Positions 1-64,000 of a stretch of 64,000 nt of DNA are shown one piece after another. Position 1 is the stretch's first letter; each line of letters opens with the position of its first letter. The stretch spans positions 248,001 to 312,000 of the forward strand of contig NZ_JARXRN010000016.1 of NCBI RefSeq assembly GCF_029888045.1, given 5' to 3'. The DNA is from Luteimonas rhizosphaericola (GTDB taxonomy: Bacteria > Pseudomonadota > Gammaproteobacteria > Xanthomonadales > Xanthomonadaceae). The notes under the pieces were generated by a model, which made no database searches, had not been told where the DNA came from, and worked only from the letters and a program-made list of their open reading frames with translations. Position numbers and translations under genes: made by a program.

Positions 1-2
1 AG

Positions 3-248
3 GACGGGCGAATGAAGCCGTCGCCGTACTACGATCGCGTGGTCGACGTGATGGAGGAGCTGGTGAAGTTCACCCTGATGGTCCGTGGCCGCAGCGACTA
101 CCTCACCAGCCGCTACAGCGAGCGCAAGGGCGCAGTTGCGGCCACGGCCCTCGCCCAGGCCTCGGACGCGGTCGAACGCCCACCGGTCGTGCCGGCGCCG
201 CCCGCCGTGGCGGCGCAAGCGACGGCCGGTCCGGCCTGCTGCCGCTGA
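3..248 (+). CDS. arsH: ArsH-type NADPH-dependent FMN reductase, C-terminal end
   Basis: Only the C-terminus lies in the window; the frame is open to the left edge, so the start is outside. The visible residues ([20 protein letters not shown], then VKFT and a [10 protein letters not shown] segment) match the conserved end of ArsH, a flavoprotein of arsenic operons that in other bacteria oxidises trivalent organoarsenicals. A low-complexity Ala/Pro tail of about 35 residues follows the family core. It is followed after 8 nt by arsC on the same strand, which supports the assignment. An internal ATG at 12 is not the real start, because homology runs upstream of it. Confidence 0.85.
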
Positions 249-256
249 CGGCCGGC

Positions 257-679
257 ATGATGCGCGCCGTGATCTATCACAACCCCGCCTGCGGCACGTC
301 GCGCAACACGCTGGCGCTGGTCCGGCACGCCGGCATCGAGCCGCAGGTGATCGACTACCTGCGCGAGCCGCCCACGCGCGAACGCCTGCGCGAATTGATC
401 GCCGGCGCCGGACTGTCCGTGCGCGACGCGCTGCGCCGCAAGGGCACGCCGTGGCTGGAGATGGGGCTCGATGACCCTTCGCTGGACGATGAGGCCCTGC
501 TCGACGCGATGCTCGCAGAACCGGTGCTGATCAACCGCCCGTTCGTGGACACCGACCGCGGCATCCGGCTGTGCCGGCCCTCGGAGACGGTGCTCGACCT
601 GTTGCCGCCGGTGGCCCGCCCCTTCACCAAGGAGGACGGCGAGGTGGTGATCGACGCGCAGGGGCAACGCGTGCGTTGA
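257..679 (+). CDS. arsC: Arsenate reductase, glutaredoxin-dependent ArsC
   Basis: 140 residues, the usual length for glutaredoxin-coupled ArsC. The N-terminus reads MMRAVIYHNPACGTSRNTL, with the catalytic cysteine at residue 12 in the HNPxCGTSR loop; an arginine-containing LINRP segment lies near residue 95, as expected for the anion-binding region. The enzyme reduces As(V) to As(III) in the cytosol for export or for ArsH chemistry. It follows arsH by 8 nt, and its TGA overlaps a candidate TTG start of chrA, so the three are probably one unit. Start could be either of two adjacent ATGs (257 or 260). Confidence 0.93.
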   Translation: MMRAVIYHNPACGTSRNTLALVRHAGIEPQVIDYLREPPTRERLRELIAGAGLSVRDALRRKGTPWLEMGLDDPSLDDEALLDAMLAEPVLINRPFVDTDRGIRLCRPSETVLDLLPPVARPFTKEDGEVVIDAQGQRVR

Positions 680-1905
680 ACGACGTCGCGCCCCTGCCGC
701 AGACCGCGTCGCCGCCGCCGGGCTCCGCTCGCGACGTGTTCCGGACCTTCCTGCGCCTGGGCCTGACCTCGTTCGGCGGCCCGGTCGCGCACATCGGCTA
801 CCTGCGGCGCGAATGCGTGGGCCGGCGCGGGTGGCTGGACGATGCGCGCTTCGCCCAGCTCGTCGCGGTGTGCCAGTTCCTGCCGGGACCGGCCAGCAGC
901 CAGCTCGGATTCGCGCTCGGGCTGGTCCGTGCCGGCTGGCGGGGTGCGCTGGCGGCGTTCGTCGCGTTCACCCTGCCCTCGGCGCTGCTGCTGTTCGCGT
1001 TCGCGACCCTGCTGCCGCGGCTGGCCGGACAGGCCTGGCTGCCGACGGCGCTCCATGGTCTGAAGCTGGTCGCGGTGGCGGTGGTCGCGCACGGGCTCAT
1101 CGGCATGGCGCGGCGGCTGACGCCGGACGCGCCACGGATCGCGATCGGTCTGGGCGCGGCGGCGCTGGTGGTGCTCACCGGCAACGCCTGGTCGCAGCTG
1201 GCCGCGATCGCGCTTGGCGGAATCGCCGGATGGCTCGCATGCCGCGGCGAGGCGGCAGTCCCGTCGCCGCCCCTGCCGCTGCCACACCGCAGGCGGATGG
1301 GAGCATGGCTGCTCGCCGCCTGGCTCGCGCTGCTCGCGGTCGCGCTGTTGGTGCCCGCGCTGGGCGTGGACGGCACCGCCGGTGTCGCCGCCGCGTTCTA
1401 CCGCGCCGGCGCGCTGGTGTTCGGCGGCGGGCACGTCGTGCTGCCGCTGCTGCAGGACGCGGTGGTGACGCCGGGCTGGGTCGATGCCGACACCTTCCTC
1501 GCCGGCTACGGCGCCGCGCAGGCGGTGCCGGGGCCGATGTTCACCCTCGCCGCATTCCTCGGCGCGCAGAGTCCGTCGGCGCTCGCACCCGGCCTGGTCG
1601 CGAGCCTCGCGGTGCTGGCGATCTTCCTGCCGGGCCTGCTCCTGCTGGCCGCGGTGCTCCCGTTCCAAGCGGCGTTGTCGCAACATCCGGCCGCCGCGCG
1701 CACCATGGCCGGCATCAATGCCGCGGTGGTCGGCCTGCTCGCCGCGGCCTTCATCGATCCGGTCCTGCGCGAAGGGATCCGCGGCCCGGTCGACCTGATG
1801 GTGGCCGCAGTGGCGCTGGCGCTTCTGGCCAGCGGCAGGGTGCCGGTGCTGGTGGTGGTCGCCGGCTGCGTGACGGCGGCGCTCGCGGCGCCCGCCGCCG
1901 CGTGA
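676..1905 (+). CDS. chrA: Chromate transporter ChrA, two-domain form
   Basis: About 409 residues of strongly hydrophobic sequence with the duplicated ChrA fold. The first half carries the LTSFGGPVAHIGYLRRE signature near its start; the second half repeats it as GALVFGGGHVVLPLLQ and GAAQAVPGPMFTLAAFLGA. The family exports chromate through the inner membrane. The frame is open upstream inside arsC, so the start is uncertain: TTG at 676 overlaps the arsC stop and precedes the conserved region by about 25 residues; GTG at 736 is an alternative. It meets the minus-strand sirB2-like gene end to end with 10 nt between them. Confidence 0.88.
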   Translation: MNDVAPLPQTASPPPGSARDVFRTFLRLGLTSFGGPVAHIGYLRRECVGRRGWLDDARFAQLVAVCQFLPGPASSQLGFALGLVRAGWRGALAAFVAFTLPSALLLFAFATLLPRLAGQAWLPTALHGLKLVAVAVVAHGLIGMARRLTPDAPRIAIGLGAAALVVLTGNAWSQLAAIALGGIAGWLACRGEAAVPSPPLPLPHRRRMGAWLLAAWLALLAVALLVPALGVDGTAGVAAAFYRAGALVFGGGHVVLPLLQDAVVTPGWVDADTFLAGYGAAQAVPGPMFTLAAFLGAQSPSALAPGLVASLAVLAIFLPGLLLLAAVLPFQAALSQHPAAARTMAGINAAVVGLLAAAFIDPVLREGIRGPVDLMVAAVALALLASGRVPVLVVVAGCVTAALAAPAAA

Positions 1906-1915
1906 GGCGCAGCGA

Positions 1916-2314
1916 TCAACCGAGCAGGTACAGCGCGCCCAGCGGATGATGCGTCCGCGCGATGAAATACACCTGCGCGAATACCAGCAGCGCCGCGGCA
2001 TAGCACGCCGCCCGAATGCCGCCGGTGCGCCCGCGCCGGAACGCGAACACGCCCAGCACGACGTACAGCACGATCAGCACCAGCTTCATCGCCAGCCAGC
2101 CGTTGGCGTACAGGGCGCCGGGCAGGATGGTCAGCAGCATCAGCGCCGCGGTGAGCAGCGCGGTGTCGACGATGTAGCTGAGGTAGCGCACCGGCGCCGC
2201 ATCGGGCCAGCGCATGCCGGCGAGCAGCATCATCCCGCGCAGCGCGAACAGGCCGCCGCTGAGCAGGGCCAGGCCGATATGGGCGTGCTTGATCTGGGGG
2301 TAGTACTCGATCAT
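1916..2314 (-). CDS. SirB2-family membrane protein
   Basis: 132 residues starting MIEYYPQIKHAHIGLALLS, typical of the SirB2 family of small four-helix integral membrane proteins. Four hydrophobic stretches are visible, ending in a FAQVYFIARTHHP segment. The molecular role of SirB2 proteins is not settled; the name comes from an invasion-gene regulator locus. Here it is the last gene of the minus-strand group headed by nnrS, 86 nt downstream of it, so a link with heme, copper or NO handling is possible but inferred only from position. Confidence 0.75.
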   Translation of the reverse strand: MIEYYPQIKHAHIGLALLSGGLFALRGMMLLAGMRWPDAAPVRYLSYIVDTALLTAALMLLTILPGALYANGWLAMKLVLIVLYVVLGVFAFRRGRTGGIRAACYAAALLVFAQVYFIARTHHPLGALYLLG

Positions 2315-2400
2315 TCGACGGTCCCTTGTGACGCGGAAGGCGATTGTCGCCTGTCCCGCGGATTGCCGGAGCACTGCCGGGCGCGGCCGCGGTCGCAGCC

Positions 2401-3633
2401 TCATCCAGGCTTGCCATCGACGCGCGGCGCCAGGTAGATGCGCCCGATCCGAAAAACCCACGGCGACAGCGCCACAAGCCAGGCGATCGCGGACAGCGCC
2501 TGCCATGCCAACGGATCCGGGACCAATTCGGCAGCGACCCGCATCACCGCGGCCACCTGGATGCCGACGAACGCCCACCAGGCCAGTCCGTACATCCGCA
2601 GAGGCCGCCCCGAGTGCCCCTGCGTCACCCGGCTCACCATCGCCACCAGCACGCTGCCGAACAGACCGATGAACAGGGCGTGCGCCGGCGCGCGCCCAAG
2701 CAAGAACGCGCCCGTCACCAGGTACAGCAGGCTCTGCAGCGAGAACAGCGCGAACGTCACCGGCCACCAGGCCAGCCCCACGAACAGCACCTGCAGCAGG
2801 CCCGGTGCGCGTCCGCGCGGCCACCAACGCCACAGCGCCAACAGCGACAGCGCCAGCATCGGCGCGTCCGCCAGCCACAGCCAGGCGTATGCGTGCAGCA
2901 GTTCCAGGGCCAGGTGCGCCATCGCCAGGGTCCACACGGCCGCGAGGAGCCACATCGGCCGCCACGCCACATAGCCCGGGACCGCATTGCCGGCGAAGAA
3001 CGGGAACATCCGGTGGGCGACCGTCAGATACACCGGCAGCAGCAGGCCGAAGGTGCCCAGCTTGATCGCCACCATCGCCCACCACGGCGAACCGGTGAGC
3101 AGGAAGGCGCCGAAGCAGAGCACGCCCAGCAGGCCCAGCCCCATCGCGGCCAGGCATGACCGTGCATGCCAGGTGCGCCCACGCTCGGCCAGCACCAGCC
3201 GCGCCAGGATCGACGTGCCGCTCAGCCATCCGGCCAGGGTCATGAGCAACCCCGCCACCAGTGCCGCCTCCAGCCCCAGCGCGCCCAGCAGCATCGCGGC
3301 CTGGCCGCCGAACATGCCCACGCCGACCGGCACATAGCGCCAGCGCGGCACCTCCGGCAGTGCCATCCAGCGCGGGAAGACGGTCAGCAGGAAGCCTAAG
3401 AAGAAGCTCGGCAGCACCTGGTACTGCATCACGAAGGCGTGCAGCCAGCCCGGAACCGTGGCGGCCTGCGGCACCTGCAGCAGGCCGGGCCAGCGCTGCG
3501 CCGCCAGCCACGCCGCCCACCAGGCCATCGCCAGGAGCAGGTTGCCGGCGCCGATGAAGAACATCAGACGGTGCGGCGCGGCCGCTAGCAGGCCGGGAGA
3601 TGGAAGTGCGGGCGTGGTGGTCGTGCTGTTCAT
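2401..3633 (-). CDS. nnrS: NnrS-family heme/copper membrane protein
   Basis: 410 residues and about twelve hydrophobic segments. The N-terminal HRLMFFIGAGNLLLAMAWWA and HAFVMQYQVLPSFFLGFLLT stretches, and GMVSRVTQGHSGRP-like residues (here AMVSRVTQGHSGRP) near residue 330, are characteristic of NnrS, which relieves nitrosative stress in other bacteria. I chose ATG 3633 rather than the frame's upstream ATG at 3681, because an FNR-type box lies at 3668-3681 and its -10 (3640-3645) would place transcription start at 3633-3634. This makes a leaderless message likely. It sits downstream of norB and the DUF6522-like gene on the same strand. Confidence 0.88.
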   Translation of the reverse strand: MNSTTTTPALPSPGLLAAAPHRLMFFIGAGNLLLAMAWWAAWLAAQRWPGLLQVPQAATVPGWLHAFVMQYQVLPSFFLGFLLTVFPRWMALPEVPRWRYVPVGVGMFGGQAAMLLGALGLEAALVAGLLMTLAGWLSGTSILARLVLAERGRTWHARSCLAAMGLGLLGVLCFGAFLLTGSPWWAMVAIKLGTFGLLLPVYLTVAHRMFPFFAGNAVPGYVAWRPMWLLAAVWTLAMAHLALELLHAYAWLWLADAPMLALSLLALWRWWPRGRAPGLLQVLFVGLAWWPVTFALFSLQSLLYLVTGAFLLGRAPAHALFIGLFGSVLVAMVSRVTQGHSGRPLRMYGLAWWAFVGIQVAAVMRVAAELVPDPLAWQALSAIAWLVALSPWVFRIGRIYLAPRVDGKPG

Positions 3634-3639
3634 GGCGCC

Positions 3640-3681
3640 ATCTTCGATCGCACTCGCGCCGCGGGCGATGACATGGATCAA
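3640..3681 (-). promoter_or_regulatory. FNR-type promoter of nnrS
   Basis: Read on the minus strand: TTGAT-CCAT-GTCAT at 3681-3668 (consensus TTGAT-N4-ATCAA), then 22 nt, then -10-like GAAGAT at 3645-3640. The ATG of nnrS follows after 6 nt. The same 22-nt spacing occurs at four other boxes in this window. The box overlaps the last codons of the upstream DUF6522-like gene. Confidence 0.7.
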
Positions 3682-4004
3682 GCGGGATCGCGCCCGTCGC
3701 CGTGGCTGTGCCGGCCGCGCCGCTGCATCGGCCTGGGGAGGTCAGTCACCTCGCAGGAGTGCGGCTGCAGCGCGCCATCGCGATCGACCACCAGCCGCAC
3801 CCGCCGCTGGCCGTGATAGAAGCTGGCGCGGTACAGGCCGGCGTCGACGCCCGTCCCCCGTTCGCACAGCACGGCGATGCGATGCGTGTCCATCAGGCGC
3901 CGGAAGGCTTCGGGCGCGAGGCCGAGGCCGCGCGCCACCAGGGCCGCGTCGATCTCGACCTCGGGGGCGTCCGCCACGGCGATGGGAATGGTCCGGAGCG
4001 TCAT
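3678..4004 (-). CDS. Small DUF6522-like protein of the NO module
   Basis: 108 residues, soluble, starting MTLRTIPIAVADAPEVEIDA. It resembles the small DUF6522 proteins that accompany denitrification and NO-reductase genes; their function is unknown and my family call is from memory of the pattern. Features visible: a helix-rich N-terminal half with GLAPEAFRRLMDTHRI, a CERGTG turn, a YHGQRRVRLVVDRDG beta hairpin and a basic, His-containing tail. The frame extends upstream but ATG 4004 begins the conserved-looking part, 64 nt after the norB stop. Probably co-transcribed with norB; its 3' end overlaps the nnrS FNR box. Confidence 0.6.
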   Translation of the reverse strand: MTLRTIPIAVADAPEVEIDAALVARGLGLAPEAFRRLMDTHRIAVLCERGTGVDAGLYRASFYHGQRRVRLVVDRDGALQPHSCEVTDLPRPMQRRGRHSHGDGRDPA

Positions 4005-4068
4005 CCTGGTGTCCGTTTGCGGGCGCGCGCGGCGCCGTCCCCGATGCGGGAGCGCCGTCCGTCCCTGC

Positions 4069-6354
4069 TCAGGCCGCCGCCTCGGCCGCGTCGACCGTCG
4101 CCGGCGCGGGCACCGCAAGGCGCGGCGCGATCCACAGCCGCAGCATGAACCACGCCAGCGCCAGCGCGCCCACGCTGAAGATCGTGTCGCCCGGCACGCG
4201 CAGCCACACCAGCAGGTCGATCAGCGGCTGCTGCATGAACTCGGCCGAACGCGCGTACCAGTAGCCGTGCGTCAGCGCCGCGCGCAGCTGCAGGATGCCG
4301 ATCGGCAGCAGGGTCAGCAGCGCCATCCCGGCCAGGCCGATGTTGAAGGCCCAGAACGAGAGCTTCAGCGCGCCCTCGTTCCACTGCGCCTCCGGCCTGA
4401 TCCCGCGCAGGCAGAACAGCATCAGCCCCACGCCGAGCATCCCGTACACGCCGAACAGCGCGGTATGTCCGTGCAGCGGCGTCAGGTTCAGGCCCTGCAT
4501 GTAGTACAGCGGCAGCGGCGGATTGATCAGGAAGCCGAACAGCCCCGCGCCGACCAGGTTCCAGAACGCCACGGCGATGAAGAACATGATCGGCCAGCGG
4601 TACCTGGCCATCCAGGGCGTGGCCTTGCCCAGCTTGTAGCTCTGGTAGGCCTCGAAGCCGACGTAGGCCAGTGGCACCACCTCCAGCGCCGAGAAGCTCG
4701 CGCCCAGCGCGATCACCGCCGTGGGCGTGCCGGTGAAGTACAGGTGGTGCAGGGTGCCGAGCACGCCGCCGGCGAGGAACACGATGGTGGCGAACAGCAC
4801 CGCGATGGTCGCGGACTTCACCTGCAGCAGCCCCAGCCGGGTGAACAGGAAGGCGATCACCGCCACCGCGAACACCTCGAAGAAGCCCTCCACCCACAGG
4901 TGCACCACCCACCAGCGCCAGTACTCGACCATCGACAGGTGGGTGTGCTCGCCCCACATCAGCCCGGCCGCGTAGAAGATGCCGATCGCCACCACCGACA
5001 GGAACAGCAGGCTGACGATCGACTTCGATTCGCCGCCGCCACGGATCGCCGGCCACAGCGCGCGGCCGACCAGGGTGAGCCACAGGATCAGCCCGACGAA
5101 CAGGAACCACTGCCAGAAACGGCCGATGTCTACGTATTCCCAGCCCTGGTGGCCGAACCAGAAGTTGTGCGCCAGCCCCAGTTTCTGCATCACCGCGAAC
5201 CACTGGCCGGCGAAAGATCCCACCACGATCACCAGCAGGCAGGTCCAGAGCACGTTCACGCCCAGCCGCTGGAACCGTGGCTCGTGCCCGGAGATCGCCG
5301 GCCCGATGTACAGGCCCATGCCCAGCCACGCGGTGGCGATCCACAGCACCGCCAGCTGCGTGTGCCAGGTGCGGGTGAGCGAGTACGGAAGGATGTCCGC
5401 CAGCGCGAAGCCGTAGGCTTCCTGGCCCTCGACCTGGTAGTGCGCGGTGGTCGCGCCGAGCAGGATCTGCACCAGGAACAGCGCCATCACCACCCAGAAG
5501 TACTTCGCGGTGGCGCGCATCGACGGCGTGATCGTGATGTTCGCCAGCGGGTCGGACGCCGGCAGCACCGGCGCCATCTCGTCGCCGTGGCTGACCGCGT
5601 AGTGCCAGCCGAGCAGGCCGACGCCCGCGATCAGGAACAGCACGCTGAACACCGTCCACAGCAGCGCGCTGGGCGGCGGCGTGTTGCCGACCAGCGCGTC
5701 GGCGGGCCAGTTCGCGGTATAGCTGATCGCCTGGTCCGGGCGCTCGGTCACCTGCGACCAGGCGACCCACCAGAAGAACGCGGTGAGCGATTCGCGATGC
5801 GCCGGGTCGGCGACCGTGTCGTTGCGCATCGCGTAGGCCTCGCGCAGCGGGGCGGTCTCGGGCGCGTTGCCGAACAGGCTGGTGTAGTGCGCGGCCACCG
5901 CGGCGATGGCTGCGGCGCGGTCGGCACCGATGGTGATCGTGCCGGCTCCGGCGTTCCACGTGTTGGGCCGCAGCAGTGCCTGCACGCGCGCGGCGTAGGC
6001 CGCCTGCGTGGGCGCATCGAGCGCGCGATAGCCGTCGAGGCCATGTTCGCGCGCCGCCCATCCGTCCAGGATCGCCTCGGCCTCGCGATGCATCCAGTCC
6101 GCGCCCCAGTCCGGGGCGACGTAGGCGCCGTGGCCCCAGATCGAACCCAGCTGCTGGCCGCCGATCGACTGCCAGACCTGGCGGCCGCGTTCGATGTCCG
6201 CGCGGGTGAACACCACGGCACCGTCGGTGGTGACCACGCGCTCGGGCATCGGCGGCGCCTGCCGGTGCACCTCGCTGCCCACCCACAGCAGCACGGCGAA
6301 GGAGGCCACCAGCAGCAGCGCCAGGCCGGTCCAGAGCTTGCGTGTCGAATCCAT
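4069..6354 (-). CDS. norB: Quinol-dependent nitric oxide reductase (qNor)
   Basis: 761 residues, the size of single-subunit qNor rather than the shorter cNor catalytic subunit. An N-terminal helix is followed by a soluble domain with ERGRQVWQSIGGQQLGSIWG and DWMHREA, the heme-less cytochrome-c-like extension of qNor. The heme-copper-oxidase core then shows HLSMVEYWRWWVVHLWVEG, GTLHHLYFTG and LTPLHGHTALFGVYG, which hold the heme and FeB histidines. It reduces 2 NO to N2O with quinol electrons in the inner membrane. No nirK, nirS or norC is nearby, so detoxification is likelier than full denitrification. ATG 6354 is chosen because it begins the first membrane helix and lies about 22 nt after the predicted FNR-promoter start. 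Confidence 0.93.
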   Translation of the reverse strand: MDSTRKLWTGLALLLVASFAVLLWVGSEVHRQAPPMPERVVTTDGAVVFTRADIERGRQVWQSIGGQQLGSIWGHGAYVAPDWGADWMHREAEAILDGWAAREHGLDGYRALDAPTQAAYAARVQALLRPNTWNAGAGTITIGADRAAAIAAVAAHYTSLFGNAPETAPLREAYAMRNDTVADPAHRESLTAFFWWVAWSQVTERPDQAISYTANWPADALVGNTPPPSALLWTVFSVLFLIAGVGLLGWHYAVSHGDEMAPVLPASDPLANITITPSMRATAKYFWVVMALFLVQILLGATTAHYQVEGQEAYGFALADILPYSLTRTWHTQLAVLWIATAWLGMGLYIGPAISGHEPRFQRLGVNVLWTCLLVIVVGSFAGQWFAVMQKLGLAHNFWFGHQGWEYVDIGRFWQWFLFVGLILWLTLVGRALWPAIRGGGESKSIVSLLFLSVVAIGIFYAAGLMWGEHTHLSMVEYWRWWVVHLWVEGFFEVFAVAVIAFLFTRLGLLQVKSATIAVLFATIVFLAGGVLGTLHHLYFTGTPTAVIALGASFSALEVVPLAYVGFEAYQSYKLGKATPWMARYRWPIMFFIAVAFWNLVGAGLFGFLINPPLPLYYMQGLNLTPLHGHTALFGVYGMLGVGLMLFCLRGIRPEAQWNEGALKLSFWAFNIGLAGMALLTLLPIGILQLRAALTHGYWYARSAEFMQQPLIDLLVWLRVPGDTIFSVGALALAWFMLRLWIAPRLAVPAPATVDAAEAAA

Positions 6355-6382
6355 GTCGCGGGTCTCGTCGGGAGTCCGCGGC

Positions 6383-6424
6383 ATCGTCACGTGGCGCCGT
6401 CGCCGGCACCTTGACATGGGTCAA
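6383..6424 (-). promoter_or_regulatory. FNR-type promoter of norB
   Basis: Minus-strand TTGAC-CCAT-GTCAA at 6424-6411, a two-mismatch FNR-type palindrome, then 22 nt to -10-like GACGAT at 6388-6383. This predicts transcription start near 6376 and a leader of about 22 nt before ATG 6354. It lies between fnr and norB, so norB can be transcribed apart from hemN-fnr. Confidence 0.7.
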
Positions 6425-6437
6425 GCGGGGTCGGGAC

Positions 6438-7196
6438 TCACCCGCGCAGCACGTGGTGCGCCAGCGCGTCGAGCGCCGCGGGCTGCAGGATCTCCATGTC
6501 GCGACGCTCCACCCGCAGCACGCCCTCGTCCTGCAGCCGGCGCAGCACCCGGCTGACGGTTTCCGGCGCCAGGCGCAGGTAGTTGGCGATGTCGGTGCGG
6601 GCCATGGTCAGGCGCATGCGCGTGGCCGAGAAGCCGCGCTCGGCGAAGCGCCGCGACAGCAGCACCAGGAACGCCGCCAGGCGCTCGTCGGCGCTGAAGT
6701 TCCCCGCCAGCAGCGAGGCCTTGCCGATGTCCTGGCTGAGCAGGTTGAACAGGTGCCGCTGCAGCCCGGGCATGCGGCCGGCCAGCGTGGCCATCATCGG
6801 GAACGAGAACCGGCACAGCATCACCGTGTCCAGCGCCACCGCGTTGCAGGGATAGCGCGAGGTGGCGATGGCGTTGAGCCCGATCACCTCGCCCGGCAGG
6901 AAGAAGCCCAGCACCTGCTCGCGACCGCTGGCATCGGTGACATAGGTCTTGACCGTGCCCGCGCGGACGGCGGCGATGGCGTTGAACGGGTCGCCCTCGC
7001 GGAAGATGTGGTCGCCTTCGCGGAACGGGCCGACGTGCTCGACCAGCACGTGCAGGTCGCGCAGCTGGCCCTTGTCGTAGCCTTCGGCCAGGCACGCGGC
7101 CGAGAAGGCGCAGGTGCTGCAGAAGTGGAATTCGTCGCCGTCGTCCGCGATCGGCGTGCCCGACACCACCTTCAGTTCATGATCTCGCACGCGCAC
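6438..7196 (-). CDS. fnr: FNR/ANR-type oxygen-sensing transcription regulator
   Basis: 252 residues of the Crp/Fnr superfamily. Cysteines 26, 29 and 35 (FHFCSTCAFSAACL) plus C117 match the four [4Fe-4S] ligands of oxygen-sensing FNR. The cAMP-like barrel covers about residues 45-150. The C-terminal helix-turn-helix has APETVSRVLRRLQDEGVL, whose E-SR triad matches the FNR residues that read TTGAT half-sites, fitting the boxes seen at five promoters here. It lies 14 nt downstream of hemN on the same strand and is probably transcribed with it from an FNR-box promoter, giving feedback. I am confident of the family; ANR or Fnr are equivalent names. Confidence 0.93.
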   Translation of the reverse strand: MRVRDHELKVVSGTPIADDGDEFHFCSTCAFSAACLAEGYDKGQLRDLHVLVEHVGPFREGDHIFREGDPFNAIAAVRAGTVKTYVTDASGREQVLGFFLPGEVIGLNAIATSRYPCNAVALDTVMLCRFSFPMMATLAGRMPGLQRHLFNLLSQDIGKASLLAGNFSADERLAAFLVLLSRRFAERGFSATRMRLTMARTDIANYLRLAPETVSRVLRRLQDEGVLRVERRDMEILQPAALDALAHHVLRG

Positions 7197-7210
7197 CGCC
7201 CCGTTGCCAG

Positions 7211-8632
7211 TCAGATGGTCCGGGAATAGCGCGCTCCTTCACCCTGGTTCCCGAGATACCGGTCGAAACACATGGCGATGATACGCAACAGGGCCCGCCC
7301 GCGGGGCGTGGCGCGGATTCGCCCCGGCGGACACTGCACGAGGCCGTCGTCCTGCAGCGGCCGCAGCGCGGCCAGCGCGTCGCTGAAGTACTCTCCGAAG
7401 CGGATGCCGTAGGCCCTCTCCACCTTGCGCGTGTCGATCTCGCCCTGGCACATGAGCTGCTGGATGAGGTCGGCGCGAAGCACGTCGTCGCGGCCCAGCA
7501 CCAGGCCGCGCCAGATCGGCAGCCGGCCCTGGTCGAGCGCGATCTCCCACCCCGCCAGGTCGCGGTGGTTCTGGGTGAAGCTGTCGCCGACGTGGCTGAT
7601 CGCGCTGACGCCGAAGCCGACAAGGTCGGTCTGGGCGTGGGTGGTGTAGCCCATGAAGTTGCGATGCAGGCTGCCCTCGCGCTGGGCACGCGCCAGCTCG
7701 TCGCCCGGCAGGGCGAAGTGGTCCATGCCGATGTAGTCGTAGCCGGCCTCGCCCAGCCGCTCGACCGCGAGTTCCAGCAGGGCCAGCTTGGCCTCCGGGT
7801 CCGGCAGGTCCTCGTCGCGGATCTGCCGCTGGGCCTTGAACAGGCGCGGCATGTGCGCATAGCCGTAGATCGCCAGCCGGTCCGGGCGTGCGGCGATCAC
7901 GGTGTCCAGGGTGCGTCCGAAGCCTTCCAGCGTCTGCCTGGGCAGGCCGTAGATCAGGTCGACGTTGACCGAGCGCATGCCGAACCGCCGGCAGGCGTCG
8001 ATGATCGCGAGCGTCTCGTCCACGCCCTGTTCGCGGTTGATCGCCTGCTGGACCGCCGGGTCGAAGTCCTGCACCCCGAGGCTGGTGCGGTTGAAGCCGA
8101 TTGCCGAGAGCAGCCCGATGTCATCGGGGGTGACGAAGCGCGGATCGAGTTCGATCGAAATGTCGCGGTCGAGCGCGCCGCTGAAGCTGAAATGGCGCGC
8201 AAGGCTGCCCACCAGTTCGCCAAGCAGGCGGGGCGACAGGAAGTTGGGGGTGCCGCCGCCCAGGTGCAGCTGCACCACCTCGCGGTCGCGGTCGAACAGC
8301 GGCGCGACCAGGGCGATCTCGCGCTGCAGGCGGTCGAGGTAGATCCGGCCCTTCGCCTCGTCCCGGGTGATGATCCGGTTGCAGCCGCAGTAGAAGCACG
8401 GGCTCTGGCAGTACGGGATGTGCACGTACAGCGAGAGCTGTCGCGGGATGGGGTCGTCGTTGCTGCGCCGGGCGATGTCGCGGAAGTCCTCCTCGCCGAA
8501 CCCTTCCGCGAAATGCGGCGCGGTCGGATAGGAGGTGTAGCGCGGCCCGGGCCGGTCGTAGCGCCGCAGCAGCTCGGCGTCGAAGCGCCAGTTGCGCAGC
8601 GGCTGCACGGTGGGGGTGGTCGTCGTCTGCAT
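7211..8632 (-). CDS. hemN: Oxygen-independent coproporphyrinogen III dehydrogenase HemN
   Basis: 473 residues, normal for HemN. The radical-SAM cluster motif is C75-x3-C79-x2-C82 within YVHIPYCQSPCFYCGC, followed by the GGGTPNFL SAM-binding motif and the YGLPRQT region. The enzyme decarboxylates coproporphyrinogen III without O2 in the cytosol, supplying heme when oxygen is scarce, which suits the neighbouring cbb3 oxidase and NO reductase. It is divergent from ccoN with a 174-nt shared region holding two FNR boxes. The predicted -10 (8640-8645) ends 7 nt before ATG 8632 and no Shine-Dalgarno is present, so the mRNA may be leaderless. Confidence 0.96.
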   Translation of the reverse strand: MQTTTTPTVQPLRNWRFDAELLRRYDRPGPRYTSYPTAPHFAEGFGEEDFRDIARRSNDDPIPRQLSLYVHIPYCQSPCFYCGCNRIITRDEAKGRIYLDRLQREIALVAPLFDRDREVVQLHLGGGTPNFLSPRLLGELVGSLARHFSFSGALDRDISIELDPRFVTPDDIGLLSAIGFNRTSLGVQDFDPAVQQAINREQGVDETLAIIDACRRFGMRSVNVDLIYGLPRQTLEGFGRTLDTVIAARPDRLAIYGYAHMPRLFKAQRQIRDEDLPDPEAKLALLELAVERLGEAGYDYIGMDHFALPGDELARAQREGSLHRNFMGYTTHAQTDLVGFGVSAISHVGDSFTQNHRDLAGWEIALDQGRLPIWRGLVLGRDDVLRADLIQQLMCQGEIDTRKVERAYGIRFGEYFSDALAALRPLQDDGLVQCPPGRIRATPRGRALLRIIAMCFDRYLGNQGEGARYSRTI

Positions 8633-8639
8633 GGCGGGA

Positions 8640-8681
8640 AGTATCGGAGGGGTGCTGCCGGCCGGCCTTGACCCGGATCAA
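8640..8681 (-). promoter_or_regulatory. FNR-type promoter of hemN-fnr
   Basis: Minus-strand TTGAT-CCGG-GTCAA at 8681-8668, one mismatch to consensus, then 22 nt to GATACT at 8645-8640. ATG 8632 follows after 7 nt, with CCTCC/TCCCGCC sequence and no ribosome-binding site, implying a leaderless transcript. Confidence 0.75.
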
Positions 8682-8735
8682 GGCCGGCGATGCGGGCGGG
8701 AGGACGCACCCTTGCACGCGGGCCGCGGAACCGCG

Positions 8736-8777
8736 TTGATCTGGATCAACGACGCCCTGGGGGCATCCGCCTAACCT
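8736..8777 (+). promoter_or_regulatory. FNR-type promoter of the cco operon
   Basis: TTGAT-CTGG-ATCAA at 8736-8749 is a perfect FNR-type palindrome. A -10-like TAACCT lies at 8772-8777, after a 22-nt gap. Predicted start is near 8784, giving about 23 nt of leader with a GGAAGG/GGCAGG purine stretch before ATG 8807. Confidence 0.82.
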
Positions 8778-8806
8778 GCGCGGCATCCGGAAGGCGGGGC
8801 AGGTCC

Positions 8807-10282
8807 ATGCAGCAGGCGGCAACGACGTACAACGACAAGGTGGTGCGGCAGTTCGCGGTGATGACCGTGGTCTGGGGCATCGTCGGCATGCTGGTGGGCG
8901 TGGTGATCGCCGCCCAGCTGTACTGGCCCGACCTCACCCACGGCATCGAATGGCTCGGCTACGGCCGGCTGCGGCCGCTGCACACCAATGCGGTGATCTT
9001 CGCCTTCGGCGGCTGCGCGCTGATGGCCACCAGCCTGCACGTGGTGCAGCGCACCTGCCACGTGCGCCTGCTGTCGGACCGGCTGGCGGCCTTCGTGTTC
9101 TGGGGCTGGCAGGCGGTGATCGTGGCCGCCGCCGTCACCCTGCCGCTGGGCTGGACCCAGGGCAAGGAGTACGCGGAACTCGAATGGCCGATCGACATCC
9201 TGATCGCGGTGGTCTGGGTGGCCTACGCGGTGCTGTTCCTGGGCACGATCGCGGTGCGCAGGGTGCGCCACATCTACGTCGCCAACTGGTTCTACGCCTC
9301 GTTCATCATCGCGGTGGCGCTGCTCCACATCGTCAACAACATCTCGATGCCGGTCGCCGCGGGCAAGTCGTACAGCATCTACACCGGCGCGGTCGACGCC
9401 ATGGTGCAGTGGTGGTATGGCCACAACGCCGTCGGCTTCTTCCTGACCGCCGGCTTCCTGGGGATGATGTACTACTTCGTGCCCAAGCAGGCCGGGCGCC
9501 CGGTGTATTCGTACCGGCTGTCGATCGTGCACTTCTGGGCGCTGATCGCGGTGTACATGTGGGCCGGTCCGCACCACCTGCAGTACACCGCCCTGCCCGA
9601 CTGGGCGCAGTCGCTGGGCATGGTGTTCTCGCTGATCCTGCTCGCGCCCAGCTGGGGCGGCGCGATCAACGGCATCATGACCCTGTCGGGCGTGTGGCAC
9701 AAACTGCGCACCGACCCGATCCTGAAGTTCCTCATCGTCGCGATCAGCTTCTACATGATCGCCACGTTCGAGGGGCCGATGATGTCGATCAAGACGGTCA
9801 ATTCGCTTTCCCACTACACCGACTGGACCGTCGGCCACGTGCACGCCGGCGCGCTCGGCTGGGTGGCGATGATCTCGATCGGCTCGATCTACGCGCTGCT
9901 GCCGCGGCTGCTGGGCCTGCGCGAGATGTATTCGACGAAGTGGATCGACCTGCATTTCTGGCTGCACACCATCGGCGTGGTGCTGTACATCGCCTCGATG
10001 TGGATCGCCGGGGTGATGCAGGGCCTGATGTGGCGCGCCACCAACGACGACGGCACGCTCACCTACAGCTTCGTCGAGGCCCTCAACGCGACCTACCCCT
10101 ACTACCTGGTGCGCCTGCTCGGCGGCGTGGTGGTGCTGTCGGGCATGTTCCTGATGGCCTTCAACGTGTGGAAGACCTACCGCGCCGGCCAGGCGGTGGC
10201 GGCCGACCAGCCGGTGCTGGAACCCGATCCCTCACAGAGCCTGGCGCCGCTGGCGCAGGCGCGCGCAGGAGCGCAGGCATGA
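8807..10282 (+). CDS. ccoN: Cytochrome cbb3 oxidase catalytic subunit I
   Basis: 491 residues and twelve expected helices. Diagnostic residues: H59 in [10 protein letters not shown] (low-spin heme), H206 in YGHNAVGFF with H256/H257 in [10 protein letters not shown] (CuB ligands), and Y250, placed as the cross-linked tyrosine of cbb3 oxidases. [10 protein letters not shown] near residue 345 carries heme ligands of the last helices. It is the O2-reducing, proton-pumping subunit in the inner membrane, with high O2 affinity. ATG 8807 is preceded by a purine-rich site and an FNR promoter. Its TGA overlaps the ccoO ATG. Confidence 0.97.
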
Positions 10283-10908
10283 GCGAACACAACGCCCACG
10301 AGAAGGTCGAGAAGAACATCGGCCTGATGGCGGTGCTGATCGCGGTGGTGGTCTCGTTCGGCGGCCTGGCGGAGATCGTGCCGCTGATGTACCAGGCCGA
10401 GGCGATCGAGCCGCTGCCCGGGGTCGAGCCCTACCCGCCGCTTGAGCTGGCCGGCCGCGACGTCTACGTGCGCGAGGGCTGCTACAACTGCCACTCGCAG
10501 ATGGTGCGCACCCTGCGCTTCGAGACCGAGCGCTACGGCCACTACTCGCTGGCCGGCGAATCGGTGTACGACCGGCCGTTCCAGTGGGGTTCCAAGCGCA
10601 CCGGGCCGGACCTGGCCCGGGTCGGCGGCCGCTATTCGGACGACTGGCACCGCGTGCACCTGCTCAATCCGCGCGACGTGGTGCCCGAATCGAACATGCC
10701 CGCCTATCCGTGGCTGGCCGCACGCACCGTCGATCGCGACCAGGTGACGCGCAGCATGCGCGCGCTGCAGCGCATCGGCGATCCCTACAGCGACGAGCAG
10801 ATCGACGGCGCCGCGGAGGCGCTCGCCGGCAAGACCGAACTCGACGCCGTCGTGGCCTACCTGCAGGGCCTCGGCCGCCACGCACCGAAAGCCGGAGAAA
10901 CCCCATGA
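10279..10908 (+). CDS. ccoO: Cytochrome cbb3 oxidase monoheme subunit II
   Basis: 209 residues with one N-terminal membrane anchor (about residues 14-34) and a periplasmic cytochrome c domain. The single heme motif is C68-YN-C71-H72 in [20 protein letters not shown] near residue 137 supplies the axial Met. It passes electrons from CcoP to CcoN. Start ATG 10279 overlaps the ccoN stop (ATGA), and its own stop overlaps the ccoQ start, a pattern of translational coupling. Confidence 0.97.
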
Positions 10909-11045
10909 TCTCGGGAATCGTCACCGCCATCCTGCTGCTGTGCTTCCTGGGTGGCTGGATCTGGGCCTGGAGTCCGCGCCGCAAGCGCGATTTCGAGGAC
11001 GCCGCCCGCCTGCCGCTGGACGACGACCAGGAGCCGACGCGATGA
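10905..11045 (+). CDS. ccoQ: Cbb3 oxidase small subunit CcoQ
   Basis: 46 residues: one membrane helix ([20 protein letters not shown]) followed by a short charged cytoplasmic tail ([15 protein letters not shown]), the classic CcoQ/FixQ layout. It stabilises the cbb3 complex in other bacteria. Its ATG overlaps the ccoO stop and its TGA overlaps the ccoP ATG at 11042. Confidence 0.93.
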
Positions 11046-11983
11046 GCACCGGCTGGTCGTGGTACGTCATCGCCCTGGTGGTGCTCAACATCGCCGGCTG
11101 CGCCTGGCTGCTGTGGTGGACCGCGCGCCGCCGGCCCGGCGACCCGAAGCCGGAGGACACCAGCCACGTCTGGGACGGCGACATCACCGAGTACAACAAG
11201 CCGCTGCCGAAGTGGTGGATCAACCTGTTCTACATCACCATCGTCTTCAGCATCGGCTACCTGGTCTGGTATCCGGGCTTCGGCAACTTCGCCGGCGCCA
11301 GCGGCTGGACCTCCGCCGGCGCCCACGACGCCGAAAAGGCGCGCCGCGACCGCCAGCTGGAGGAAACCTTCGGGGTCTACGCCAACCAGCCGCTGCCGCA
11401 GCTGGCGGGCGATCCGCAGGCGATGGCATTGGGTCGCTCGATCTTCGCCAACACCTGCGCCGCCTGCCACGGCTCGTCCGCGCAGGGCGCGCCCGGCTAT
11501 CCGAACCTCACCGACGCCACCTGGAACTGGGGCGGCGATCCCGAGCGCATCCTGCAGACCGTGCTCGACGGCCGCGAGGGCGTGATGCCGCCGCTGGGCA
11601 CGGTGCTCGAAGGCATGGGCGGCGACGTCGCCATCACCCAGGCCGCGGCCTACGTGCGCGCGCTGCGCTCCGAGGACATCGAGGCCACGCTGCGCAACGA
11701 CTACATGGCCGCGCGCGGCAAGAAGTACTTCGACGGCCTGTGCGTGGCCTGCCACGGCCCCGACGGTCGCGGCAACACGGAGCTGGGCGCGCCGGACCTG
11801 ACCGTGCGCAACACGCTGTACCCCAACACCCTCGAGAGCATCCGCACCACCATCATCGAAGGCCGCCACGGGGTGATGCCCGCCCACCGCGCCCTGCTGG
11901 GCGAAACTCGCGCCCGGCTGGTGGCCGCGTACGTGTGGTCGCTGTCGAACGCCCCCGCCGGCGCGCCACCGGAACGGCAGTGA
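11042..11983 (+). CDS. ccoP: Cytochrome cbb3 oxidase diheme subunit III
   Basis: 313 residues. Two N-terminal membrane segments (about 6-26 and 58-78) flank a short loop with DITEYNKPLPKWW, conserved in CcoP. Two cytochrome c domains follow with C139-AA-C142-H143 and C234-VA-C237-H238; VMPP and VMPAH segments hold the Met ligands. It accepts electrons from the periplasmic carrier, possibly the azurin encoded at 17813, and feeds CcoO. The stop overlaps a GTG start of the next small gene. Confidence 0.97.
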   Translation: MSTGWSWYVIALVVLNIAGCAWLLWWTARRRPGDPKPEDTSHVWDGDITEYNKPLPKWWINLFYITIVFSIGYLVWYPGFGNFAGASGWTSAGAHDAEKARRDRQLEETFGVYANQPLPQLAGDPQAMALGRSIFANTCAACHGSSAQGAPGYPNLTDATWNWGGDPERILQTVLDGREGVMPPLGTVLEGMGGDVAITQAAAYVRALRSEDIEATLRNDYMAARGKKYFDGLCVACHGPDGRGNTELGAPDLTVRNTLYPNTLESIRTTIIEGRHGVMPAHRALLGETRARLVAAYVWSLSNAPAGAPPERQ

Positions 11984-12276
11984 CCGACTTCACCCAGCCA
12001 CGCTTCGACCATCCACCGCGTCCGCTGGCGCAGCGGATCGGCGCGATCGCGTGGCCGAGCTTCTTCACCGCCGGGGTGTGCACGATGGTGTTCTTCGCCT
12101 TCGTCGACCCGATCGCGCTGCGCGACCTCACCTTCCCCGGCCTGCCGGTCACGCGCGAGCTCGGCTACACGCTGGGCTTCTTCGTGTTCTGGCTGGCGAC
12201 GGCGGCCTCGAGCCTGTTCACCTGGATCCTGCTGCGCCCGGCGAGCCGCTTCAACCGCCCGCTGCCGCCGGAGTGA
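11980..12276 (+). CDS. Unknown two-helix membrane protein inside the cco operon
   Basis: 98 residues from GTG 11980, which overlaps the ccoP stop; no better ATG exists before the hydrophobic part. Two helices are visible, PSFFTAGVCTMVFFAFVDPI and LGYTLGFFVFWLATAASSLF, joined by a polar loop with DLTFPGLPVTRE, and a short basic tail. It is not CcoQ (already present), CcoH or CcoS. It is followed by ccoG after 4 nt, so it is co-expressed with the oxidase. I do not recognise a named family; an oxidase assembly or stability role is inferred only from position. Confidence 0.75.
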   Translation: MTDFTQPRFDHPPRPLAQRIGAIAWPSFFTAGVCTMVFFAFVDPIALRDLTFPGLPVTRELGYTLGFFVFWLATAASSLFTWILLRPASRFNRPLPPE

Positions 12277-12280
12277 CGCG

Positions 12281-13828
12281 ATGAGCCGGGACATCCCCAT
12301 CGACGTCGTCGACCCGGGCGGCGGTTCGCTGTACGTCAAGGAGCGCAAGGTCTACCCGCGCGACGTGAGCGGACGCTTCGACCGCCTGCGCGTGGCCGCG
12401 GTCGCCTGGCTGCTGGGGATGTTCTACCTGTTCCCGTGGCTGCGCTGGGACGGCCGCCAGGCGGTGCTGTTCGACCTGCCGGCGCGCAAGTTCCACGTCT
12501 TCGGCCTGACGTTCTGGCCGCAGGACTTCCTGTTCCTGGCCCTGCTGCTGATCATCGCCGCGCTGGCGCTGTTCTTCTTCACTGCTCTGGCCGGACGCCT
12601 GTTCTGCGGCTACGCCTGCCCGCAGACGGTGTGGACGGAGGTGTTCCTGTGGATGGAGCGCTGGACCGAGGGCGACCGGCCGAAGCGGATCAAGCTCGAC
12701 GCCGGGCCGTGGACGCGCGAGAAGCTGCTGCGCAAGGGCGCCAAGCACGCGCTGTGGATGGTGTTCGCGTTGTGGACCGGCTTCACCTTCGTCGGCTTCT
12801 TCACCCCGATCACCGACCTCGGCGCGCGCCTGGCCACCCTGTCGTGGGGCGGATGGGAAACGTTCTGGGTGCTGTTCTACGCCCTCGCCACCTGGGGCAA
12901 CGCCGGCTTCCTGCGCGAGCAGGTGTGCAAGTACATGTGCCCGTATGCGCGCTTCCAGAGCGCGATGTTCGACCGCAACACCCTGATCATCGCCTACGAC
13001 CCGCTGCGCGGCGAGCCGCGCGGCCCGCGCAAGCGCGGCCTGGCCAGCGTGCTCGAGCGCGCCCGCGGCCTGCTCGACCAGGCCACCGCGTACGACTACG
13101 TGTTCCGCGCCGGCCGGCATCCCTCCGCCGCCACCCAGGCCGCGCACGCCAAGGGCACGATCACCTGGGACGGCGACCTGGGCGAGGTGCAGCCGCTGCC
13201 GAAGTTCGCCTTCGAGCAGCTGGGCGACTGCATCGACTGCACCATCTGCGTCCAGGTCTGCCCCACCGGCATCGACATCCGCAACGGCCTGCAGTACGAG
13301 TGCATCGCCTGCGGCGCCTGCATCGACGCCTGCGACGCGGTGATGGACAAGATGGGCTACCCGCGCGGGCTGATCCGCTATTCGACGCAGAATGCGATCG
13401 ACGGCCGGCCGACGCGCGTGCTGCGGCCGCGGATCGTGGTCTACGGGCTGCTGCTGGCGGGCTTCATGGTCGCCTGGGCGGTGGGCGTGGGTACCCGCGC
13501 CGACCTGATCGTCGAGGCGCTGCGCGACCGCAACGCGCTGTATCGCGAGACCGCCGACGGCGCGGTGGAGAACGGCTACACCCTGAAGCTGGTGAACAAG
13601 GCCGATGCCGACCGGCGCTTCCGCATCGCGCTCGAGGACGCGCCGGGCCTGCAACTGCGCGACAATGCCGGTCTCGTGCAGGCGCCCGCGGGCGCCGTGG
13701 TGTCGATCCCGGTGACGGTGGTCGCACCCGGTGGCGCGAGCGGGCGCCGCGCGATCCGTTTCGTGGTCGAGAGCGAGGACGGCGCCGCCCGCGAAGTGGT
13801 CGACAGCAGTTTCTTCGGACCGATGTAG
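12281..13828 (+). CDS. ccoG: Cbb3 oxidase assembly protein CcoG (ferredoxin-like, RdxA/FixG)
   Basis: 515 residues. Several helices, a FCGYACPQTVWTEVFLWMER segment with the conserved CxxxCP, and two [4Fe-4S] ferredoxin motifs: CIDCTICVQVCPTGIDIRNG and ECIACGACIDACDAV. A C-terminal Ig-like periplasmic domain (about 400-515) follows a last helix. CcoG is a membrane cupric reductase supporting copper delivery to cbb3 oxidase in other proteobacteria. It starts 4 nt after the small unknown gene; its TAG is immediately followed by the ccoH ATG. Confidence 0.95.
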   Translation: MSRDIPIDVVDPGGGSLYVKERKVYPRDVSGRFDRLRVAAVAWLLGMFYLFPWLRWDGRQAVLFDLPARKFHVFGLTFWPQDFLFLALLLIIAALALFFFTALAGRLFCGYACPQTVWTEVFLWMERWTEGDRPKRIKLDAGPWTREKLLRKGAKHALWMVFALWTGFTFVGFFTPITDLGARLATLSWGGWETFWVLFYALATWGNAGFLREQVCKYMCPYARFQSAMFDRNTLIIAYDPLRGEPRGPRKRGLASVLERARGLLDQATAYDYVFRAGRHPSAATQAAHAKGTITWDGDLGEVQPLPKFAFEQLGDCIDCTICVQVCPTGIDIRNGLQYECIACGACIDACDAVMDKMGYPRGLIRYSTQNAIDGRPTRVLRPRIVVYGLLLAGFMVAWAVGVGTRADLIVEALRDRNALYRETADGAVENGYTLKLVNKADADRRFRIALEDAPGLQLRDNAGLVQAPAGAVVSIPVTVVAPGGASGRRAIRFVVESEDGAAREVVDSSFFGPM

Positions 13829-14329
13829 ATGGACGCACCACGACACAGGCCGTTCTGGAAGATGCCGATCATGTGGCTGGTGATCGGGCTGCCGCTGGCG
13901 TCGGTGGTCGCCGGCATCGCGCTGGTGACGATCGCCACCCGCAGCGGCGGCGCCGACGTGGTGCGCGACGACGTGCGCCGGGTGTCGCAGATCCAGACCG
14001 CCGACATCGGCCCAGATGCGCGGGCCCGCAGCCTCGGGCTGAGCGCGGTGCTGCGCACGGACGACGGCGTGCTCGAGGTCATCCCCGCCACCGGCGAGTA
14101 CGCGCGCACCGCGCCGCTGCGCCTGCTGCTGCAGCATCCCAGCCGCGAGGCGGACGACATCGAACTCGACCTCGCGCCCAGCACGACCGGCTGGCGGGCC
14201 GAGCGGACGCTCGACGCCAGTCACGACTGGGTGGTCCAGCTCGCGCCCGGCGACGGCGCCTGGCGCCTGCACGGGCGCCTGCCCCGCCAGCAGCACGCGA
14301 CGCGCCTGGCGCCGTCGCTGGCGCAGTAG
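13829..14329 (+). CDS. ccoH: FixH/CcoH-family cbb3 assembly protein
   Basis: 166 residues: one N-terminal helix (PIMWLVIGLPLASVVAGIAL) and a periplasmic beta-rich domain containing the SHDWVVQLAPGDGAWRLHGRL stretch typical of FixH. It assists assembly or stability of the cbb3 complex. The ATG abuts the ccoG stop codon; ccoI follows 35 nt downstream. Confidence 0.9.
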   Translation: MDAPRHRPFWKMPIMWLVIGLPLASVVAGIALVTIATRSGGADVVRDDVRRVSQIQTADIGPDARARSLGLSAVLRTDDGVLEVIPATGEYARTAPLRLLLQHPSREADDIELDLAPSTTGWRAERTLDASHDWVVQLAPGDGAWRLHGRLPRQQHATRLAPSLAQ

Positions 14330-14364
14330 CGGCCCGCCGTGCGCGGCCGATCCGCGACGCGCCG

Positions 14365-16794
14365 ATGCCGGCCATGACGTACCCCGCCTCGACCACCCTC
14401 GACACGGACGACGCGCGCGTCGCCGCCGCCAGTGCCCCCGCCTGCCACCACTGCGGCGAGCCGGTGCCGCGCGCGCCGTCGCAGCGCGTCACCGGCGACG
14501 ATGGCCAGCCCTACTGCTGCGACGGCTGCGCCGCGGCCGCGCGCTGGATCCGCGACGCCGACTTGGGCGACTACTACCGCCTGCGCACCGCCGCGGCCGC
14601 CGGCCGCGTCGGCACCGACGCCATCGACCTGTCGGTGTGGGACCGCGAGGACGTGCTGCGCGAGCACGCGCATCCGGTCGACGGCGGGCGCCGCATCACC
14701 CTGCTCACCGACGGCATGCGCTGCGCCGCCTGCGCCTGGCTGATCCAGAAGGCGCTAGCGCGCGAACCCGGGGTGCGCGAGGTGACCGCGAACGCGGTCA
14801 CCGGCCGCCTGCGGATCGACTGGGACCCGGCACGCACCCCGCTGTCGGCGGTGCTGCGGCGGCTGTCGTCGCTCGGCTACCGGCCCTACCTGGCCACCGG
14901 CGAGGCCCGCGAACGCGCCCGCATCGCCGAGCGCAACCGCTGGCTGCTGCGCCTGGGCGTGGCGGGCCTGGGCACCCTGCAGGCGATGATGCTGGCCGAG
15001 GCGCTGTACCTGGACTTCGACAACCAGATGCCGGCGGCCACGCGCGACTTCTTCCGCTGGATCGCGTTCCTGCTGTCCACGCCGGTGGTGTTCTACTCCG
15101 GATGGCCGTTCCTGTCGGGCATGTGGCGCGAACTGAGGATGCGCCACGTCGGGATGGATACGCTGATCGCGGGTTCCACCCTGCTCGCCTACTTCGCCAG
15201 CCTGGTCGAGACGCTGCGCGGCGGCGCGCACGTGTGGTTCGACGCCGCGGTGATGTTCGTGTTCCTGCTGCTGGCCGCGCGCATGCTCGAACAGCGCGCG
15301 CGCAACGTCGCCAGCGCCCAGGTCGATGCCCTGGCGCGGGCGCGCCCGGCGTTCGCCACCCGCGAGACCGCGGACGGGCGACGCGAAGCGGTGCCGGTGA
15401 CGGACCTGCGCGTGGGCGACGTGGCCTGCGTGGCCGCCGGCGAGCCGGTGCCGGCGGACGGCCAGCTGCTCGGCGACGGCGCGTGGCTGGAGGAATCGCT
15501 GCTCACCGGCGAGGCGGGCGCCGTGCGCAAGCTGGCCGGCGACGCGGTCTACGCCGGCACCGTCAACCGCGAAGCGCCGGCGCGGCTGCGCGTGACCGGG
15601 ACCGGCCCGCAGACGCGGCTGTCCCAGCTCACCCGGCTGGTCGAGGAAGCGCAGTCGCACCGGCCCGCGCTCGCGCGCGCGGCGGACCGGGTCGGCGGCC
15701 GCTTCGTGGTGGGCCTGCTGTGCGTGGCCGCGCTGGTCTGGCTGGGCTGGCGCCTGCACGACCCGTCGCGCGCGTTCGAGGTGACGCTCGCGCTGCTGGT
15801 GATCAGCTGCCCCTGCGCGCTGTCGCTGGCGGTGCCGACCGCGCTCGCCACCGCGCATGGCGCGCTCGCCCGCGCGGGCGTGCTGGCCACGCGCGCCGAC
15901 GCGCTCGATACCCTCGCCGGCGCGACCGACCTGGTGTTCGACAAGACCGGGACACTCAGCGACGAGCGCCCGGGGCTGGCCGACGTCTCCACGTTCCACG
16001 GCGTGTCCCGCGACGATGCCCTGGCGATCGCGGCGGCGCTCGAATGCGACGCGGGCCACCCGATCGCGGCCGCGTTCGCGCGCGCCGACGCCGGCCTGCC
16101 GGTGTCCGCGGTGCGCACCGTGCCGGGCCTGGGCGTCGAGGGCCTGGTCGCGGGCCGCGCCTGGCGGTTGGGCCAGGCGGGCTTCGCCTGCGCCGGCGAT
16201 GACGACGGTGCGCTGTGGCTCGGCGACGGCCGCATGGCGGTCGCCCGCTTCGAACTGCGCGAAGCCCTGCGCCCCGACGCGGCCGACGCGGTGCATGCGC
16301 TGCGCTCGCTCGGGCTGCGGCTGCACCTGTGCAGCGGCGATGCGCCGGCGCCGGTCCGGGCGGTCGGCGATGCCCTCGGCATCGAGGCCGTGCACGCGCG
16401 CCAGCGCCCGGAGGACAAACTTGCGATGGTGCGCGCGCTCCAGGCCCAGGGACGCGTGGTCGCCATGGTCGGCGACGGCCTGAACGATGCCCCCGTGCTG
16501 GCCGGCGCCGACGTGTCGCTGGCGATGGATCGCGGCGCGGCGCTGGCGCAGCGTGCCGCCGACCTGGTGATGACCGGGCCGACCCTGCTGCGGATTCCCG
16601 CCGCAGTCGCGCTCGCGCGCCGCACCCGGCGCGTGGTGCGACAGAATTTCGGCTGGGCGCTGGGCTACAACCTGGTGGCGGTGCCACTGGCCGCGGCCGG
16701 GCTGGTCACGCCCTGGATCGCCGCGCTGGGCATGGCCGGCTCGTCGCTGGTGGTGACGCTCAACGCGCTGCGCCTGGCGCGGAGCACGCCATGA
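14365..16794 (+). CDS. ccoI: CcoI/FixI-type copper-exporting P-type ATPase
   Basis: 809 residues of a P1B ATPase. An N-terminal Cys-rich zinc-ribbon-like part (CHHCGEPVP, YCCDGC) is typical of CcoI and absent from ordinary CopA. A metal-binding domain has C120-AA-C123 (GMRCAACAWLI). The ion-path motif is C482-P-C484, the phosphorylation site D526 in DKTGTLS, and the hinge GDGLNDAPVLAGADVS. It moves Cu into the periplasm for the CcoN active site. ATG 14365 is taken; ATG 14374 is close by. The stop overlaps the ccoS ATG. Confidence 0.95.
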   Translation: MPAMTYPASTTLDTDDARVAAASAPACHHCGEPVPRAPSQRVTGDDGQPYCCDGCAAAARWIRDADLGDYYRLRTAAAAGRVGTDAIDLSVWDREDVLREHAHPVDGGRRITLLTDGMRCAACAWLIQKALAREPGVREVTANAVTGRLRIDWDPARTPLSAVLRRLSSLGYRPYLATGEARERARIAERNRWLLRLGVAGLGTLQAMMLAEALYLDFDNQMPAATRDFFRWIAFLLSTPVVFYSGWPFLSGMWRELRMRHVGMDTLIAGSTLLAYFASLVETLRGGAHVWFDAAVMFVFLLLAARMLEQRARNVASAQVDALARARPAFATRETADGRREAVPVTDLRVGDVACVAAGEPVPADGQLLGDGAWLEESLLTGEAGAVRKLAGDAVYAGTVNREAPARLRVTGTGPQTRLSQLTRLVEEAQSHRPALARAADRVGGRFVVGLLCVAALVWLGWRLHDPSRAFEVTLALLVISCPCALSLAVPTALATAHGALARAGVLATRADALDTLAGATDLVFDKTGTLSDERPGLADVSTFHGVSRDDALAIAAALECDAGHPIAAAFARADAGLPVSAVRTVPGLGVEGLVAGRAWRLGQAGFACAGDDDGALWLGDGRMAVARFELREALRPDAADAVHALRSLGLRLHLCSGDAPAPVRAVGDALGIEAVHARQRPEDKLAMVRALQAQGRVVAMVGDGLNDAPVLAGADVSLAMDRGAALAQRAADLVMTGPTLLRIPAAVALARRTRRVVRQNFGWALGYNLVAVPLAAAGLVTPWIAALGMAGSSLVVTLNALRLARSTP

Positions 16795-17009
16795 GGATCC
16801 TGCTGCTGCTGGTGCCGATCAGCCTGGTGCTGCTGGGGCTGGCGGTGTGGGCGTTCGTGTGGGCGGTGCGGCGTGGCCAGTTCGACGATCTGGACACGCC
16901 GGCGCTCGACATCCTCACCGACGACGACGACGCGCCGCGCCGTCCACCGACGCGCACGGGCCCTTCACCGTCGTCTCCGACCGACGGCCGGACGCGCGAT
17001 GCCGGTTGA
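16791..17009 (+). CDS. ccoS: Cbb3 oxidase maturation protein CcoS
   Basis: 72 residues: one N-terminal helix (ILLLLVPISLVLLGLAVWAF) followed by FVWAVRRGQFDDLDTPALDI, the hallmark of CcoS/FixS, then an acidic patch and a Pro/Thr/Ser-rich tail. Needed for cofactor insertion into cbb3 oxidase in other bacteria. It overlaps ccoI at the 5' end by 4 nt and the next gene by 11 nt. Confidence 0.93.
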   Translation: MRILLLLVPISLVLLGLAVWAFVWAVRRGQFDDLDTPALDILTDDDDAPRRPPTRTGPSPSSPTDGRTRDAG

Positions 17010-17721
17010 CTGGCTGGTGCTGCTGGCCGCGCTCACCGCCGGGCTGCTTGGCGGGCTCCACTGCGCGGCGATGTGCGGCGGGATCGCGACCGGCCTGTCG
17101 GCGACCGCCCCCGGCGGCGGCTGGGCCGGCGCGCTGCAGCTCAATCTCGGCCGCATCGGCGGCTACGCGCTGGCGGGGCTCGCGGTGGGCGCGTTCGGCC
17201 ACGGGCTGGTGTCGCTGCTCGCCGATCCCTGGCTCGGGATCGCCCTGCGCACGCTGGCAGGGGCGGCGCTGGTGGTGGTCGCGCTGCGGCTGCTCGGCGT
17301 GCGCGCACTGCCCGGGTTCCTGTCGCGCCCCGGGACCCGCGCCTGGGCCTGGCTGCGCCCGCTGCAGCGGCGCCTGCTGCCGGCGGACACCCTGCCGCGG
17401 CGGCTCGGCATCGGCGCCCTCTGGGGCTGGCTGCCCTGCGGACTGAGCTTCAGCCTGCTGACGGTGGCCTGGCTGCAGGCCCACCCGCGCAACAGCGCAC
17501 TGACCATGCTCGCGTTCGGACTCGGCACGCTGCCGGTGATGCTGCCGCTGACCTGGTCGGGCCAGCGCATTGGCGGCTGGCTGCAGCGCCCACGGCTGCG
17601 CACCGCGGCCGCGCTGCTGGTGCTGGCGCTGGGACTGCTTGCGATCGCCGCGCCCTGGCTGATGCGCGTGCCCGCGCTGCACGGCGTGCTGGCGGCGCTG
17701 GGCTGCCGGCCGCTGCCGTGA
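16999..17721 (+). CDS. SafE/TauE-like (DsbD_2 type) membrane protein of the cco operon
   Basis: 240 residues with six or so helices. The N-terminal GLLGGLHCAAMCGGIATGL motif, with paired Cys in a membrane segment, marks the sulfite-exporter TauE/SafE-like branch that commonly closes cco clusters; GWLPCGLSFSLLTVAW is the matching motif in the second half. Role is unproven; copper or thiol handling for oxidase assembly is a reasonable inference from the four conserved Cys and the location. ATG 16999 lies inside the ccoS tail; no ATG nearer the helix exists. Confidence 0.82.
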   Translation: MPVDWLVLLAALTAGLLGGLHCAAMCGGIATGLSATAPGGGWAGALQLNLGRIGGYALAGLAVGAFGHGLVSLLADPWLGIALRTLAGAALVVVALRLLGVRALPGFLSRPGTRAWAWLRPLQRRLLPADTLPRRLGIGALWGWLPCGLSFSLLTVAWLQAHPRNSALTMLAFGLGTLPVMLPLTWSGQRIGGWLQRPRLRTAAALLVLALGLLAIAAPWLMRVPALHGVLAALGCRPLP

Positions 17722-17731
17722 GCCGCGCCGG

Positions 17732-17773
17732 GTGATCCAGGTCAAGACGCGCGCGGGCCAGGTGCGCGACAAT
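17732..17773 (+). promoter_or_regulatory. FNR-type promoter of azurin gene
   Basis: GTGAT-CCAG-GTCAA at 17732-17745, two mismatches to the FNR consensus, then 22 nt to -10-like GACAAT at 17768-17773. Predicted start is near 17780, with a GGAG ribosome-binding site at 17803-17806 before ATG 17813. Gives azurin its own promoter 10 nt after the cco operon ends. Confidence 0.68.
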
Positions 17774-17812
17774 GGCGTCGACAAGAACGACCCACCTCCC
17801 ACGGAGTACGCC

Positions 17813-18268
17813 ATGCACGTCCACACCTCCCTGCTCGCCCTCGCCCTGCTCGCCTGCGCCGGCGCGGCGCAGGCCGCGCCCAACTGCGCGATCAAGCTCA
17901 AGGGCGGCGACAACATGCAGTTCGACCAGAAGAGCGTCAGCGTCTCGGCCGGCTGCAAGTCGATCACGATCGAATTCGAGCACACCGGCAAGCTGCCGGT
18001 GGCCGCGATGGGCCACAACGTCGTCATCACCGCCACCCCGGATGCCGATGCCGTGGCCAAGGACGGTATCAAGGCCGGCGCGGCGGCGAACTACGTGCCG
18101 GCCGGCGACGCGCGCGTGCTGTTGGCCACCAAGCTCGTCGGCGGTGGCCAGTCCACGACCGCCTCGCTGCCCGGCAGCAAGCTCAAGCCCGGCGGCGCCT
18201 ACACGTTCTTCTGCTCGTTCCCGGGGCACTCGTCGCTGATGCGCGGGACGGTGACCGTCACGCCCTGA
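17813..18268 (+). CDS. azu: Azurin, periplasmic blue-copper electron carrier
   Basis: 151 residues. A Sec signal peptide ends at AQA-A (about residue 21), leaving about 130 residues, the size of azurin. Type-1 copper ligands are all visible: His in AAMGHNVV, and Cys-x4-His-x3-Met in FFCSFPGHSSLM. The N-terminal APNCAIKLKGGDNMQFD fits, with the disulfide Cys pair (PNC and AGC). It shuttles electrons in the periplasm, classically in denitrification; here its own FNR-type promoter and place after the cbb3 operon make it a candidate donor to CcoP or NO-linked enzymes. A GC-rich hairpin follows. Confidence 0.96.
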   Translation: MHVHTSLLALALLACAGAAQAAPNCAIKLKGGDNMQFDQKSVSVSAGCKSITIEFEHTGKLPVAAMGHNVVITATPDADAVAKDGIKAGAAANYVPAGDARVLLATKLVGGGQSTTASLPGSKLKPGGAYTFFCSFPGHSSLMRGTVTVTP

Positions 18269-18301
18269 ATCGCGTTGCCGGTTCCGGACGCAGGTTCCCC
18301 C

Positions 18302-18323
18302 GAGGCCCGCATCTGCGGGCCTC
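18302..18323 (+). terminator. GC-rich hairpin after azurin
   Basis: Perfect 9-bp stem GAGGCCCGC / GCGGGCCTC with an ATCT loop, 33 nt after the azurin stop. No T-run follows, so it may be an intrinsic terminator without a strong U-tract or an RNA-stabilising end. Confidence 0.5.
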
Positions 18324-18367
18324 GCTGCATCCGGGCTGCGCCGTCGCCCGCACCCGCGCCGCCGGTT

Positions 18368-18397
18368 TTGGGTTTGGTCCTCCGGCCATGCGAAAAT
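18368..18397 (+). promoter_or_regulatory. Putative sigma-70 promoter of tRNA-Arg
   Basis: TTGGGT at 18368-18373, an 18-nt spacer and GAAAAT at 18392-18397 place the start about 6 nt before the mature tRNA. The stretch is notably less GC-rich than its surroundings. Confidence 0.4.
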
Positions 18398-18409
18398 GCG
18401 CGCACTGCT

Positions 18410-18486
18410 GCCCCCGTAGCTCAGCTGGATAGAGCGTCCCCCTCCTAAGGGGAAGGTCGTGCGTTCGAATCGCGCCGGGGGCGCCA
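18410..18486 (+). tRNA. tRNA-Arg (anticodon CCT)
   Basis: 77 nt with CCA encoded. Acceptor GCCCCCG (18410-18416) pairs with CGGGGGC (18476-18482), discriminator G, then CCA. D-arm GCTC...GAGC, anticodon stem TCCCC/GGGGA around loop CTCCTAA with anticodon CCT, variable AGGTC, and T-arm GTGCG-TTCGAAT-CGCGC. Reads AGG codons, which are rare in this GC-rich genome. Confidence 0.97.
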
Positions 18487-18546
18487 CCATCACACGCGCC
18501 CGCTGCCGCTCCGCGGCCCCGCGGCGCACCAGGAGTCCGCATCGCC

Positions 18547-20082
18547 ATGACCCATCCCGTCCTCACCGCGCTCGGCCTCACCGCCGAGGAATCCGGCACC
18601 TATCTCGGCAACGGCGAATGGTCCGACACCGCCGGCGCCCGCATGATCGAGCCGGTCAATCCGACCACCGGCGAGGTGCTGGGCCGGGTCAGCGCGTCCT
18701 CGCAGGCCGACTACGCGCTGATCGTCGAGCGCGCGCAGGACGCGTTCAAGGTCTGGCGCACCACGCCGGCGCCGCGCCGCGGCGAGGCCATCCGCCTGTG
18801 CGCCGAAGCGCTGCGCACGCACAAGGACGCGCTGGGCTCGCTGGTGGCGCTGGAGATGGGCAAGTCCAAGCCCGAGGGCGACGGCGAGGTGCAGGAGATG
18901 ATCGACATCGGCGAGTTCGCCGTCGGCCTCTCGCGCCAGCTCTACGGCCTGACCATGCACTCCGAGCGCCCGGGCCACCGCATGTACGAGCAGTGGCACC
19001 CGATCGGACTGGTGGGCATCATCAGCGCGTTCAACTTCCCGGTCGCGGTCTGGGCCTGGAACGCGTTCGTCGCCGGCGTGTGCGGCGACATCTGCATCTG
19101 GAAGCCCTCGCCGAAGACGCCGCTGTCGGCGATCGCCTCGATGAAGATCTGCAACGAGGCGCTGCGCAAGGGCGGCTTCCCGGACCTGTTCTTCCTGTTC
19201 AACGACGCCGGCAGCGAGCTGGCCCAGCAGTTCGTCGACGACCGTCGGATCGCGCTGGTGAGCTTCACCGGCTCGACGAAGGTGGGCCGGATGGTCGGCG
19301 AGCGCGTCGCGCGCCGCATGGGCCGCAGCCTGCTGGAACTGGGCGGCAACAACGCGATCATCGTCGACGAGACCGCCGAGCTGAAGCTCGCGATCCCGGC
19401 GATCGTGTTCGGCGCGGTCGGCACCGCCGGCCAGCGCTGCACCACCACCCGCCGCCTGTTCGTGCACGAGTCGGTGTACGACGACGTGCTGGCCAAGCTG
19501 GTCACCGCCTACAGGCAGGTGGAAACCAAGATCGGCGACCCGACCGACCCGGCCAACCTGATGGGCCCGCTCAACAGCCCCGAGAGCGTGCAGGCCTACC
19601 TGGATGCGGTCGAGAAGGCCAAGGCGGCCGGCGGGAAGATCGAGACCGGCGGCGCCGCGCTGACCGACCGCAAGGGCTACTTCGTGCTGCCGACGATCGT
19701 CACCGGGCTGTCGAACGATGCCGAGATCGTCCAGCACGAGACCTTCGCGCCGATCCTGTACGTGATGAAGTACCGCGAGCTGGACGAAGCGATCGCGATG
19801 CAGAACGACGTGCCGCAGGGCCTGTCGTCGGCGATCTTCACCACCAACCTCAAGCGCGCCGAGCAGTTCCTGGCGGCCTGGGGTTCGGACTGCGGCATCG
19901 CCAACGTCAACATCGGCACCTCGGGCGCGGAGATCGGCGGCGCCTTCGGCGGCGAGAAGGAGACCGGCGGCGGCCGCGAGTCGGGCTCGGATGCGTGGAA
20001 GGCCTACATGCGCCGGCAGACCAACACCATCAACTACTCCGACGCGCTGCCGCTGGCCCAGGGCATCAAGTTCGACCTCTGA
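18547..20082 (+). CDS. amaB: Aldehyde dehydrogenase, antiquitin (ALDH7) family
   Basis: 511 residues. The ALDH7 pattern is clear: [16 protein letters not shown] cofactor-binding segment, [24 protein letters not shown] with the catalytic Glu, and catalytic Cys in [14 protein letters not shown]. Antiquitin-type enzymes oxidise alpha-aminoadipate semialdehyde / piperideine-6-carboxylate in lysine catabolism; that specificity is from family membership. An AGGAG site precedes ATG 18547. The gene stands alone between the tRNA and a phosphoesterase gene 13 nt downstream. Confidence 0.88.
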
Positions 20083-20095
20083 CCGGCGGCGCGCG

Positions 20096-20836
20096 ATGCG
20101 CATCGCGGTCGTCTCGGACGTCCATGGCAACCTGCCCGCGCTGCGGGCAGTGCTGGACGACATCCGGGGCCGCGGTTGCGACGCCATCGCCAACCTCGGC
20201 GACCTCGCCTCCGGACCGCTGTGGCCGGCCGAGACGCTGGCGCTGCTGATGGACCTGCCGGCGGTGACCATTCGCGGCAACCACGAGCGCCAGCTGCTGG
20301 AGACCGATCCGGCGGCGATGGGCGCCTCGGACCGGTTCACGCACGGCACCCTGGCGCCGGCGCATTTGGATTGGATGGCGGCGCTGCCTGCGCAGGCGTG
20401 GATCGACGGCGAGGTGCTGCTGCTGCACGGAAGCCCCGCCAGCGACGTCGGCTACCTGTCCGAACGCGTGGACGCCTCCGGACCCCGCGCCGGCACGCCC
20501 GACGAGCTCGCGGCGGACCTGGCTGGCCTCGAGGCGCGCGTGGTGCTGTGCGGTCACACCCACGTGCCTCGTGCGTTGCCGCTCGGCGACGGCCGGCTGT
20601 GCGTGAATCCCGGCAGCGTCGGCCTGCAGGCGTTCCGGGGCCGCAGCCCGCACCCTCACGTGATGCAGAGCGGGACTCCCGCCGCGCGATATGCGATGCT
20701 GCAGCGCGACAGCGGTTCCTGGCACGCGCAGCTGCTCGCCGTCGAATACGATCCCGCCCCGGCGGCCGCGCTGGCCCGCGAGCGCGGCTTCGACGAGTGG
20801 GTCGGGGCGCTGCGCGACGGCCGCCTGCCGCCCTGA
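20096..20836 (+). CDS. Metallophosphoesterase, YfcE/MJ0936-like
   Basis: 246 residues with the calcineurin-like metal site: SDVHGN near residue 8, GDLASG, RGNHERQ, HGSPAS and CGHTHVPR. VNPGSVGLQ closes the fold as in YfcE-like phosphodiesterases. Substrate unknown; cytosolic phosphodiesterase activity is the family expectation. ATG 20096 is 13 nt after the amaB stop; the frame is open further upstream but homology starts at MRIAVVSDVHGN. Confidence 0.85.
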   Translation: MRIAVVSDVHGNLPALRAVLDDIRGRGCDAIANLGDLASGPLWPAETLALLMDLPAVTIRGNHERQLLETDPAAMGASDRFTHGTLAPAHLDWMAALPAQAWIDGEVLLLHGSPASDVGYLSERVDASGPRAGTPDELAADLAGLEARVVLCGHTHVPRALPLGDGRLCVNPGSVGLQAFRGRSPHPHVMQSGTPAARYAMLQRDSGSWHAQLLAVEYDPAPAAALARERGFDEWVGALRDGRLPP

Positions 20837-20869
20837 CCTCCCCCCCGATCGAACGCACGCGGAGCCGAC

Positions 20870-21151
20870 ATGAGCCTGCCCCCCCGCCAGACCAGTGGAC
20901 TTGCGATCACCAGCCTGATCTCCGGCATCCTGGGCTGGACCCTGGTCCCGTTCATCGGCAGCGTGGTCGCGATCGTCACCGGGCACCTGGCGCGCGGCGA
21001 GGTACGTCGCGCACCCGATCGCCTGGAGGGCGACGGCCTGGCGCTGGCGGGCCTGATCCTGGGCTATGCGATGCTCGCGCTGAGCCTGGTCGGACTGGTG
21101 GTGCTGTTCGCCTTCTTCGGCGGCCTGGTCTGGCTGGGCTTCAACAGCTGA
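20870..21151 (+). CDS. DUF4190-type small membrane protein
   Basis: 93 residues with two helices around a short basic loop: [20 protein letters not shown], then [20 protein letters not shown], separated by [12 protein letters not shown]. This GLAI-S...G-x-ARxEI(V)R layout is typical of DUF4190. Function unknown. A GGAG site precedes the ATG; pyrD begins 1 nt after its stop, so the two are likely translationally coupled. Confidence 0.78.
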
Positions 21152-21152
21152 C

Positions 21153-22208
21153 ATGTACGGCCTCGCGCGCCCGCTGCTGTTCGGGCTGGACGCCGAGCGC
21201 GCCCACGGGTTCGGCCTGCGCGCGCTCGACGCCGCGCATGCGACGGGCCTGACGCGGCTGCTCGGCGCGCGTGCGCGGCCCTTCCCCACCCCGCTGCTGG
21301 GGCTCACCTTCCCCAATCCGGTGGGGCTGGCGGCGGGGCTGGACAAGAACGGTGCCCACATCGACGCGCTGTTCGGGCTGGGCTTCGGCTTCGTCGAGAT
21401 CGGCACCGTCACGCCGCGCCCGCAACCGGGCAATCCGAAGCCGCGGATGTTCCGGCTGCCGCGCCATCGCGCGCTGATCAACCGCCTGGGCTTCAACAAC
21501 GACGGCGTCGATGCGCTGGTGCGCAACGTCGAGCGCGCGCGCCGGCGCAGCGGCCCGCTCGGCATCAACATCGGCAAGAACAAGGACACGCCCAACGAAT
21601 CGGCCGACCGCGACTACCTGCACTGCCTGGAGCGCGTGTACCCGCTGGCCGATTACGTCACCGTCAACATTTCCTCGCCCAACACCGCCGGCCTGCGCGA
21701 ACTGCAGGAAGAGCAGTCGCTGCGCCGGCTGGTCTCGACCCTGCGCGAGGCGCAGGAGAAGCTGGGCGCGCGCCACGGCAAGCGCGTGCCGATGCTGGTC
21801 AAGATCGCGCCCGACCTGTCCGACGACGACGTGCACGCCGCCGCCCGGGTGCTCACCGACCTGCACGTGGACGGCGTGATCGCCACCAACACCACGGTCT
21901 CGCGGATCGCGGTGCAGGACGATCCGCTCTCGCGCGAGACCGGCGGCCTGTCCGGCGAGCCGTTGATGAACAAGTCCACCGCGGTCCTGCGCATGCTGCG
22001 TACGCGCATGCCCGAGGCGGTGCCGCTGGTGGGCGTGGGCGGGATCCTGTCGGGCGCCGACGCGGTGAAGAAGATGGCCGCCGGTGCGTCCCTGGTGCAG
22101 ATCTACACCGGGCTGATCTATCGCGGCCCCGAGCTGATCGGCGAATGCGTCGAGGCGATCCGCCGGCGCAAGGAAGCCCCGAGCCGCGGCAACCTGCCCA
22201 GCCTGTGA
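21153..22208 (+). CDS. pyrD: Dihydroorotate dehydrogenase (quinone), class 2
   Basis: 351 residues. The N-terminal membrane-associating helices ([19 protein letters not shown]), [42 protein letters not shown] and TVNISSPNT (catalytic Ser region of class 2) are all present, as is the FMN phosphate loop [12 protein letters not shown]. It oxidises dihydroorotate to orotate on the inner membrane in pyrimidine synthesis, reducing quinone. Start 1 nt after the DUF4190 gene. Confidence 0.96.
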
Positions 22209-22215
22209 GCGATCG

Positions 22216-23250
22216 ATGAGCGACGCCATCCGCGTGACCCGTGGCGCCGACCTGCGCGCGCGCAACACCTTCGGCGTGGGCGCGCGCGCGCCGCTGCTGG
22301 TGGAAGTGGCGGCGCTGCCTGCGCTCGGCGACGCGTTGGCCGGGCTGCCCGCCGGCGCCCCGCTGCTGCTCGGCGGCGGCAGCAACCTGCTGTTCGCCGG
22401 CGATCCGGAAGCGGCGGTGCTGGCGATCCGCGCCGCCGACGTCACGGTGCTGGAGGAAGACGGCGCGCAGGCGCGCGTGCGCGCCGAGGCCGGCGCGGAC
22501 TGGCACGCATTCGTGCGCCGGACGCTCGAGCTCGGCCTGTGCGGGCTGGAGAACCTGGCCCTGATTCCCGGTACCGTCGGCGCGGCGCCGATCCAGAACA
22601 TCGGCGCCTACGGCGTGGAAGTCGGCGAGTTCGTGGACGTGGTCGAGGCGTTCGAACCCGCCACCGGGCGCCTGCACCGGCTGTCGGCGGCGCAGTGCGC
22701 CTTCGCCTATCGCGACAGCCTGTTCAAGCGCGAAGCGGGCCGCTTCATCGTCGCCGCGGTGGAGTTCCGGCTGCCGCGCGCTGCCGCGCCGCGGATCGAC
22801 TACGCCGGCGTGCGCGAAGCCCTGGCGGCCGACGGCATCGACGCACCCACCCCGCGCCAGGTATTCGACGCGATCTGCGCGCTGCGCCGGCGCAAGCTGC
22901 CCGACCCGGCGGTCATCGGCAACGCCGGCAGCTTCTTCAAGAATCCGGTGGTGCCCGCGCAGCAGGCGCTCGCCCTGGCCGACGCGCATCCGGGCCTGGC
23001 GGTGTTCCCGGGTGGGGATGCGGACAGTCGCAAGCTCTCGGCGGCGTGGCTGATCGATGCCTGCGGCTGGAAGGGCCACCGCGACGGCGACGCCGGCGTC
23101 TCGGCGCAGCACGCGCTGGTGCTGGTCAACCACGGCGCGGCCACCGGCGCGCAGCTGCTGGCGCTGGCGCGTGCGATCGCCGGCTCGGTGGGCGCCCGCT
23201 TCGGCGTGGCGCTGGAGCCGGAACCGCGGATCGTCGGCGCATCGTGGTGA
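22216..23250 (+). CDS. murB: UDP-N-acetylenolpyruvoylglucosamine reductase MurB
   Basis: 344 residues, the long (type I, E. coli-like) form. RARNTFGVGARA, LLGGGSNLLF, GLENLALIPGTVGAAPIQNIGAYG (FAD site), SPYR-like AYRDSLFK, and GNAGSFFKNPVV with the catalytic Ser are visible; a C-terminal AAWLIDACGWKG helix and Glu-containing LEPEPRIVG complete it. It makes UDP-MurNAc in the cytosol. It begins 7 nt after pyrD, and its stop overlaps the start of the DMT transporter. Confidence 0.96.
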   Translation: MSDAIRVTRGADLRARNTFGVGARAPLLVEVAALPALGDALAGLPAGAPLLLGGGSNLLFAGDPEAAVLAIRAADVTVLEEDGAQARVRAEAGADWHAFVRRTLELGLCGLENLALIPGTVGAAPIQNIGAYGVEVGEFVDVVEAFEPATGRLHRLSAAQCAFAYRDSLFKREAGRFIVAAVEFRLPRAAAPRIDYAGVREALAADGIDAPTPRQVFDAICALRRRKLPDPAVIGNAGSFFKNPVVPAQQALALADAHPGLAVFPGGDADSRKLSAAWLIDACGWKGHRDGDAGVSAQHALVLVNHGAATGAQLLALARAIAGSVGARFGVALEPEPRIVGASW

Positions 23251-24173
23251 GCGGCCTGCCCGCCCGCCTGTGGCCGCGTTCGGTGTACGGCCGCGCAGCG
23301 CTGCTGATGCTCGGCAGCACGCTGTCGTTCGCGATGATGGCGCTGGCGATCCGCTTCGCCACCGCGACCGTGCCCACCACCGAGATCGCGTTCTTCCGCA
23401 ACCTGTTCGGGCTGCTCGCGCTGCTGCCGCTGATCCTGCGCCGCGGCAAGCCGCTGCCGCGCACGCGCCACGTGGGCCGCTACCTGGTGCGCACCAGCGT
23501 CGGACTGGTGGCGATGCTGTGCGGCTTCTGGTCGGTCGGACACCTGCCGCTGGCGCAGGCGATCTCGCTGTCCTATGCCACGCCGCTGTTCGTCACCATC
23601 GGCGCGGTGCTGTGGCTGGGGGAGTCGGTGCGCATCCGCCGCTGGATGGCGGTGGCGGCCGGTTTCGCGGGGGTGCTGGTGATCCTGCGCCCCGGCGCGG
23701 ACTTCAGCCCGGGCATGATCGTCGCGCTGCTGGGCGCGCTGTTCTCCGGAATCGTCGCGATCCAGATCAAGCAGCTCTCGCGCTTCGACGCGCCCGACAC
23801 CGTGGTGTTCTACACCTACGTATTCTGGGTGCCGATGTCGCTGGTGCCGGCGCTGTTCCAGTGGGTGTGGCCGTCGCCGGTGGCGTGGGCGTGGCTGGTC
23901 GCCACCGGCGTGCTCGGCACGTTCGGCCAGCTGCTGTGGACGCGCGCGATCGCGCTGGGCGAGGTCTCCGCGCTGCAGCCGATCAGCTTCGTGCAGCTGC
24001 CGGTGCTGGTGGCGCTGGGCTGGTGGCTGTTCGGCGAGACGGTCGACGGCTGGACCATGCTCGGCGCCGCGATCGTGCTGGGCGCCAACGGCTATATCGC
24101 GCACCGCGAGGCGATGCTGCTGCGGCGCGCCGCGACGCGGGCGCCGGTGGAAGCGGCCAAGCCCGCCGAATAG
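23247..24173 (+). CDS. DMT-superfamily (EamA) transporter
   Basis: 308 residues, ten predicted helices in two EamA repeats. FAMMALAIRFATATVPTTEI and RNLFGLLALLPLILRR mark repeat one; LLGALFSGIVAIQIKQLSR and GVLGTFGQLLWTRAIALGE mark repeat two. Substrate cannot be told from sequence. Start GTG 23247 overlaps the murB stop; no ATG lies between it and the first helix. It ends 12 nt from the converging kinase gene. Confidence 0.82.
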   Translation: MSGLPARLWPRSVYGRAALLMLGSTLSFAMMALAIRFATATVPTTEIAFFRNLFGLLALLPLILRRGKPLPRTRHVGRYLVRTSVGLVAMLCGFWSVGHLPLAQAISLSYATPLFVTIGAVLWLGESVRIRRWMAVAAGFAGVLVILRPGADFSPGMIVALLGALFSGIVAIQIKQLSRFDAPDTVVFYTYVFWVPMSLVPALFQWVWPSPVAWAWLVATGVLGTFGQLLWTRAIALGEVSALQPISFVQLPVLVALGWWLFGETVDGWTMLGAAIVLGANGYIAHREAMLLRRAATRAPVEAAKPAE

Positions 24174-24185
24174 GCGTCGCCGGCG

Positions 24186-26915
<2,730 letters not shown>

Positions 26916-26925
26916 CGTGATGGCG

Positions 26926-26958
26926 TCTCCCCCGACGGCCATGTCCGCGCGCATGGTA
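26926..26958 (-). promoter_or_regulatory. Kinase gene -10 element and strong ribosome-binding site
   Basis: Minus-strand TACCAT at 26958-26953 within CTCCGCTACCATGC, and GGGGGAGA at 26933-26926, 10 nt before ATG 26915. The same 14-nt string surrounds the putative -10 of the Nudix gene at 53756-53761, suggesting a recurrent promoter form in this genome. Confidence 0.5.
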
Positions 26959-27000
26959 GCGGAGGCACGCCCGCGACGGCGACCGCCCGCAGCGACCGGG

Positions 27001-27006
27001 TACACT
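27001..27006 (+). promoter_or_regulatory. -10 element of the FHA-GGDEF gene
   Basis: TACACT matches the -10 consensus well and predicts a start near 27013, leaving about 18 nt before ATG 27031. No clear -35 hexamer or Shine-Dalgarno is seen. Confidence 0.4.
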
Positions 27007-27030
27007 TCCGCCACACTCGCTGTCGCCGAC

Positions 27031-27927
27031 ATGTCCGCTTCCGACGACCAGGCCAACACCACCCAGCGCACGATGCTCAGCGGCGGTCCGCACCGCCCGG
27101 GGCCGCGTGCGGCCTGCCTGGTGGTGATCCTCGGCGAAGGACTCGGGCGTCGCGTCGACATCGGCGAGGCGCCGCTGCTGGTCGGCCGCTCGCAGGAAGC
27201 CGACCTGGTGCTCAACCACCGCAGCGTCTCGCGCGCCCATTGCCGGATCTGGTTCGACGGCACCAGCTTCCGCATCCGCGACCTCGGCGCCACCAACCGC
27301 ACCCGCGTGAACGACGCCCAGGTCGAGGAAGCCGTGCTGGTCGACGGCGACCACATCGTGGTCGGCGACAGCCTGCTCAAGTTCATCGGCCAGACCAGCG
27401 TCGAGGCGAGCTACCACGAGGAGATCTACCAGCTCGCCACGCTCGATGCGCTGTCGGGCCTGTGGAACCGGCGCCACTTCATGGAGACGCTGGACAAGGA
27501 GATCGCCCGCGCGCAGCGGCACGAGCGCGAGCTGGCGCTGTGCATCGTTGACGTCGACCTGTTCAAGCCGGTCAACGACACCTACGGCCACATCGCCGGC
27601 GACGAGGTGCTGCGCCATATCGCCGCGATCATCCGCGAGCACGTGCGCGGCGAGGACATCGCCGCGCGCATCGGTGGCGAGGAGTTCGCGGTGCTGCTGC
27701 CGGAGGGTGGGCTGGCGGCCGCGCGCACCCTGGCCGAACGGCTGCGGGTGTCGGTGTCCGAAGCGGCGTTCGCGCCCGGCGGCGTGCCGCGGCGTATCAC
27801 GGTGAGCGTGGGCGTGGCCGCGCTGCCGATGCCCGACGGCACCCGTTCGCAGCTGCTGGCGGCCGCCGACGCGGCGCTGTACCGGGCCAAGCACGGCGGC
27901 CGCAACCAGGTCTGCATCGGCGGCTGA
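27031..27927 (+). CDS. FHA-domain diguanylate cyclase
   Basis: 298 residues. FHA domain about 45-115: LLVGRSQEADLVL with R53, SVSRAHCRI (65-73), and GATNRTRVND, the phosphothreonine-binding residues. GGDEF domain about 130-298: DALSGLWNRRHFMETL, DVDLFKPVNDTYGH, active-site G215-GEEF, and an inhibitory RxxD site (R206-GED) exactly five residues before it. It should make c-di-GMP and be product-inhibited. The N-terminus is Thr-rich (T10, T11, T14). Divergent from a Ser/Thr kinase, a likely source of phosphothreonine. The frame is open upstream but ATG 27031 follows the -10 at 27001. Confidence 0.92.
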   Translation: MSASDDQANTTQRTMLSGGPHRPGPRAACLVVILGEGLGRRVDIGEAPLLVGRSQEADLVLNHRSVSRAHCRIWFDGTSFRIRDLGATNRTRVNDAQVEEAVLVDGDHIVVGDSLLKFIGQTSVEASYHEEIYQLATLDALSGLWNRRHFMETLDKEIARAQRHERELALCIVDVDLFKPVNDTYGHIAGDEVLRHIAAIIREHVRGEDIAARIGGEEFAVLLPEGGLAAARTLAERLRVSVSEAAFAPGGVPRRITVSVGVAALPMPDGTRSQLLAAADAALYRAKHGGRNQVCIGG

Positions 27928-27980
27928 CCTGTCCGGCCGGACGCTGCGGCGTGTACGCGCCGCGCCTGTCTCTGGACGAA

Positions 27981-28006
27981 CGAAGGGCCGGTCGCCCGGC
28001 CCTTCG
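27981..28006. terminator. Bidirectional hairpin between GGDEF and subtilase genes
   Basis: Perfect 11-bp stem CGAAGGGCCGG / CCGGCCCTTCG with TCGC loop, between two convergent genes. It can end transcription from either side; U-tracts are short. Confidence 0.65.
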
Positions 28007-28038
28007 CATGGATCAGCCTGCCACGAGGGGCACCGGCG

Positions 28039-31000
28039 TCACGGCGTCACCGTCAGCCGGATCGCCGCGGCACGCTTGGGCGAGACCGGATCGTTGCTGC
28101 CGACGCAGTAGAACGCGTCGCGCACCCCGGTCGGCAGGCCGGCGGCGCTGAGCTGGATCCGGGTCGCGCGCGAGGCGCCCGGCGCCAGCGTGCCCATCGG
28201 CGGCGTCGCCGCGCCCATCCAGGGCGCGCCGCAGGCCACCTCGCCGACCACCCGCATCGCCAGGCCCGGGAAACCGGGGTTCGCGGTCCAGGTGCCGGCG
28301 CCGGCGGTGGTCAGGTTCAGGCCGGCGAAGCCGCCGTCGCCGAGCGTGGTCGAGGCGTACCAGGCCCAGCGGTTGGCGAAGGTGGAGTTGGTGTGCACCA
28401 GCAGCCAGTAGCGCCCGGGCGCGAGGTCCACCGACTGGCCCGCGGCCGCGAGGTCGAGCGTGATCGCGGCGCCGGCCGTGTCCACGCCCGCCGAACTGGC
28501 CGCGGCGGTATAGCTCCATGCCGCCGCACCGGGTGAGCGCACTGGATCGCCGGCCGGCACGCCGCCGGCATCGGGATAGATCGCCCACGTCAGCGTCGGC
28601 GACACCGCGGCAAGCGCCGAGCCGCTGACCACGAAGCCTTCCGTGCGCAGCGACAGCAGTCGCGTCTGCGCCGCCAGCGTGAAGTCGTCGGCGGAGAACT
28701 GCGCCGCGAACCCGGCCACGGCCGGATCGGCATAGCGCGTGGCGCGGAAGCCGCTGGTCGCGTTCTGGCCGAGCGTGTCGGCCACGCCCGCCAGCCCGGA
28801 GCCGGTGTTGTCGAAGCCGTAGTCGAGCGGCGAGCCACCGGCGTTCGCCACCGTGGTCGTGGCCGCCCCGGAGCGTCCGGTCTTGAGCGTCAGCGACACC
28901 AGGTCCGGCAGCTGGATCACCGGCGGCGGCACCACCACGGCAACCGGCAGGCGCAGCACCGGCGTGGTGGCGGCGGACGACACCGGCGTCAGCACCAGCT
29001 CGCCGAAATTCCAGCTGCCGTCGGCCGGCAGCGCGCGGCCGTCGACCACCACCCGCACCGACACCGTGCCGCCGGCCGGCACCTTCACGTTGGCCGGCGT
29101 CACCCGCGCCGGCAGGCCCTCCACGCTGGCGCGGTAGCCCTGCGCGATGGCGCGCGTGTTGCGGAAGGTGCGCACGAAGGTGCACTGCGGCGAGCAGTTG
29201 CGGCGGATCATGTTCGGCTGGTTGAGCGCCGCCGGATCGCCGCCGGTCGCGGGATTGGCCGCGGCGTAGCCGGCCGCGGTCTCGTGCATCACCAGGCCGG
29301 CGGCCATGGCGAGGTCGACGCGGATGCGGCCGGAGCCTCCGGCATGCGGATCGGCCGGGGTCGTGCCGTCCTCGAGCAGCACCGTGCGTTCGGCCGTCAT
29401 CGCCAGCGCGGACTTGATCTCCGGCGGCGTCCAGCCCGGCCGCGCCTGCCGGAGCAGGCCCGCCGAGCCGGCCTGGTGCGGCGAGGCCATCGAGGTGCCG
29501 TTGTACAGCGCGACGTCGTTCTCGAACCCGGTGATGGTGGTGCCCGCGACCGCCGCGAGGATGCGCACGCCGGGCGCGGTCACGTCGGGCTTGAGCAGGT
29601 CGAACGTGCCCGCCGGGCCACGCGAGCTGGACGCCGCCAGCACGTCGGGCTGGTTCTCGAGGATGATCGCCGGATACGGCACACCGGCGGTGGCGCCCGG
29701 GTTGGCCGTCGTGAAGTCGCGCAGCGCATTGCCGTCGGCCTGCAGGATGCCGAACGCCGGCACCGTGGTCCCCGGCACCGACGGGATGATCCCGCCAGCG
29801 GCGTTGTTGGCGATCACCACCGCCACCGCGCCGGCAGCGGCGGCATTGCCGACCTTGATCGAGAACGAACAGGTGCCGCGGCGCACCACCGCGATCGCGC
29901 CGGCGAAGGTGCCGGCCGGATACGCCGCGCAGCCGTCGTCGACCGCGTCGATCGCCGGACTCACCACCAGCGGCGTATCGCCCGGGATCGCGGCCTCCTG
30001 CACGACGCCGTTGCTGCCGGGCGCCATCTCGATCGCGGTCAGCGCCTCGGGCACCGGCTGCGGGCCGGTCACCTGCAGCACTACCACGAAATCGCCGCGC
30101 CCGTGCTGGGCCGAGGCGGTGGACGACACCCACGGCTCGACGTGGCCCAGCGTGTTCGGCGCCGGCCCGCTGTTGCCGGCCGAGGCGGCGATGTAGATGC
30201 CGGCATCGACCGCGCCGAGGAACGCCTGCGACACCGCCTCGCTCCAGGGCGAGGCGCCGCCGCCGATCGAATAGTTGATGACGTCGACCACGCCGTCGGC
30301 GATCGCCTGGTTCACCGCCGCCACCGCCGACACGTTCGGGCACAGGCCCTGGCCCGTGGCGGTGTTGGTGTAGCAGATGTCGAACGCGACGATGTTGGCG
30401 CGCGGCGCCACGCCGGAGATGCGGCGTACGTTGCCCAGCAGCTCGACGTCGCGGCGGTTGCCGGCGGCCGTCGAGGCCACGTGGCTGCCGTGGCCGTTGG
30501 TGTCGCCGAAGCCGGGTTCCTCGCGGATGTTGGCCGCGCCGCAGGTGTTGCCGGGCGCGTTGCAGACGAAGTCGTAGCCGCCGATCAGCTTGTCGTTGCA
30601 GCGGCCCTCGTCGATCCCGCCCGCGGCGCAGGTGCCGAGGTAGTTGCCCCCGCCCAGCGGATTGGCGTGGGCGTAGCCGTCGATCGGATCGACCGCCGCG
30701 AACGACGGGCTGCCGAAGTTGATGCCCGAGTCGAGGATGCCGAACACGATGCCCTCGCCCTGGTGTTCGTTGCCGTTGTCGGCCTCGCCCGACCACACCG
30801 CGGGCGCGCCGATCAGCGCGGGGCCGGTATCGGTGTCGAGCGCGTATTCGCGGTATTCGTCCACCAGCAGCACCTCGCCCAGCGCGCGCACGCGCTCGGC
30901 TTCGGCCGGGCCGAGTTCGGCGACCACGCCGTTGACCGCGTGCTGGAAGCGCTGCGAGACCTGCGGCTGGCGCCCGATCGCGCGCGCGATGTCGCCCTCG

Positions 31001-31404
31001 ATCCGGTGCTGGCGATCGAGCAGGTAGCGCGCATAGGCGCGCGCCTGGGGGCTGCGCATGTCGGCGCGCGACACGCCGGCCGCGCTGGTGCGCTTCGCCG
31101 GCGCGGCGAGGCCCAGGACGCCGCCGCGATACCCGGACACCGCCGGCTCGCGGAACAGCACGATATAGGTGCCGCGGGCGGATGCCTCGTCGCTGCTGCG
31201 GGCCGCGGCGCTCGCCACCACCCCACGGGGCACTGCTGCCACCGTTCCTGCGGCTACCGTGCCCGGGGCGGCCGTCGCCGCCTGCACCGCCGACTGCCAT
31301 GCGCGGCCGATGCCGCCCCCGTCCGCGGTCGCGACCACCGCCAGCGCCGCAGCGCCGGCCATGCACAGTCCGACCACGAGTCCCCAACGCGCCCTGCCGT
31401 CCAT
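28039..31404 (-). CDS. Secreted subtilisin-like serine protease (S8) with PA domain
   Basis: 1121 residues. Basic N-terminus and hydrophobic core (WGLVVGLCMAGAAALAVVA) form a signal peptide; an I9-type propeptide covers about 75-180 (GTYIVLFREP...LLVDEY). Catalytic triad: D225 (FGILDSGIN), H305 (GHGSHVAS) and S638 (GTSMASPHQAG). A PA domain is inserted before the Ser (about 440-560). The C-terminal 350 residues are beta-rich, with a prepilin-peptidase-like or Ig-type layout. Start ATG 31404 has GGAGG 5-6 nt upstream. Extracellular proteolysis is typical of this bacterial family. Ends at a shared hairpin. Confidence 0.93.
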   Translation of the reverse strand: MDGRARWGLVVGLCMAGAAALAVVATADGGGIGRAWQSAVQAATAAPGTVAAGTVAAVPRGVVASAAARSSDEASARGTYIVLFREPAVSGYRGGVLGLAAPAKRTSAAGVSRADMRSPQARAYARYLLDRQHRIEGDIARAIGRQPQVSQRFQHAVNGVVAELGPAEAERVRALGEVLLVDEYREYALDTDTGPALIGAPAVWSGEADNGNEHQGEGIVFGILDSGINFGSPSFAAVDPIDGYAHANPLGGGNYLGTCAAGGIDEGRCNDKLIGGYDFVCNAPGNTCGAANIREEPGFGDTNGHGSHVASTAAGNRRDVELLGNVRRISGVAPRANIVAFDICYTNTATGQGLCPNVSAVAAVNQAIADGVVDVINYSIGGGASPWSEAVSQAFLGAVDAGIYIAASAGNSGPAPNTLGHVEPWVSSTASAQHGRGDFVVVLQVTGPQPVPEALTAIEMAPGSNGVVQEAAIPGDTPLVVSPAIDAVDDGCAAYPAGTFAGAIAVVRRGTCSFSIKVGNAAAAGAVAVVIANNAAGGIIPSVPGTTVPAFGILQADGNALRDFTTANPGATAGVPYPAIILENQPDVLAASSSRGPAGTFDLLKPDVTAPGVRILAAVAGTTITGFENDVALYNGTSMASPHQAGSAGLLRQARPGWTPPEIKSALAMTAERTVLLEDGTTPADPHAGGSGRIRVDLAMAAGLVMHETAAGYAAANPATGGDPAALNQPNMIRRNCSPQCTFVRTFRNTRAIAQGYRASVEGLPARVTPANVKVPAGGTVSVRVVVDGRALPADGSWNFGELVLTPVSSAATTPVLRLPVAVVVPPPVIQLPDLVSLTLKTGRSGAATTTVANAGGSPLDYGFDNTGSGLAGVADTLGQNATSGFRATRYADPAVAGFAAQFSADDFTLAAQTRLLSLRTEGFVVSGSALAAVSPTLTWAIYPDAGGVPAGDPVRSPGAAAWSYTAAASSAGVDTAGAAITLDLAAAGQSVDLAPGRYWLLVHTNSTFANRWAWYASTTLGDGGFAGLNLTTAGAGTWTANPGFPGLAMRVVGEVACGAPWMGAATPPMGTLAPGASRATRIQLSAAGLPTGVRDAFYCVGSNDPVSPKRAAAIRLTVTP

Positions 31405-31680
31405 GCCGCCTCCGGAATTCGTCGATGCCCCTGGGAGATCGACGATGGCCACCGCGCAACGCCCGGGCCATCGCCGAAGCTGTCGCGGAGCGCCAGGAGC
31501 GTGCGTGCGGCAGGAGGCCCCGGTTTGCCCGGAGTCCCCTGCACAACCGCCCCTGTCCGATTGCGCAATCCCTGTGCCCTGCCCCGCGGACTCTACGCCT
31601 GTTGGTGGCGCGTGCAACCATTCGCCGCCGGAGGGTGCGGAGCGGGCCCGCTGCGGCCCGGCCGGCGGCCGCAGGCGGCG

Positions 31681-32367
31681 TCAGCTCCGGGCGCCGGGCG
31701 CGGCGCCGCGATGCACCAGCAGGTGCGCGCCCACGGTCCAGATCGCGGCCGCGGCCCAGCCGGCGAGGATGTCGGAGGGGTAGTGGACGCCCAGGTAGAC
31801 GCGCGACAGCCCCACCATCGCCACGAACACCGCCATCGCCGCCGCCACCCACCAGCGCGCGCGGGTGGGCCAGGCCAGCAGCACCAGCACCAGGGCGAGG
31901 GTCATCGAGCCCATGGCGTGGCCGCTGGGGAAGCTGTAACTGGTCTCGGGCGCGATCGATTCCCACAGCGTGGGCCGGTCGCGCGCGAACAGCTGCTTGG
32001 TGGCGATGTTGAGCAGCGCCGAGCCGCCGGTGGAGATCGCGGCGAACGCGGCGTCGCGCCAGCGCCGGAACGCGGCCAGCCCCACGACCAGGGCGATGTC
32101 GACCGGCACCACGCCCCAGGCGTAGCCGATCTGCGAAAAGAACAGGAACACGCGGTCGAAGCCGTCGTGCGCGACCGCCTGCGCGAAGCGCAGCAGCGGT
32201 TCGTCGAACGGGATCGTCTCGGCCTCGTGGACCTCGTCGGCGAGTTCCATGAACGCCCACATCGGCAGCAGCACGCCGGCGAACAGCAGCACCAGCTTCC
32301 AGCCGTGGCGGCGCGCGATGGCGCCGCAGGCGGTGGCGGCCTCGTGCCGCCAGTTCCAGTCAGGCAT
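31681..32367 (-). CDS. PAP2-family membrane phosphatase
   Basis: 228 residues, about six helices. The three acid-phosphatase motifs are complete: [17 protein letters not shown] and [12 protein letters not shown]. Such enzymes dephosphorylate lipid phosphates at the periplasmic face, including undecaprenyl diphosphate or phosphatidate-type lipids. Its ATG lies inside the end of ispG (8-nt overlap), so the two are coupled; the isoprenoid context mildly favours a polyprenyl-phosphate substrate, which is inference. Confidence 0.85.
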
Positions 32368-33646
32368 CCGCGCGTGGGCCCCAGGTGCGGTCCACGTAGT
32401 CGTCCACCAGGGCGACGAAGTCGTGCGCGATGCGTTCGCCGCGCAGCGTCACCGCCTTCTGCCCGTCGATGAACACCGGTGCCGACGGCGCCTCGCCCGT
32501 GCCCGGCAGCGAGATGCCGATATTGGCGTGGCGCGACTCGCCGGGTCCGTTCACCACGCAACCCATCACCGCCAGGGTCATGTTCTCCGCGCCCGGGCGG
32601 GTCACCTTCCACTCCGGCATCTTCGCGCGCACATGCTCCTGCACCACCTGCGCCAGTTCCTGGAAGAACTCCGACGTGGTGCGGCCGCAGCCTGGGCAGG
32701 CGGTGACCATCGGCGTGAACGCGCGCAGGCCCATGGTCTGCAGCAGTTCCTGCGCCACCACCACTTCCTGCGTGCGCGGCGCGCCCGGCTCGGGCGTGAG
32801 CGAGATGCGGATGGTGTCGCCGATGCCTTCCTGCAGCAGCACGCCGAGCGCGGCGCTGGAGGCGACGATGCCCTTGCTGCCGATGCCGGCCTCGGTCAGG
32901 CCCAGGTGCAGGGCGAAATCGCTGCGCCGCGCGAGGTCGCGGTACACCGCGACCAGTTCCTGCACGCCGCTGACCTTGGCGCTGAGCACGATCTTCTCGC
33001 GCGCCAGACCCAGTTCCACCGCGCGCTCGGCCGAATCGAGCGCGGAGCGGATCAGCGCCTCGCGCAGCACGCGGCCGGCGTCCCACGGCTCGGCGCGGCG
33101 CGCGTTCTCGTCCATCAGCTGCGCAGCGAGCGCCTGGTCGAGCGAGCCCCAGTTGGCGCCGATGCGCACCGGCTTGTCGTGGCGCGCGGCGAACTCGATC
33201 AGCTGCGCGAACTGGGTGTCGCGCTTCTTGCCGAAGCCGACGTTGCCGGGGTTGATCCGGTACTTGGCCAACGCCCGCGCGCAGGCCGGCTCGCGTTCCA
33301 GCAGCTGGTGGCCGTTGTAGTGGAAATCGCCGATCACCGGCACCTCGATGCCCTGCATCGCCAGGCGCTCGACGATCCGCGGCACCGCCGCGGCGGCCTC
33401 GTGGGTGTTGACGGTGATGCGTACCATCTCGGAACCCGCGCGCCAGAGTTCGGCGATCTGCTTCGCGGTGCCGGCGACGTCGGTGGTGTCGGTATTGGTC
33501 ATCGACTGCACCACCACCGGCGCGTCGCCGCCCACGGCCACGCCACCGATCCGCACCTGGCGCGTGGCGCGGCGCGGCTGCGGCCCGTACGCGGGGAGCG
33601 CCGGATCGACGTGGCAGGGAGGCAGCGGCTGCGGCTGTGCGGACAT
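32360..33646 (-). CDS. ispG: 4-hydroxy-3-methylbut-2-enyl diphosphate synthase
   Basis: 428 residues. [38 protein letters not shown], the LGLTEAGIG segment and the iron-sulfur ligands [10 protein letters not shown] with CVVNGPGE identify IspG. It performs the penultimate step of the MEP isoprenoid pathway in the cytosol using a [4Fe-4S] cluster. The -10-like TAAACT (33658-33653) ends 6 nt before the ATG and there is no ribosome-binding site, so it may be translated from a leaderless message. Overlaps the downstream PAP2 gene. Confidence 0.96.
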
Positions 33647-33652
33647 GCGCGC

Positions 33653-33658
33653 AGTTTA
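33653..33658 (-). promoter_or_regulatory. -10 element of ispG, leaderless geometry
   Basis: Minus-strand TAAACT followed by only GCGCGC before ATG 33646, so transcription would begin at or next to the start codon. No clear -35 hexamer. Confidence 0.5.
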
Positions 33659-33817
33659 CCCGGGCGGGCGTGAGGCCGGCCTGTCGCGTCGGTGGCCGAC
33701 GCGGCGCGGCGTCCCGCTCCCGCGAGCGGTGCCGGCCCCGGGCGGCCGCCGGCGGCAGCGCGGCGGCCACCGTGCCGTGCCGCCCCGCCAGGCACGGGCG
33801 GCCGCGGCGCCCCACGC

Positions 33818-33823
33818 TATCCT
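33818..33823 (+). promoter_or_regulatory. -10 element of xseA, leaderless geometry
   Basis: TATCCT within GCTATCCTGCG, 7 nt before ATG 33831, with no Shine-Dalgarno sequence between. Predicts transcription start at the start codon. Confidence 0.5.
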
Positions 33824-33830
33824 GCGCCGC

Positions 33831-35198
33831 ATGACCGACGCGATCACCGGCGAGATCCTCAGCCCCAGCCAGCTCAACACCCTGGCGCGCAGCCTGCTGG
33901 AAGACACGTTCCCGCTGGTGTTCGTCGAGGGCGAACTGGGCAACGTCTCGCGCCCGGCCTCGGGCCACCTGTACTTCACCCTCAAGGACGCGCGCGCCCA
34001 GGTGCGCTGCGCGATGTTCAAGCCCAAGAGCCAGTGGCTGTCGTTCCAGCCGCGCGAGGGCCTGCAGGTGCTGGCGCGCGGCCGGCTGACGCTGTACGAG
34101 GCGCGCGGCGACTACCAGCTGATCCTCGACTCGCTGGAGGAATCGGGCGAAGGCGCGCTGCGGCGCGCGTTCGACCAGCTCAAGGCCCGGCTGCAGGCCG
34201 AGGGGCTGTTCGATGCCGCGCGCAAGCGCCCGCTGCCTGCGTTCGTGCGCCGGCTGGCGGTGATCACCTCGCCCTCCGGCGCCGCGGTGCGCGACGTGCT
34301 GAGCGTGCTCGCGCGCCGCTTCCCGCTGTTGCCGGTCGACATCCTGCCGGTCCCGGTGCAGGGCGCCGGGGCCGCCGCGCAGATCGCGGCCACCCTGCGC
34401 CGCGCCGCCGCGGGCGGGCGCCACGACGTGATCCTGCTCGCGCGCGGCGGCGGCTCGCTGGAGGATCTGTGGGCGTTCAACGACGAGGCCCTCGCCCGGG
34501 CGATCGCCGATGCGCCGGTACCGGTGGTGTCCGCGATCGGCCACGAGACCGACTTCAGCCTGTCGGATTTCGCCGCCGACCTGCGCGCACCCACGCCGTC
34601 GGCCGCGGCGGAACTGCTGGTGCCCGACCGGATCGATCTCGGCCAGCGCCTGGCGGGGCTGCAGCGCCGGCTGGCGGGTCTGCAGGACCACCACCTGCGG
34701 CAGCTCGCGCAGCGCACCGACCGCGCCGCCCTGCGCCTGAACGCGCTGCGCCCGCAGGCACGGCTGCAGGCCAGCGTGCAGCGCCGCGAGGAAGCGCTGC
34801 GCCGGCTGCGGTCGGCATGGACCCAGCGGCTGGCGGCCCATGCGGCCAGCCTGCGCCACGCCCGCGCCGTGCTCCAGGCCACCCGCCCGCAGCGGCGGCT
34901 GCAGGCCCTGCACGAACGCCTGGCGGCGCTGGGGCCAAGGCCACAGGCGGCGATCGCGCGCCGGCTCCAGCGCGACGCGCTGCACCTGCGCGGACTGGCG
35001 CGTTCGCTCGAGGTCGTGAGCCCGCTGGCCACCGTCGCCCGCGGCTACAGCATCCTGCAGCGCGAAGACGGCGCCGTCGTGCGCCGCACCGGCGACGTGG
35101 CCCCGGGCGAGGCGCTGACCGGGCGCCTGGTCGACGGCCGCGTGCGGCTGCGGGTGGAGGCGCCCTCCCCGGCCGCCGGCGCATCCAGCGAGGACTGA
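33831..35198 (+). CDS. xseA: Exodeoxyribonuclease VII large subunit
   Basis: 455 residues, matching the usual XseA length. N-terminal OB-fold ([30 protein letters not shown]), catalytic core with [40 protein letters not shown] and [28 protein letters not shown], then a long Arg/Leu-rich coiled coil (about 280-400) that wraps XseB in the complex. Degrades single-stranded DNA. Divergent from ispG with a 184-nt region. xseB is not seen here. Confidence 0.95.
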
Positions 35199-35343
35199 CG
35201 CACCCGGGTCTCGCACGCGACGACGGTCGCGGCGTGCGCGTCCATCGCACTGCACCGTCCAGCGTGCGCGCGCAGCCGACGGGAATGCAGCGTTGCGCAG
35301 GCTGGACATCCCTGTCACGCACCCCGTGCGAGACTGCGTCGCG

Positions 35344-36990
<1,647 letters not shown>

Positions 36991-37029
36991 GCGCGCCACG
37001 GCATCCCGGACAACCCAAAGGACCCCCGC

Positions 37030-38511
<1,482 letters not shown>

Positions 38512-38515
38512 GCGC

Positions 38516-39298
38516 ATGTGCCTGATCGCCGTCGCCTGGCGCGCACATCCGCGCTGGCCGCTCGCCCTGATCGCCAACCGCGACGAACTGCACGCGCGGC
38601 CCACTGCCGAGGCCGGCTTCGACCCGGAGGCGCCGGAGGTCTACGGCGGCCGCGACCTGGTGCAGGGAGGCGGCTGGCTGCAGGCATCCACGCGCGGGCG
38701 CCTGGCCGCGGTGACCAACGTCCGCGACGGCCTGGCGGCAGAGGCGGCGCCGCGTTCGCGCGGCTGGCTGGTGCGCGACGTCGTCCGCGGCCAGGACAGC
38801 GCGTCTGCCAGCGTCGCGGCCGCGATGGCGCAGGCCCGCGACTATGGGCGCTTCAACCTGCTCGCTTGGGACGGCGATGCGCTGCACTTCGCGAGCAACC
38901 ACCCCGGGCCGGCCGCGTTCGCGGTCGCGCAGGGCCTGCACGCGATGTCCAATGGCGCGTTCGACGCACCCTGGCCCAAGAGCACGTTCGCGACCCGCGC
39001 GCTGGAAGCGTGGCTGCGGTCGCCGATGGCCGACGCCTGCGTCGCGTCGTTCGAGGAGGCGATCGAGCCACTGTTCGCGGCCCTGCGCGACACCACCCGC
39101 GCGGACGACGACGCGCTGCCCGACACCGGCGTCGGCCGTGCGCTGGAACGCGCGCTGTCGCCGCCGTTCGTGCTCGATCCGCATTACGGCACCCGCTGCA
39201 GCAGCGTGGTGCTGGCGGGAGACCGGCAGTTGCTGTTCGCGGAGCGCCGGTTCGACGCCGGCGGGGCGGCCACGGGAACCTCCTACCAACGGCTTTAA
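38516..39298 (+). CDS. NRDE/TANGO2-family protein
   Basis: 260 residues beginning MCLIAVAWRAHPRWPLALIANRDE in two motifs: the N-terminal Cys and the NRDE signature at about residue 22. GGRDLVQGGGWLQAS, LAAVTNVRD and SNGAFDAPWPK are typical of TANGO2 homologues. Members of this family have been linked to heme trafficking in animals and bacteria, though the mechanism is debated. Position 2 Cys is a possible N-terminal nucleophile if Met is removed. It begins 4 nt after the aldehyde dehydrogenase, so it may be in that operon. Confidence 0.85.
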   Translation: MCLIAVAWRAHPRWPLALIANRDELHARPTAEAGFDPEAPEVYGGRDLVQGGGWLQASTRGRLAAVTNVRDGLAAEAAPRSRGWLVRDVVRGQDSASASVAAAMAQARDYGRFNLLAWDGDALHFASNHPGPAAFAVAQGLHAMSNGAFDAPWPKSTFATRALEAWLRSPMADACVASFEEAIEPLFAALRDTTRADDDALPDTGVGRALERALSPPFVLDPHYGTRCSSVVLAGDRQLLFAERRFDAGGAATGTSYQRL

Positions 39299-39437
39299 CT
39301 GGAGGCGGTCCGCTGAGGCAAAGGCGGGAAGCAAGCCGCCACGGCGTCGCGGTGCGGCGCACGCCGCCTCCGAGAGTCCGACAGTGGCACCGCCCCGCGG
39401 TGCCCATGTTCTATCCCTGCCCCGAAGCCCGCGCGCG

Positions 39438-40007
39438 TTACGGCGGCGCGGTCGACTGCTCCGTACACGCGACCGGGGCGTCGTTCTCCAGTCGCTGCTG
39501 CCAGCCGTTGGCATCACGCGTGGCGATGGTCCCGTTGATGCAGGCTTCGGGCGCGCCATCGCGCCGGGCGACGATCGCCCCCGGCAGGACGGGCACCGCG
39601 GGATCAGGCGTGGATGCGAAGACTGCCGCTGACTCGGGCGGTGCGGAAGTCCCGTTCTGGATCGCGGCAATGTCGGAATTCGGGCTCACGTCACCGGCGA
39701 CCGGCGGCACCCCGGGTCCGGACCTGACTGCATCGCCATCGGCGCCAGGCACCGTAACCGGGCCGGCAGAAGTGCCAGCCGGTCCACCCGTGTCCGCCTG
39801 GCCCATGTCCTGGGGTGCGGGCTGCACAGGGTCGGACGGCGGGGCCGGCGCCGCGACGACCGGACGCGGCGCTTCTCCGGGACCGAATACCGCATCGATG
39901 CCGCGACCGATCAGACCGGCCGCCACACCACCCACGATCACCGCAAGCGTCACCGGCAGGAAGAACGACCAGGGGGCCACGTCGTCACGGATGCCGCCTT
40001 CGCGCAT
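39438..40007 (-). CDS. Single-pass membrane protein with Pro/Ala-rich region, unknown
   Basis: 189 residues: polar N-terminus, one helix (WSFFLPVTLAVIVGGVAAGLI) at about 13-33, a long low-complexity Pro/Ala/Gly/Asp stretch (40-130), and a C-terminal segment with CINGTIATRDANGWQQRLEN and a second Cys near VACTEQS that could form a disulfide in the periplasm. I do not recognise the family. Single gene, minus strand, converging on the TANGO2-like gene. Function not assigned. Confidence 0.65.
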   Translation of the reverse strand: MREGGIRDDVAPWSFFLPVTLAVIVGGVAAGLIGRGIDAVFGPGEAPRPVVAAPAPPSDPVQPAPQDMGQADTGGPAGTSAGPVTVPGADGDAVRSGPGVPPVAGDVSPNSDIAAIQNGTSAPPESAAVFASTPDPAVPVLPGAIVARRDGAPEACINGTIATRDANGWQQRLENDAPVACTEQSTAPP

Positions 40008-40368
40008 GCGCCTGCTCCCGAACTGCCGTGAATCCGATGGAGGACATCATCGCCGAGATTGCGTCGATATGCTGCGACCGCCGGATGCAGGTGCAATCCC
40101 GGTGGCAGGGCGGCCCCGCGATCGCCCAGGCGGCCACACGCCGCATGCACTCGGCCGGCGACAGCCGGACAAGCAGAAGGCCCAGTCTTCCGGTCTGACC
40201 CGGTCGGCTGAGCCTTCCTTGCCGAAGCGATTGCTTCCGGCTTTCGCCTTCCGCTTTTTCTTCGACACGCAAAGGTTACCGCCACACTGGTTAGCGTCGC
40301 GTCCACCATCCGTTAGCGAAATGTCATTACCCGACCGCTCGTCGGCGACGCAGTTCCCGCGGCCGGCG
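40008..40368. other. 361-nt intergenic region, less GC-rich
   Basis: No convincing gene. The part near 40200-40330 is visibly richer in A/T than its neighbours and contains a small GAAGC-GATT-GCTTC hairpin (40224-40237) followed by pyrimidine-rich sequence. It probably holds the promoter of the minus-strand gene starting at 40007 and the 3' end of the gene at 40369. Confidence 0.5.
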
Positions 40369-40860
40369 TCATCCCGGCCAAGGCCACCAGCCACGGCCCG
40401 TACGCGCGTAGCGGTCGGCTGCGCGCTCGAAACGGTTGCGCACGCTGATGCCGCCGCAGGCCAGGTACAGCGGCAGGAACAGCGGTCCCAGCGCCATGTA
40501 CTGGTACACGTGCGCACGCTCGTGGTCGCCGAGCACGATGATGGGATCCTCGCACAGGCCGGCCCGATGGGCATAGGTGGCGCACGACACCTCGAGCGTC
40601 TCGCCGGTGTGCAGGATCACGTTGCCCAGCGTCATCGCACCTCCCGGCCCCCAGGGCCAGCGGTGGAAGACCAGCGCGCAGGTCCGCCGGTCGAGTCGCG
40701 CCCGCGCGCCGAATGCCAGCCCGGCGCCCCCGGCGACGAGCCCGAGCAGCGTGTTGGGCAGCGCCCAGGCGACGCCCAGCGATCCGAGCACGGCGCGACG
40801 CGCCACTCCGGCACGCGGCGGCGACCCGATCAGTCGTTGCCTTCGGGAATCAGCAGCCAC
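40369..40860 (-). CDS. Membrane protein with HExxH motif, unknown
   Basis: 163 residues with a hydrophobic N-terminal segment (GVAWALPNTLLGLVAGGAGLAF) and a second one (YMALGPLFLPLYLACGGISV). Between them is VLGDHERAHVYQY, whose HERAH fits the HExxH zinc-protease motif; the following Tyr/Gln and helix resemble small M48/M56-like proteins. Catalysis is unproven. ATG 40860 overlaps the PspC gene by 31 nt; GTG 40806, 24 nt after the PspC stop, is an alternative start. Co-transcribed with PspC. Confidence 0.65.
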   Translation of the reverse strand: MAADSRRQRLIGSPPRAGVARRAVLGSLGVAWALPNTLLGLVAGGAGLAFGARARLDRRTCALVFHRWPWGPGGAMTLGNVILHTGETLEVSCATYAHRAGLCEDPIIVLGDHERAHVYQYMALGPLFLPLYLACGGISVRNRFERAADRYARTGRGWWPWPG

Positions 40861-41045
40861 AGCACCAGATAGACCAGGATGCCCGGGAACGCGGCGGACA
40901 GGACCGAACCGAGCACGTACAGCACGCGCAGCAGGGTCGGGTTCCAGCCGTAGCGGTGCGCGATCCCGCCCACCACGCCGGCGAGCACGCGGTCGTGGAT
41001 CGAACGGGTCAGCCCGGCGGGCTTGGCGGTGGTGGTCTGGCTCAT
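40830..41045 (-). CDS. PspC-domain envelope stress protein
   Basis: 71 residues: DRVLAGVVGGIAHRYGWNPTLLRVLYVLGSV followed in part by a second helix FPGILVYLVLWLLIPEGND, the core of PspC. PspC proteins sense or stabilise the inner membrane under stress; no pspA or pspB is nearby. A GGGGG-containing site precedes the ATG, with a -10-like TAGACT at 41076-41071. Confidence 0.88.
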   Translation of the reverse strand: MSQTTTAKPAGLTRSIHDRVLAGVVGGIAHRYGWNPTLLRVLYVLGSVLSAAFPGILVYLVLWLLIPEGND

Positions 41046-41070
41046 GGCGGCCCCCGTGGATGCTGGGCGC

Positions 41071-41076
41071 AGTCTA
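41071..41076 (-). promoter_or_regulatory. -10 element of pspC-like gene
   Basis: Minus-strand TAGACT predicts a start near 41064, about 18 nt before ATG 41045, with a G-rich ribosome-binding site in between. No -35 hexamer is obvious. Confidence 0.4.
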
Positions 41077-41168
41077 GCGCCGCGATCGTGAAGGATTCGC
41101 GGCGGTCCGGCACTCCGCCTGCGTCCGCAACGCTGGGGGCCCGCGCAAGGCGGCGTGGAGCGCGCAGG

Positions 41169-42239
41169 TCAGCGCGCGCGCGCCGCCAGCCAGTCGTGGA
41201 TCGCCGTGGGCACTTCCTTCTGCGCGCGCCCGGACACGTAGATGCCGATGTGGCCGCCGCGGAACGAGACCTCGGAATAGTCGTCGCTGCCGACCACGTC
41301 CTTGAGCGCGCGCGAAGCGTCCGGCGGCACCAGGTGGTCCTGCTCGGCGTAGATGTTCAGCACCGGCATGTCGACGAAGCCCAGGTCCACCTCGCGCTCG
41401 CCGATGGTGATGCCCCCATTGATGAAGCCGTTGCCCTGGTAGAACTGCTTGATGAACTGGCGGAAGGCCTCGCCCGCCTGGTCGGGCGAATCGAAGATCC
41501 ACTTCTCCATGCGCAGGAAGTCCTCCATCGCCTTGCGGTCGTCGAGGATGTCCACCAGGCCCACGTACTTCTGCACGAACAGCCGCCACGGCTTCAGCGT
41601 GAGGTAGCAGAAGTTCATCATGTCGGCCGGTACGTTGCCCAGCGTGTCGACGAACAGGTCCACGTCCAGCTCGCGGGTCCAGTTCGAGAGCATGTTGTCC
41701 TCGGTGTGGAAATCCACGGGCGTGACCATGGTGACCAGGTTCTTGACCTTGTCGGGGTGCAGCGCGGCGTAGCACAGGGAGAACGCCCCGCCCTGGCAGA
41801 TGCCCAGCAGGTTGACCGCCTCGCGCCCGCTGCGCCGGCGCAGCACGTCGACCGCGCCGCCGAGAAAGCGCTCGATGTAGTCCTCCAGCGTGAGGTAGCG
41901 ATCGGAGCGGTCGGGATAGCCCCAGTCGATGATGTACACGTCCTCGCCGCGTTCGAGCAGCCCGCGCACCAGCGAGCGGTCGGACTGCAGGTCGACCATG
42001 TACGGGCGGTTGACCAGCGCGTAGCACACCAGCAGCGGCACCTTCGCCGTCGGCGTCTTCGCGCCCACGTACCGGTACAGCACCGTCTTGCCGTCGCGCC
42101 AGATCTCTTCCTTGCCGGTGGCGCCGTAGTCGTAGTCGCCGACTTCACGCAGCGTCTGCAGGCCGGCGGCGAGCTTGTGCTGCACGCGCATCGACTCGTT
42201 CGCGAGCCGGTCGGGGGTGATGGACAGGGGTCCGTGCAT
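41169..42239 (-). CDS. phaC: Class III polyhydroxyalkanoate synthase subunit PhaC
   Basis: 356 residues, the short class III size. The nucleophile is C148 in the modified lipase box GICQGG; Asp in YAEQDHLVPP and His in FRGGHIGIYVSG complete the triad at positions close to those of known class III enzymes. It polymerises (R)-3-hydroxyacyl-CoA on granule surfaces with PhaE. Start ATG 42239 lies 1 nt after the phaE stop; the upstream open frame is not homologous. Confidence 0.95.
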   Translation of the reverse strand: MHGPLSITPDRLANESMRVQHKLAAGLQTLREVGDYDYGATGKEEIWRDGKTVLYRYVGAKTPTAKVPLLVCYALVNRPYMVDLQSDRSLVRGLLERGEDVYIIDWGYPDRSDRYLTLEDYIERFLGGAVDVLRRRSGREAVNLLGICQGGAFSLCYAALHPDKVKNLVTMVTPVDFHTEDNMLSNWTRELDVDLFVDTLGNVPADMMNFCYLTLKPWRLFVQKYVGLVDILDDRKAMEDFLRMEKWIFDSPDQAGEAFRQFIKQFYQGNGFINGGITIGEREVDLGFVDMPVLNIYAEQDHLVPPDASRALKDVVGSDDYSEVSFRGGHIGIYVSGRAQKEVPTAIHDWLAARAR

Positions 42240-42240
42240 G

Positions 42241-43545
42241 TCAGGCTCCTTCCTGCCCGTCGCCGGGCATCGGCAGCGGCGCGTCGGGGATCGGGATACT
42301 GGACGAGAAGCCATTAGTCGGCGCACGGCGCGCGCTCACCGCGGGCCGCGCCGCCACCTTGCGCACGGGTCGCCGCGGCTTGCCGGTTGCGGACGGCTTG
42401 CCGCCCGCCGCGCCCTTCGAGCCGGCCGACCTGACCGGCGCGGCCTTGCCGGCGGCCGATGTGCCGGCAGGCGACTTCCGGGCAGGAGATGCGCTGACTT
42501 GCGCGTCGCGGGAAGGAGCGCCGGCCTGCTCCGCCCGGGGCGGAGAAGACTTCGCCGGAGGCGGCGACGCATCCGCACGCCGGCTGCGCGCGCCGCCAGG
42601 TGACGGGCGCTCGCGCGCCGGTCGCGGCGCCGTGGGCGCGGGACCACCCTCGGCCGCGTCGCGCAACCTGCGCATGGCGCGCTCGAGCTCGACGATCTTG
42701 CGGTGCGCGGCGTCGACCTCGGTACGCGTGGGCATGCCCAGCGTCGTGCAGGCCTGCTCCACTTCACGCTGCACGCCCGCGCGCAGCCGCATCTGCGCAT
42801 CGACCAGCTGCGCATAGGCGTGGCGGAATTCCTGCGACAGCGCGATCTCGGCATACGCCTCCTCGGCCGCGTCGATCCACAGGTCGAACAGCGCACGCGG
42901 GGTCTCGATCTGGCGCCCGGGTTCCTCGTGCGCGGCCAGGCGTTCCTCGAAGATCCGGAACGCCTCCTGCGAGGCCTTGAGCATCAGCGCGTTGTACGCG
43001 GTGCTCGCCTCCTCGTACTCCAGCAGCGCCTGCGCCAACTGCTGCCAGCGTTCCTGGTGCTCGCGGCCGGCGCCGAACGCCGGCAGGCGCAGCCACGACA
43101 TGCCCTCGCCGCGCACCGCATCCAGCCAGGGCGACGCATCCTCGACCCACTGGTCGAGCCCCGGAAGGCCGTGGCCGCGCAGCGAGCGCAGCATCTCCGG
43201 AAACGGGTTGGCGCCGGTCGCGCCCAGCGCCTGCTTCCAGGCCCGGGCGATGTCGCCGGCGGTGTGGTCGCGCCCGGCGAACTGCGCCGCCACCTGCTGC
43301 ATGTGCCCGTACCAGTCGCGCGCCTGGGCGTTGAAGCGCTCGAGCGCCTCGTTCACGCCGCTGCGGCCGCCGTGGGCGTAGCGGGTCCACCAGTCGATCG
43401 CGTCCTGCCACGCGTGCATGCCGGACTGGCCCGCACCCGGCGCTGCGCCGCGCAGCGCATCGCCCCATGCCGCCCAGTACTGGCGGGCGAGCCGCTCGAA
43501 ATCCTGCGCCTGCCCGGTGCCCGCGCCGAAACCCTGGTTGAACAT
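42241..43545 (-). CDS. phaE: Class III PHA synthase subunit PhaE, with long basic tail
   Basis: 434 residues. Residues 1-290 have the alpha-helical, Trp/Gln-rich PhaE pattern (QYWAAWGDALRG, LFDLWIDAAEEAYAEIALSQEF) and a coiled segment EVDAAHRKIVELERAMRRLR. The last ~140 residues are low complexity, rich in Pro, Ala, Ser, Lys and Arg, ending IPIPDAPLPMPGDGQEGA. Typical PhaE proteins end near 360, so the tail is long. An AGGAGG site precedes the ATG, and a -10-like TATGAT lies at 43574-43569. First gene of the phaEC operon. Confidence 0.9.
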   Translation of the reverse strand: MFNQGFGAGTGQAQDFERLARQYWAAWGDALRGAAPGAGQSGMHAWQDAIDWWTRYAHGGRSGVNEALERFNAQARDWYGHMQQVAAQFAGRDHTAGDIARAWKQALGATGANPFPEMLRSLRGHGLPGLDQWVEDASPWLDAVRGEGMSWLRLPAFGAGREHQERWQQLAQALLEYEEASTAYNALMLKASQEAFRIFEERLAAHEEPGRQIETPRALFDLWIDAAEEAYAEIALSQEFRHAYAQLVDAQMRLRAGVQREVEQACTTLGMPTRTEVDAAHRKIVELERAMRRLRDAAEGGPAPTAPRPARERPSPGGARSRRADASPPPAKSSPPRAEQAGAPSRDAQVSASPARKSPAGTSAAGKAAPVRSAGSKGAAGGKPSATGKPRRPVRKVAARPAVSARRAPTNGFSSSIPIPDAPLPMPGDGQEGA

Positions 43546-43568
43546 GCCGTCCTCCTGCTGTCGTCCCG

Positions 43569-43574
43569 ATCATA
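43569..43574 (-). promoter_or_regulatory. -10 element of phaEC
   Basis: Minus-strand TATGAT, a strong -10 match; predicted start near 43562, about 17 nt before ATG 43545 with AGGAGG in between. No clear -35. Confidence 0.5.
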
Positions 43575-43607
43575 GCAACGGCAGGCGACGCTCCGGCGCC
43601 GGCGGAC

Positions 43608-44228
43608 TCAGAACTTCGGGATGCGGATGGTCTTGCTGATCATCAGCGACCCCGACAGGGCGTAGACCAGCACCAGCGGATGCAGCTGCCAGGGGCCGAG
43701 CTGCCATTGGCCGAACCAGAGGGCGTCGCCGATCGCGCCCTGCCACGCGGCCACGCCGAGCAGGACCACGATCAGCAGGCTGGTCGGGATCGGCGTGCCC
43801 TCGAAGAACTTCACCTTGTCGCCGCCGTCGGCGAGGGTCTCGGCGGTGACGTTGTAGCGCGCCAGGCGGCTCACGCCGCAGCCGACGAAATAGCTCAGCA
43901 CGATCCAGTCCCAGCCGCCCTGCATGCCGCAGGCGTAGGCCAGCGCCGCCGGCGCCAGGCCGAAGGAGATCACGTCCGCCAGCGAGTCCAGCTCGCGTCC
44001 CAGGGTGGAGGCCACCTTGCGCCAGCGCGCGACCCGCCCGTCGAGCGCGTCGAACACGAACGCCAGCGGGATCAGCGCCATGCCCACCATCAGGTCGCGC
44101 ACCACGCCGTCCTGCAGGAAGCGCATCGCCGCGAACACCGCGCCGGTGCCGCAGAAGGCATTGGCCAGCGTGAACCAGTCGGCGAGCTGGAAGTCGCGCA
44201 GCATCGAGAAATGACGGGGTCGGGACAT
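43608..44228 (-). CDS. pssA: CDP-alcohol phosphatidyltransferase, PssA-type
   Basis: 206 residues with about six helices. The family signature D-x2-DG-x2-AR-x8-G-x3-D-x3-D is intact in DALDGRVARWRKVASTLGRE-LDSLAD. Hydrophobic phosphatidylserine synthase of this type makes phosphatidylserine, the precursor of phosphatidylethanolamine, in the inner membrane. ATG 44228 is used; the frame is open upstream but homology starts at MSRPRHFSMLRDFQLADW. Same strand as phaE, 62 nt upstream. Confidence 0.88.
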   Translation of the reverse strand: MSRPRHFSMLRDFQLADWFTLANAFCGTGAVFAAMRFLQDGVVRDLMVGMALIPLAFVFDALDGRVARWRKVASTLGRELDSLADVISFGLAPAALAYACGMQGGWDWIVLSYFVGCGVSRLARYNVTAETLADGGDKVKFFEGTPIPTSLLIVVLLGVAAWQGAIGDALWFGQWQLGPWQLHPLVLVYALSGSLMISKTIRIPKF

Positions 44229-44322
44229 GTCCGGTCCTGCGGCGGGCGGGACCGGCAGAGTGCCAAATCCGGCGTGAGGATGACGGAAGCACGCAAGGCG
44301 CTGCGTCCACGCGGACCCGTAG

Positions 44323-44347
44323 CCCGGACAAGCGCAGCGCATCCGGG
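44323..44347 (+). repeat. REP-like palindrome, copy 1
   Basis: 25 nt with arms CCCGGA and TCCGGG around CAAGCGCAGCGCA. It differs from copy 2 at one position (C for T after the first arm). Confidence 0.75.
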
Positions 44348-44469
44348 GCGCATCGGCGCGGCTGGATTCCCGCGCCGATCCTGCGCACCCGGAAACGAGA
44401 ACCCGCCCTCGGCGCGACGCCTCGGCCCCGTCCGCCGCTCCGATGCGCCCCGCAAGCGATCCCGCGTCG

Positions 44470-44494
44470 CCCGGATAAGCGCAGCGCATCCGGG
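44470..44494 (+). repeat. REP-like palindrome, copy 2
   Basis: CCCGGATAAGCGCAGCGCAT plus CCGGG, same orientation as copy 1 and 147 nt downstream of it. It is the exact reverse complement of copy 3. Confidence 0.78.
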
Positions 44495-44664
44495 ACGCCA
44501 CGGCGCCTGTGGTCTCAGGGGGTCGATCCCGGGTTGCGGCAACTGCGTCCGATCGCGACTCGCGAAACAGCCTGGCCACCCGGTGCACCTCAACGCGGCG
44601 GACGCCTTCGGTGCAGGCTGAGGAATGGCGCGCGGACCGACAGGACGCGGGGATCGGATCGGAT

Positions 44665-44689
44665 CCCGGATGCGCTGCGCTTATCCGGG
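44665..44689 (-). repeat. REP-like palindrome, copy 3 (inverted)
   Basis: The exact inverse of copy 2, 22 nt beyond the stop of the hydrolase gene. Copies 2 and 3 could pair in the transcript as a long stem. Confidence 0.78.
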
Positions 44690-44711
44690 CGACAGGGATG
44701 CGGGTCACGGA

Positions 44712-46445
44712 TCAGGCGGGCAGCGCGAGATGGTCCGCCTGCAGCGCGACGCCGGCGCCGCGCGGGCGTGCCGCGATCACCGCGTCCGTCGGCAGCGGCC
44801 CGCTGCCGTCGAGGTACGCCTCCACGCGATCCAGCGCCGCGTACACGTAGGGCAGCAGCGGCAGGTAGCGCGCGCCGTAGTCGGGCAGCCCCAGGAACGC
44901 GTCGAAATGCTGGACGTGGCGCACCTGCCAGAAGCGCACGTCGCGCCCCGCCGCATGCGCCGCGGCCACGTACGGCGCGCTGCTGAAGTCGATCGGCACC
45001 AGGCCGTCGTCGCGGCCGTGCACGATCATCACCGGCAGGCCCTGGCGGGGCGGCGATGCGCGCGTCGCATCGATGCCGGCGCGCACGCGCCGCGCGTGTT
45101 CGCCGGAACCCTCGTGCAGCGCGCGCAGGCACTGCAGGCCGGGCGGCGCCGCACCGACACATGCGCCATCGCCCGCCTCAACCAGGTCCAAGCCCGCCCC
45201 CGGCGGGATGCCGCTGGCGTCGCTCCACCACGCGGCGCGCTCGGCCGCCGTCGCCGCGCGTGGCGTGCCGTCGGTCTGCCGGGCCGCGAACGCGAACCCG
45301 CAGGGATGCTCGCCCACGCCGAAACGGCCGTAGGCCGAGGCGTAGGTGGCCGCCACCGCGCGCCACAGGTCGAAGCCGGTAGAGAGTGCGCCGGCGCGGA
45401 TCGACGCCTCGCTCCAGCCGCCGGCGCGCAGGCGCTCGAACGCCGACCGGGCCTGCGCCGCCGGATCGACGCCGTCGACCACTCCCGCCGCCTGCAGGGC
45501 TTCGCAGCGCAGCCGCCCGGCCGCCTCGGCCTGGTCCCGCGCCGGCGGCTGCGGCAACCCGTCCAGGTGCAGCAGCGCACAGGGCATCAGCAGCGCCGCC
45601 TCGGTGGTGTAGTCGTAGAGCGACCGGCCGCCGTGCCCGTCGACGAAGACGTTGGGTTCGCCGGCCACCACCGCATCCAGCCAGTCGCCCTCGAGCTCGG
45701 CCGCGCGCAGCACCGCCCCGCCGCCGTTCGACAACCCGACCGCGATCACGCGGGTGTTGGCGAAGGTGAACGGCGCCGCATGCGGCAACGCCTCGTCCAG
45801 GGCCTGCAGCGCGAACTCCGCGGCCTGGCGTACGTGCCGGCCCCAGTCTGCCTCGGGGTTGTCGCGCGAGTGCGCGTGCTTGATGGCGACCCCCGATCCT
45901 GCGGTCGTGTCCGGCGCGAACGCGAGCATTCCCCCGTCGAGCGCGCGGGGCGTGCCGTCGATGCCGACGCCCCGGCCGGCATCGCGATCGACATAGTCCG
46001 TGCCCGCGCCCTTGTCGGTGTACGCGACCGCGCAGCCCCGCGGCAGCCCCCATGCCCCTGCGACCGCGATCGCGCCGTAGATCCCGCGTGACCCGGACGA
46101 GGCCGACACCAGCAGGCAACGGCGACGCAGGTCGAAGGCGTCCGGCACCTGCAGCAGCACCCGGTGCGGCTGCGAGGCGCCCGGCAGGGTGGCGAACGCG
46201 TGGAACTCGCGTCCCGGCACCGGCCCCGACCGTCCGTAGACGTCGCCGAACCCACCGCCCGGCGCAAGGTCGGCGATGCCGCGCCAGTTGCTCCACAGCG
46301 CCCGCCGCCGCAGTTCGCCGGGCGTCGGCCGCTGCGGATCGGCGAACGCGGGCGGCAGCGTCGACCGCAGGCCCTCGAGCCCCAGCCCGCCGGTGAGGAG
46401 GTCGTCGCGGTCGCGATGGTCGCTGGCGAAGGCGGCGGTGAACAT
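44712..46445 (-). CDS. 3-hydroxybutyrate oligomer hydrolase family protein
   Basis: 577 residues matching the 3HB-oligomer hydrolase family (LTGGLGLEGLRS, PGREFHAFATLPG, GLPRGCAVAYTDKGAGTDY, VFVDGHGGRSLYDY). The nucleophile is Ser in VGLSNGGGAV; Asp in HGRDDGLVP and His in HVQHFDAFLG fit a triad. It hydrolyses 3-hydroxybutyrate oligomers released from PHB. Known secreted relatives have a signal peptide and are longer; here the ATG at 46445 starts directly at MFTAAFASDHRDRDDLLTGG, so it appears cytosolic, consistent with recycling of polymer made by the nearby PhaC/PhaE. Confidence 0.85.
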   Translation of the reverse strand: MFTAAFASDHRDRDDLLTGGLGLEGLRSTLPPAFADPQRPTPGELRRRALWSNWRGIADLAPGGGFGDVYGRSGPVPGREFHAFATLPGASQPHRVLLQVPDAFDLRRRCLLVSASSGSRGIYGAIAVAGAWGLPRGCAVAYTDKGAGTDYVDRDAGRGVGIDGTPRALDGGMLAFAPDTTAGSGVAIKHAHSRDNPEADWGRHVRQAAEFALQALDEALPHAAPFTFANTRVIAVGLSNGGGAVLRAAELEGDWLDAVVAGEPNVFVDGHGGRSLYDYTTEAALLMPCALLHLDGLPQPPARDQAEAAGRLRCEALQAAGVVDGVDPAAQARSAFERLRAGGWSEASIRAGALSTGFDLWRAVAATYASAYGRFGVGEHPCGFAFAARQTDGTPRAATAAERAAWWSDASGIPPGAGLDLVEAGDGACVGAAPPGLQCLRALHEGSGEHARRVRAGIDATRASPPRQGLPVMIVHGRDDGLVPIDFSSAPYVAAAHAAGRDVRFWQVRHVQHFDAFLGLPDYGARYLPLLPYVYAALDRVEAYLDGSGPLPTDAVIAARPRGAGVALQADHLALPA

Positions 46446-46929
46446 TCGAGCCTCTCCGGTGCTCGGAACGCGGGATCTCGGGCCGTCTTCGGTTCGGCCG
46501 CGGATGCGGGCACGCTCGCCCCGCATCCATGGGGATGGCGCCTGGCCTGGTCCGAGGATCGGCTGCGTGTGCATCCTACGCTGGCGCCAAGCCGCCGATC
46601 CGGGTGGGCCTGCGCCTGGCGATGTGCGGGCGCGCTGCGACGCGTTCATGGCCGACGAGGGATGGTCGCGGATCAGGGCGAGACCGGGCGCGTGCACGGC
46701 CGGTTCGTGGGCGGGATCGAGGATCGCGTCCTGGTGCCGACGGAATGCATGTTGCGGGTTTCGCTGCGGCTGGACTGAGCCCGCACACTCCGGGCACCGC
46801 TCCCGGCGCCGACGGCGGGAGGCGCCGATACCGGGCTGTACGACGAAACGTGCCTGCCCTGCGCCAGGCTGCAGCCCATGACGCGCAGGCAGCGGTAGCA
46901 TGACGCCGTTGCGCCCGGATGCCCCGCCG
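46446..46929. other. 484-nt divergent intergenic region
   Basis: Between the minus-strand hydrolase and the plus-strand sensor kinase. Open frames here are out of character (Arg/Pro/Ala-rich, no family pattern), so I leave it non-coding. A possible -10 TAGCAT for the kinase lies at 46896-46901. Confidence 0.5.
46896..46901 (+). promoter_or_regulatory. -10 element of the sensor kinase gene
   Basis: TAGCAT predicts a start near 46908. This lies after ATG 46900 and favours ATG 46930 as the true translation start. Confidence 0.35.
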
Positions 46930-48015
46930 ATGTCGATCGCCCTGCCCCGCACGCTGGAGGCCCCGCGCCAGCAGCTGTTCTGGCTGCTGCACCTTGGCGG
47001 CTGGGGCGCGTATTTCGCCCAGGGCTGGCTCTATGCCGTCGCCCACGGCAAGCCGTCGGGGTACTGGGTGGTTCCGGCGACCGCGGCGACCACCGGCGCG
47101 CTGGCGACGCTGGGGCTGCGCTACCTGCTGCGCGCCTGGTGGGGCCTGCCGCCGCGGCGCCTGCTGGCGACGATGGTGGTGCCGGTGCTGGCGAGCTCGG
47201 CGCTCATCGATTTCGCCACCCGCGCGGTGCTCGTCGACTTCTGCGAGACCTGCAAGCCGGCCAACCACATGGCGTTCGTCGCCTACTCGCTCAGCTACAT
47301 CTACGTGGTGCTGGCCTGGGTCGGCCTGTACCTGGGCATCAAGTACTACCGGCAGTTCCAGAGCGAGACCGAGCGCTCGCTGGCCGCGCGCGGCATCGCC
47401 CACCAGGCGCAGCTGAAGATGCTGCGCTACCAGCTCAACCCGCATTTCCTGTTCAACACCCTCAACGCGATCTCCACCCTGATCCTCGACCGCGACACCG
47501 GCACCGCCAACCGCATGGTGCAGGGACTGTCGGCCTTCCTGCGCCACTCGCTGGACAACGATCCGATGCAGCGCGTCACCCTGCGCCAGGAACTCGACGC
47601 GCTCACGCTCTATCTCGACATCGAGAAGATCCGCTTCGCCGAACGCCTGCGCATCGAGACCGACATCGCCGAGGACTGCTGGCGCGCGCTGCTGCCCAGC
47701 CTGCTGCTGCAGCCGCTGGTGGAGAACGCGATCAAGTACGCGGTGGCGCGCCAGGTGGCGGGCGGCCTGCTGCGGATCAGCGCCCGGCGCGACGGCGCGC
47801 AGCTGGTGCTGGCCGTGGCCGACGACGGGCCGGGATGCGACGCGCTCGCCGAAGGCACCCCGCCGCCGGGCAAGGGCGTGGGCCTGCGCAACACGCGCGA
47901 ACGTCTGGCGGTGCTGTACGGCGATGCAGGATCGTGCCACATCCGCCACCTGGAGCCCGGCGTGGAGGTCACGCTGCGCCTGCCGTTCGAGACCGCGCCG
48001 GGGATCGGCGGATGA
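46930..48015 (+). CDS. LytS/YehU-type sensor histidine kinase
   Basis: 361 residues. Four or so membrane helices occupy about 15-150 (FWLLHLGGWGAYFAQGWLY, SLSYIYVVLAWVGLYLGIKY). A His_kinase domain follows with QLNPHFLFNTLNAIS, holding the phosphorylatable His, and an HATPase region with QPLVENAIKYAV and GVGLRNTRERLAVLYG. No dedicated sensor domain is visible outside the membrane part. ATG 46930 is preferred over ATG 46900 because a -10 overlaps the latter. Its stop overlaps the response-regulator ATG. Confidence 0.9.
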   Translation: MSIALPRTLEAPRQQLFWLLHLGGWGAYFAQGWLYAVAHGKPSGYWVVPATAATTGALATLGLRYLLRAWWGLPPRRLLATMVVPVLASSALIDFATRAVLVDFCETCKPANHMAFVAYSLSYIYVVLAWVGLYLGIKYYRQFQSETERSLAARGIAHQAQLKMLRYQLNPHFLFNTLNAISTLILDRDTGTANRMVQGLSAFLRHSLDNDPMQRVTLRQELDALTLYLDIEKIRFAERLRIETDIAEDCWRALLPSLLLQPLVENAIKYAVARQVAGGLLRISARRDGAQLVLAVADDGPGCDALAEGTPPPGKGVGLRNTRERLAVLYGDAGSCHIRHLEPGVEVTLRLPFETAPGIGG

Positions 48016-48878
48016 GCGTCGCGGATGACAGGGCGCCAGCGCCCCTTCCGCGCGCCGCGCCGCGGCTGCGCGCCATGATCGTCGACGACGAGCCGCTCGC
48101 GCGGCGCGGGCTGGAGATCCGGCTGCAGGCGCACCCGGACGTGTCGATCGTGGGCCAGTACGGCGACGGCGCGTCCGCGATCGCGGCCCTGCGCGTGGAC
48201 CGGCCGGACCTGGTGTTCCTGGACGTGCAGATGCCGGGGCTGGACGGGTTCGAGACCCTGCGCCGGATCCCCGCCAGCGCGATGCCGCTGGTGGTGTTCG
48301 TCACCGCCTACGACCACTACGCGATCCGCGCCTTCGAGGCCTCGGCCGCCGACTACCTGCTCAAGCCGGTCGACGATGGCCGCCTGGCGCAGGCGCTGGC
48401 GCGGGCGCGGCAGCTGCGCGCGCAGCGCGCCGCGGACGCGCACTGCGGGCAGTTGCTGGAACTGCTGGGCGAACTGAGCGGCCAGGCGCCGCTGCGGCTG
48501 GAGGACGCGCTGCAGCCGGACGCGATCGAGCGCCTGCGACGCGAGGAGCGGCTGGCCGTGCGCGACGGCCACCGCACGGTGCGCGTGGACCTGCGCCGGA
48601 TCCGCTGGATCGACGCCGCCGGCGATTACATGTGCCTGCACCTGGACGGCGCCGGCGAGGCCGGCGAGACCCTGGTCCTGCGCGCCACCATGCGCGAACT
48701 CGAACGCCAGCTCGACCCGCGCCGCTTCCCGCGCATCCACCGCTCGACGATCGTCAACGCCGCGCGCGTGGTCGAACTGCGCCCGCACAGCAACGGCGAG
48801 AGCTTCCTGCGGCTTGACTGCGGACAGGAGCTCAAGCTCTCGCGCAGCTATCGCGACAGGCTCCCCGTTTTGCTCTGA
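48012..48878 (+). CDS. LytTR-family response regulator
   Basis: 288 residues. Receiver domain about 20-140 with acidic pair DDEP, phosphoacceptor D71 in LVFLDVQMPG, Thr in FVTAYD and Lys in LLKPVDD. The C-terminal LytTR DNA-binding domain (about 185-288) shows RRIRWIDAAGDYMCLHL and FPRIHRSTIVNAARVVELRP. Partner of the kinase by a 4-nt overlap. Targets could include the RND pump genes 132 nt downstream, but no LytTR direct repeats were confirmed. Confidence 0.93.
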   Translation: MSVADDRAPAPLPRAAPRLRAMIVDDEPLARRGLEIRLQAHPDVSIVGQYGDGASAIAALRVDRPDLVFLDVQMPGLDGFETLRRIPASAMPLVVFVTAYDHYAIRAFEASAADYLLKPVDDGRLAQALARARQLRAQRAADAHCGQLLELLGELSGQAPLRLEDALQPDAIERLRREERLAVRDGHRTVRVDLRRIRWIDAAGDYMCLHLDGAGEAGETLVLRATMRELERQLDPRRFPRIHRSTIVNAARVVELRPHSNGESFLRLDCGQELKLSRSYRDRLPVLL

Positions 48879-48886
48879 TCCGACGC

Positions 48887-48908
48887 ACGCCGCGCCTCGT
48901 CGCGGCGT
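48887..48908 (+). terminator. GC hairpin after the response regulator
   Basis: Perfect stem ACGCCGCG / CGCGGCGT with a CCTCGT loop, 8 nt after the stop. No T-run follows, so termination may be partial. Confidence 0.35.
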
Positions 48909-49010
48909 CGCCACGCTTCGGCGCAGATCGCGCCGGCGCATGACTTCCGGGCCATCGCCGCCGTACGAACGCGGCGCATCGTGCGCACCGCCACCTTCGC
49001 GGACGCACCC

Positions 49011-52000
49011 ATGACGCTCACCGACGCCTCGCTGCGCAACCCCGCCGCCGTCGCCGTCGCGGTGGTCCTGGTGTGCGCGTTCGGCCTGCTCAGCCTCGGC
49101 CGCCTGCCGCTGCAGCTGTTCCCGGACATCGAGCGCCCGCAGATGTCGGTGCAGAGCGCGTGGCGCGCGGCGTCGCCGCAGGAGATGGAATCGGAGATCG
49201 TCGAGCCGATCGAGACCGTGCTGCAGGGCCTGCCGGGTCTCGAGGAGATCGCCTCGAACGTCAATTCCGGCAATGCCACGATCAACCTCACCTTCGCCGT
49301 GGGCAGCGACATGGACGCGATGCTGGTGGAGGTGCTGGCGCGCATGAACCGCCTGCCGCCGCTGCCGCGCGACGCGGTGCCGCCGGTGGTGCGCTCCGGT
49401 TCGGACGACGCCAACAACTCGCTCACCTACTTCTTCGTGCAGCAGCTGCCCGGGACCGCCGGCGACATCGTCGACTACCGGCAGTTCATCGAGGATCGGA
49501 TCGTGCCGCGGCTGACCGCGATCGACGGCGTCGCCGGTGTGGACATCAACGGCGGCACCCCGGAGGAGCTGACCATCACCCTGGACCTGGCGCGCGCGGC
49601 GTCGCTCGGCATCGGCGTGCCGGACGTCGCCGCGGTGGCCGCGCGCGCGACCGACGCCTCCGGCGGCGTGGTCGAGGCCGGCCGCCGCGAATACGTGCTG
49701 CGCTTCGCCGGCCGCTATTCGCCCGACGCGCTGGACGGGCTGATCCTGGCCTGGCGCGAGGGCCGGCCGGTGCGGCTGGCGGACGTGGCCACGGTGGAGG
49801 TGCGGCGCCCGCAGCAGCGCTTCTTCGCCTACCAGAACGGCAATCCGGCGATCGGACTGCGGATCCTGCGCACCCACGATGCCAACGTGCTGGCCACCCT
49901 GGACGAGGTCAAGCGCGTGGTCGCCGATGTCCGCGAACAGGATCTGCGGCCGCTGGGCCTGGACATCGCCCAGAGCTTCGACGCCTCGGTGTTCATCCAT
50001 CGCGCGATCGGGCTGCTCTCGGGCAGCCTGCTGGCCGGTGTGCTGCTCGCGGTGGGCTGCCTGTGGTGGTTCCTGCGCGACCTGCGCGCGACCGCGCTGA
50101 TCGCATGCGCGATCCCGATCTGCCTGCTGGCGACCTTCATCGTGCTGCAGCTGACCGGCCGCAGCCTCAACGTGATCTCGCTGGCGGGCCTGGCGTTCGC
50201 GGTCGGCATGGTGATGGACGCGGCCGTGGTGGTGGCCGAGAACATCGTGCGCCTGCGCGAGACGGGGATGCCGGCCGCGCGCGCCGCGCTGGAGGGCACG
50301 CGCCAGGTCGGCGGCGCGCTGTTCGCCTCGACCCTCACCACGGTCGCGGTGTTCGTGCCGGTGATCTTCATGCGCGACGTCGAAGGCCAGCTGTTCGCCG
50401 ACCTGGCGCTGACGATCTCGATCGCGGTGGGCCTGTCGCTGCTGGTCGCGCTGACCGTGCTCCCGGCCGCCGCCGGCCGCTGGCTGCGGCCGCAGCCGGG
50501 CGCCAGCGCGCACCATCGCGCCTGGTCGCGGATCGGCGCCTGGGCGCTGGGCGCCACGCGCACCCGGCGCCAGCAACTGGGATGGGTCGGCGCACTGGTG
50601 CTGGGCCCGGTGCTGGCGACCGCCGCGCTGCTGCCGCAGATCGACTACCTGCCGCCGGTCAAGCGCGCGGCGGTGGATGCCTTCTTCACCTTCCCGCCCG
50701 GCATGAGCCCGGAGCTGGTGAATCGCGAGATCGTGCCGGTGCTGCTTGAGCGAATGCGGCCCTACATGGACGGCGAACGCGCGCCGCAGCTGAGCAACTG
50801 GTACGTCAACCTGTGGCCGGGGGCCGGCTCGCTGGGTGCGCGCGTGGTCGATCCGGACGACATCGGCGAACTCGAGCGCATCGTCCGCGACGAGGTCGTC
50901 ACCGGCCTGCCCGACACCCGCGCGTTCGCCAGCGAGGGCGAACTGTTCGGCGGCTTCGGCGGCTCGCCGCGCGCGATCGCGATCCATCTCCAGCACGGCG
51001 ACGGCGACGCGCTCGCGGCCGCGGCCGAAGCCGGGCGGCAGGCGCTGTCCATGCACTTTCCCGGCGCCAACGTGCAGGCCTGGCCGAACGCGGACGCCGG
51101 CACGCCGGAGCTGCGCGTGGCCCCGGACGACCGCCGCCTCGCCGAGGCCGGCTGGCAGCGCAGCGAACTGGCCACGGTGGTGCGCGCGCTCGGCGACGGC
51201 CAGTGGCTGGGCGAGTACTTCGACGGCGACCGCCGGCTGGCGATCCTGCTGCGCGGCGCGCGCCAGGACGGGCTGCCGCTCGAGGCCGCGCCGCTATCCA
51301 CGCCGGCGGCGGGCGTGCTCGCGCTGGGCGAACTGGCACGCGTGGACACCGTGCTGGCGCCGAACCAGCTGCGCCGCATCGACCGCCGCCGCACGTTGAC
51401 GCTCACCGTCGATCCGCCGCCGGCGATGTCGCTGGAGCAGGCGCTGGAGATCGTCGACGGCCGCATCGTGCCGGCCCTGCGCGAAGCACTGCCGGCGGAT
51501 GCGTCGATCCGCGTCGCCGGCAGCGCCGACCGGCTCGACCAGGTGGTGGGCGCGATGGGCGCGAACTTCGCGATGGCGCTCGGGGTGCTGTTCCTGCTGC
51601 TGGCCGCGATGTTCCGCTCGCTGCGCGACAGCGCGTTCGTGATGGCGACCCTGCCGATGGCGGTGTTCGGCGGCGTGCTGGGCCTGCGCGCGCTCGACCT
51701 GGCCGTCGGCCAGACGCTCGACCTGCTGTCGATGATCGGCTTCATCCTGCTGCTGGGGATGGTGATCAACAACGCGATCCTGCTCGTCGCCCAGGCGCGC
51801 GAAGCGCAGGCCGCCGGCGCCACGCTCGACGACGCCCTGCGCCAGGCGCTGGACCAGCGGCTGCGGCCGATCCTCATCGCCGCGCTGACCGGCGTGCTCG
51901 GCGCGCTGCCGATGGCGATCAATCCCGGGCCGGGCGCGGTGATCTACCGCGGGCTGGCCGCGGTGTCGGTCGGCGGCGTCGCGCTCAGCCTCGTGTTCAC

Positions 52001-52094
52001 CGTGGTGCTGGTGCCCGCGCTGATGCGACTGGCGGACCGCCGTCCGCGGCCCGCGCCCGACGACCTGCGCGACATCGTCCCCCTGCCCGCCTGA
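49011..52094 (+). CDS. RND efflux permease
   Basis: 1027 residues, twelve-helix RND layout with two large periplasmic loops. LPLQLFPDIERPQMSVQSAW, GMVMDAAVVVAENIVRLRE in helix 4, and LSMIGFILLLGMVINNAILL in helix 10 are diagnostic. Helix 4 has Asp followed by Ala where AcrB has two Asp, as in heavy-metal type and some other RND pumps. Substrate unknown. ATG 49011 begins the family sequence. Unusually, the permease precedes its adaptor gene, 23 nt downstream; no outer-membrane channel gene follows. Confidence 0.9.
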   Translation: MTLTDASLRNPAAVAVAVVLVCAFGLLSLGRLPLQLFPDIERPQMSVQSAWRAASPQEMESEIVEPIETVLQGLPGLEEIASNVNSGNATINLTFAVGSDMDAMLVEVLARMNRLPPLPRDAVPPVVRSGSDDANNSLTYFFVQQLPGTAGDIVDYRQFIEDRIVPRLTAIDGVAGVDINGGTPEELTITLDLARAASLGIGVPDVAAVAARATDASGGVVEAGRREYVLRFAGRYSPDALDGLILAWREGRPVRLADVATVEVRRPQQRFFAYQNGNPAIGLRILRTHDANVLATLDEVKRVVADVREQDLRPLGLDIAQSFDASVFIHRAIGLLSGSLLAGVLLAVGCLWWFLRDLRATALIACAIPICLLATFIVLQLTGRSLNVISLAGLAFAVGMVMDAAVVVAENIVRLRETGMPAARAALEGTRQVGGALFASTLTTVAVFVPVIFMRDVEGQLFADLALTISIAVGLSLLVALTVLPAAAGRWLRPQPGASAHHRAWSRIGAWALGATRTRRQQLGWVGALVLGPVLATAALLPQIDYLPPVKRAAVDAFFTFPPGMSPELVNREIVPVLLERMRPYMDGERAPQLSNWYVNLWPGAGSLGARVVDPDDIGELERIVRDEVVTGLPDTRAFASEGELFGGFGGSPRAIAIHLQHGDGDALAAAAEAGRQALSMHFPGANVQAWPNADAGTPELRVAPDDRRLAEAGWQRSELATVVRALGDGQWLGEYFDGDRRLAILLRGARQDGLPLEAAPLSTPAAGVLALGELARVDTVLAPNQLRRIDRRRTLTLTVDPPPAMSLEQALEIVDGRIVPALREALPADASIRVAGSADRLDQVVGAMGANFAMALGVLFLLLAAMFRSLRDSAFVMATLPMAVFGGVLGLRALDLAVGQTLDLLSMIGFILLLGMVINNAILLVAQAREAQAAGATLDDALRQALDQRLRPILIAALTGVLGALPMAINPGPGAVIYRGLAAVSVGGVALSLVFTVVLVPALMRLADRRPRPAPDDLRDIVPLPA

Positions 52095-52117
52095 TCCGCC
52101 CGCACCGGAGTCCTGCC

Positions 52118-53227
52118 ATGCGTCCCCTGACCACGTCCCTGTTCGCCGCCGCCCTCATCGGCACCACCGCGCTCGCGCTGCTCTCGCGCGGCACCGGCGC
52201 CGGTGCCAGCGAGGCCGCTCCCGTCCCCGCGCCTGCGCCCGAAGCCGTGGTGCAGGTAGCGCCCGCGGTCCGCACGGAATTCTCGCCGCGCCACTGGGCC
52301 CCCGGCAGCGTGGTCAGCCGCCACGATTCGCGCGTGGCCGGCGAGGTGTCGGGCCGCGTGCTGCGCATCGCCGAGGTCGGCGACACGGTGCGCGCCGGCG
52401 CACCGCTCGCGGTGCTCGACGACACCGCGGTGCGCCTGGCCGAAGCCGAACACCTGGCGGCGATCGCGCGTGCGCAGTCGCTGCTGCAGCTGGCGCAGGC
52501 GCAGGAGCGCCGCTACGCCGCGCTGTCCGCGCAGCAGGCCATCGCCCGGGCCCAGTACGAACAGCAGCGCGTGGATCGCGAGGTGCTCGCGCAGGACCTC
52601 GCCGGCGCGCGCGCCGCGCTCGCGGTCACGCGCCACCAGCGCGAACGGATGGTGGTGCGGGCCCCGTTCGACGGCGTGGTCGCCGAGCGACTGGTGCAGC
52701 CGGGCGAACACCTTGCGGCCGGGGCGGCGGTGGCGCGCCTGGTCGATCCCGCGGCGCGCGAAGTGCGTGTGCATGCCCCGGTCGCGCTCGCCGGCCACCT
52801 GGCCGCGGGTGCGCGCGTGGTAGTGCGCAGCGACGACGACCTGCGCGACGCCGTGGTGACCGCGCTGGTGCCGGTCGGCGACGAAAGCTCGCGCCAGCTC
52901 GAACTGCGCGTGGCCGTCCAGGAGCAGGCGTTTTCCGTCGGCAGCGCGGTCACGGTCGGCCTGCCGAGCGCGCAGACGCGGGCGGTGCTGGCCGTGCCGC
53001 GCGATGCGGTGGTGCTGCGCCGGGAGGGCGATTTCGTGATGCGGGTGGACGCCGCCGGCAAGGCCGAGCGGCTGCCGGTGCGCACGGGCGCGGAACTCGA
53101 CGGGCTGGTGGAAATCACCGGTGCGGTCGCCCCCGGCGACCGGCTGGTGGTGCGCGGCGCCGAGCGGCTGGAAGCCGGCCAGGCGCTGCGGATCGAGCCT
53201 GGCGTCGACGCGCTGGCCGCGCGCTGA
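52118..53227 (+). CDS. RND periplasmic adaptor (membrane fusion) protein
   Basis: 369 residues. N-terminal signal or anchor (TTSLFAAALIGTTALALLS), lipoyl half-motifs (VSGRVLRIAEVGDTVRAGAP and VRAPFDGVVAERLVQPGEHL) flanking a helical hairpin (about 100-150), then a beta-barrel and membrane-proximal domain. It links the permease to an outer-membrane factor encoded elsewhere. GGAG (52107-52110) precedes the ATG. It ends 11 nt from the converging Nudix gene. Confidence 0.92.
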   Translation: MRPLTTSLFAAALIGTTALALLSRGTGAGASEAAPVPAPAPEAVVQVAPAVRTEFSPRHWAPGSVVSRHDSRVAGEVSGRVLRIAEVGDTVRAGAPLAVLDDTAVRLAEAEHLAAIARAQSLLQLAQAQERRYAALSAQQAIARAQYEQQRVDREVLAQDLAGARAALAVTRHQRERMVVRAPFDGVVAERLVQPGEHLAAGAAVARLVDPAAREVRVHAPVALAGHLAAGARVVVRSDDDLRDAVVTALVPVGDESSRQLELRVAVQEQAFSVGSAVTVGLPSAQTRAVLAVPRDAVVLRREGDFVMRVDAAGKAERLPVRTGAELDGLVEITGAVAPGDRLVVRGAERLEAGQALRIEPGVDALAAR

Positions 53228-53238
53228 AGGCGCGCGGA

Positions 53239-53727
53239 TCAGATCCGCGTCACCCGCCAGGACTGCATGCGGCCATCGCGATACGGCATCACGCCGTGGA
53301 ACGCGCGCGGATCGTCGTCGAACACCAGCGGCAGGAAGTGGCGGTCGCCCTCCCACAGGGGCAGGTCGAGCAGGCGCTCCACCTCCACCCACTCCAGCGT
53401 GCCCTCGGCATTGGACGTGAACGGCTCGCCCGAGTAGCGCGTGACCACGAACACGAAGCCGAACCAGTCCTCGCCCTGGCGGCCGAAGCCGGGCCAGCTG
53501 ATCGTCCCGCGCAGCTGCAGTTCGTCGCAGTCGATGCCGGCTTCCTCGCGGATCTCCCGCCGCATGCCCGACACCACGTCCTCGTCGGCCTCGAGCTTGC
53601 CGCCCAGGCCGTTGTACTTGCCCAGGTGCTGGTCGCCGGGACGCGCGTTGCGGTGGATCATCAGCACCCGGCGCCGGTCGGGCGAGAGCACGTAGCCCAG
53701 CGTGGCGGCGATGGGGGTGTAGGGCAT
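53239..53727 (-). CDS. Nudix hydrolase, MutT-like
   Basis: 162 residues. The Nudix box is complete: G-x5-E-x7-REIREEAGI, beginning GKLEADEDVVSGMRREIREE. LGYVLSPDRRRVLMIHRN at the N-terminus resembles 8-oxo-dGTP diphosphatases. A TACCAT -10 at 53761-53756 predicts a start near 53749, so ATG 53727 is likelier than ATG 53757. Probably cleans oxidised nucleotides in the cytosol; substrate inferred. Confidence 0.88.
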   Translation of the reverse strand: MPYTPIAATLGYVLSPDRRRVLMIHRNARPGDQHLGKYNGLGGKLEADEDVVSGMRREIREEAGIDCDELQLRGTISWPGFGRQGEDWFGFVFVVTRYSGEPFTSNAEGTLEWVEVERLLDLPLWEGDRHFLPLVFDDDPRAFHGVMPYRDGRMQSWRVTRI

Positions 53728-53755
53728 GGGCCGGCGCGGGCGATACGGGCCGGGC

Positions 53756-53761
53756 ATGGTA
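53756..53761 (-). promoter_or_regulatory. -10 element of the Nudix gene
   Basis: Minus-strand TACCAT inside CTCCGCTACCATGC, a 14-nt string also found at the kinase promoter (26953-26958). It supports ATG 53727 with about 22 nt of leader. Confidence 0.45.
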
Positions 53762-53970
53762 GCGGAGCCGACGGTGCGAGATAGCACCACGGTGTCCGTG
53801 GCGGCCAATGAGCTGGGGGCCGGCCGCCGGGGCGCCGGGATGCACGGCCGCCTGTGCCGTGACGCCGGGCCCGGCCAGCCGCGGCCCATCGCGGACTGTG
53901 GCGACAGTCACAGCTTGGGCCGCCCATCGCCCGATACCCTTCGGCCAGGGGACCCATCCAGGATATCGAC

Positions 53971-55740
53971 ATGACGCCAGGCCTTTCACAGGCGGAGCGC
54001 ACGCTGCTCGAGCGCGCGCACCGCCAGCGCTACAAGCTTGCCCGCGCCCCCCGCTTCCAGCCCGCTCCTGCGGCCACCTCCCCCCGCGCGGCTGCCGGGG
54101 CGGTGGCCGAAAAGTCGTCCCGGGGACGCCTGCTTACGCTGGCCAAGCCACCGTTCGCGGTACGCGTGCTCAACAAGATGAGCTACGGCGCCACGCCTGC
54201 GTCGATCGCCGAGTTCAACGCGCTCGGCAGCAGCGACGCTGCCCGGCTGACCGCATGGGTCGACCGCCAGCTCAGCCCCTCGGCGATCGACGACTCGGCC
54301 GTCGCCACCCGGCTGGCGAACGCGGGCTATACCACGCTCGGCAAGACGCTCGCCCAGCAGTGGTCCGAACACGTTCGCGCCAACGTGGAGTGGGCGGTGC
54401 GAATGCGCCCGGGGTGGGAAGTGCAGCGCGAAGCACTGGTGCGCGCGGTGTACTCCAAGCGCCAGCTCTTCGAGGTGACCACCGCGTTCTGGCACGACCA
54501 TTTCAACGTCATGCTGAGCGACTACGACACCTGCCCGGTCTACGGTAGCTACGACCGTGATGTGATCCGCGCCAATGCGCTCGGCAACTTCCGCACCATG
54601 CTCGAGGCCGTGGCCAAGAGCACCGCGATGCAGATCTATCTCGACAACAAGTCGAACCGGCGCTCGGGGCCGAACGAAAACTTCGCGCGCGAGCTGCTGG
54701 AACTGCATACCTTCGGCGCCGAGAACTATCTCGGCTTCATGGATCCCTTCGAGGTGCCGCCCTGCCCCGAGGATCGCAATTACCCGATCGGCTACACCGA
54801 CATCGATGTCTACGAGACCGCCGCCGCGTTCACCGGCTGGACGATCAACAACAACCACTGGGAATTCACCCACGCCAGGAAGGACGACGGCGGCTTCTAC
54901 TACCACGCCGACTGGCACGATTCGGGCCCGAAGTTCGTGCTTGGCAACTTCATCTACCCCGAGCGGCCAGCGCTGCAGGACGGGCGCGACATCCTCGACC
55001 GCATCGCCAGCCATCCGCGGGTGGCGAAGTTCATCTGCCGCAAGCTAGTGCGCCGCTTCGTGGCCGACGATCCGTCCCAGTCGCTGGTCGACAGCGCCGC
55101 AGCCGTGTTCCGCAGCAACTGGCAGCATCCCGAGCAGATCAAGCGCACCCTGCGCCACATTCTGCTTTCCGACGAGGCGCAGCACGCCTGGGGCCGCAAG
55201 ACCCGGCGCCCGTTCGAGGCGGTCGCGGCCTCGCTGCGCGCGCTCGGCTGCGAGTGGACCTACACCTTCGACGAGAACCGCAGCAACGACCTCAACTGGC
55301 GCATGGGCTTCACCGGCCACCAGCCCTACGACTGGCCCGCGCCCAACGGCTATCCCGACGTCGCCACCGCCTGGTCCGGCGCCAGCAGCTTCGGCATGAC
55401 CTGGAAGCTGCTCAACTGGCTGACCGAAACCAACAATGTCGCCGGCGACGGCAAGCTGCTGCCGATCCTCCAGCTCACCCGCGCCGGCGTGCCGGCCAGC
55501 CAATGGACCGCGAACCGTCTGGTGGAATTCTGGTGCCGGCGCATCCTGGGCTACATGCCCAAGTCCCAGCGCGTGTCGGCGCTGCGCGCGTTCCTGGCCC
55601 AGAACGGCGACCCGGCGACCTACGTCATCGAGGACACCAACAGCTGGGCCCAGAACGACCTCAAGCGCCACTACAACCAGGAACGGCTGCGCAGCATGGT
55701 GTCGCTGATCCTGATGTCCCCCGAATTCCTGAGCCGCTGA
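53971..55740 (+). CDS. DUF1800-family protein
   Basis: 589 residues. DUF1800 features: RVLNKMSYGATPASIAEFN, FWHDHFNVML, NENFARELLELHTFG, ETAAAFTGWTI, HDSGPKFVLG and the Trp/Pro-rich GHQPYDWPAPNGYPD motif near the C-terminal third. Function unknown; the family is almost always paired with DUF1501, as here (10 nt apart). There is no obvious signal peptide: the N-terminus is charged (RTLLERAHRQRYKLARAP). It might leave the cell by piggy-back with its Tat-like partner, which is inference. Confidence 0.9.
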   Translation: MTPGLSQAERTLLERAHRQRYKLARAPRFQPAPAATSPRAAAGAVAEKSSRGRLLTLAKPPFAVRVLNKMSYGATPASIAEFNALGSSDAARLTAWVDRQLSPSAIDDSAVATRLANAGYTTLGKTLAQQWSEHVRANVEWAVRMRPGWEVQREALVRAVYSKRQLFEVTTAFWHDHFNVMLSDYDTCPVYGSYDRDVIRANALGNFRTMLEAVAKSTAMQIYLDNKSNRRSGPNENFARELLELHTFGAENYLGFMDPFEVPPCPEDRNYPIGYTDIDVYETAAAFTGWTINNNHWEFTHARKDDGGFYYHADWHDSGPKFVLGNFIYPERPALQDGRDILDRIASHPRVAKFICRKLVRRFVADDPSQSLVDSAAAVFRSNWQHPEQIKRTLRHILLSDEAQHAWGRKTRRPFEAVAASLRALGCEWTYTFDENRSNDLNWRMGFTGHQPYDWPAPNGYPDVATAWSGASSFGMTWKLLNWLTETNNVAGDGKLLPILQLTRAGVPASQWTANRLVEFWCRRILGYMPKSQRVSALRAFLAQNGDPATYVIEDTNSWAQNDLKRHYNQERLRSMVSLILMSPEFLSR

Positions 55741-55750
55741 GGACGACACC

Positions 55751-57301
55751 ATGACCAGGATCGAACTCGACCGCCGCGAATTCCTCAAGGGCTGCTGCGC
55801 GACCGCCGCGGTCGGCGCCGCCGGCCCCGCCCTGCTGTTCGGCAGCCCCGCGCACGCGGCGGTCAACAGCTACGACACCGTCGTCCACGTGTTCCTGCGC
55901 GGCGGCATCGACGGGCTCAACCTCGTGCTGCCGGTCTCCGGCAACGACCGCACCTACTACGAGCAGGCGCGGCCGGACCTGCGGGTGCCGGTCAGCGGCG
56001 ACAACGCCGCCCTGCCGCTCACGCTCGCCAACGGCAGTGCCACCGGCTTCGGCCTCCACGGCGCCGCGTCCGGGCTGCGCGACATCTGGAACGACGGCAA
56101 GCTGGCGATCGTGCATTGCTGCGGCCTGCTCACCACGGTCACCCGCAGCCACTTCGATGCCCAGCAGTACCTGGACTTCGGTACCCCCGGCAGCAAGGGA
56201 AACGGCACCGGCTGGATCGCGCGCGCATGGGGCACCCAGCCCGGCGCGTCCTCGTCCACGATCATGCCGGCGCTGGCGGTGAACAGCCGCATGCCCGCCA
56301 ACCTGCTCGGTGCCACCCAGGCGCTGACCATGGGCAGCCCGAACGACTTCATGCTCAACAACGGGTCATGGGCCTGGCAGCAGGCCCGCGAGGGCTCGCC
56401 GGCGGGCTTCAAGGGAGTGAACGAAACCCTGGCCAGCATGTGGCAGGGCAACGTCGGCCTCGAGCACAGCGGCCGGGCGGCGGACGGTGCCCTGCGCACC
56501 GTCGCGAGCCAGCCCTACACGGGCACCCTCCCAGCCTCGTGGCCCACCACCAACGTCGCGCGCCAGCTGTGGACGGTGGCGCAGTCGATCCGCTTCAACC
56601 TGGGGCTGCGCTACGCCACCATCGACGTCGGCGGCTGGGACACGCACGACGGCCAGGGCAATGGCGGCGGCGGGTATTTCCGCGACCGAGTGGGCGAACT
56701 GTCGCAGGCGCTGGCCGCGTTCTACGCCGAGCTGAGCGGCACCGGCGAGATGGCGCGGGTGACGGTGGTGGTCCAGTCCGAATTCGGACGCCGGGTGCGC
56801 GAGAACGGCAGCGGCGGCACCGACCACGGCTACGGCAACCCGCTGCTGGTCCTCGGTGGCCCGGTCAACGGCCGCCGCTTCTACGGCAGCTGGCGCGGGC
56901 TCAATCCCGAGATCCTCTCGCCCTACTTCGGCGACGTGCCGGTGACCACGGACTTCCGTCGCGTGTTCACCGAACTGCTGCAGTCGCGCATGGGCCACAC
57001 GCGCACCGCCGAGGTGTTCCCGGGCTACAGCGGCTACAGTCCGCTCGGCATGTTCGCGGGTGCGGGCGCTGCGGCAGCGGCGGGCGCGCCGGAACCCGTG
57101 CGCCAGACGTCGCAGCCGGCGTTGCGCAACCTGCGCACGACTCCGTCGGCCAACCCGGCCGGCTCCCCCGACAGCGGCGCGGCCGTCGCCGGTCCGATCC
57201 GCCACCGCCGCGGCACGGTCCGCATGCCGCCACGACTCGCGCAGCCGCTCCTGCGCCTGCGCCTGAAGCTGTTCCGCCTGATGCAACAGCACCGGCTGTA
57301 G
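55751..57301 (+). CDS. DUF1501-family (sulfatase-like) protein with Tat-type signal
   Basis: 516 residues. N-terminus RREFLKGCCATAAVGAAGPA is a twin-arginine signal, ending at AHA-AVN near residue 36. DUF1501 segments follow: FLRGGIDGLNLVLPV, FGLHGAASGLRDIWNDGKLA, GGWDTHDGQGN, VVVQSEFGRRVREN and DHGYGNPLLVLGG. The last ~85 residues form a low-complexity tail ending in a basic Leu/Arg helix. The fold is alkaline-phosphatase-like; activity is unknown. Translated from an ATG 10 nt after the DUF1800 stop. Confidence 0.9.
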   Translation: MTRIELDRREFLKGCCATAAVGAAGPALLFGSPAHAAVNSYDTVVHVFLRGGIDGLNLVLPVSGNDRTYYEQARPDLRVPVSGDNAALPLTLANGSATGFGLHGAASGLRDIWNDGKLAIVHCCGLLTTVTRSHFDAQQYLDFGTPGSKGNGTGWIARAWGTQPGASSSTIMPALAVNSRMPANLLGATQALTMGSPNDFMLNNGSWAWQQAREGSPAGFKGVNETLASMWQGNVGLEHSGRAADGALRTVASQPYTGTLPASWPTTNVARQLWTVAQSIRFNLGLRYATIDVGGWDTHDGQGNGGGGYFRDRVGELSQALAAFYAELSGTGEMARVTVVVQSEFGRRVRENGSGGTDHGYGNPLLVLGGPVNGRRFYGSWRGLNPEILSPYFGDVPVTTDFRRVFTELLQSRMGHTRTAEVFPGYSGYSPLGMFAGAGAAAAAGAPEPVRQTSQPALRNLRTTPSANPAGSPDSGAAVAGPIRHRRGTVRMPPRLAQPLLRLRLKLFRLMQQHRL

Positions 57302-57604
57302 CCGGCGAGCCGGGGACCGCTGTCCGCGTCGCCCCGGCCGCGTCGGGTGGGCAACGGCCCAGGTCCGTGCGGATCACGACCTGGATCGGTGCCGCGCGCC
57401 GGCACCAGGCCGTCCGGCCATCACCGTCGGGGCAACCGCATCGCCCTCCGGTTCGATCAGTGCGGAAACCACGCAGCCTCCCAGGCGAAAGGCTGCGGTG
57501 GGCCCGTCCGCGCGCCCCGAATGGCCCCCTGCGGGACCGGCGTCCGGGCAACGAAAAAGCGGGCCGAAGCCCGCTTTTCCGTATCGCGAAGGTGTGCCGC
57601 GCCG
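57302..57604. other. 303-nt intergenic region holding the pnp terminator
   Basis: Between the convergent DUF1501 and pnp genes. No gene is evident; apart from the hairpin at 57554-57578 it is GC-rich unique sequence. Confidence 0.6.
57554..57578 (-). terminator. Intrinsic terminator of pnp, probably bidirectional
   Basis: Stem GCGGGC / GCCCGC with a 4-nt loop (CGAA on plus, TTCG on minus), flanked by A5 on one side and T4 on the other. Read on the minus strand it is GCGGGC-TTCG-GCCCGC followed by TTTTT, 27 nt beyond the pnp stop. Confidence 0.88.
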
Positions 57605-59713
57605 TCAGTCGGCCGACACGCCCTCGCCTTCCTCGATCGCCTTCATCGACAGGCGGATGCGGCCCTGCTTGTCGACTTCCAGCACCTTGACCTTGACCAC
57701 GTCGCCTTCCTTGAGCACGTCGCTGACCTTCTCGACGCGATCGTTGGAGATCTGCGACACGTGCACCAGGCCGTCCTTCCCGGGGGAGATGGTGACGAAC
57801 GCGCCGAAGTCCATGATCTTGGCGACCTTGCCCTCGTAGATCCGGCCCGGCTCGACGTCGGAGGTGATCTGCTCGATGCGCGACTTCGCGGCCTGGCCGG
57901 CCACGGCGTTGACCGAGGCGATCGTGATCGTGCCGTCGTCCTGGATGTCGATCTGGGTGCCGGTTTCCTTGGTGATCGCCTGGATCACCGAGCCGCCCTT
58001 GCCGATCACTTCGCGGATCTTGTCGGGGTGGATCTTGATCGTGATCAGGCGCGGCGCGAACTCGCTCAGCTCGGCGCGCGGCGCGGTCAGGGCGGCGGAC
58101 ATCTCCTTGAGGATGTGCAGGCGGCCCTGCTTGGCCTGCGCCAGCGCGACCTTCATGATCTCCTCGGTGATGCCCTGGATCTTGATGTCCATCTGCAGCG
58201 CGGAGATGCCGTTCTCGGTGCCGGCGACCTTGAAGTCCATGTCGCCGAGGTGATCCTCGTCACCGAGGATGTCCGAGAGCACGACGAACTCGTCGCCTTC
58301 CTTCACCAGGCCCATCGCGATGCCGGCCACCGGCGCCTTGATCGGCACGCCCGCGTCCATCAGTGCCAGCGACGAACCGCACACCGACGCCATCGACGAG
58401 GAACCGTTGGACTCGGTGATCTCCGAGACCACGCGGATGGTGTACGGGAACTGCTCCATCGTCGGCATCACCGCGAGCACGCCGCGCTTGGCGAGGCGGC
58501 CGTGGCCGATCTCGCGACGCTTCGGGCCCATCATGCGGCCGGCCTCGCCCACCGAGTACGGGGGGAAGTTGTAATGGAACAGGAAGTGTTCCTTGTACTC
58601 GCCGGCGACGGCGTCGATGATCTGGCCGTCGCGCGCGGTGCCCAGCGTGACCGCGACGATCGCCTGGGTTTCGCCGCGGGTGAACAGCGACGAGCCGTGC
58701 ACGCGCGGCAGGATGCCGACCTTCGACGAGATCGGGCGCACCGTGTCCAGCGCGCGGCCGTCGATGCGGACCTTGGTCTTGAGGACCGAGTCGCGCATGG
58801 TCTGGTATTCCTGCTCGCCGAACTCCTTCGACAGCTCGCCGGTGGACCAGGCATTGGCTTCGGCCTGCGGGCTGAGGGCCTCGATGATCGCCTTCTTGAC
58901 CTTGGAGATCGCGTCGCGGCGCTCGAGCTTGTCGCGCACCTGGAAAGCGCTGGCCAGCTGCTCGCCAACGGCGGTGCGGATCGCCGACACCAGGCCTTCG
59001 TTGGCGGCCGGCGGCTGCCAGTCCCACTTCGGCTTGCCGGCTTCGGCGACCAGTTCGTTGATGGTGGCGATCGCGACCTGCATCTGCTGGTGGCCGAACA
59101 TCACCGCGCCCAGCATCACCTCTTCCGACAGCTCCTTGGCCTCGGACTCGACCATCAGCACCGCATTGGCGGTACCGGCGACGACCAGTTCCAGGTCGGA
59201 CTCGGCCAGCTCGCTGGTGGTCGGGTTGAGCAGGTACTGGCCGGCCCTGTAGCCGACCTTGGCGGCGCCGATCGGGCCGTCGAACGGCGCGCCCGACAGC
59301 GACAGCGCGGCCGACGCGCCGATCAGGGCGAGGATGTCCCCGTCGATCTCCGGGTTCATCGACATCACCGTGGCGATGATCTGGACCTCGTTGCGGAAGC
59401 CGTCGGGGAACAGCGGGCGGATCGGCCGGTCGATCAGGCGCGAGATCAGCGTCTCCTTCTCGGTCTGGCGGCCTTCACGCTTGAAGAAGCCGCCCGGGAT
59501 GCGGCCGCCGGCGTAGAACTTCTCCTGGTAATCGACGGTGAGCGGGAAGAAGTCCTGCCCCTCGCGCGCGGTCTTGTTGGCCACGGCGGTGACCAGCAGC
59601 ACCGTGCCCTCGCACGAGACCATGACCGCGCCGCCGGCCTGGCGGGCGATCTCGCCGGTTTCGAGGGTGACCGTGTGATTGCCGAACTGGAAGCTCTTGG
59701 TAACTTTTGCCAC
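57605..59713 (-). CDS. pnp: Polyribonucleotide nucleotidyltransferase
   Basis: 702 residues, normal PNPase length. Two RNase PH domains (start [35 protein letters not shown]; later [20 protein letters not shown] and [19 protein letters not shown]), a KH domain ([15 protein letters not shown]) and an S1 domain ([17 protein letters not shown]). It degrades RNA 3'-5' phosphorolytically in the degradosome. It follows rpsO after a terminator, the standard arrangement. Confidence 0.98.
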
Positions 59714-59790
59714 GTGGGATTCCTTGATGACTCTTTCGATGGACCGGCCGGGACCCTTGCCCCGGTCGGGCGGCCGCGTCCACCACGGCC

Positions 59791-59823
59791 AAAAAAGAAC
59801 CGCGGCGCATCACTGCGCCGCGG
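59791..59823 (-). terminator. Intrinsic terminator of rpsO
   Basis: Stem CCGCGGCGCA / TGCGCCGCGG (59800-59823) with a GTGA loop on the minus strand, then a T-rich run (complement of A6 at 59791-59796). It lies 12 nt past the rpsO stop and likely attenuates read-through into pnp. Confidence 0.88.
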
Positions 59824-59835
59824 CGGTATTCGGGC

Positions 59836-60096
59836 TTAGCGTCGCAGACCGAGCTTCTCGATCAGCGCCTTGTAGCGGTTGGCGTCCTTGCGGTGCAGGT
59901 AGTCGAGCAGGCTGCGCCGGCGGTTGACCATCTGCAGCAGGCCGCGGCGGCTGTGGTGGTCCTTCTTGTGGGTCTTGAAGTGCTCGGTCAGGTGCACGAT
60001 GCGGGCGGTGAGCAGGGCCACCTGGACTTCCGGCGAGCCGGTGTCGTTGGCGCCGCGCGCGTGTTCTTCGATGATCTTGCTGTTGTCGATGGACAT
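59836..60096 (-). CDS. rpsO: 30S ribosomal protein S15
   Basis: 86 residues (S15 is normally 89). [41 protein letters not shown] and [20 protein letters not shown] are the conserved helices; it binds 16S rRNA central domain. It has its own -35/-10 promoter near the end of truB and a strong terminator after it. Confidence 0.98.
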
Positions 60097-60242
60097 GGAG
60101 TGCCTCGTAGTCGCGAAACCGGCAGAGGCGGCGCGGCGTCGTCAACGCCCGCGGCGCACCGCTCGGTTCGTCATGGATGGACGGGATACCGCCGCGTGGC
60201 GGCATTCCCGGCGGTTCGGAAGTGCTTGAAAAAAGCCGCGAA

Positions 60243-60271
60243 ATTGTATCGGCTCAGGGCGCCGCGGACAA
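60243..60271 (-). promoter_or_regulatory. Sigma-70-type promoter of rpsO
   Basis: Minus-strand TTGTCC at 60271-60266, 17-nt spacer, TACAAT at 60248-60243; predicted start near 60236. The leader before ATG 60096 is about 140 nt, long enough for the S15 autoregulatory structures known in other bacteria. The -35 overlaps the last codons of truB. Confidence 0.6.
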
Positions 60272-60273
60272 GC

Positions 60274-61248
60274 TCAGGCCGCAGGCGGCGCGGGAGCGCA
60301 GGCCCAGCTGAACAGCCGCTGCGGGCGCAGGCGCCCGTCCTCCACCTGACCCAGCCCCAGCGCGCGGCCGCCGGGGCCGTAGACGGCCACGCTGCCGGGC
60401 GGATGGAACGGACCGTCGACCGGCTGGCCCCGCCCCAGGCGCCGGGCCTGGGCGTCGTCCAGGTCCACCGGTGGCCACGAGGCCATGCCGCGCTCCAGCG
60501 GCAGCAGGCAGGCGAGCAGGCTCCGCTCCCCGCGCTCCGCCAGCGCCTGCAGTTCCTCCAGCGTCCACATCCGGGGTTCCCTGAACGGGTCGACCCACAG
60601 CCGCCGCAGTTCGGCCACGTGCGCGCCGCAGCCCAGCGCCTCGCCCAGGTCGCGCACCAGGGCGCGCACATACGTGCCCGAGCCGCATTCGACGTGCAGG
60701 CGCAGCTGGGGCGGAACGCCCTGCAGGTCGTCGAGCAGGTCCGCGGCCGACTGCAGTTCGAACGCGTGCACGTCGACCTCGCGTTCGTCGACCTCCACCA
60801 CTTCGCCGCGCCTGGCCTTGGCATAGAGCGGCTCGCCACCGCGCTTGAGCGCGGAGTAGATCGGCGGCCGCTGCCGGATGCGCCCGGTCAGAGCGCGCAG
60901 CGCGGCATCGATCGCCGGGATCCGCAGCGGCGGGACCGGACGTTCGCGCAACGCCTGGCCTTCGGCATCGTCGGTATCGGTCACGATGCCCAGCCGGGCG
61001 ACGGTGTCGTAGGCCTTGCGCGCGCCCAGCAGCCCCCCGGCGATCTTGGTCGCCTCGCCGAAGCAGACCGGCAGCAGGCCGGTGGCGAGCGGATCCAGGC
61101 TGCCGGTATGCCCGGCCTTCTCGGCGCGGAACAGGTGGCGCACGCGCTGCAGCGCCTGGTTCGAACTCAGCCCGCGCGGCTTGTCGAGCAGCAGGAGACC
61201 GTCGAGTTTCCTGAACTTCGTGCGTGGGCGGACAGTCATCGCCGTCAT
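60274..61248 (-). CDS. truB: tRNA pseudouridine-55 synthase TruB
   Basis: 324 residues. [18 protein letters not shown], then [17 protein letters not shown] with catalytic D52, and [19 protein letters not shown]-terminal TruB/PUA-like part follows. Modifies U55 of tRNAs. ATG 61248 or ATG 61239 (residue 4) could initiate. Lies 77 nt after the rbfA stop within the conserved infB-rbfA-truB order. Confidence 0.97.
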
Positions 61249-61325
61249 TGTAGGACGCCCGGGTCGACGCAGTGGCGTGATCGATGCCGCGCGGGCCTGC
61301 GCGCCGGCGCGGCGAACGATCGACC

Positions 61326-61697
61326 CTAGCTCGAGGAGTCGCTTCCGCCGACGTCGGGCAGGTCGCGCAGCAGCTGGTCGATGCGTTCGCCGCGGTCGAC
61401 CGAATCGTCGTAGTGGAAATGCAGCTCGGGCACGTGGCGCAGCTTGACCGCGCGCGCCAGGCGGAAGCGGATCTCGTGCGCCACCGCCTTGAGCCCCTTC
61501 ATCGCCTCGGCCGCCCGCTCGGGCTGCAGCGCGGTCACGAATACCTTGGCGTGCGCCATGTCGCGCGTGACTTCCACGTCCGACACGCTCACCGAGGGCA
61601 GGCCGTGCTCGGCCACCGCCTCACGCACCAGCGTGCCCAGTTCCCTGCGCAGCTGGGCGGACACGCGATCGGTACGGTGGAAGGACTTGGTGGGCAC
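61326..61697 (-). CDS. rbfA: Ribosome-binding factor A
   Basis: 123 residues from GTG 61697: [44 protein letters not shown] and [20 protein letters not shown] are conserved RbfA segments. It helps mature 16S rRNA 5' end on the 30S subunit. The open frame continues upstream into the infB region, but homology starts at the GTG. Ends with an acidic DVGGSDSSS tail. Confidence 0.95.
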
Positions 61698-61810
61698 GGA
61701 CTCGGACTCGAAATGGACCAGGACAGAAGGATACGGCGGAGCCGGGATGGACCCGCCCCGGACCCGCGACGCGCTTCGGCACATCGCGGATCCCGGGCCG
61801 GCGCGCGCCG

Positions 61811-64000
61811 CTACAGCGTGCGCTGCACCTCGATCCGCTCGAAGCACTCGATCTGGTCGCCCGGCTGCACGTCGTTGTAGGCCTTCACCGCGATGCCGCA
61901 CTCGGTACCGTTGCGGACCTCGTCGACGTTCTCCTTGAAGCGGCGCAGCGATTCCAGCTCGCCTTCGAACACCACCGTGTTGTCGCGCAGCACGCGGATC
62001 GGCTTGGAGCGCTTGACCACGCCCTCGACCACCATGCTGCCGGCCACGGCGCCGAACTTCGAGCTGCGGAACACGTCGCGCACCTCGGCGATGCCGATGA
62101 TCTCCTCGCGGATCTCCACGCCCAGCAGGCCGGACGCCACCTGCTTCACCTGGTCGATCACGTCGTAGATGATCGAGAAGTAGCGCAGGTCGAGGTTGCT
62201 GTTCTCGATGATCCGGCGCGCGGACGCGTCGGCGCGGACGTTGAAGCCGATGATCGTGGCCTTGGCGGTGGCCGCGGCGTTGGCATCGGATTCGGTGATG
62301 CCGCCCACGCCCGAGACGATCACGTTGATCCGGATCTGCTCGTTCGACAGCGCGGTCAGCGCCTGGCGCAGCGCTTCCACCGAGCCCTGGACGTCGGCCT
62401 TGATCACCAGGTTGAGCTGCTGCTGCGCCTCGCCCTGGCCCATCTGGGCCATGATGTCTTCCATGCGGTTGCCGGCGGCCTGCACCAGGCGCAGTTCGCG
62501 GCGCTTGGCCTCGCGCTGCTGCGCCACTTCCTTGGCCAGGCGCTCGTCCTCGACCACCACGAAGTCGTCGCCCGCGTCGGGCACGCCCGACAGGCCGAGC
62601 ACCTGCACCGGGATCGACGGCCCCGCGGACGGCACCTGCGAGCCGGTCTCGTCGAACAGGGCGCGCACGCGGCCGTACTGCACGCCGCACACCAGGTAAT
62701 CGCCCCTCGACAGCAGGCCCTGCTGCACCAGCACGGTCGCCACCGGGCCGCGGCCCTTGTCGAGCGAGGACTCGATCACCGTACCGGCGGCGCGGCCCTC
62801 GGCCACCGCCCGCAGTTCGAGCACCTCGGCCTGCAGCGAGATCGCGTCGAGCAGTTCGTCGACGCCCTGCCCGGTCTTGGCCGAGAGCTCGACCATCTGG
62901 GTGTCGCCACCGAACGACTCGGCCACGATGTCGTGCGCGAGCAGTTCGTTCTTGATCCGTTCCGGATCGGCACCGGACTTATCGATCTTGTTGATCGCCA
63001 CGATCAGCGGCACCTTCGCCGCCTTCGCGTGCTGGATCGCCTCGACCGTCTGCGGCATCACGCCGTCGTCGGCCGCGACCACCAGGATCACGATGTCGGT
63101 CAGCTTCGCGCCGCGCGCGCGCATCGAGGTGAACGCGGCGTGGCCCGGGGTATCGAGGAAGCTGATGACGCCCTTGTCGGTCTCGACGTGGTAGGCGCCG
63201 ATGTGCTGGGTGATGCCGCCCGCCTCGCCAGAGGCGACCTTGGTGCGGCGGATGTAGTCCAGCAGCGAGGTCTTGCCGTGGTCGACGTGGCCCATGATGG
63301 TGACCACCGGCGGGCGGGCGAGCTTCTCGCCCTGCACCTGCTCGGCGTGCGCCAGCAGCTCCGACTCGGCATCGTCGCTCTCGGCCGCGACCGCGCGATG
63401 ACCCAGCTCCTCGACCACCAGCACCGCGGTGTCGTGGTCGATGGACTGGGTGATGGTCGCCATGACGCCCATCTTGAACAGCGCCTTGACCACGTCGCCG
63501 CCCTTGAGCGCGAGCTTCTGGGCCAGGTCGGCGACGGTGATCGCCTCGCCGATCGCGACCTCGCGCACCACCGGCGCGGTCGGACGCTCGAACCCGTGCG
63601 GACCGGCGCCGCTGCGCGACTGCTCCACGTGCCGACGCGACTTGGGCTTGCCGCGCGTGCTGCTGCGGCGCGCGCGTTCGGAAGCCGACAGGTGCAGCTG
63701 GCCGGCGAAGCGCGCGGTGCTGTCGTCGTCCTCGACCCCGGCCACCATCACGTGCGAGCCGCGGTTGCCCTTGTGCTTCGGGCCGAGCGAGCGGTCCTCG
63801 CTGCGCGGCGCGGCCGGCTTCGGATGGCCGTGCCCATGGCCGTGGCCGGCGGCCTTGCGCGCGGCGGCGGCCTCGTCCTCGGGCGGCGCGGCGGCGGCCA
63901 GCGCGGCCTCCTGGCGCGCGCGCTCGGCCTCGGCCTCGGCCTGGCGCTTGCGCTCGGCGGCCTCCTCGGCGCGGCGCTTGTCCTCCTCGGCCAGGCGCTG
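61811..64000 (-). CDS. infB: Translation initiation factor IF-2, N-terminus beyond window
   Basis: The frame is open to the right edge, so the start is outside; about 729 residues are visible. The most N-terminal part is an Ala/Glu/Arg coiled stretch, then a His/Gly run (GHGHGHGHP, 63847-63824), then [20 protein letters not shown] and the IF2_N domain ([20 protein letters not shown]). G-domain motifs: [17 protein letters not shown] and NKID; C-terminal IF2 domains follow. It positions fMet-tRNA on the 30S subunit. Followed by rbfA. Confidence 0.97.

Follow-up and report, generated by a model that had tools for sequence, protein, structure and literature searches.

Probable class II FNR-type promoters with a fixed 22-nt spacing and predicted leaderless hemN and nnrS mRNAs in Luteimonas rhizosphaericola

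The window analyzed here is a 64,000-nt stretch of the Luteimonas rhizosphaericola genome (contig NZ_JARXRN010000016.1, 248,001-312,000, assembly GCF_029888045.1), with a G+C content of 71.9%. It carries hemN, an fnr-type regulator gene, norB, a DUF6522 gene and nnrS on one strand, and ccoN and an azurin-like gene on the other (Table 1). The norB product had no NCBIfam match. The name ccoN presumably applies, as we took it from the gene order and the list of open reading frames (ORFs), while the Pfam match itself is PF00115.

Table 1. Genes, FNR-type boxes and minus-10-like hexamers in the window
Feature	Position	Strand	Remark
nnrS; predicted leaderless mRNA	2401..3633	-	Pfam PF05940; A of ATG is the predicted +1
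nnrS minus-10-like hexamer GAAGAT	3640..3645	-	followed by 6 nt, then ATG at 3633
nnrS FNR-type box, TTGATCCATGTCAT	3668..3681	-	box and hexamer in 22/31 nnrS sequences
DUF6522 gene between norB and nnrS	3678..4004 (start codon estimated)	-	PF20132, queried as 3678-4028
norB, single-subunit nitric oxide reductase; leadered class II promoter	4069..6354	-	PF22085 and PF00115
norB minus-10-like hexamer GACGAT	6383..6388	-	ATG at 6354 after 28 nt
norB FNR-type box, TTGACCCATGTCAA	6411..6424	-	box and hexamer in 39/39 norB sequences
fnr-type regulator gene, directly behind hemN, between hemN and norB	6438..7196	-	CX2CX5C and ETVSR
hemN, oxygen-independent coproporphyrinogen III oxidase; predicted leaderless mRNA	7211..8632	-	TIGR00538 above cut-off
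hemN minus-10-like hexamer GATACT	8640..8645	-	followed by 7 nt, then ATG at 8632
hemN FNR-type box, TTGATCCGGGTCAA	8668..8681	-	class II promoter in 76/81 hemN sequences
ccoN FNR-type box, TTGATCTGGATCAA	8736..8749	+	class II promoter in 9/9 ccoN sequences
ccoN minus-10-like hexamer TAACCT	8772..8777	+	ATG at 8807 after 29 nt
ccoN, cbb3 oxidase subunit I; leadered	8807..10282	+	PF00115
azurin FNR-type box, GTGATCCAGGTCAA	17732..17745	+	class II promoter in 3/4 azurin sequences
azurin minus-10-like hexamer GACAAT	17768..17773	+	ATG at 17813 after 39 nt
azurin-like copper protein gene; leadered	17813..18268	+	PF00127

A previous sequence-only reading had proposed five boxes of the form TTGAT-N4-ATCAA, each with a hexamer carrying A at position 2 and T at position 6 (NANNNT) exactly 22 nt downstream. 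We found all five boxes in place, with no mismatch at ccoN (8736), one at hemN (8668) and two each at nnrS (3668), norB (6411) and azurin (17732). In gene orientation, the hexamers GAAGAT, GACGAT, GATACT, TAACCT and GACAAT do lie at this distance. The same reading had argued that so fixed a spacing is hard to obtain by chance, and the counts agree: NANNNT, whose probability in the window is 0.019, was found in 5/5 boxes at 22 nt but in 0/5 at any of the remaining spacings between 8 and 40 nt. The window's 20 other boxes (≤2 mismatches) gave 0/40 orientations with NANNNT at 22 nt. The ccoN box has a second such hexamer, AAGGGT, 22 nt away on its antisense (-) side and pointing towards hemN.

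The genome-wide check of this box-22-NANNNT model gave a similar result, since 8/10 exact TTGAYN4RTCAA boxes of the strain's own genome matched on at least one side, against a chance expectation of about 0.4 (10 boxes, 2 sides, 0.019). We then counted oriented boxes in a set of 80 related loci that excludes the window and comes largely from the family of the source. Exact boxes had NANNNT at 22 nt in 121/259 cases, with 17 at 21 nt, 9 at 23 nt and 1-11 elsewhere; boxes with one outer mismatch had it in 73/227, with 1-17 at other spacings. Counted as physical sites with the window included, 112/132 exact boxes had the hexamer at this 22-nt distance on one side or both (12 on both, 20 on neither). 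Control palindromes (reversed, TTGTY, TTCAY) had 4 sites each, too few for a spacing control. NANNNT is a loose pattern with only two fixed bases, but the spacing profiles in the window (none at the 32 other spacings) and in the 80 related loci rule out chance or the reader's selection of boxes and hexamers as the source of the 22-nt match, an explanation we regard as virtually impossible.

With a 14-bp box lying 22 nt from the minus-10 hexamer, the box centre falls at −41.5 relative to the predicted start, which is the class II FNR position. To score this arrangement per gene, we allowed ≤2 box mismatches and a gap of 21-23 nt. With the window included, it was found in norB 39/39, hemN 76/81, ccoN 9/9, nnrS 22/31 and azurin 3/4 sequences; the same rule matched 96/2000 random stretches of related loci, which may themselves include true promoters. 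The gap, the Fnr-type regulator encoded between norB and hemN, and the per-gene conservation together support the proposed class II activation as a prediction from sequence. The further proposal of one regulon for heme synthesis, cbb3 oxidase, azurin, NO reductase and NnrS also appears sound, its links to nnrS and azurin being the weakest. By the rule, 9/31 nnrS sequences had no promoter, and azurin was represented by 4 sequences only.

The Anr/FNR regulons of denitrifying proteobacteria count norB, hemN, cco and azurin among their targets, and both this target set and the box type are as in the window. The window differs from them in having fnr directly behind hemN, and in an nnrS with its own promoter, the box of which overlaps the 3' end of the DUF6522 gene. 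In Escherichia coli, 19/23 FNR-activated promoters with a known start are placed at −41.5 ± 4 (PMC3688515). The five boxes share the consensus and the inferred position with the E. coli class II promoters. Compared with these, the promoters of the window type keep a gap of 22 nt, with few of 21 or 23 nt in the related loci, and, unlike them, two of the window's five put the start codon at the predicted +1.

The predicted activator is encoded within the locus. Fnr orthologues carry CX2CX5C in 44/44 and ETVSR in 43/44 cases, and a fourth Cys was found by regular expression in 37/44; the cluster that these cysteines would hold is putative. Against the NCBIfam FNR subfamily NF008365, its best family, the window's Fnr scored 192.7 bits, below the curated cut-off of 228, and we therefore call it an FNR-type regulator and not an NF008365 member. 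The fnr gene adjoins hemN directly downstream in 43/44 loci, and no box with <2 mismatches was found upstream of fnr in 45/45 sequences. Lying directly behind hemN without a good box of its own, fnr is probably driven by the hemN promoter too, which suggests, from gene order and box content, that fnr activates itself in a positive loop.

The boxes, at least those of norB and nnrS, might instead be used mainly by another CRP/FNR regulator, either the second FNR-like protein of this genome (L001) or a Dnr-type nitric oxide sensor. L001 is FnrL/FixK-like (CX2CX7C and ETVSR), is encoded on the same contig about 54 kb from fnr and has the same recognition motif as Fnr. However, it is fnr itself that stands in the order hemN-fnr-norB in most loci holding these genes (43/44 and 31/37), and no third FNR-type protein was present among the five proteins translated (L001-L005) of eight Crp-domain matches. 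We consider this alternative somewhat unlikely; it would be compatible with leaderless mRNAs in any case.

Under the sequence-only reading's own rule, by which transcription starts 6-7 nt past the hexamer, +1 falls on the start codons of hemN and nnrS, a consequence that it had missed. The first in-frame ATG of hemN lies 6-8 nt past the hexamer in 74/76 of the class II promoters found, and that of nnrS in 20/22, so the transcript is predicted to start on the start codon or at most about two bases away from it. As exceptions, 5/81 hemN sequences had no class II promoter by the rule, while at two hemN promoters and at one for nnrS the ATG comes 26-30 nt past the hexamer, which makes them leadered. 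A Shine-Dalgarno (SD) match of ≥3 nt was absent before 55/76 hemN and 14/22 nnrS ATGs, the others (21/76 and 8/22) having an SD-like match of 3-4 nt. In the window, neither gene has AGG, GGA or GAG at −18 to −5.

We also asked whether the hemN start is correctly placed. In 46/74 sequences, no further ATG, GTG or TTG lies on the way from this ATG to the conserved GPRYTSYP, and in 0/74 does a 4-nt SD precede such a codon in that stretch. The G+C content by codon position is coding-like past the hemN ATG (0.70/0.49/0.83) and flat ahead of it (0.69/0.70/0.74); at the nnrS start this signal was uninformative. Among the leadered genes, an ATG at 6-8 nt was found in 0/39 norB and 0/9 ccoN promoters, and an SD match of ≥4 nt in 31/39 norB sequences; the leadered ccoN also has weak SDs, reaching ≥4 nt in only 2/9.

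Across 199 class II sites, the hexamer-to-ATG distance, taken to the first ATG that opens an ORF of ≥100 aa, was bimodal, with 80 sites at 6-8 nt and 48 at 24-31 nt; in 26/199, no such ATG lay within 200 nt. We scanned 60 genomes of the family with the pattern Box-22-NANNNT-N5-8-ATG and obtained 83 matches in 47/60 genomes, against 0 for the reversed pattern. The N9-12 control gave 36 matches in 23/60 genomes (reversed pattern, 1); of these 36, 7 are almost identical copies of a single sequence and 4 are the second ATG of a site that N5-8 had already picked up. HemN accounted for 42 of the 83 ORF rows (41 of 81 distinct), a table that lists the hemN of the window and one nnrS twice and includes, as a 'HemN' row, a distant paralogue (L191, 24%). 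Another 36 rows were neither HemN, NnrS nor DUF6522, and 10 of those were <60 aa, presumably chance matches.

The predicted leaderless hemN form was present in five of the sampled families of the order, and it clusters on the HemN tree, with 3 changes against 14.7 in shuffles. This tree holds the best 50 HemN matches (11 of 61 genomes unrepresented, 20 rows under half filled); labels were set by hand, with six of the 50 rows unlabelled for an unclear or missing promoter, and branch support comes from SH-aLRT alone, after a brief search. A class-wide pattern scan matched at least 117/184 genomes. Many of these matches look AT-rich, the control pattern matches too, and HemN or NnrS made up 0 of 13 ORFs of ≥40 aa among the matches listed, so we make no claim beyond the order from it.

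It is also conceivable that these are ordinary class II promoters only, with hemN and nnrS translated from longer transcripts of upstream promoters and their ATG lying close as a by-product of compact intergenic space. Such a longer transcript may exist, and the AAGGGT facing hemN at the ccoN box would be one candidate for its promoter. Yet a distance of 6-8 nt is kept in nearly all hemN promoters (74/76), most hemN starts (55/76) would have no SD even on a longer mRNA, and norB promoters, many of which share these loci, retain long leaders. We therefore regard this explanation as quite improbable. It is instead likely, judging from promoter geometry and start-codon position, that all five are class II FNR-activated promoters and that hemN and nnrS transcripts start at or near the ATG as leaderless mRNA.

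We propose that oxygen-free Fnr would bind the box centred at −41.5 and contact RNA polymerase, which would engage the minus-10 element exactly 22 nt downstream. The norB, ccoN and azurin transcripts would carry ordinary leaders (ATG 28-39 nt past the hexamer), while the hemN and nnrS mRNAs, with 7 and 6 nt between hexamer and ATG and their +1 so placed, would be translated leaderless; the hemN promoter would drive fnr as well and close the loop. A stronger version holds that a fused transcription-translation module runs from the box through the 22-nt gap, the minus-10 and a further 6-7 nt to the ATG, and that FNR in this clade deliberately uses it to yield leaderless hemN-fnr and nnrS mRNAs. 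The proteins for heme synthesis, FNR and the response to NO would then be made by leaderless (70S-type) translation at low oxygen or on a rise in NO, leaving norB and cco to the ordinary route; we find this doubtful.

The window type shares with bacterial leaderless mRNAs the predicted +1 at the ATG and the lack of an SD before most hemN starts. It is set apart by its link to an activator-type class II promoter and by its conservation, for one orthologue, across many genera. An AUG at +1 is no guarantee of translation, as one gonococcal FNR-box transcript that begins with AUG went untranslated (PMC3032703). No paper describing a leaderless FNR or hemN message turned up, by title or abstract, among the matches listed in a search whose coverage leaves out most subscription papers.

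Taken together, the regulon itself is ordinary, and it is the predicted leaderless architecture of hemN and nnrS that goes beyond the sequence-only reading. One practical caution is that start-calling methods relying on SD sequences may misplace starts of this type. The hemN orthologues also offer a natural comparison, as under the same FNR geometry some families of the order appear to have a leaderless hemN and other families a leadered one. If true, this conserved joining of promoter to start codon would tie a known oxygen switch to the choice of translation route.

The sequence-only reading had described five FNR-type boxes in the window, each followed by a minus-10-like hexamer exactly 22 nt downstream, which it took to be class II FNR promoters belonging to a single regulon, and all of these boxes and hexamers were recovered at their positions. 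In gene orientation, the hexamer NANNNT was found at 22 nt in 5/5 boxes and at no other spacing from 8 to 40 nt, the background rate of NANNNT in the window being 0.019. The 20 other boxes of the window with up to two mismatches had NANNNT at 22 nt in 0 of 40 orientations. We extended the scan to exact TTGAYN4RTCAA sites in the 3.9 Mb host genome, where the window is C8:248001-312000. Of the 10 sites found, 8 had NANNNT 22 nt away on one or both sides. The remaining two are the upstream box of a nitrite reductase pair, where only the box nearer the gene has the hexamer, and a box at C8:363236. At the box next to the CyoA-like gene, the 22-nt hexamer lies on the transporter side only, so this box may repress cyoA; the transporter ATG is 124 nt away.

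FNR-type boxes and sites in the window, the host genome (G000; contigs C8 and C17) and related loci
Site	Position (strand)	Description	Hexamer to ATG (nt)
nnrS	window 3668-3681 (-)	class II box	6
norB	window 6411-6424 (-)	class II box	28
hemN	window 8668-8681 (-)	class II box	7
ccoN	window 8736-8749 (+)	class II box, two-sided	29
azurin	window 17732-17745 (+)	class II box	39
L104		host class II site	
L105		host class II site upstream of gene for 421-aa protein (fragment without NCBIfam match)	
L106	G000:C8:240941 and 241002	pair of exact FNR boxes separated by 61 nt, upstream of copper nitrite reductase-like gene (gene fragment match)	38
L108	G000:C17:316611	exact box between metabolite transporter-like gene and CyoA-like quinol oxidase gene	
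L109		host class II site upstream of gene matching alcohol dehydrogenases	
L088, L089, L100; L101	9447; 2920	two-sided boxes, one in each of four Stenotrophomonas loci	

To follow this geometry in relatives, we collected 80 loci by HemN search, mainly from Xanthomonadaceae/Lysobacteraceae genera, with a few genomes supplying two loci; the nearest relative by HemN was Luteimonas saliphila (88% identity). Across these 1.5 Mb, 121 of 259 oriented exact boxes had NANNNT at 22 nt, compared with 1 to 17 at each other spacing from 8 to 40 nt. Counted as physical boxes, window included, 112/132 had the 22-nt hexamer on at least one side and 12/132, all single symmetric boxes, on both, possibly representing divergent class II promoters with one common box. 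We then scored promoters under a looser rule (up to two box mismatches, gap of 21-23 nt) and a stricter rule (up to one mismatch, exactly 22 nt). Of 2000 stretches drawn at random from these loci, 96 fit the looser and 46 the stricter rule.

Class II promoters in related loci, window included
Gene	Looser rule (sequences)	Gap exactly 22 nt among these	Stricter rule
norB	39/39	36	36
hemN	76/81	70	66
ccoN	9/9	7	7
nnrS	22/31	21	20
azurin	3/4	3	2

Pfam assigned the window genes as nnrS, norB, a Crp/Fnr regulator, hemN, a COX1-type oxidase subunit and an azurin-type copper protein, with a DUF6522 gene between norB and nnrS; judging from gene order, the COX1-type gene is presumably ccoN. The regulator contains CX2CX5C and ETVSR, motifs found in 44 and 43 of its 44 orthologues, and its best NCBIfam family is Fnr NF008365 (192.7 bits, under the cut-off of 228). 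About 54 kb from fnr on the same contig lies L001, which encodes a second FNR-like protein with CX2CX7C and ETVSR; because it is also encoded, we only infer the identity of the activator. The class II FNR reading of the boxes holds for their geometry and, so far as sequence tells, for their meaning. This much is ordinary, well-conserved biology; the class II position of the FNR box is treated in PMC3688515, and the box with its recognition residues in PMC4505428.

The less ordinary feature is the distance from hexamer to start codon. Transcription usually begins about 7 nt past the minus-10 hexamer. Since the hemN and nnrS ATGs lie 6-7 nt past theirs, both transcripts should start at the ATG or within one base of it, that is, they are predicted to be leaderless. 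Across the related loci, 74/76 hemN and 20/22 nnrS promoters had their first in-frame ATG 6-8 nt past the hexamer, a distance seen in 0/39 norB and 0/9 ccoN promoters. When all 199 class II sites were measured to the first ATG opening an ORF of at least 100 aa, the distance was 6-8 nt in 80 and 24-31 nt in 48, and 26 had no such ATG within 200 nt. The minus-10 sequence also sets leadered norB apart from leaderless hemN and nnrS: hexamer position 5 is A in 37/39 norB promoters versus C in 60/76 hemN and 19/22 nnrS promoters.

Judged by sequence, the ATG next to the hexamer is the true start of hemN. We take it as such because of its distance to the conserved GPRYTSYP core of HemN, which starts a median of 19 residues further on (range 16-33), the lack of a better start, codon-position G+C, and the scarcity of Shine-Dalgarno (SD) matches. 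Between this ATG and GPRYTSYP, 46/74 sequences had no other possible start codon, and an alternative start preceded by a 4-nt SD was found in 0/74. Codon-position G+C was flat upstream and coding-like downstream. Not even a 3-nt SD match preceded the ATG in 55/76 cases, the remaining 21 having 3-4 nt. An SD of at least 4 nt was present before the norB ATG in 31/39 promoters, but before the ccoN ATG in just 2/9, which is weaker evidence. For nnrS, the codon-position signal was uninformative, and the leaderless assignment is suggested by the geometry and by 14/22 promoters without an SD match.

We scanned 60 genomes of the family for box-22-NANNNT-N5-8-ATG and obtained 83 matches in 47 genomes, and none with the reversed pattern; with the ATG at 9-12 nt as a control, there were 36 matches in 23/60 genomes and one with the reversed pattern. 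A set of 83 ORFs (81 distinct) lying behind such sites comprised 42 HemN, 4 NnrS, 1 DUF6522 and 36 others, 10 of which are shorter than 60 aa. Among these others, six alike small proteins of 134-140 aa, from six genomes (L153, L167, L172, L175, L193, L198), have a signal-peptide-like start and Cys/His-rich stretches; a fragment of L172 had no NCBIfam match. PdxH-like (L125, L156) and tryptophan 2,3-dioxygenase-like (L163, L195) genes also lie behind such patterns, and one of each kind (L125, L163) was checked by means of a fragment.

At the level of the order, 48 of the 50 best-scoring HemN sequences among 61 genomes had a looser-rule class II promoter, 41 of them with exactly 22 nt. Among these 50, the leaderless distance occurred in families f1, f150, f151, f159 and f160, of which f151 and f159 are mixed (one leadered sequence in f159, several ambiguous or promoterless ones in both). 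In f153 to f158, hemN starts 14-46 nt past the hexamer, where callable. On a HemN tree labelled with 24 leaderless and 20 leadered sequences (6 unlabelled), the trait required 3 changes, versus a mean of 14.7 in 500 shuffles, none of which was as low; gain and loss are indistinguishable here.

Within a literature covered incompletely, we recognised no account of leaderless FNR or hemN messages. Leaderless candidates have been reported in B. japonicum by PMC4842269, which points out that specific promoters for genes of this type are not described. According to PMC3032703, a gonococcal transcript that begins with AUG and has its FNR box at -41.5 went untranslated in a fusion, which is a reason for caution.

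What we regard as the new element is that the promoters of hemN and nnrS are conserved in a predicted leaderless form. fnr lies behind hemN on the same strand in 43/44 loci (nominal gap 11-56 nt), followed by norB in 31/37 and, after norB, by nnrS in 20/28, and a box with fewer than two mismatches was found in 0/45 fnr upstream regions. Since fnr adjoins hemN and has no near-perfect box of its own, the two genes are most simply read as sharing one transcript made from the predicted leaderless FNR promoter of hemN, through which fnr would positively autoregulate.
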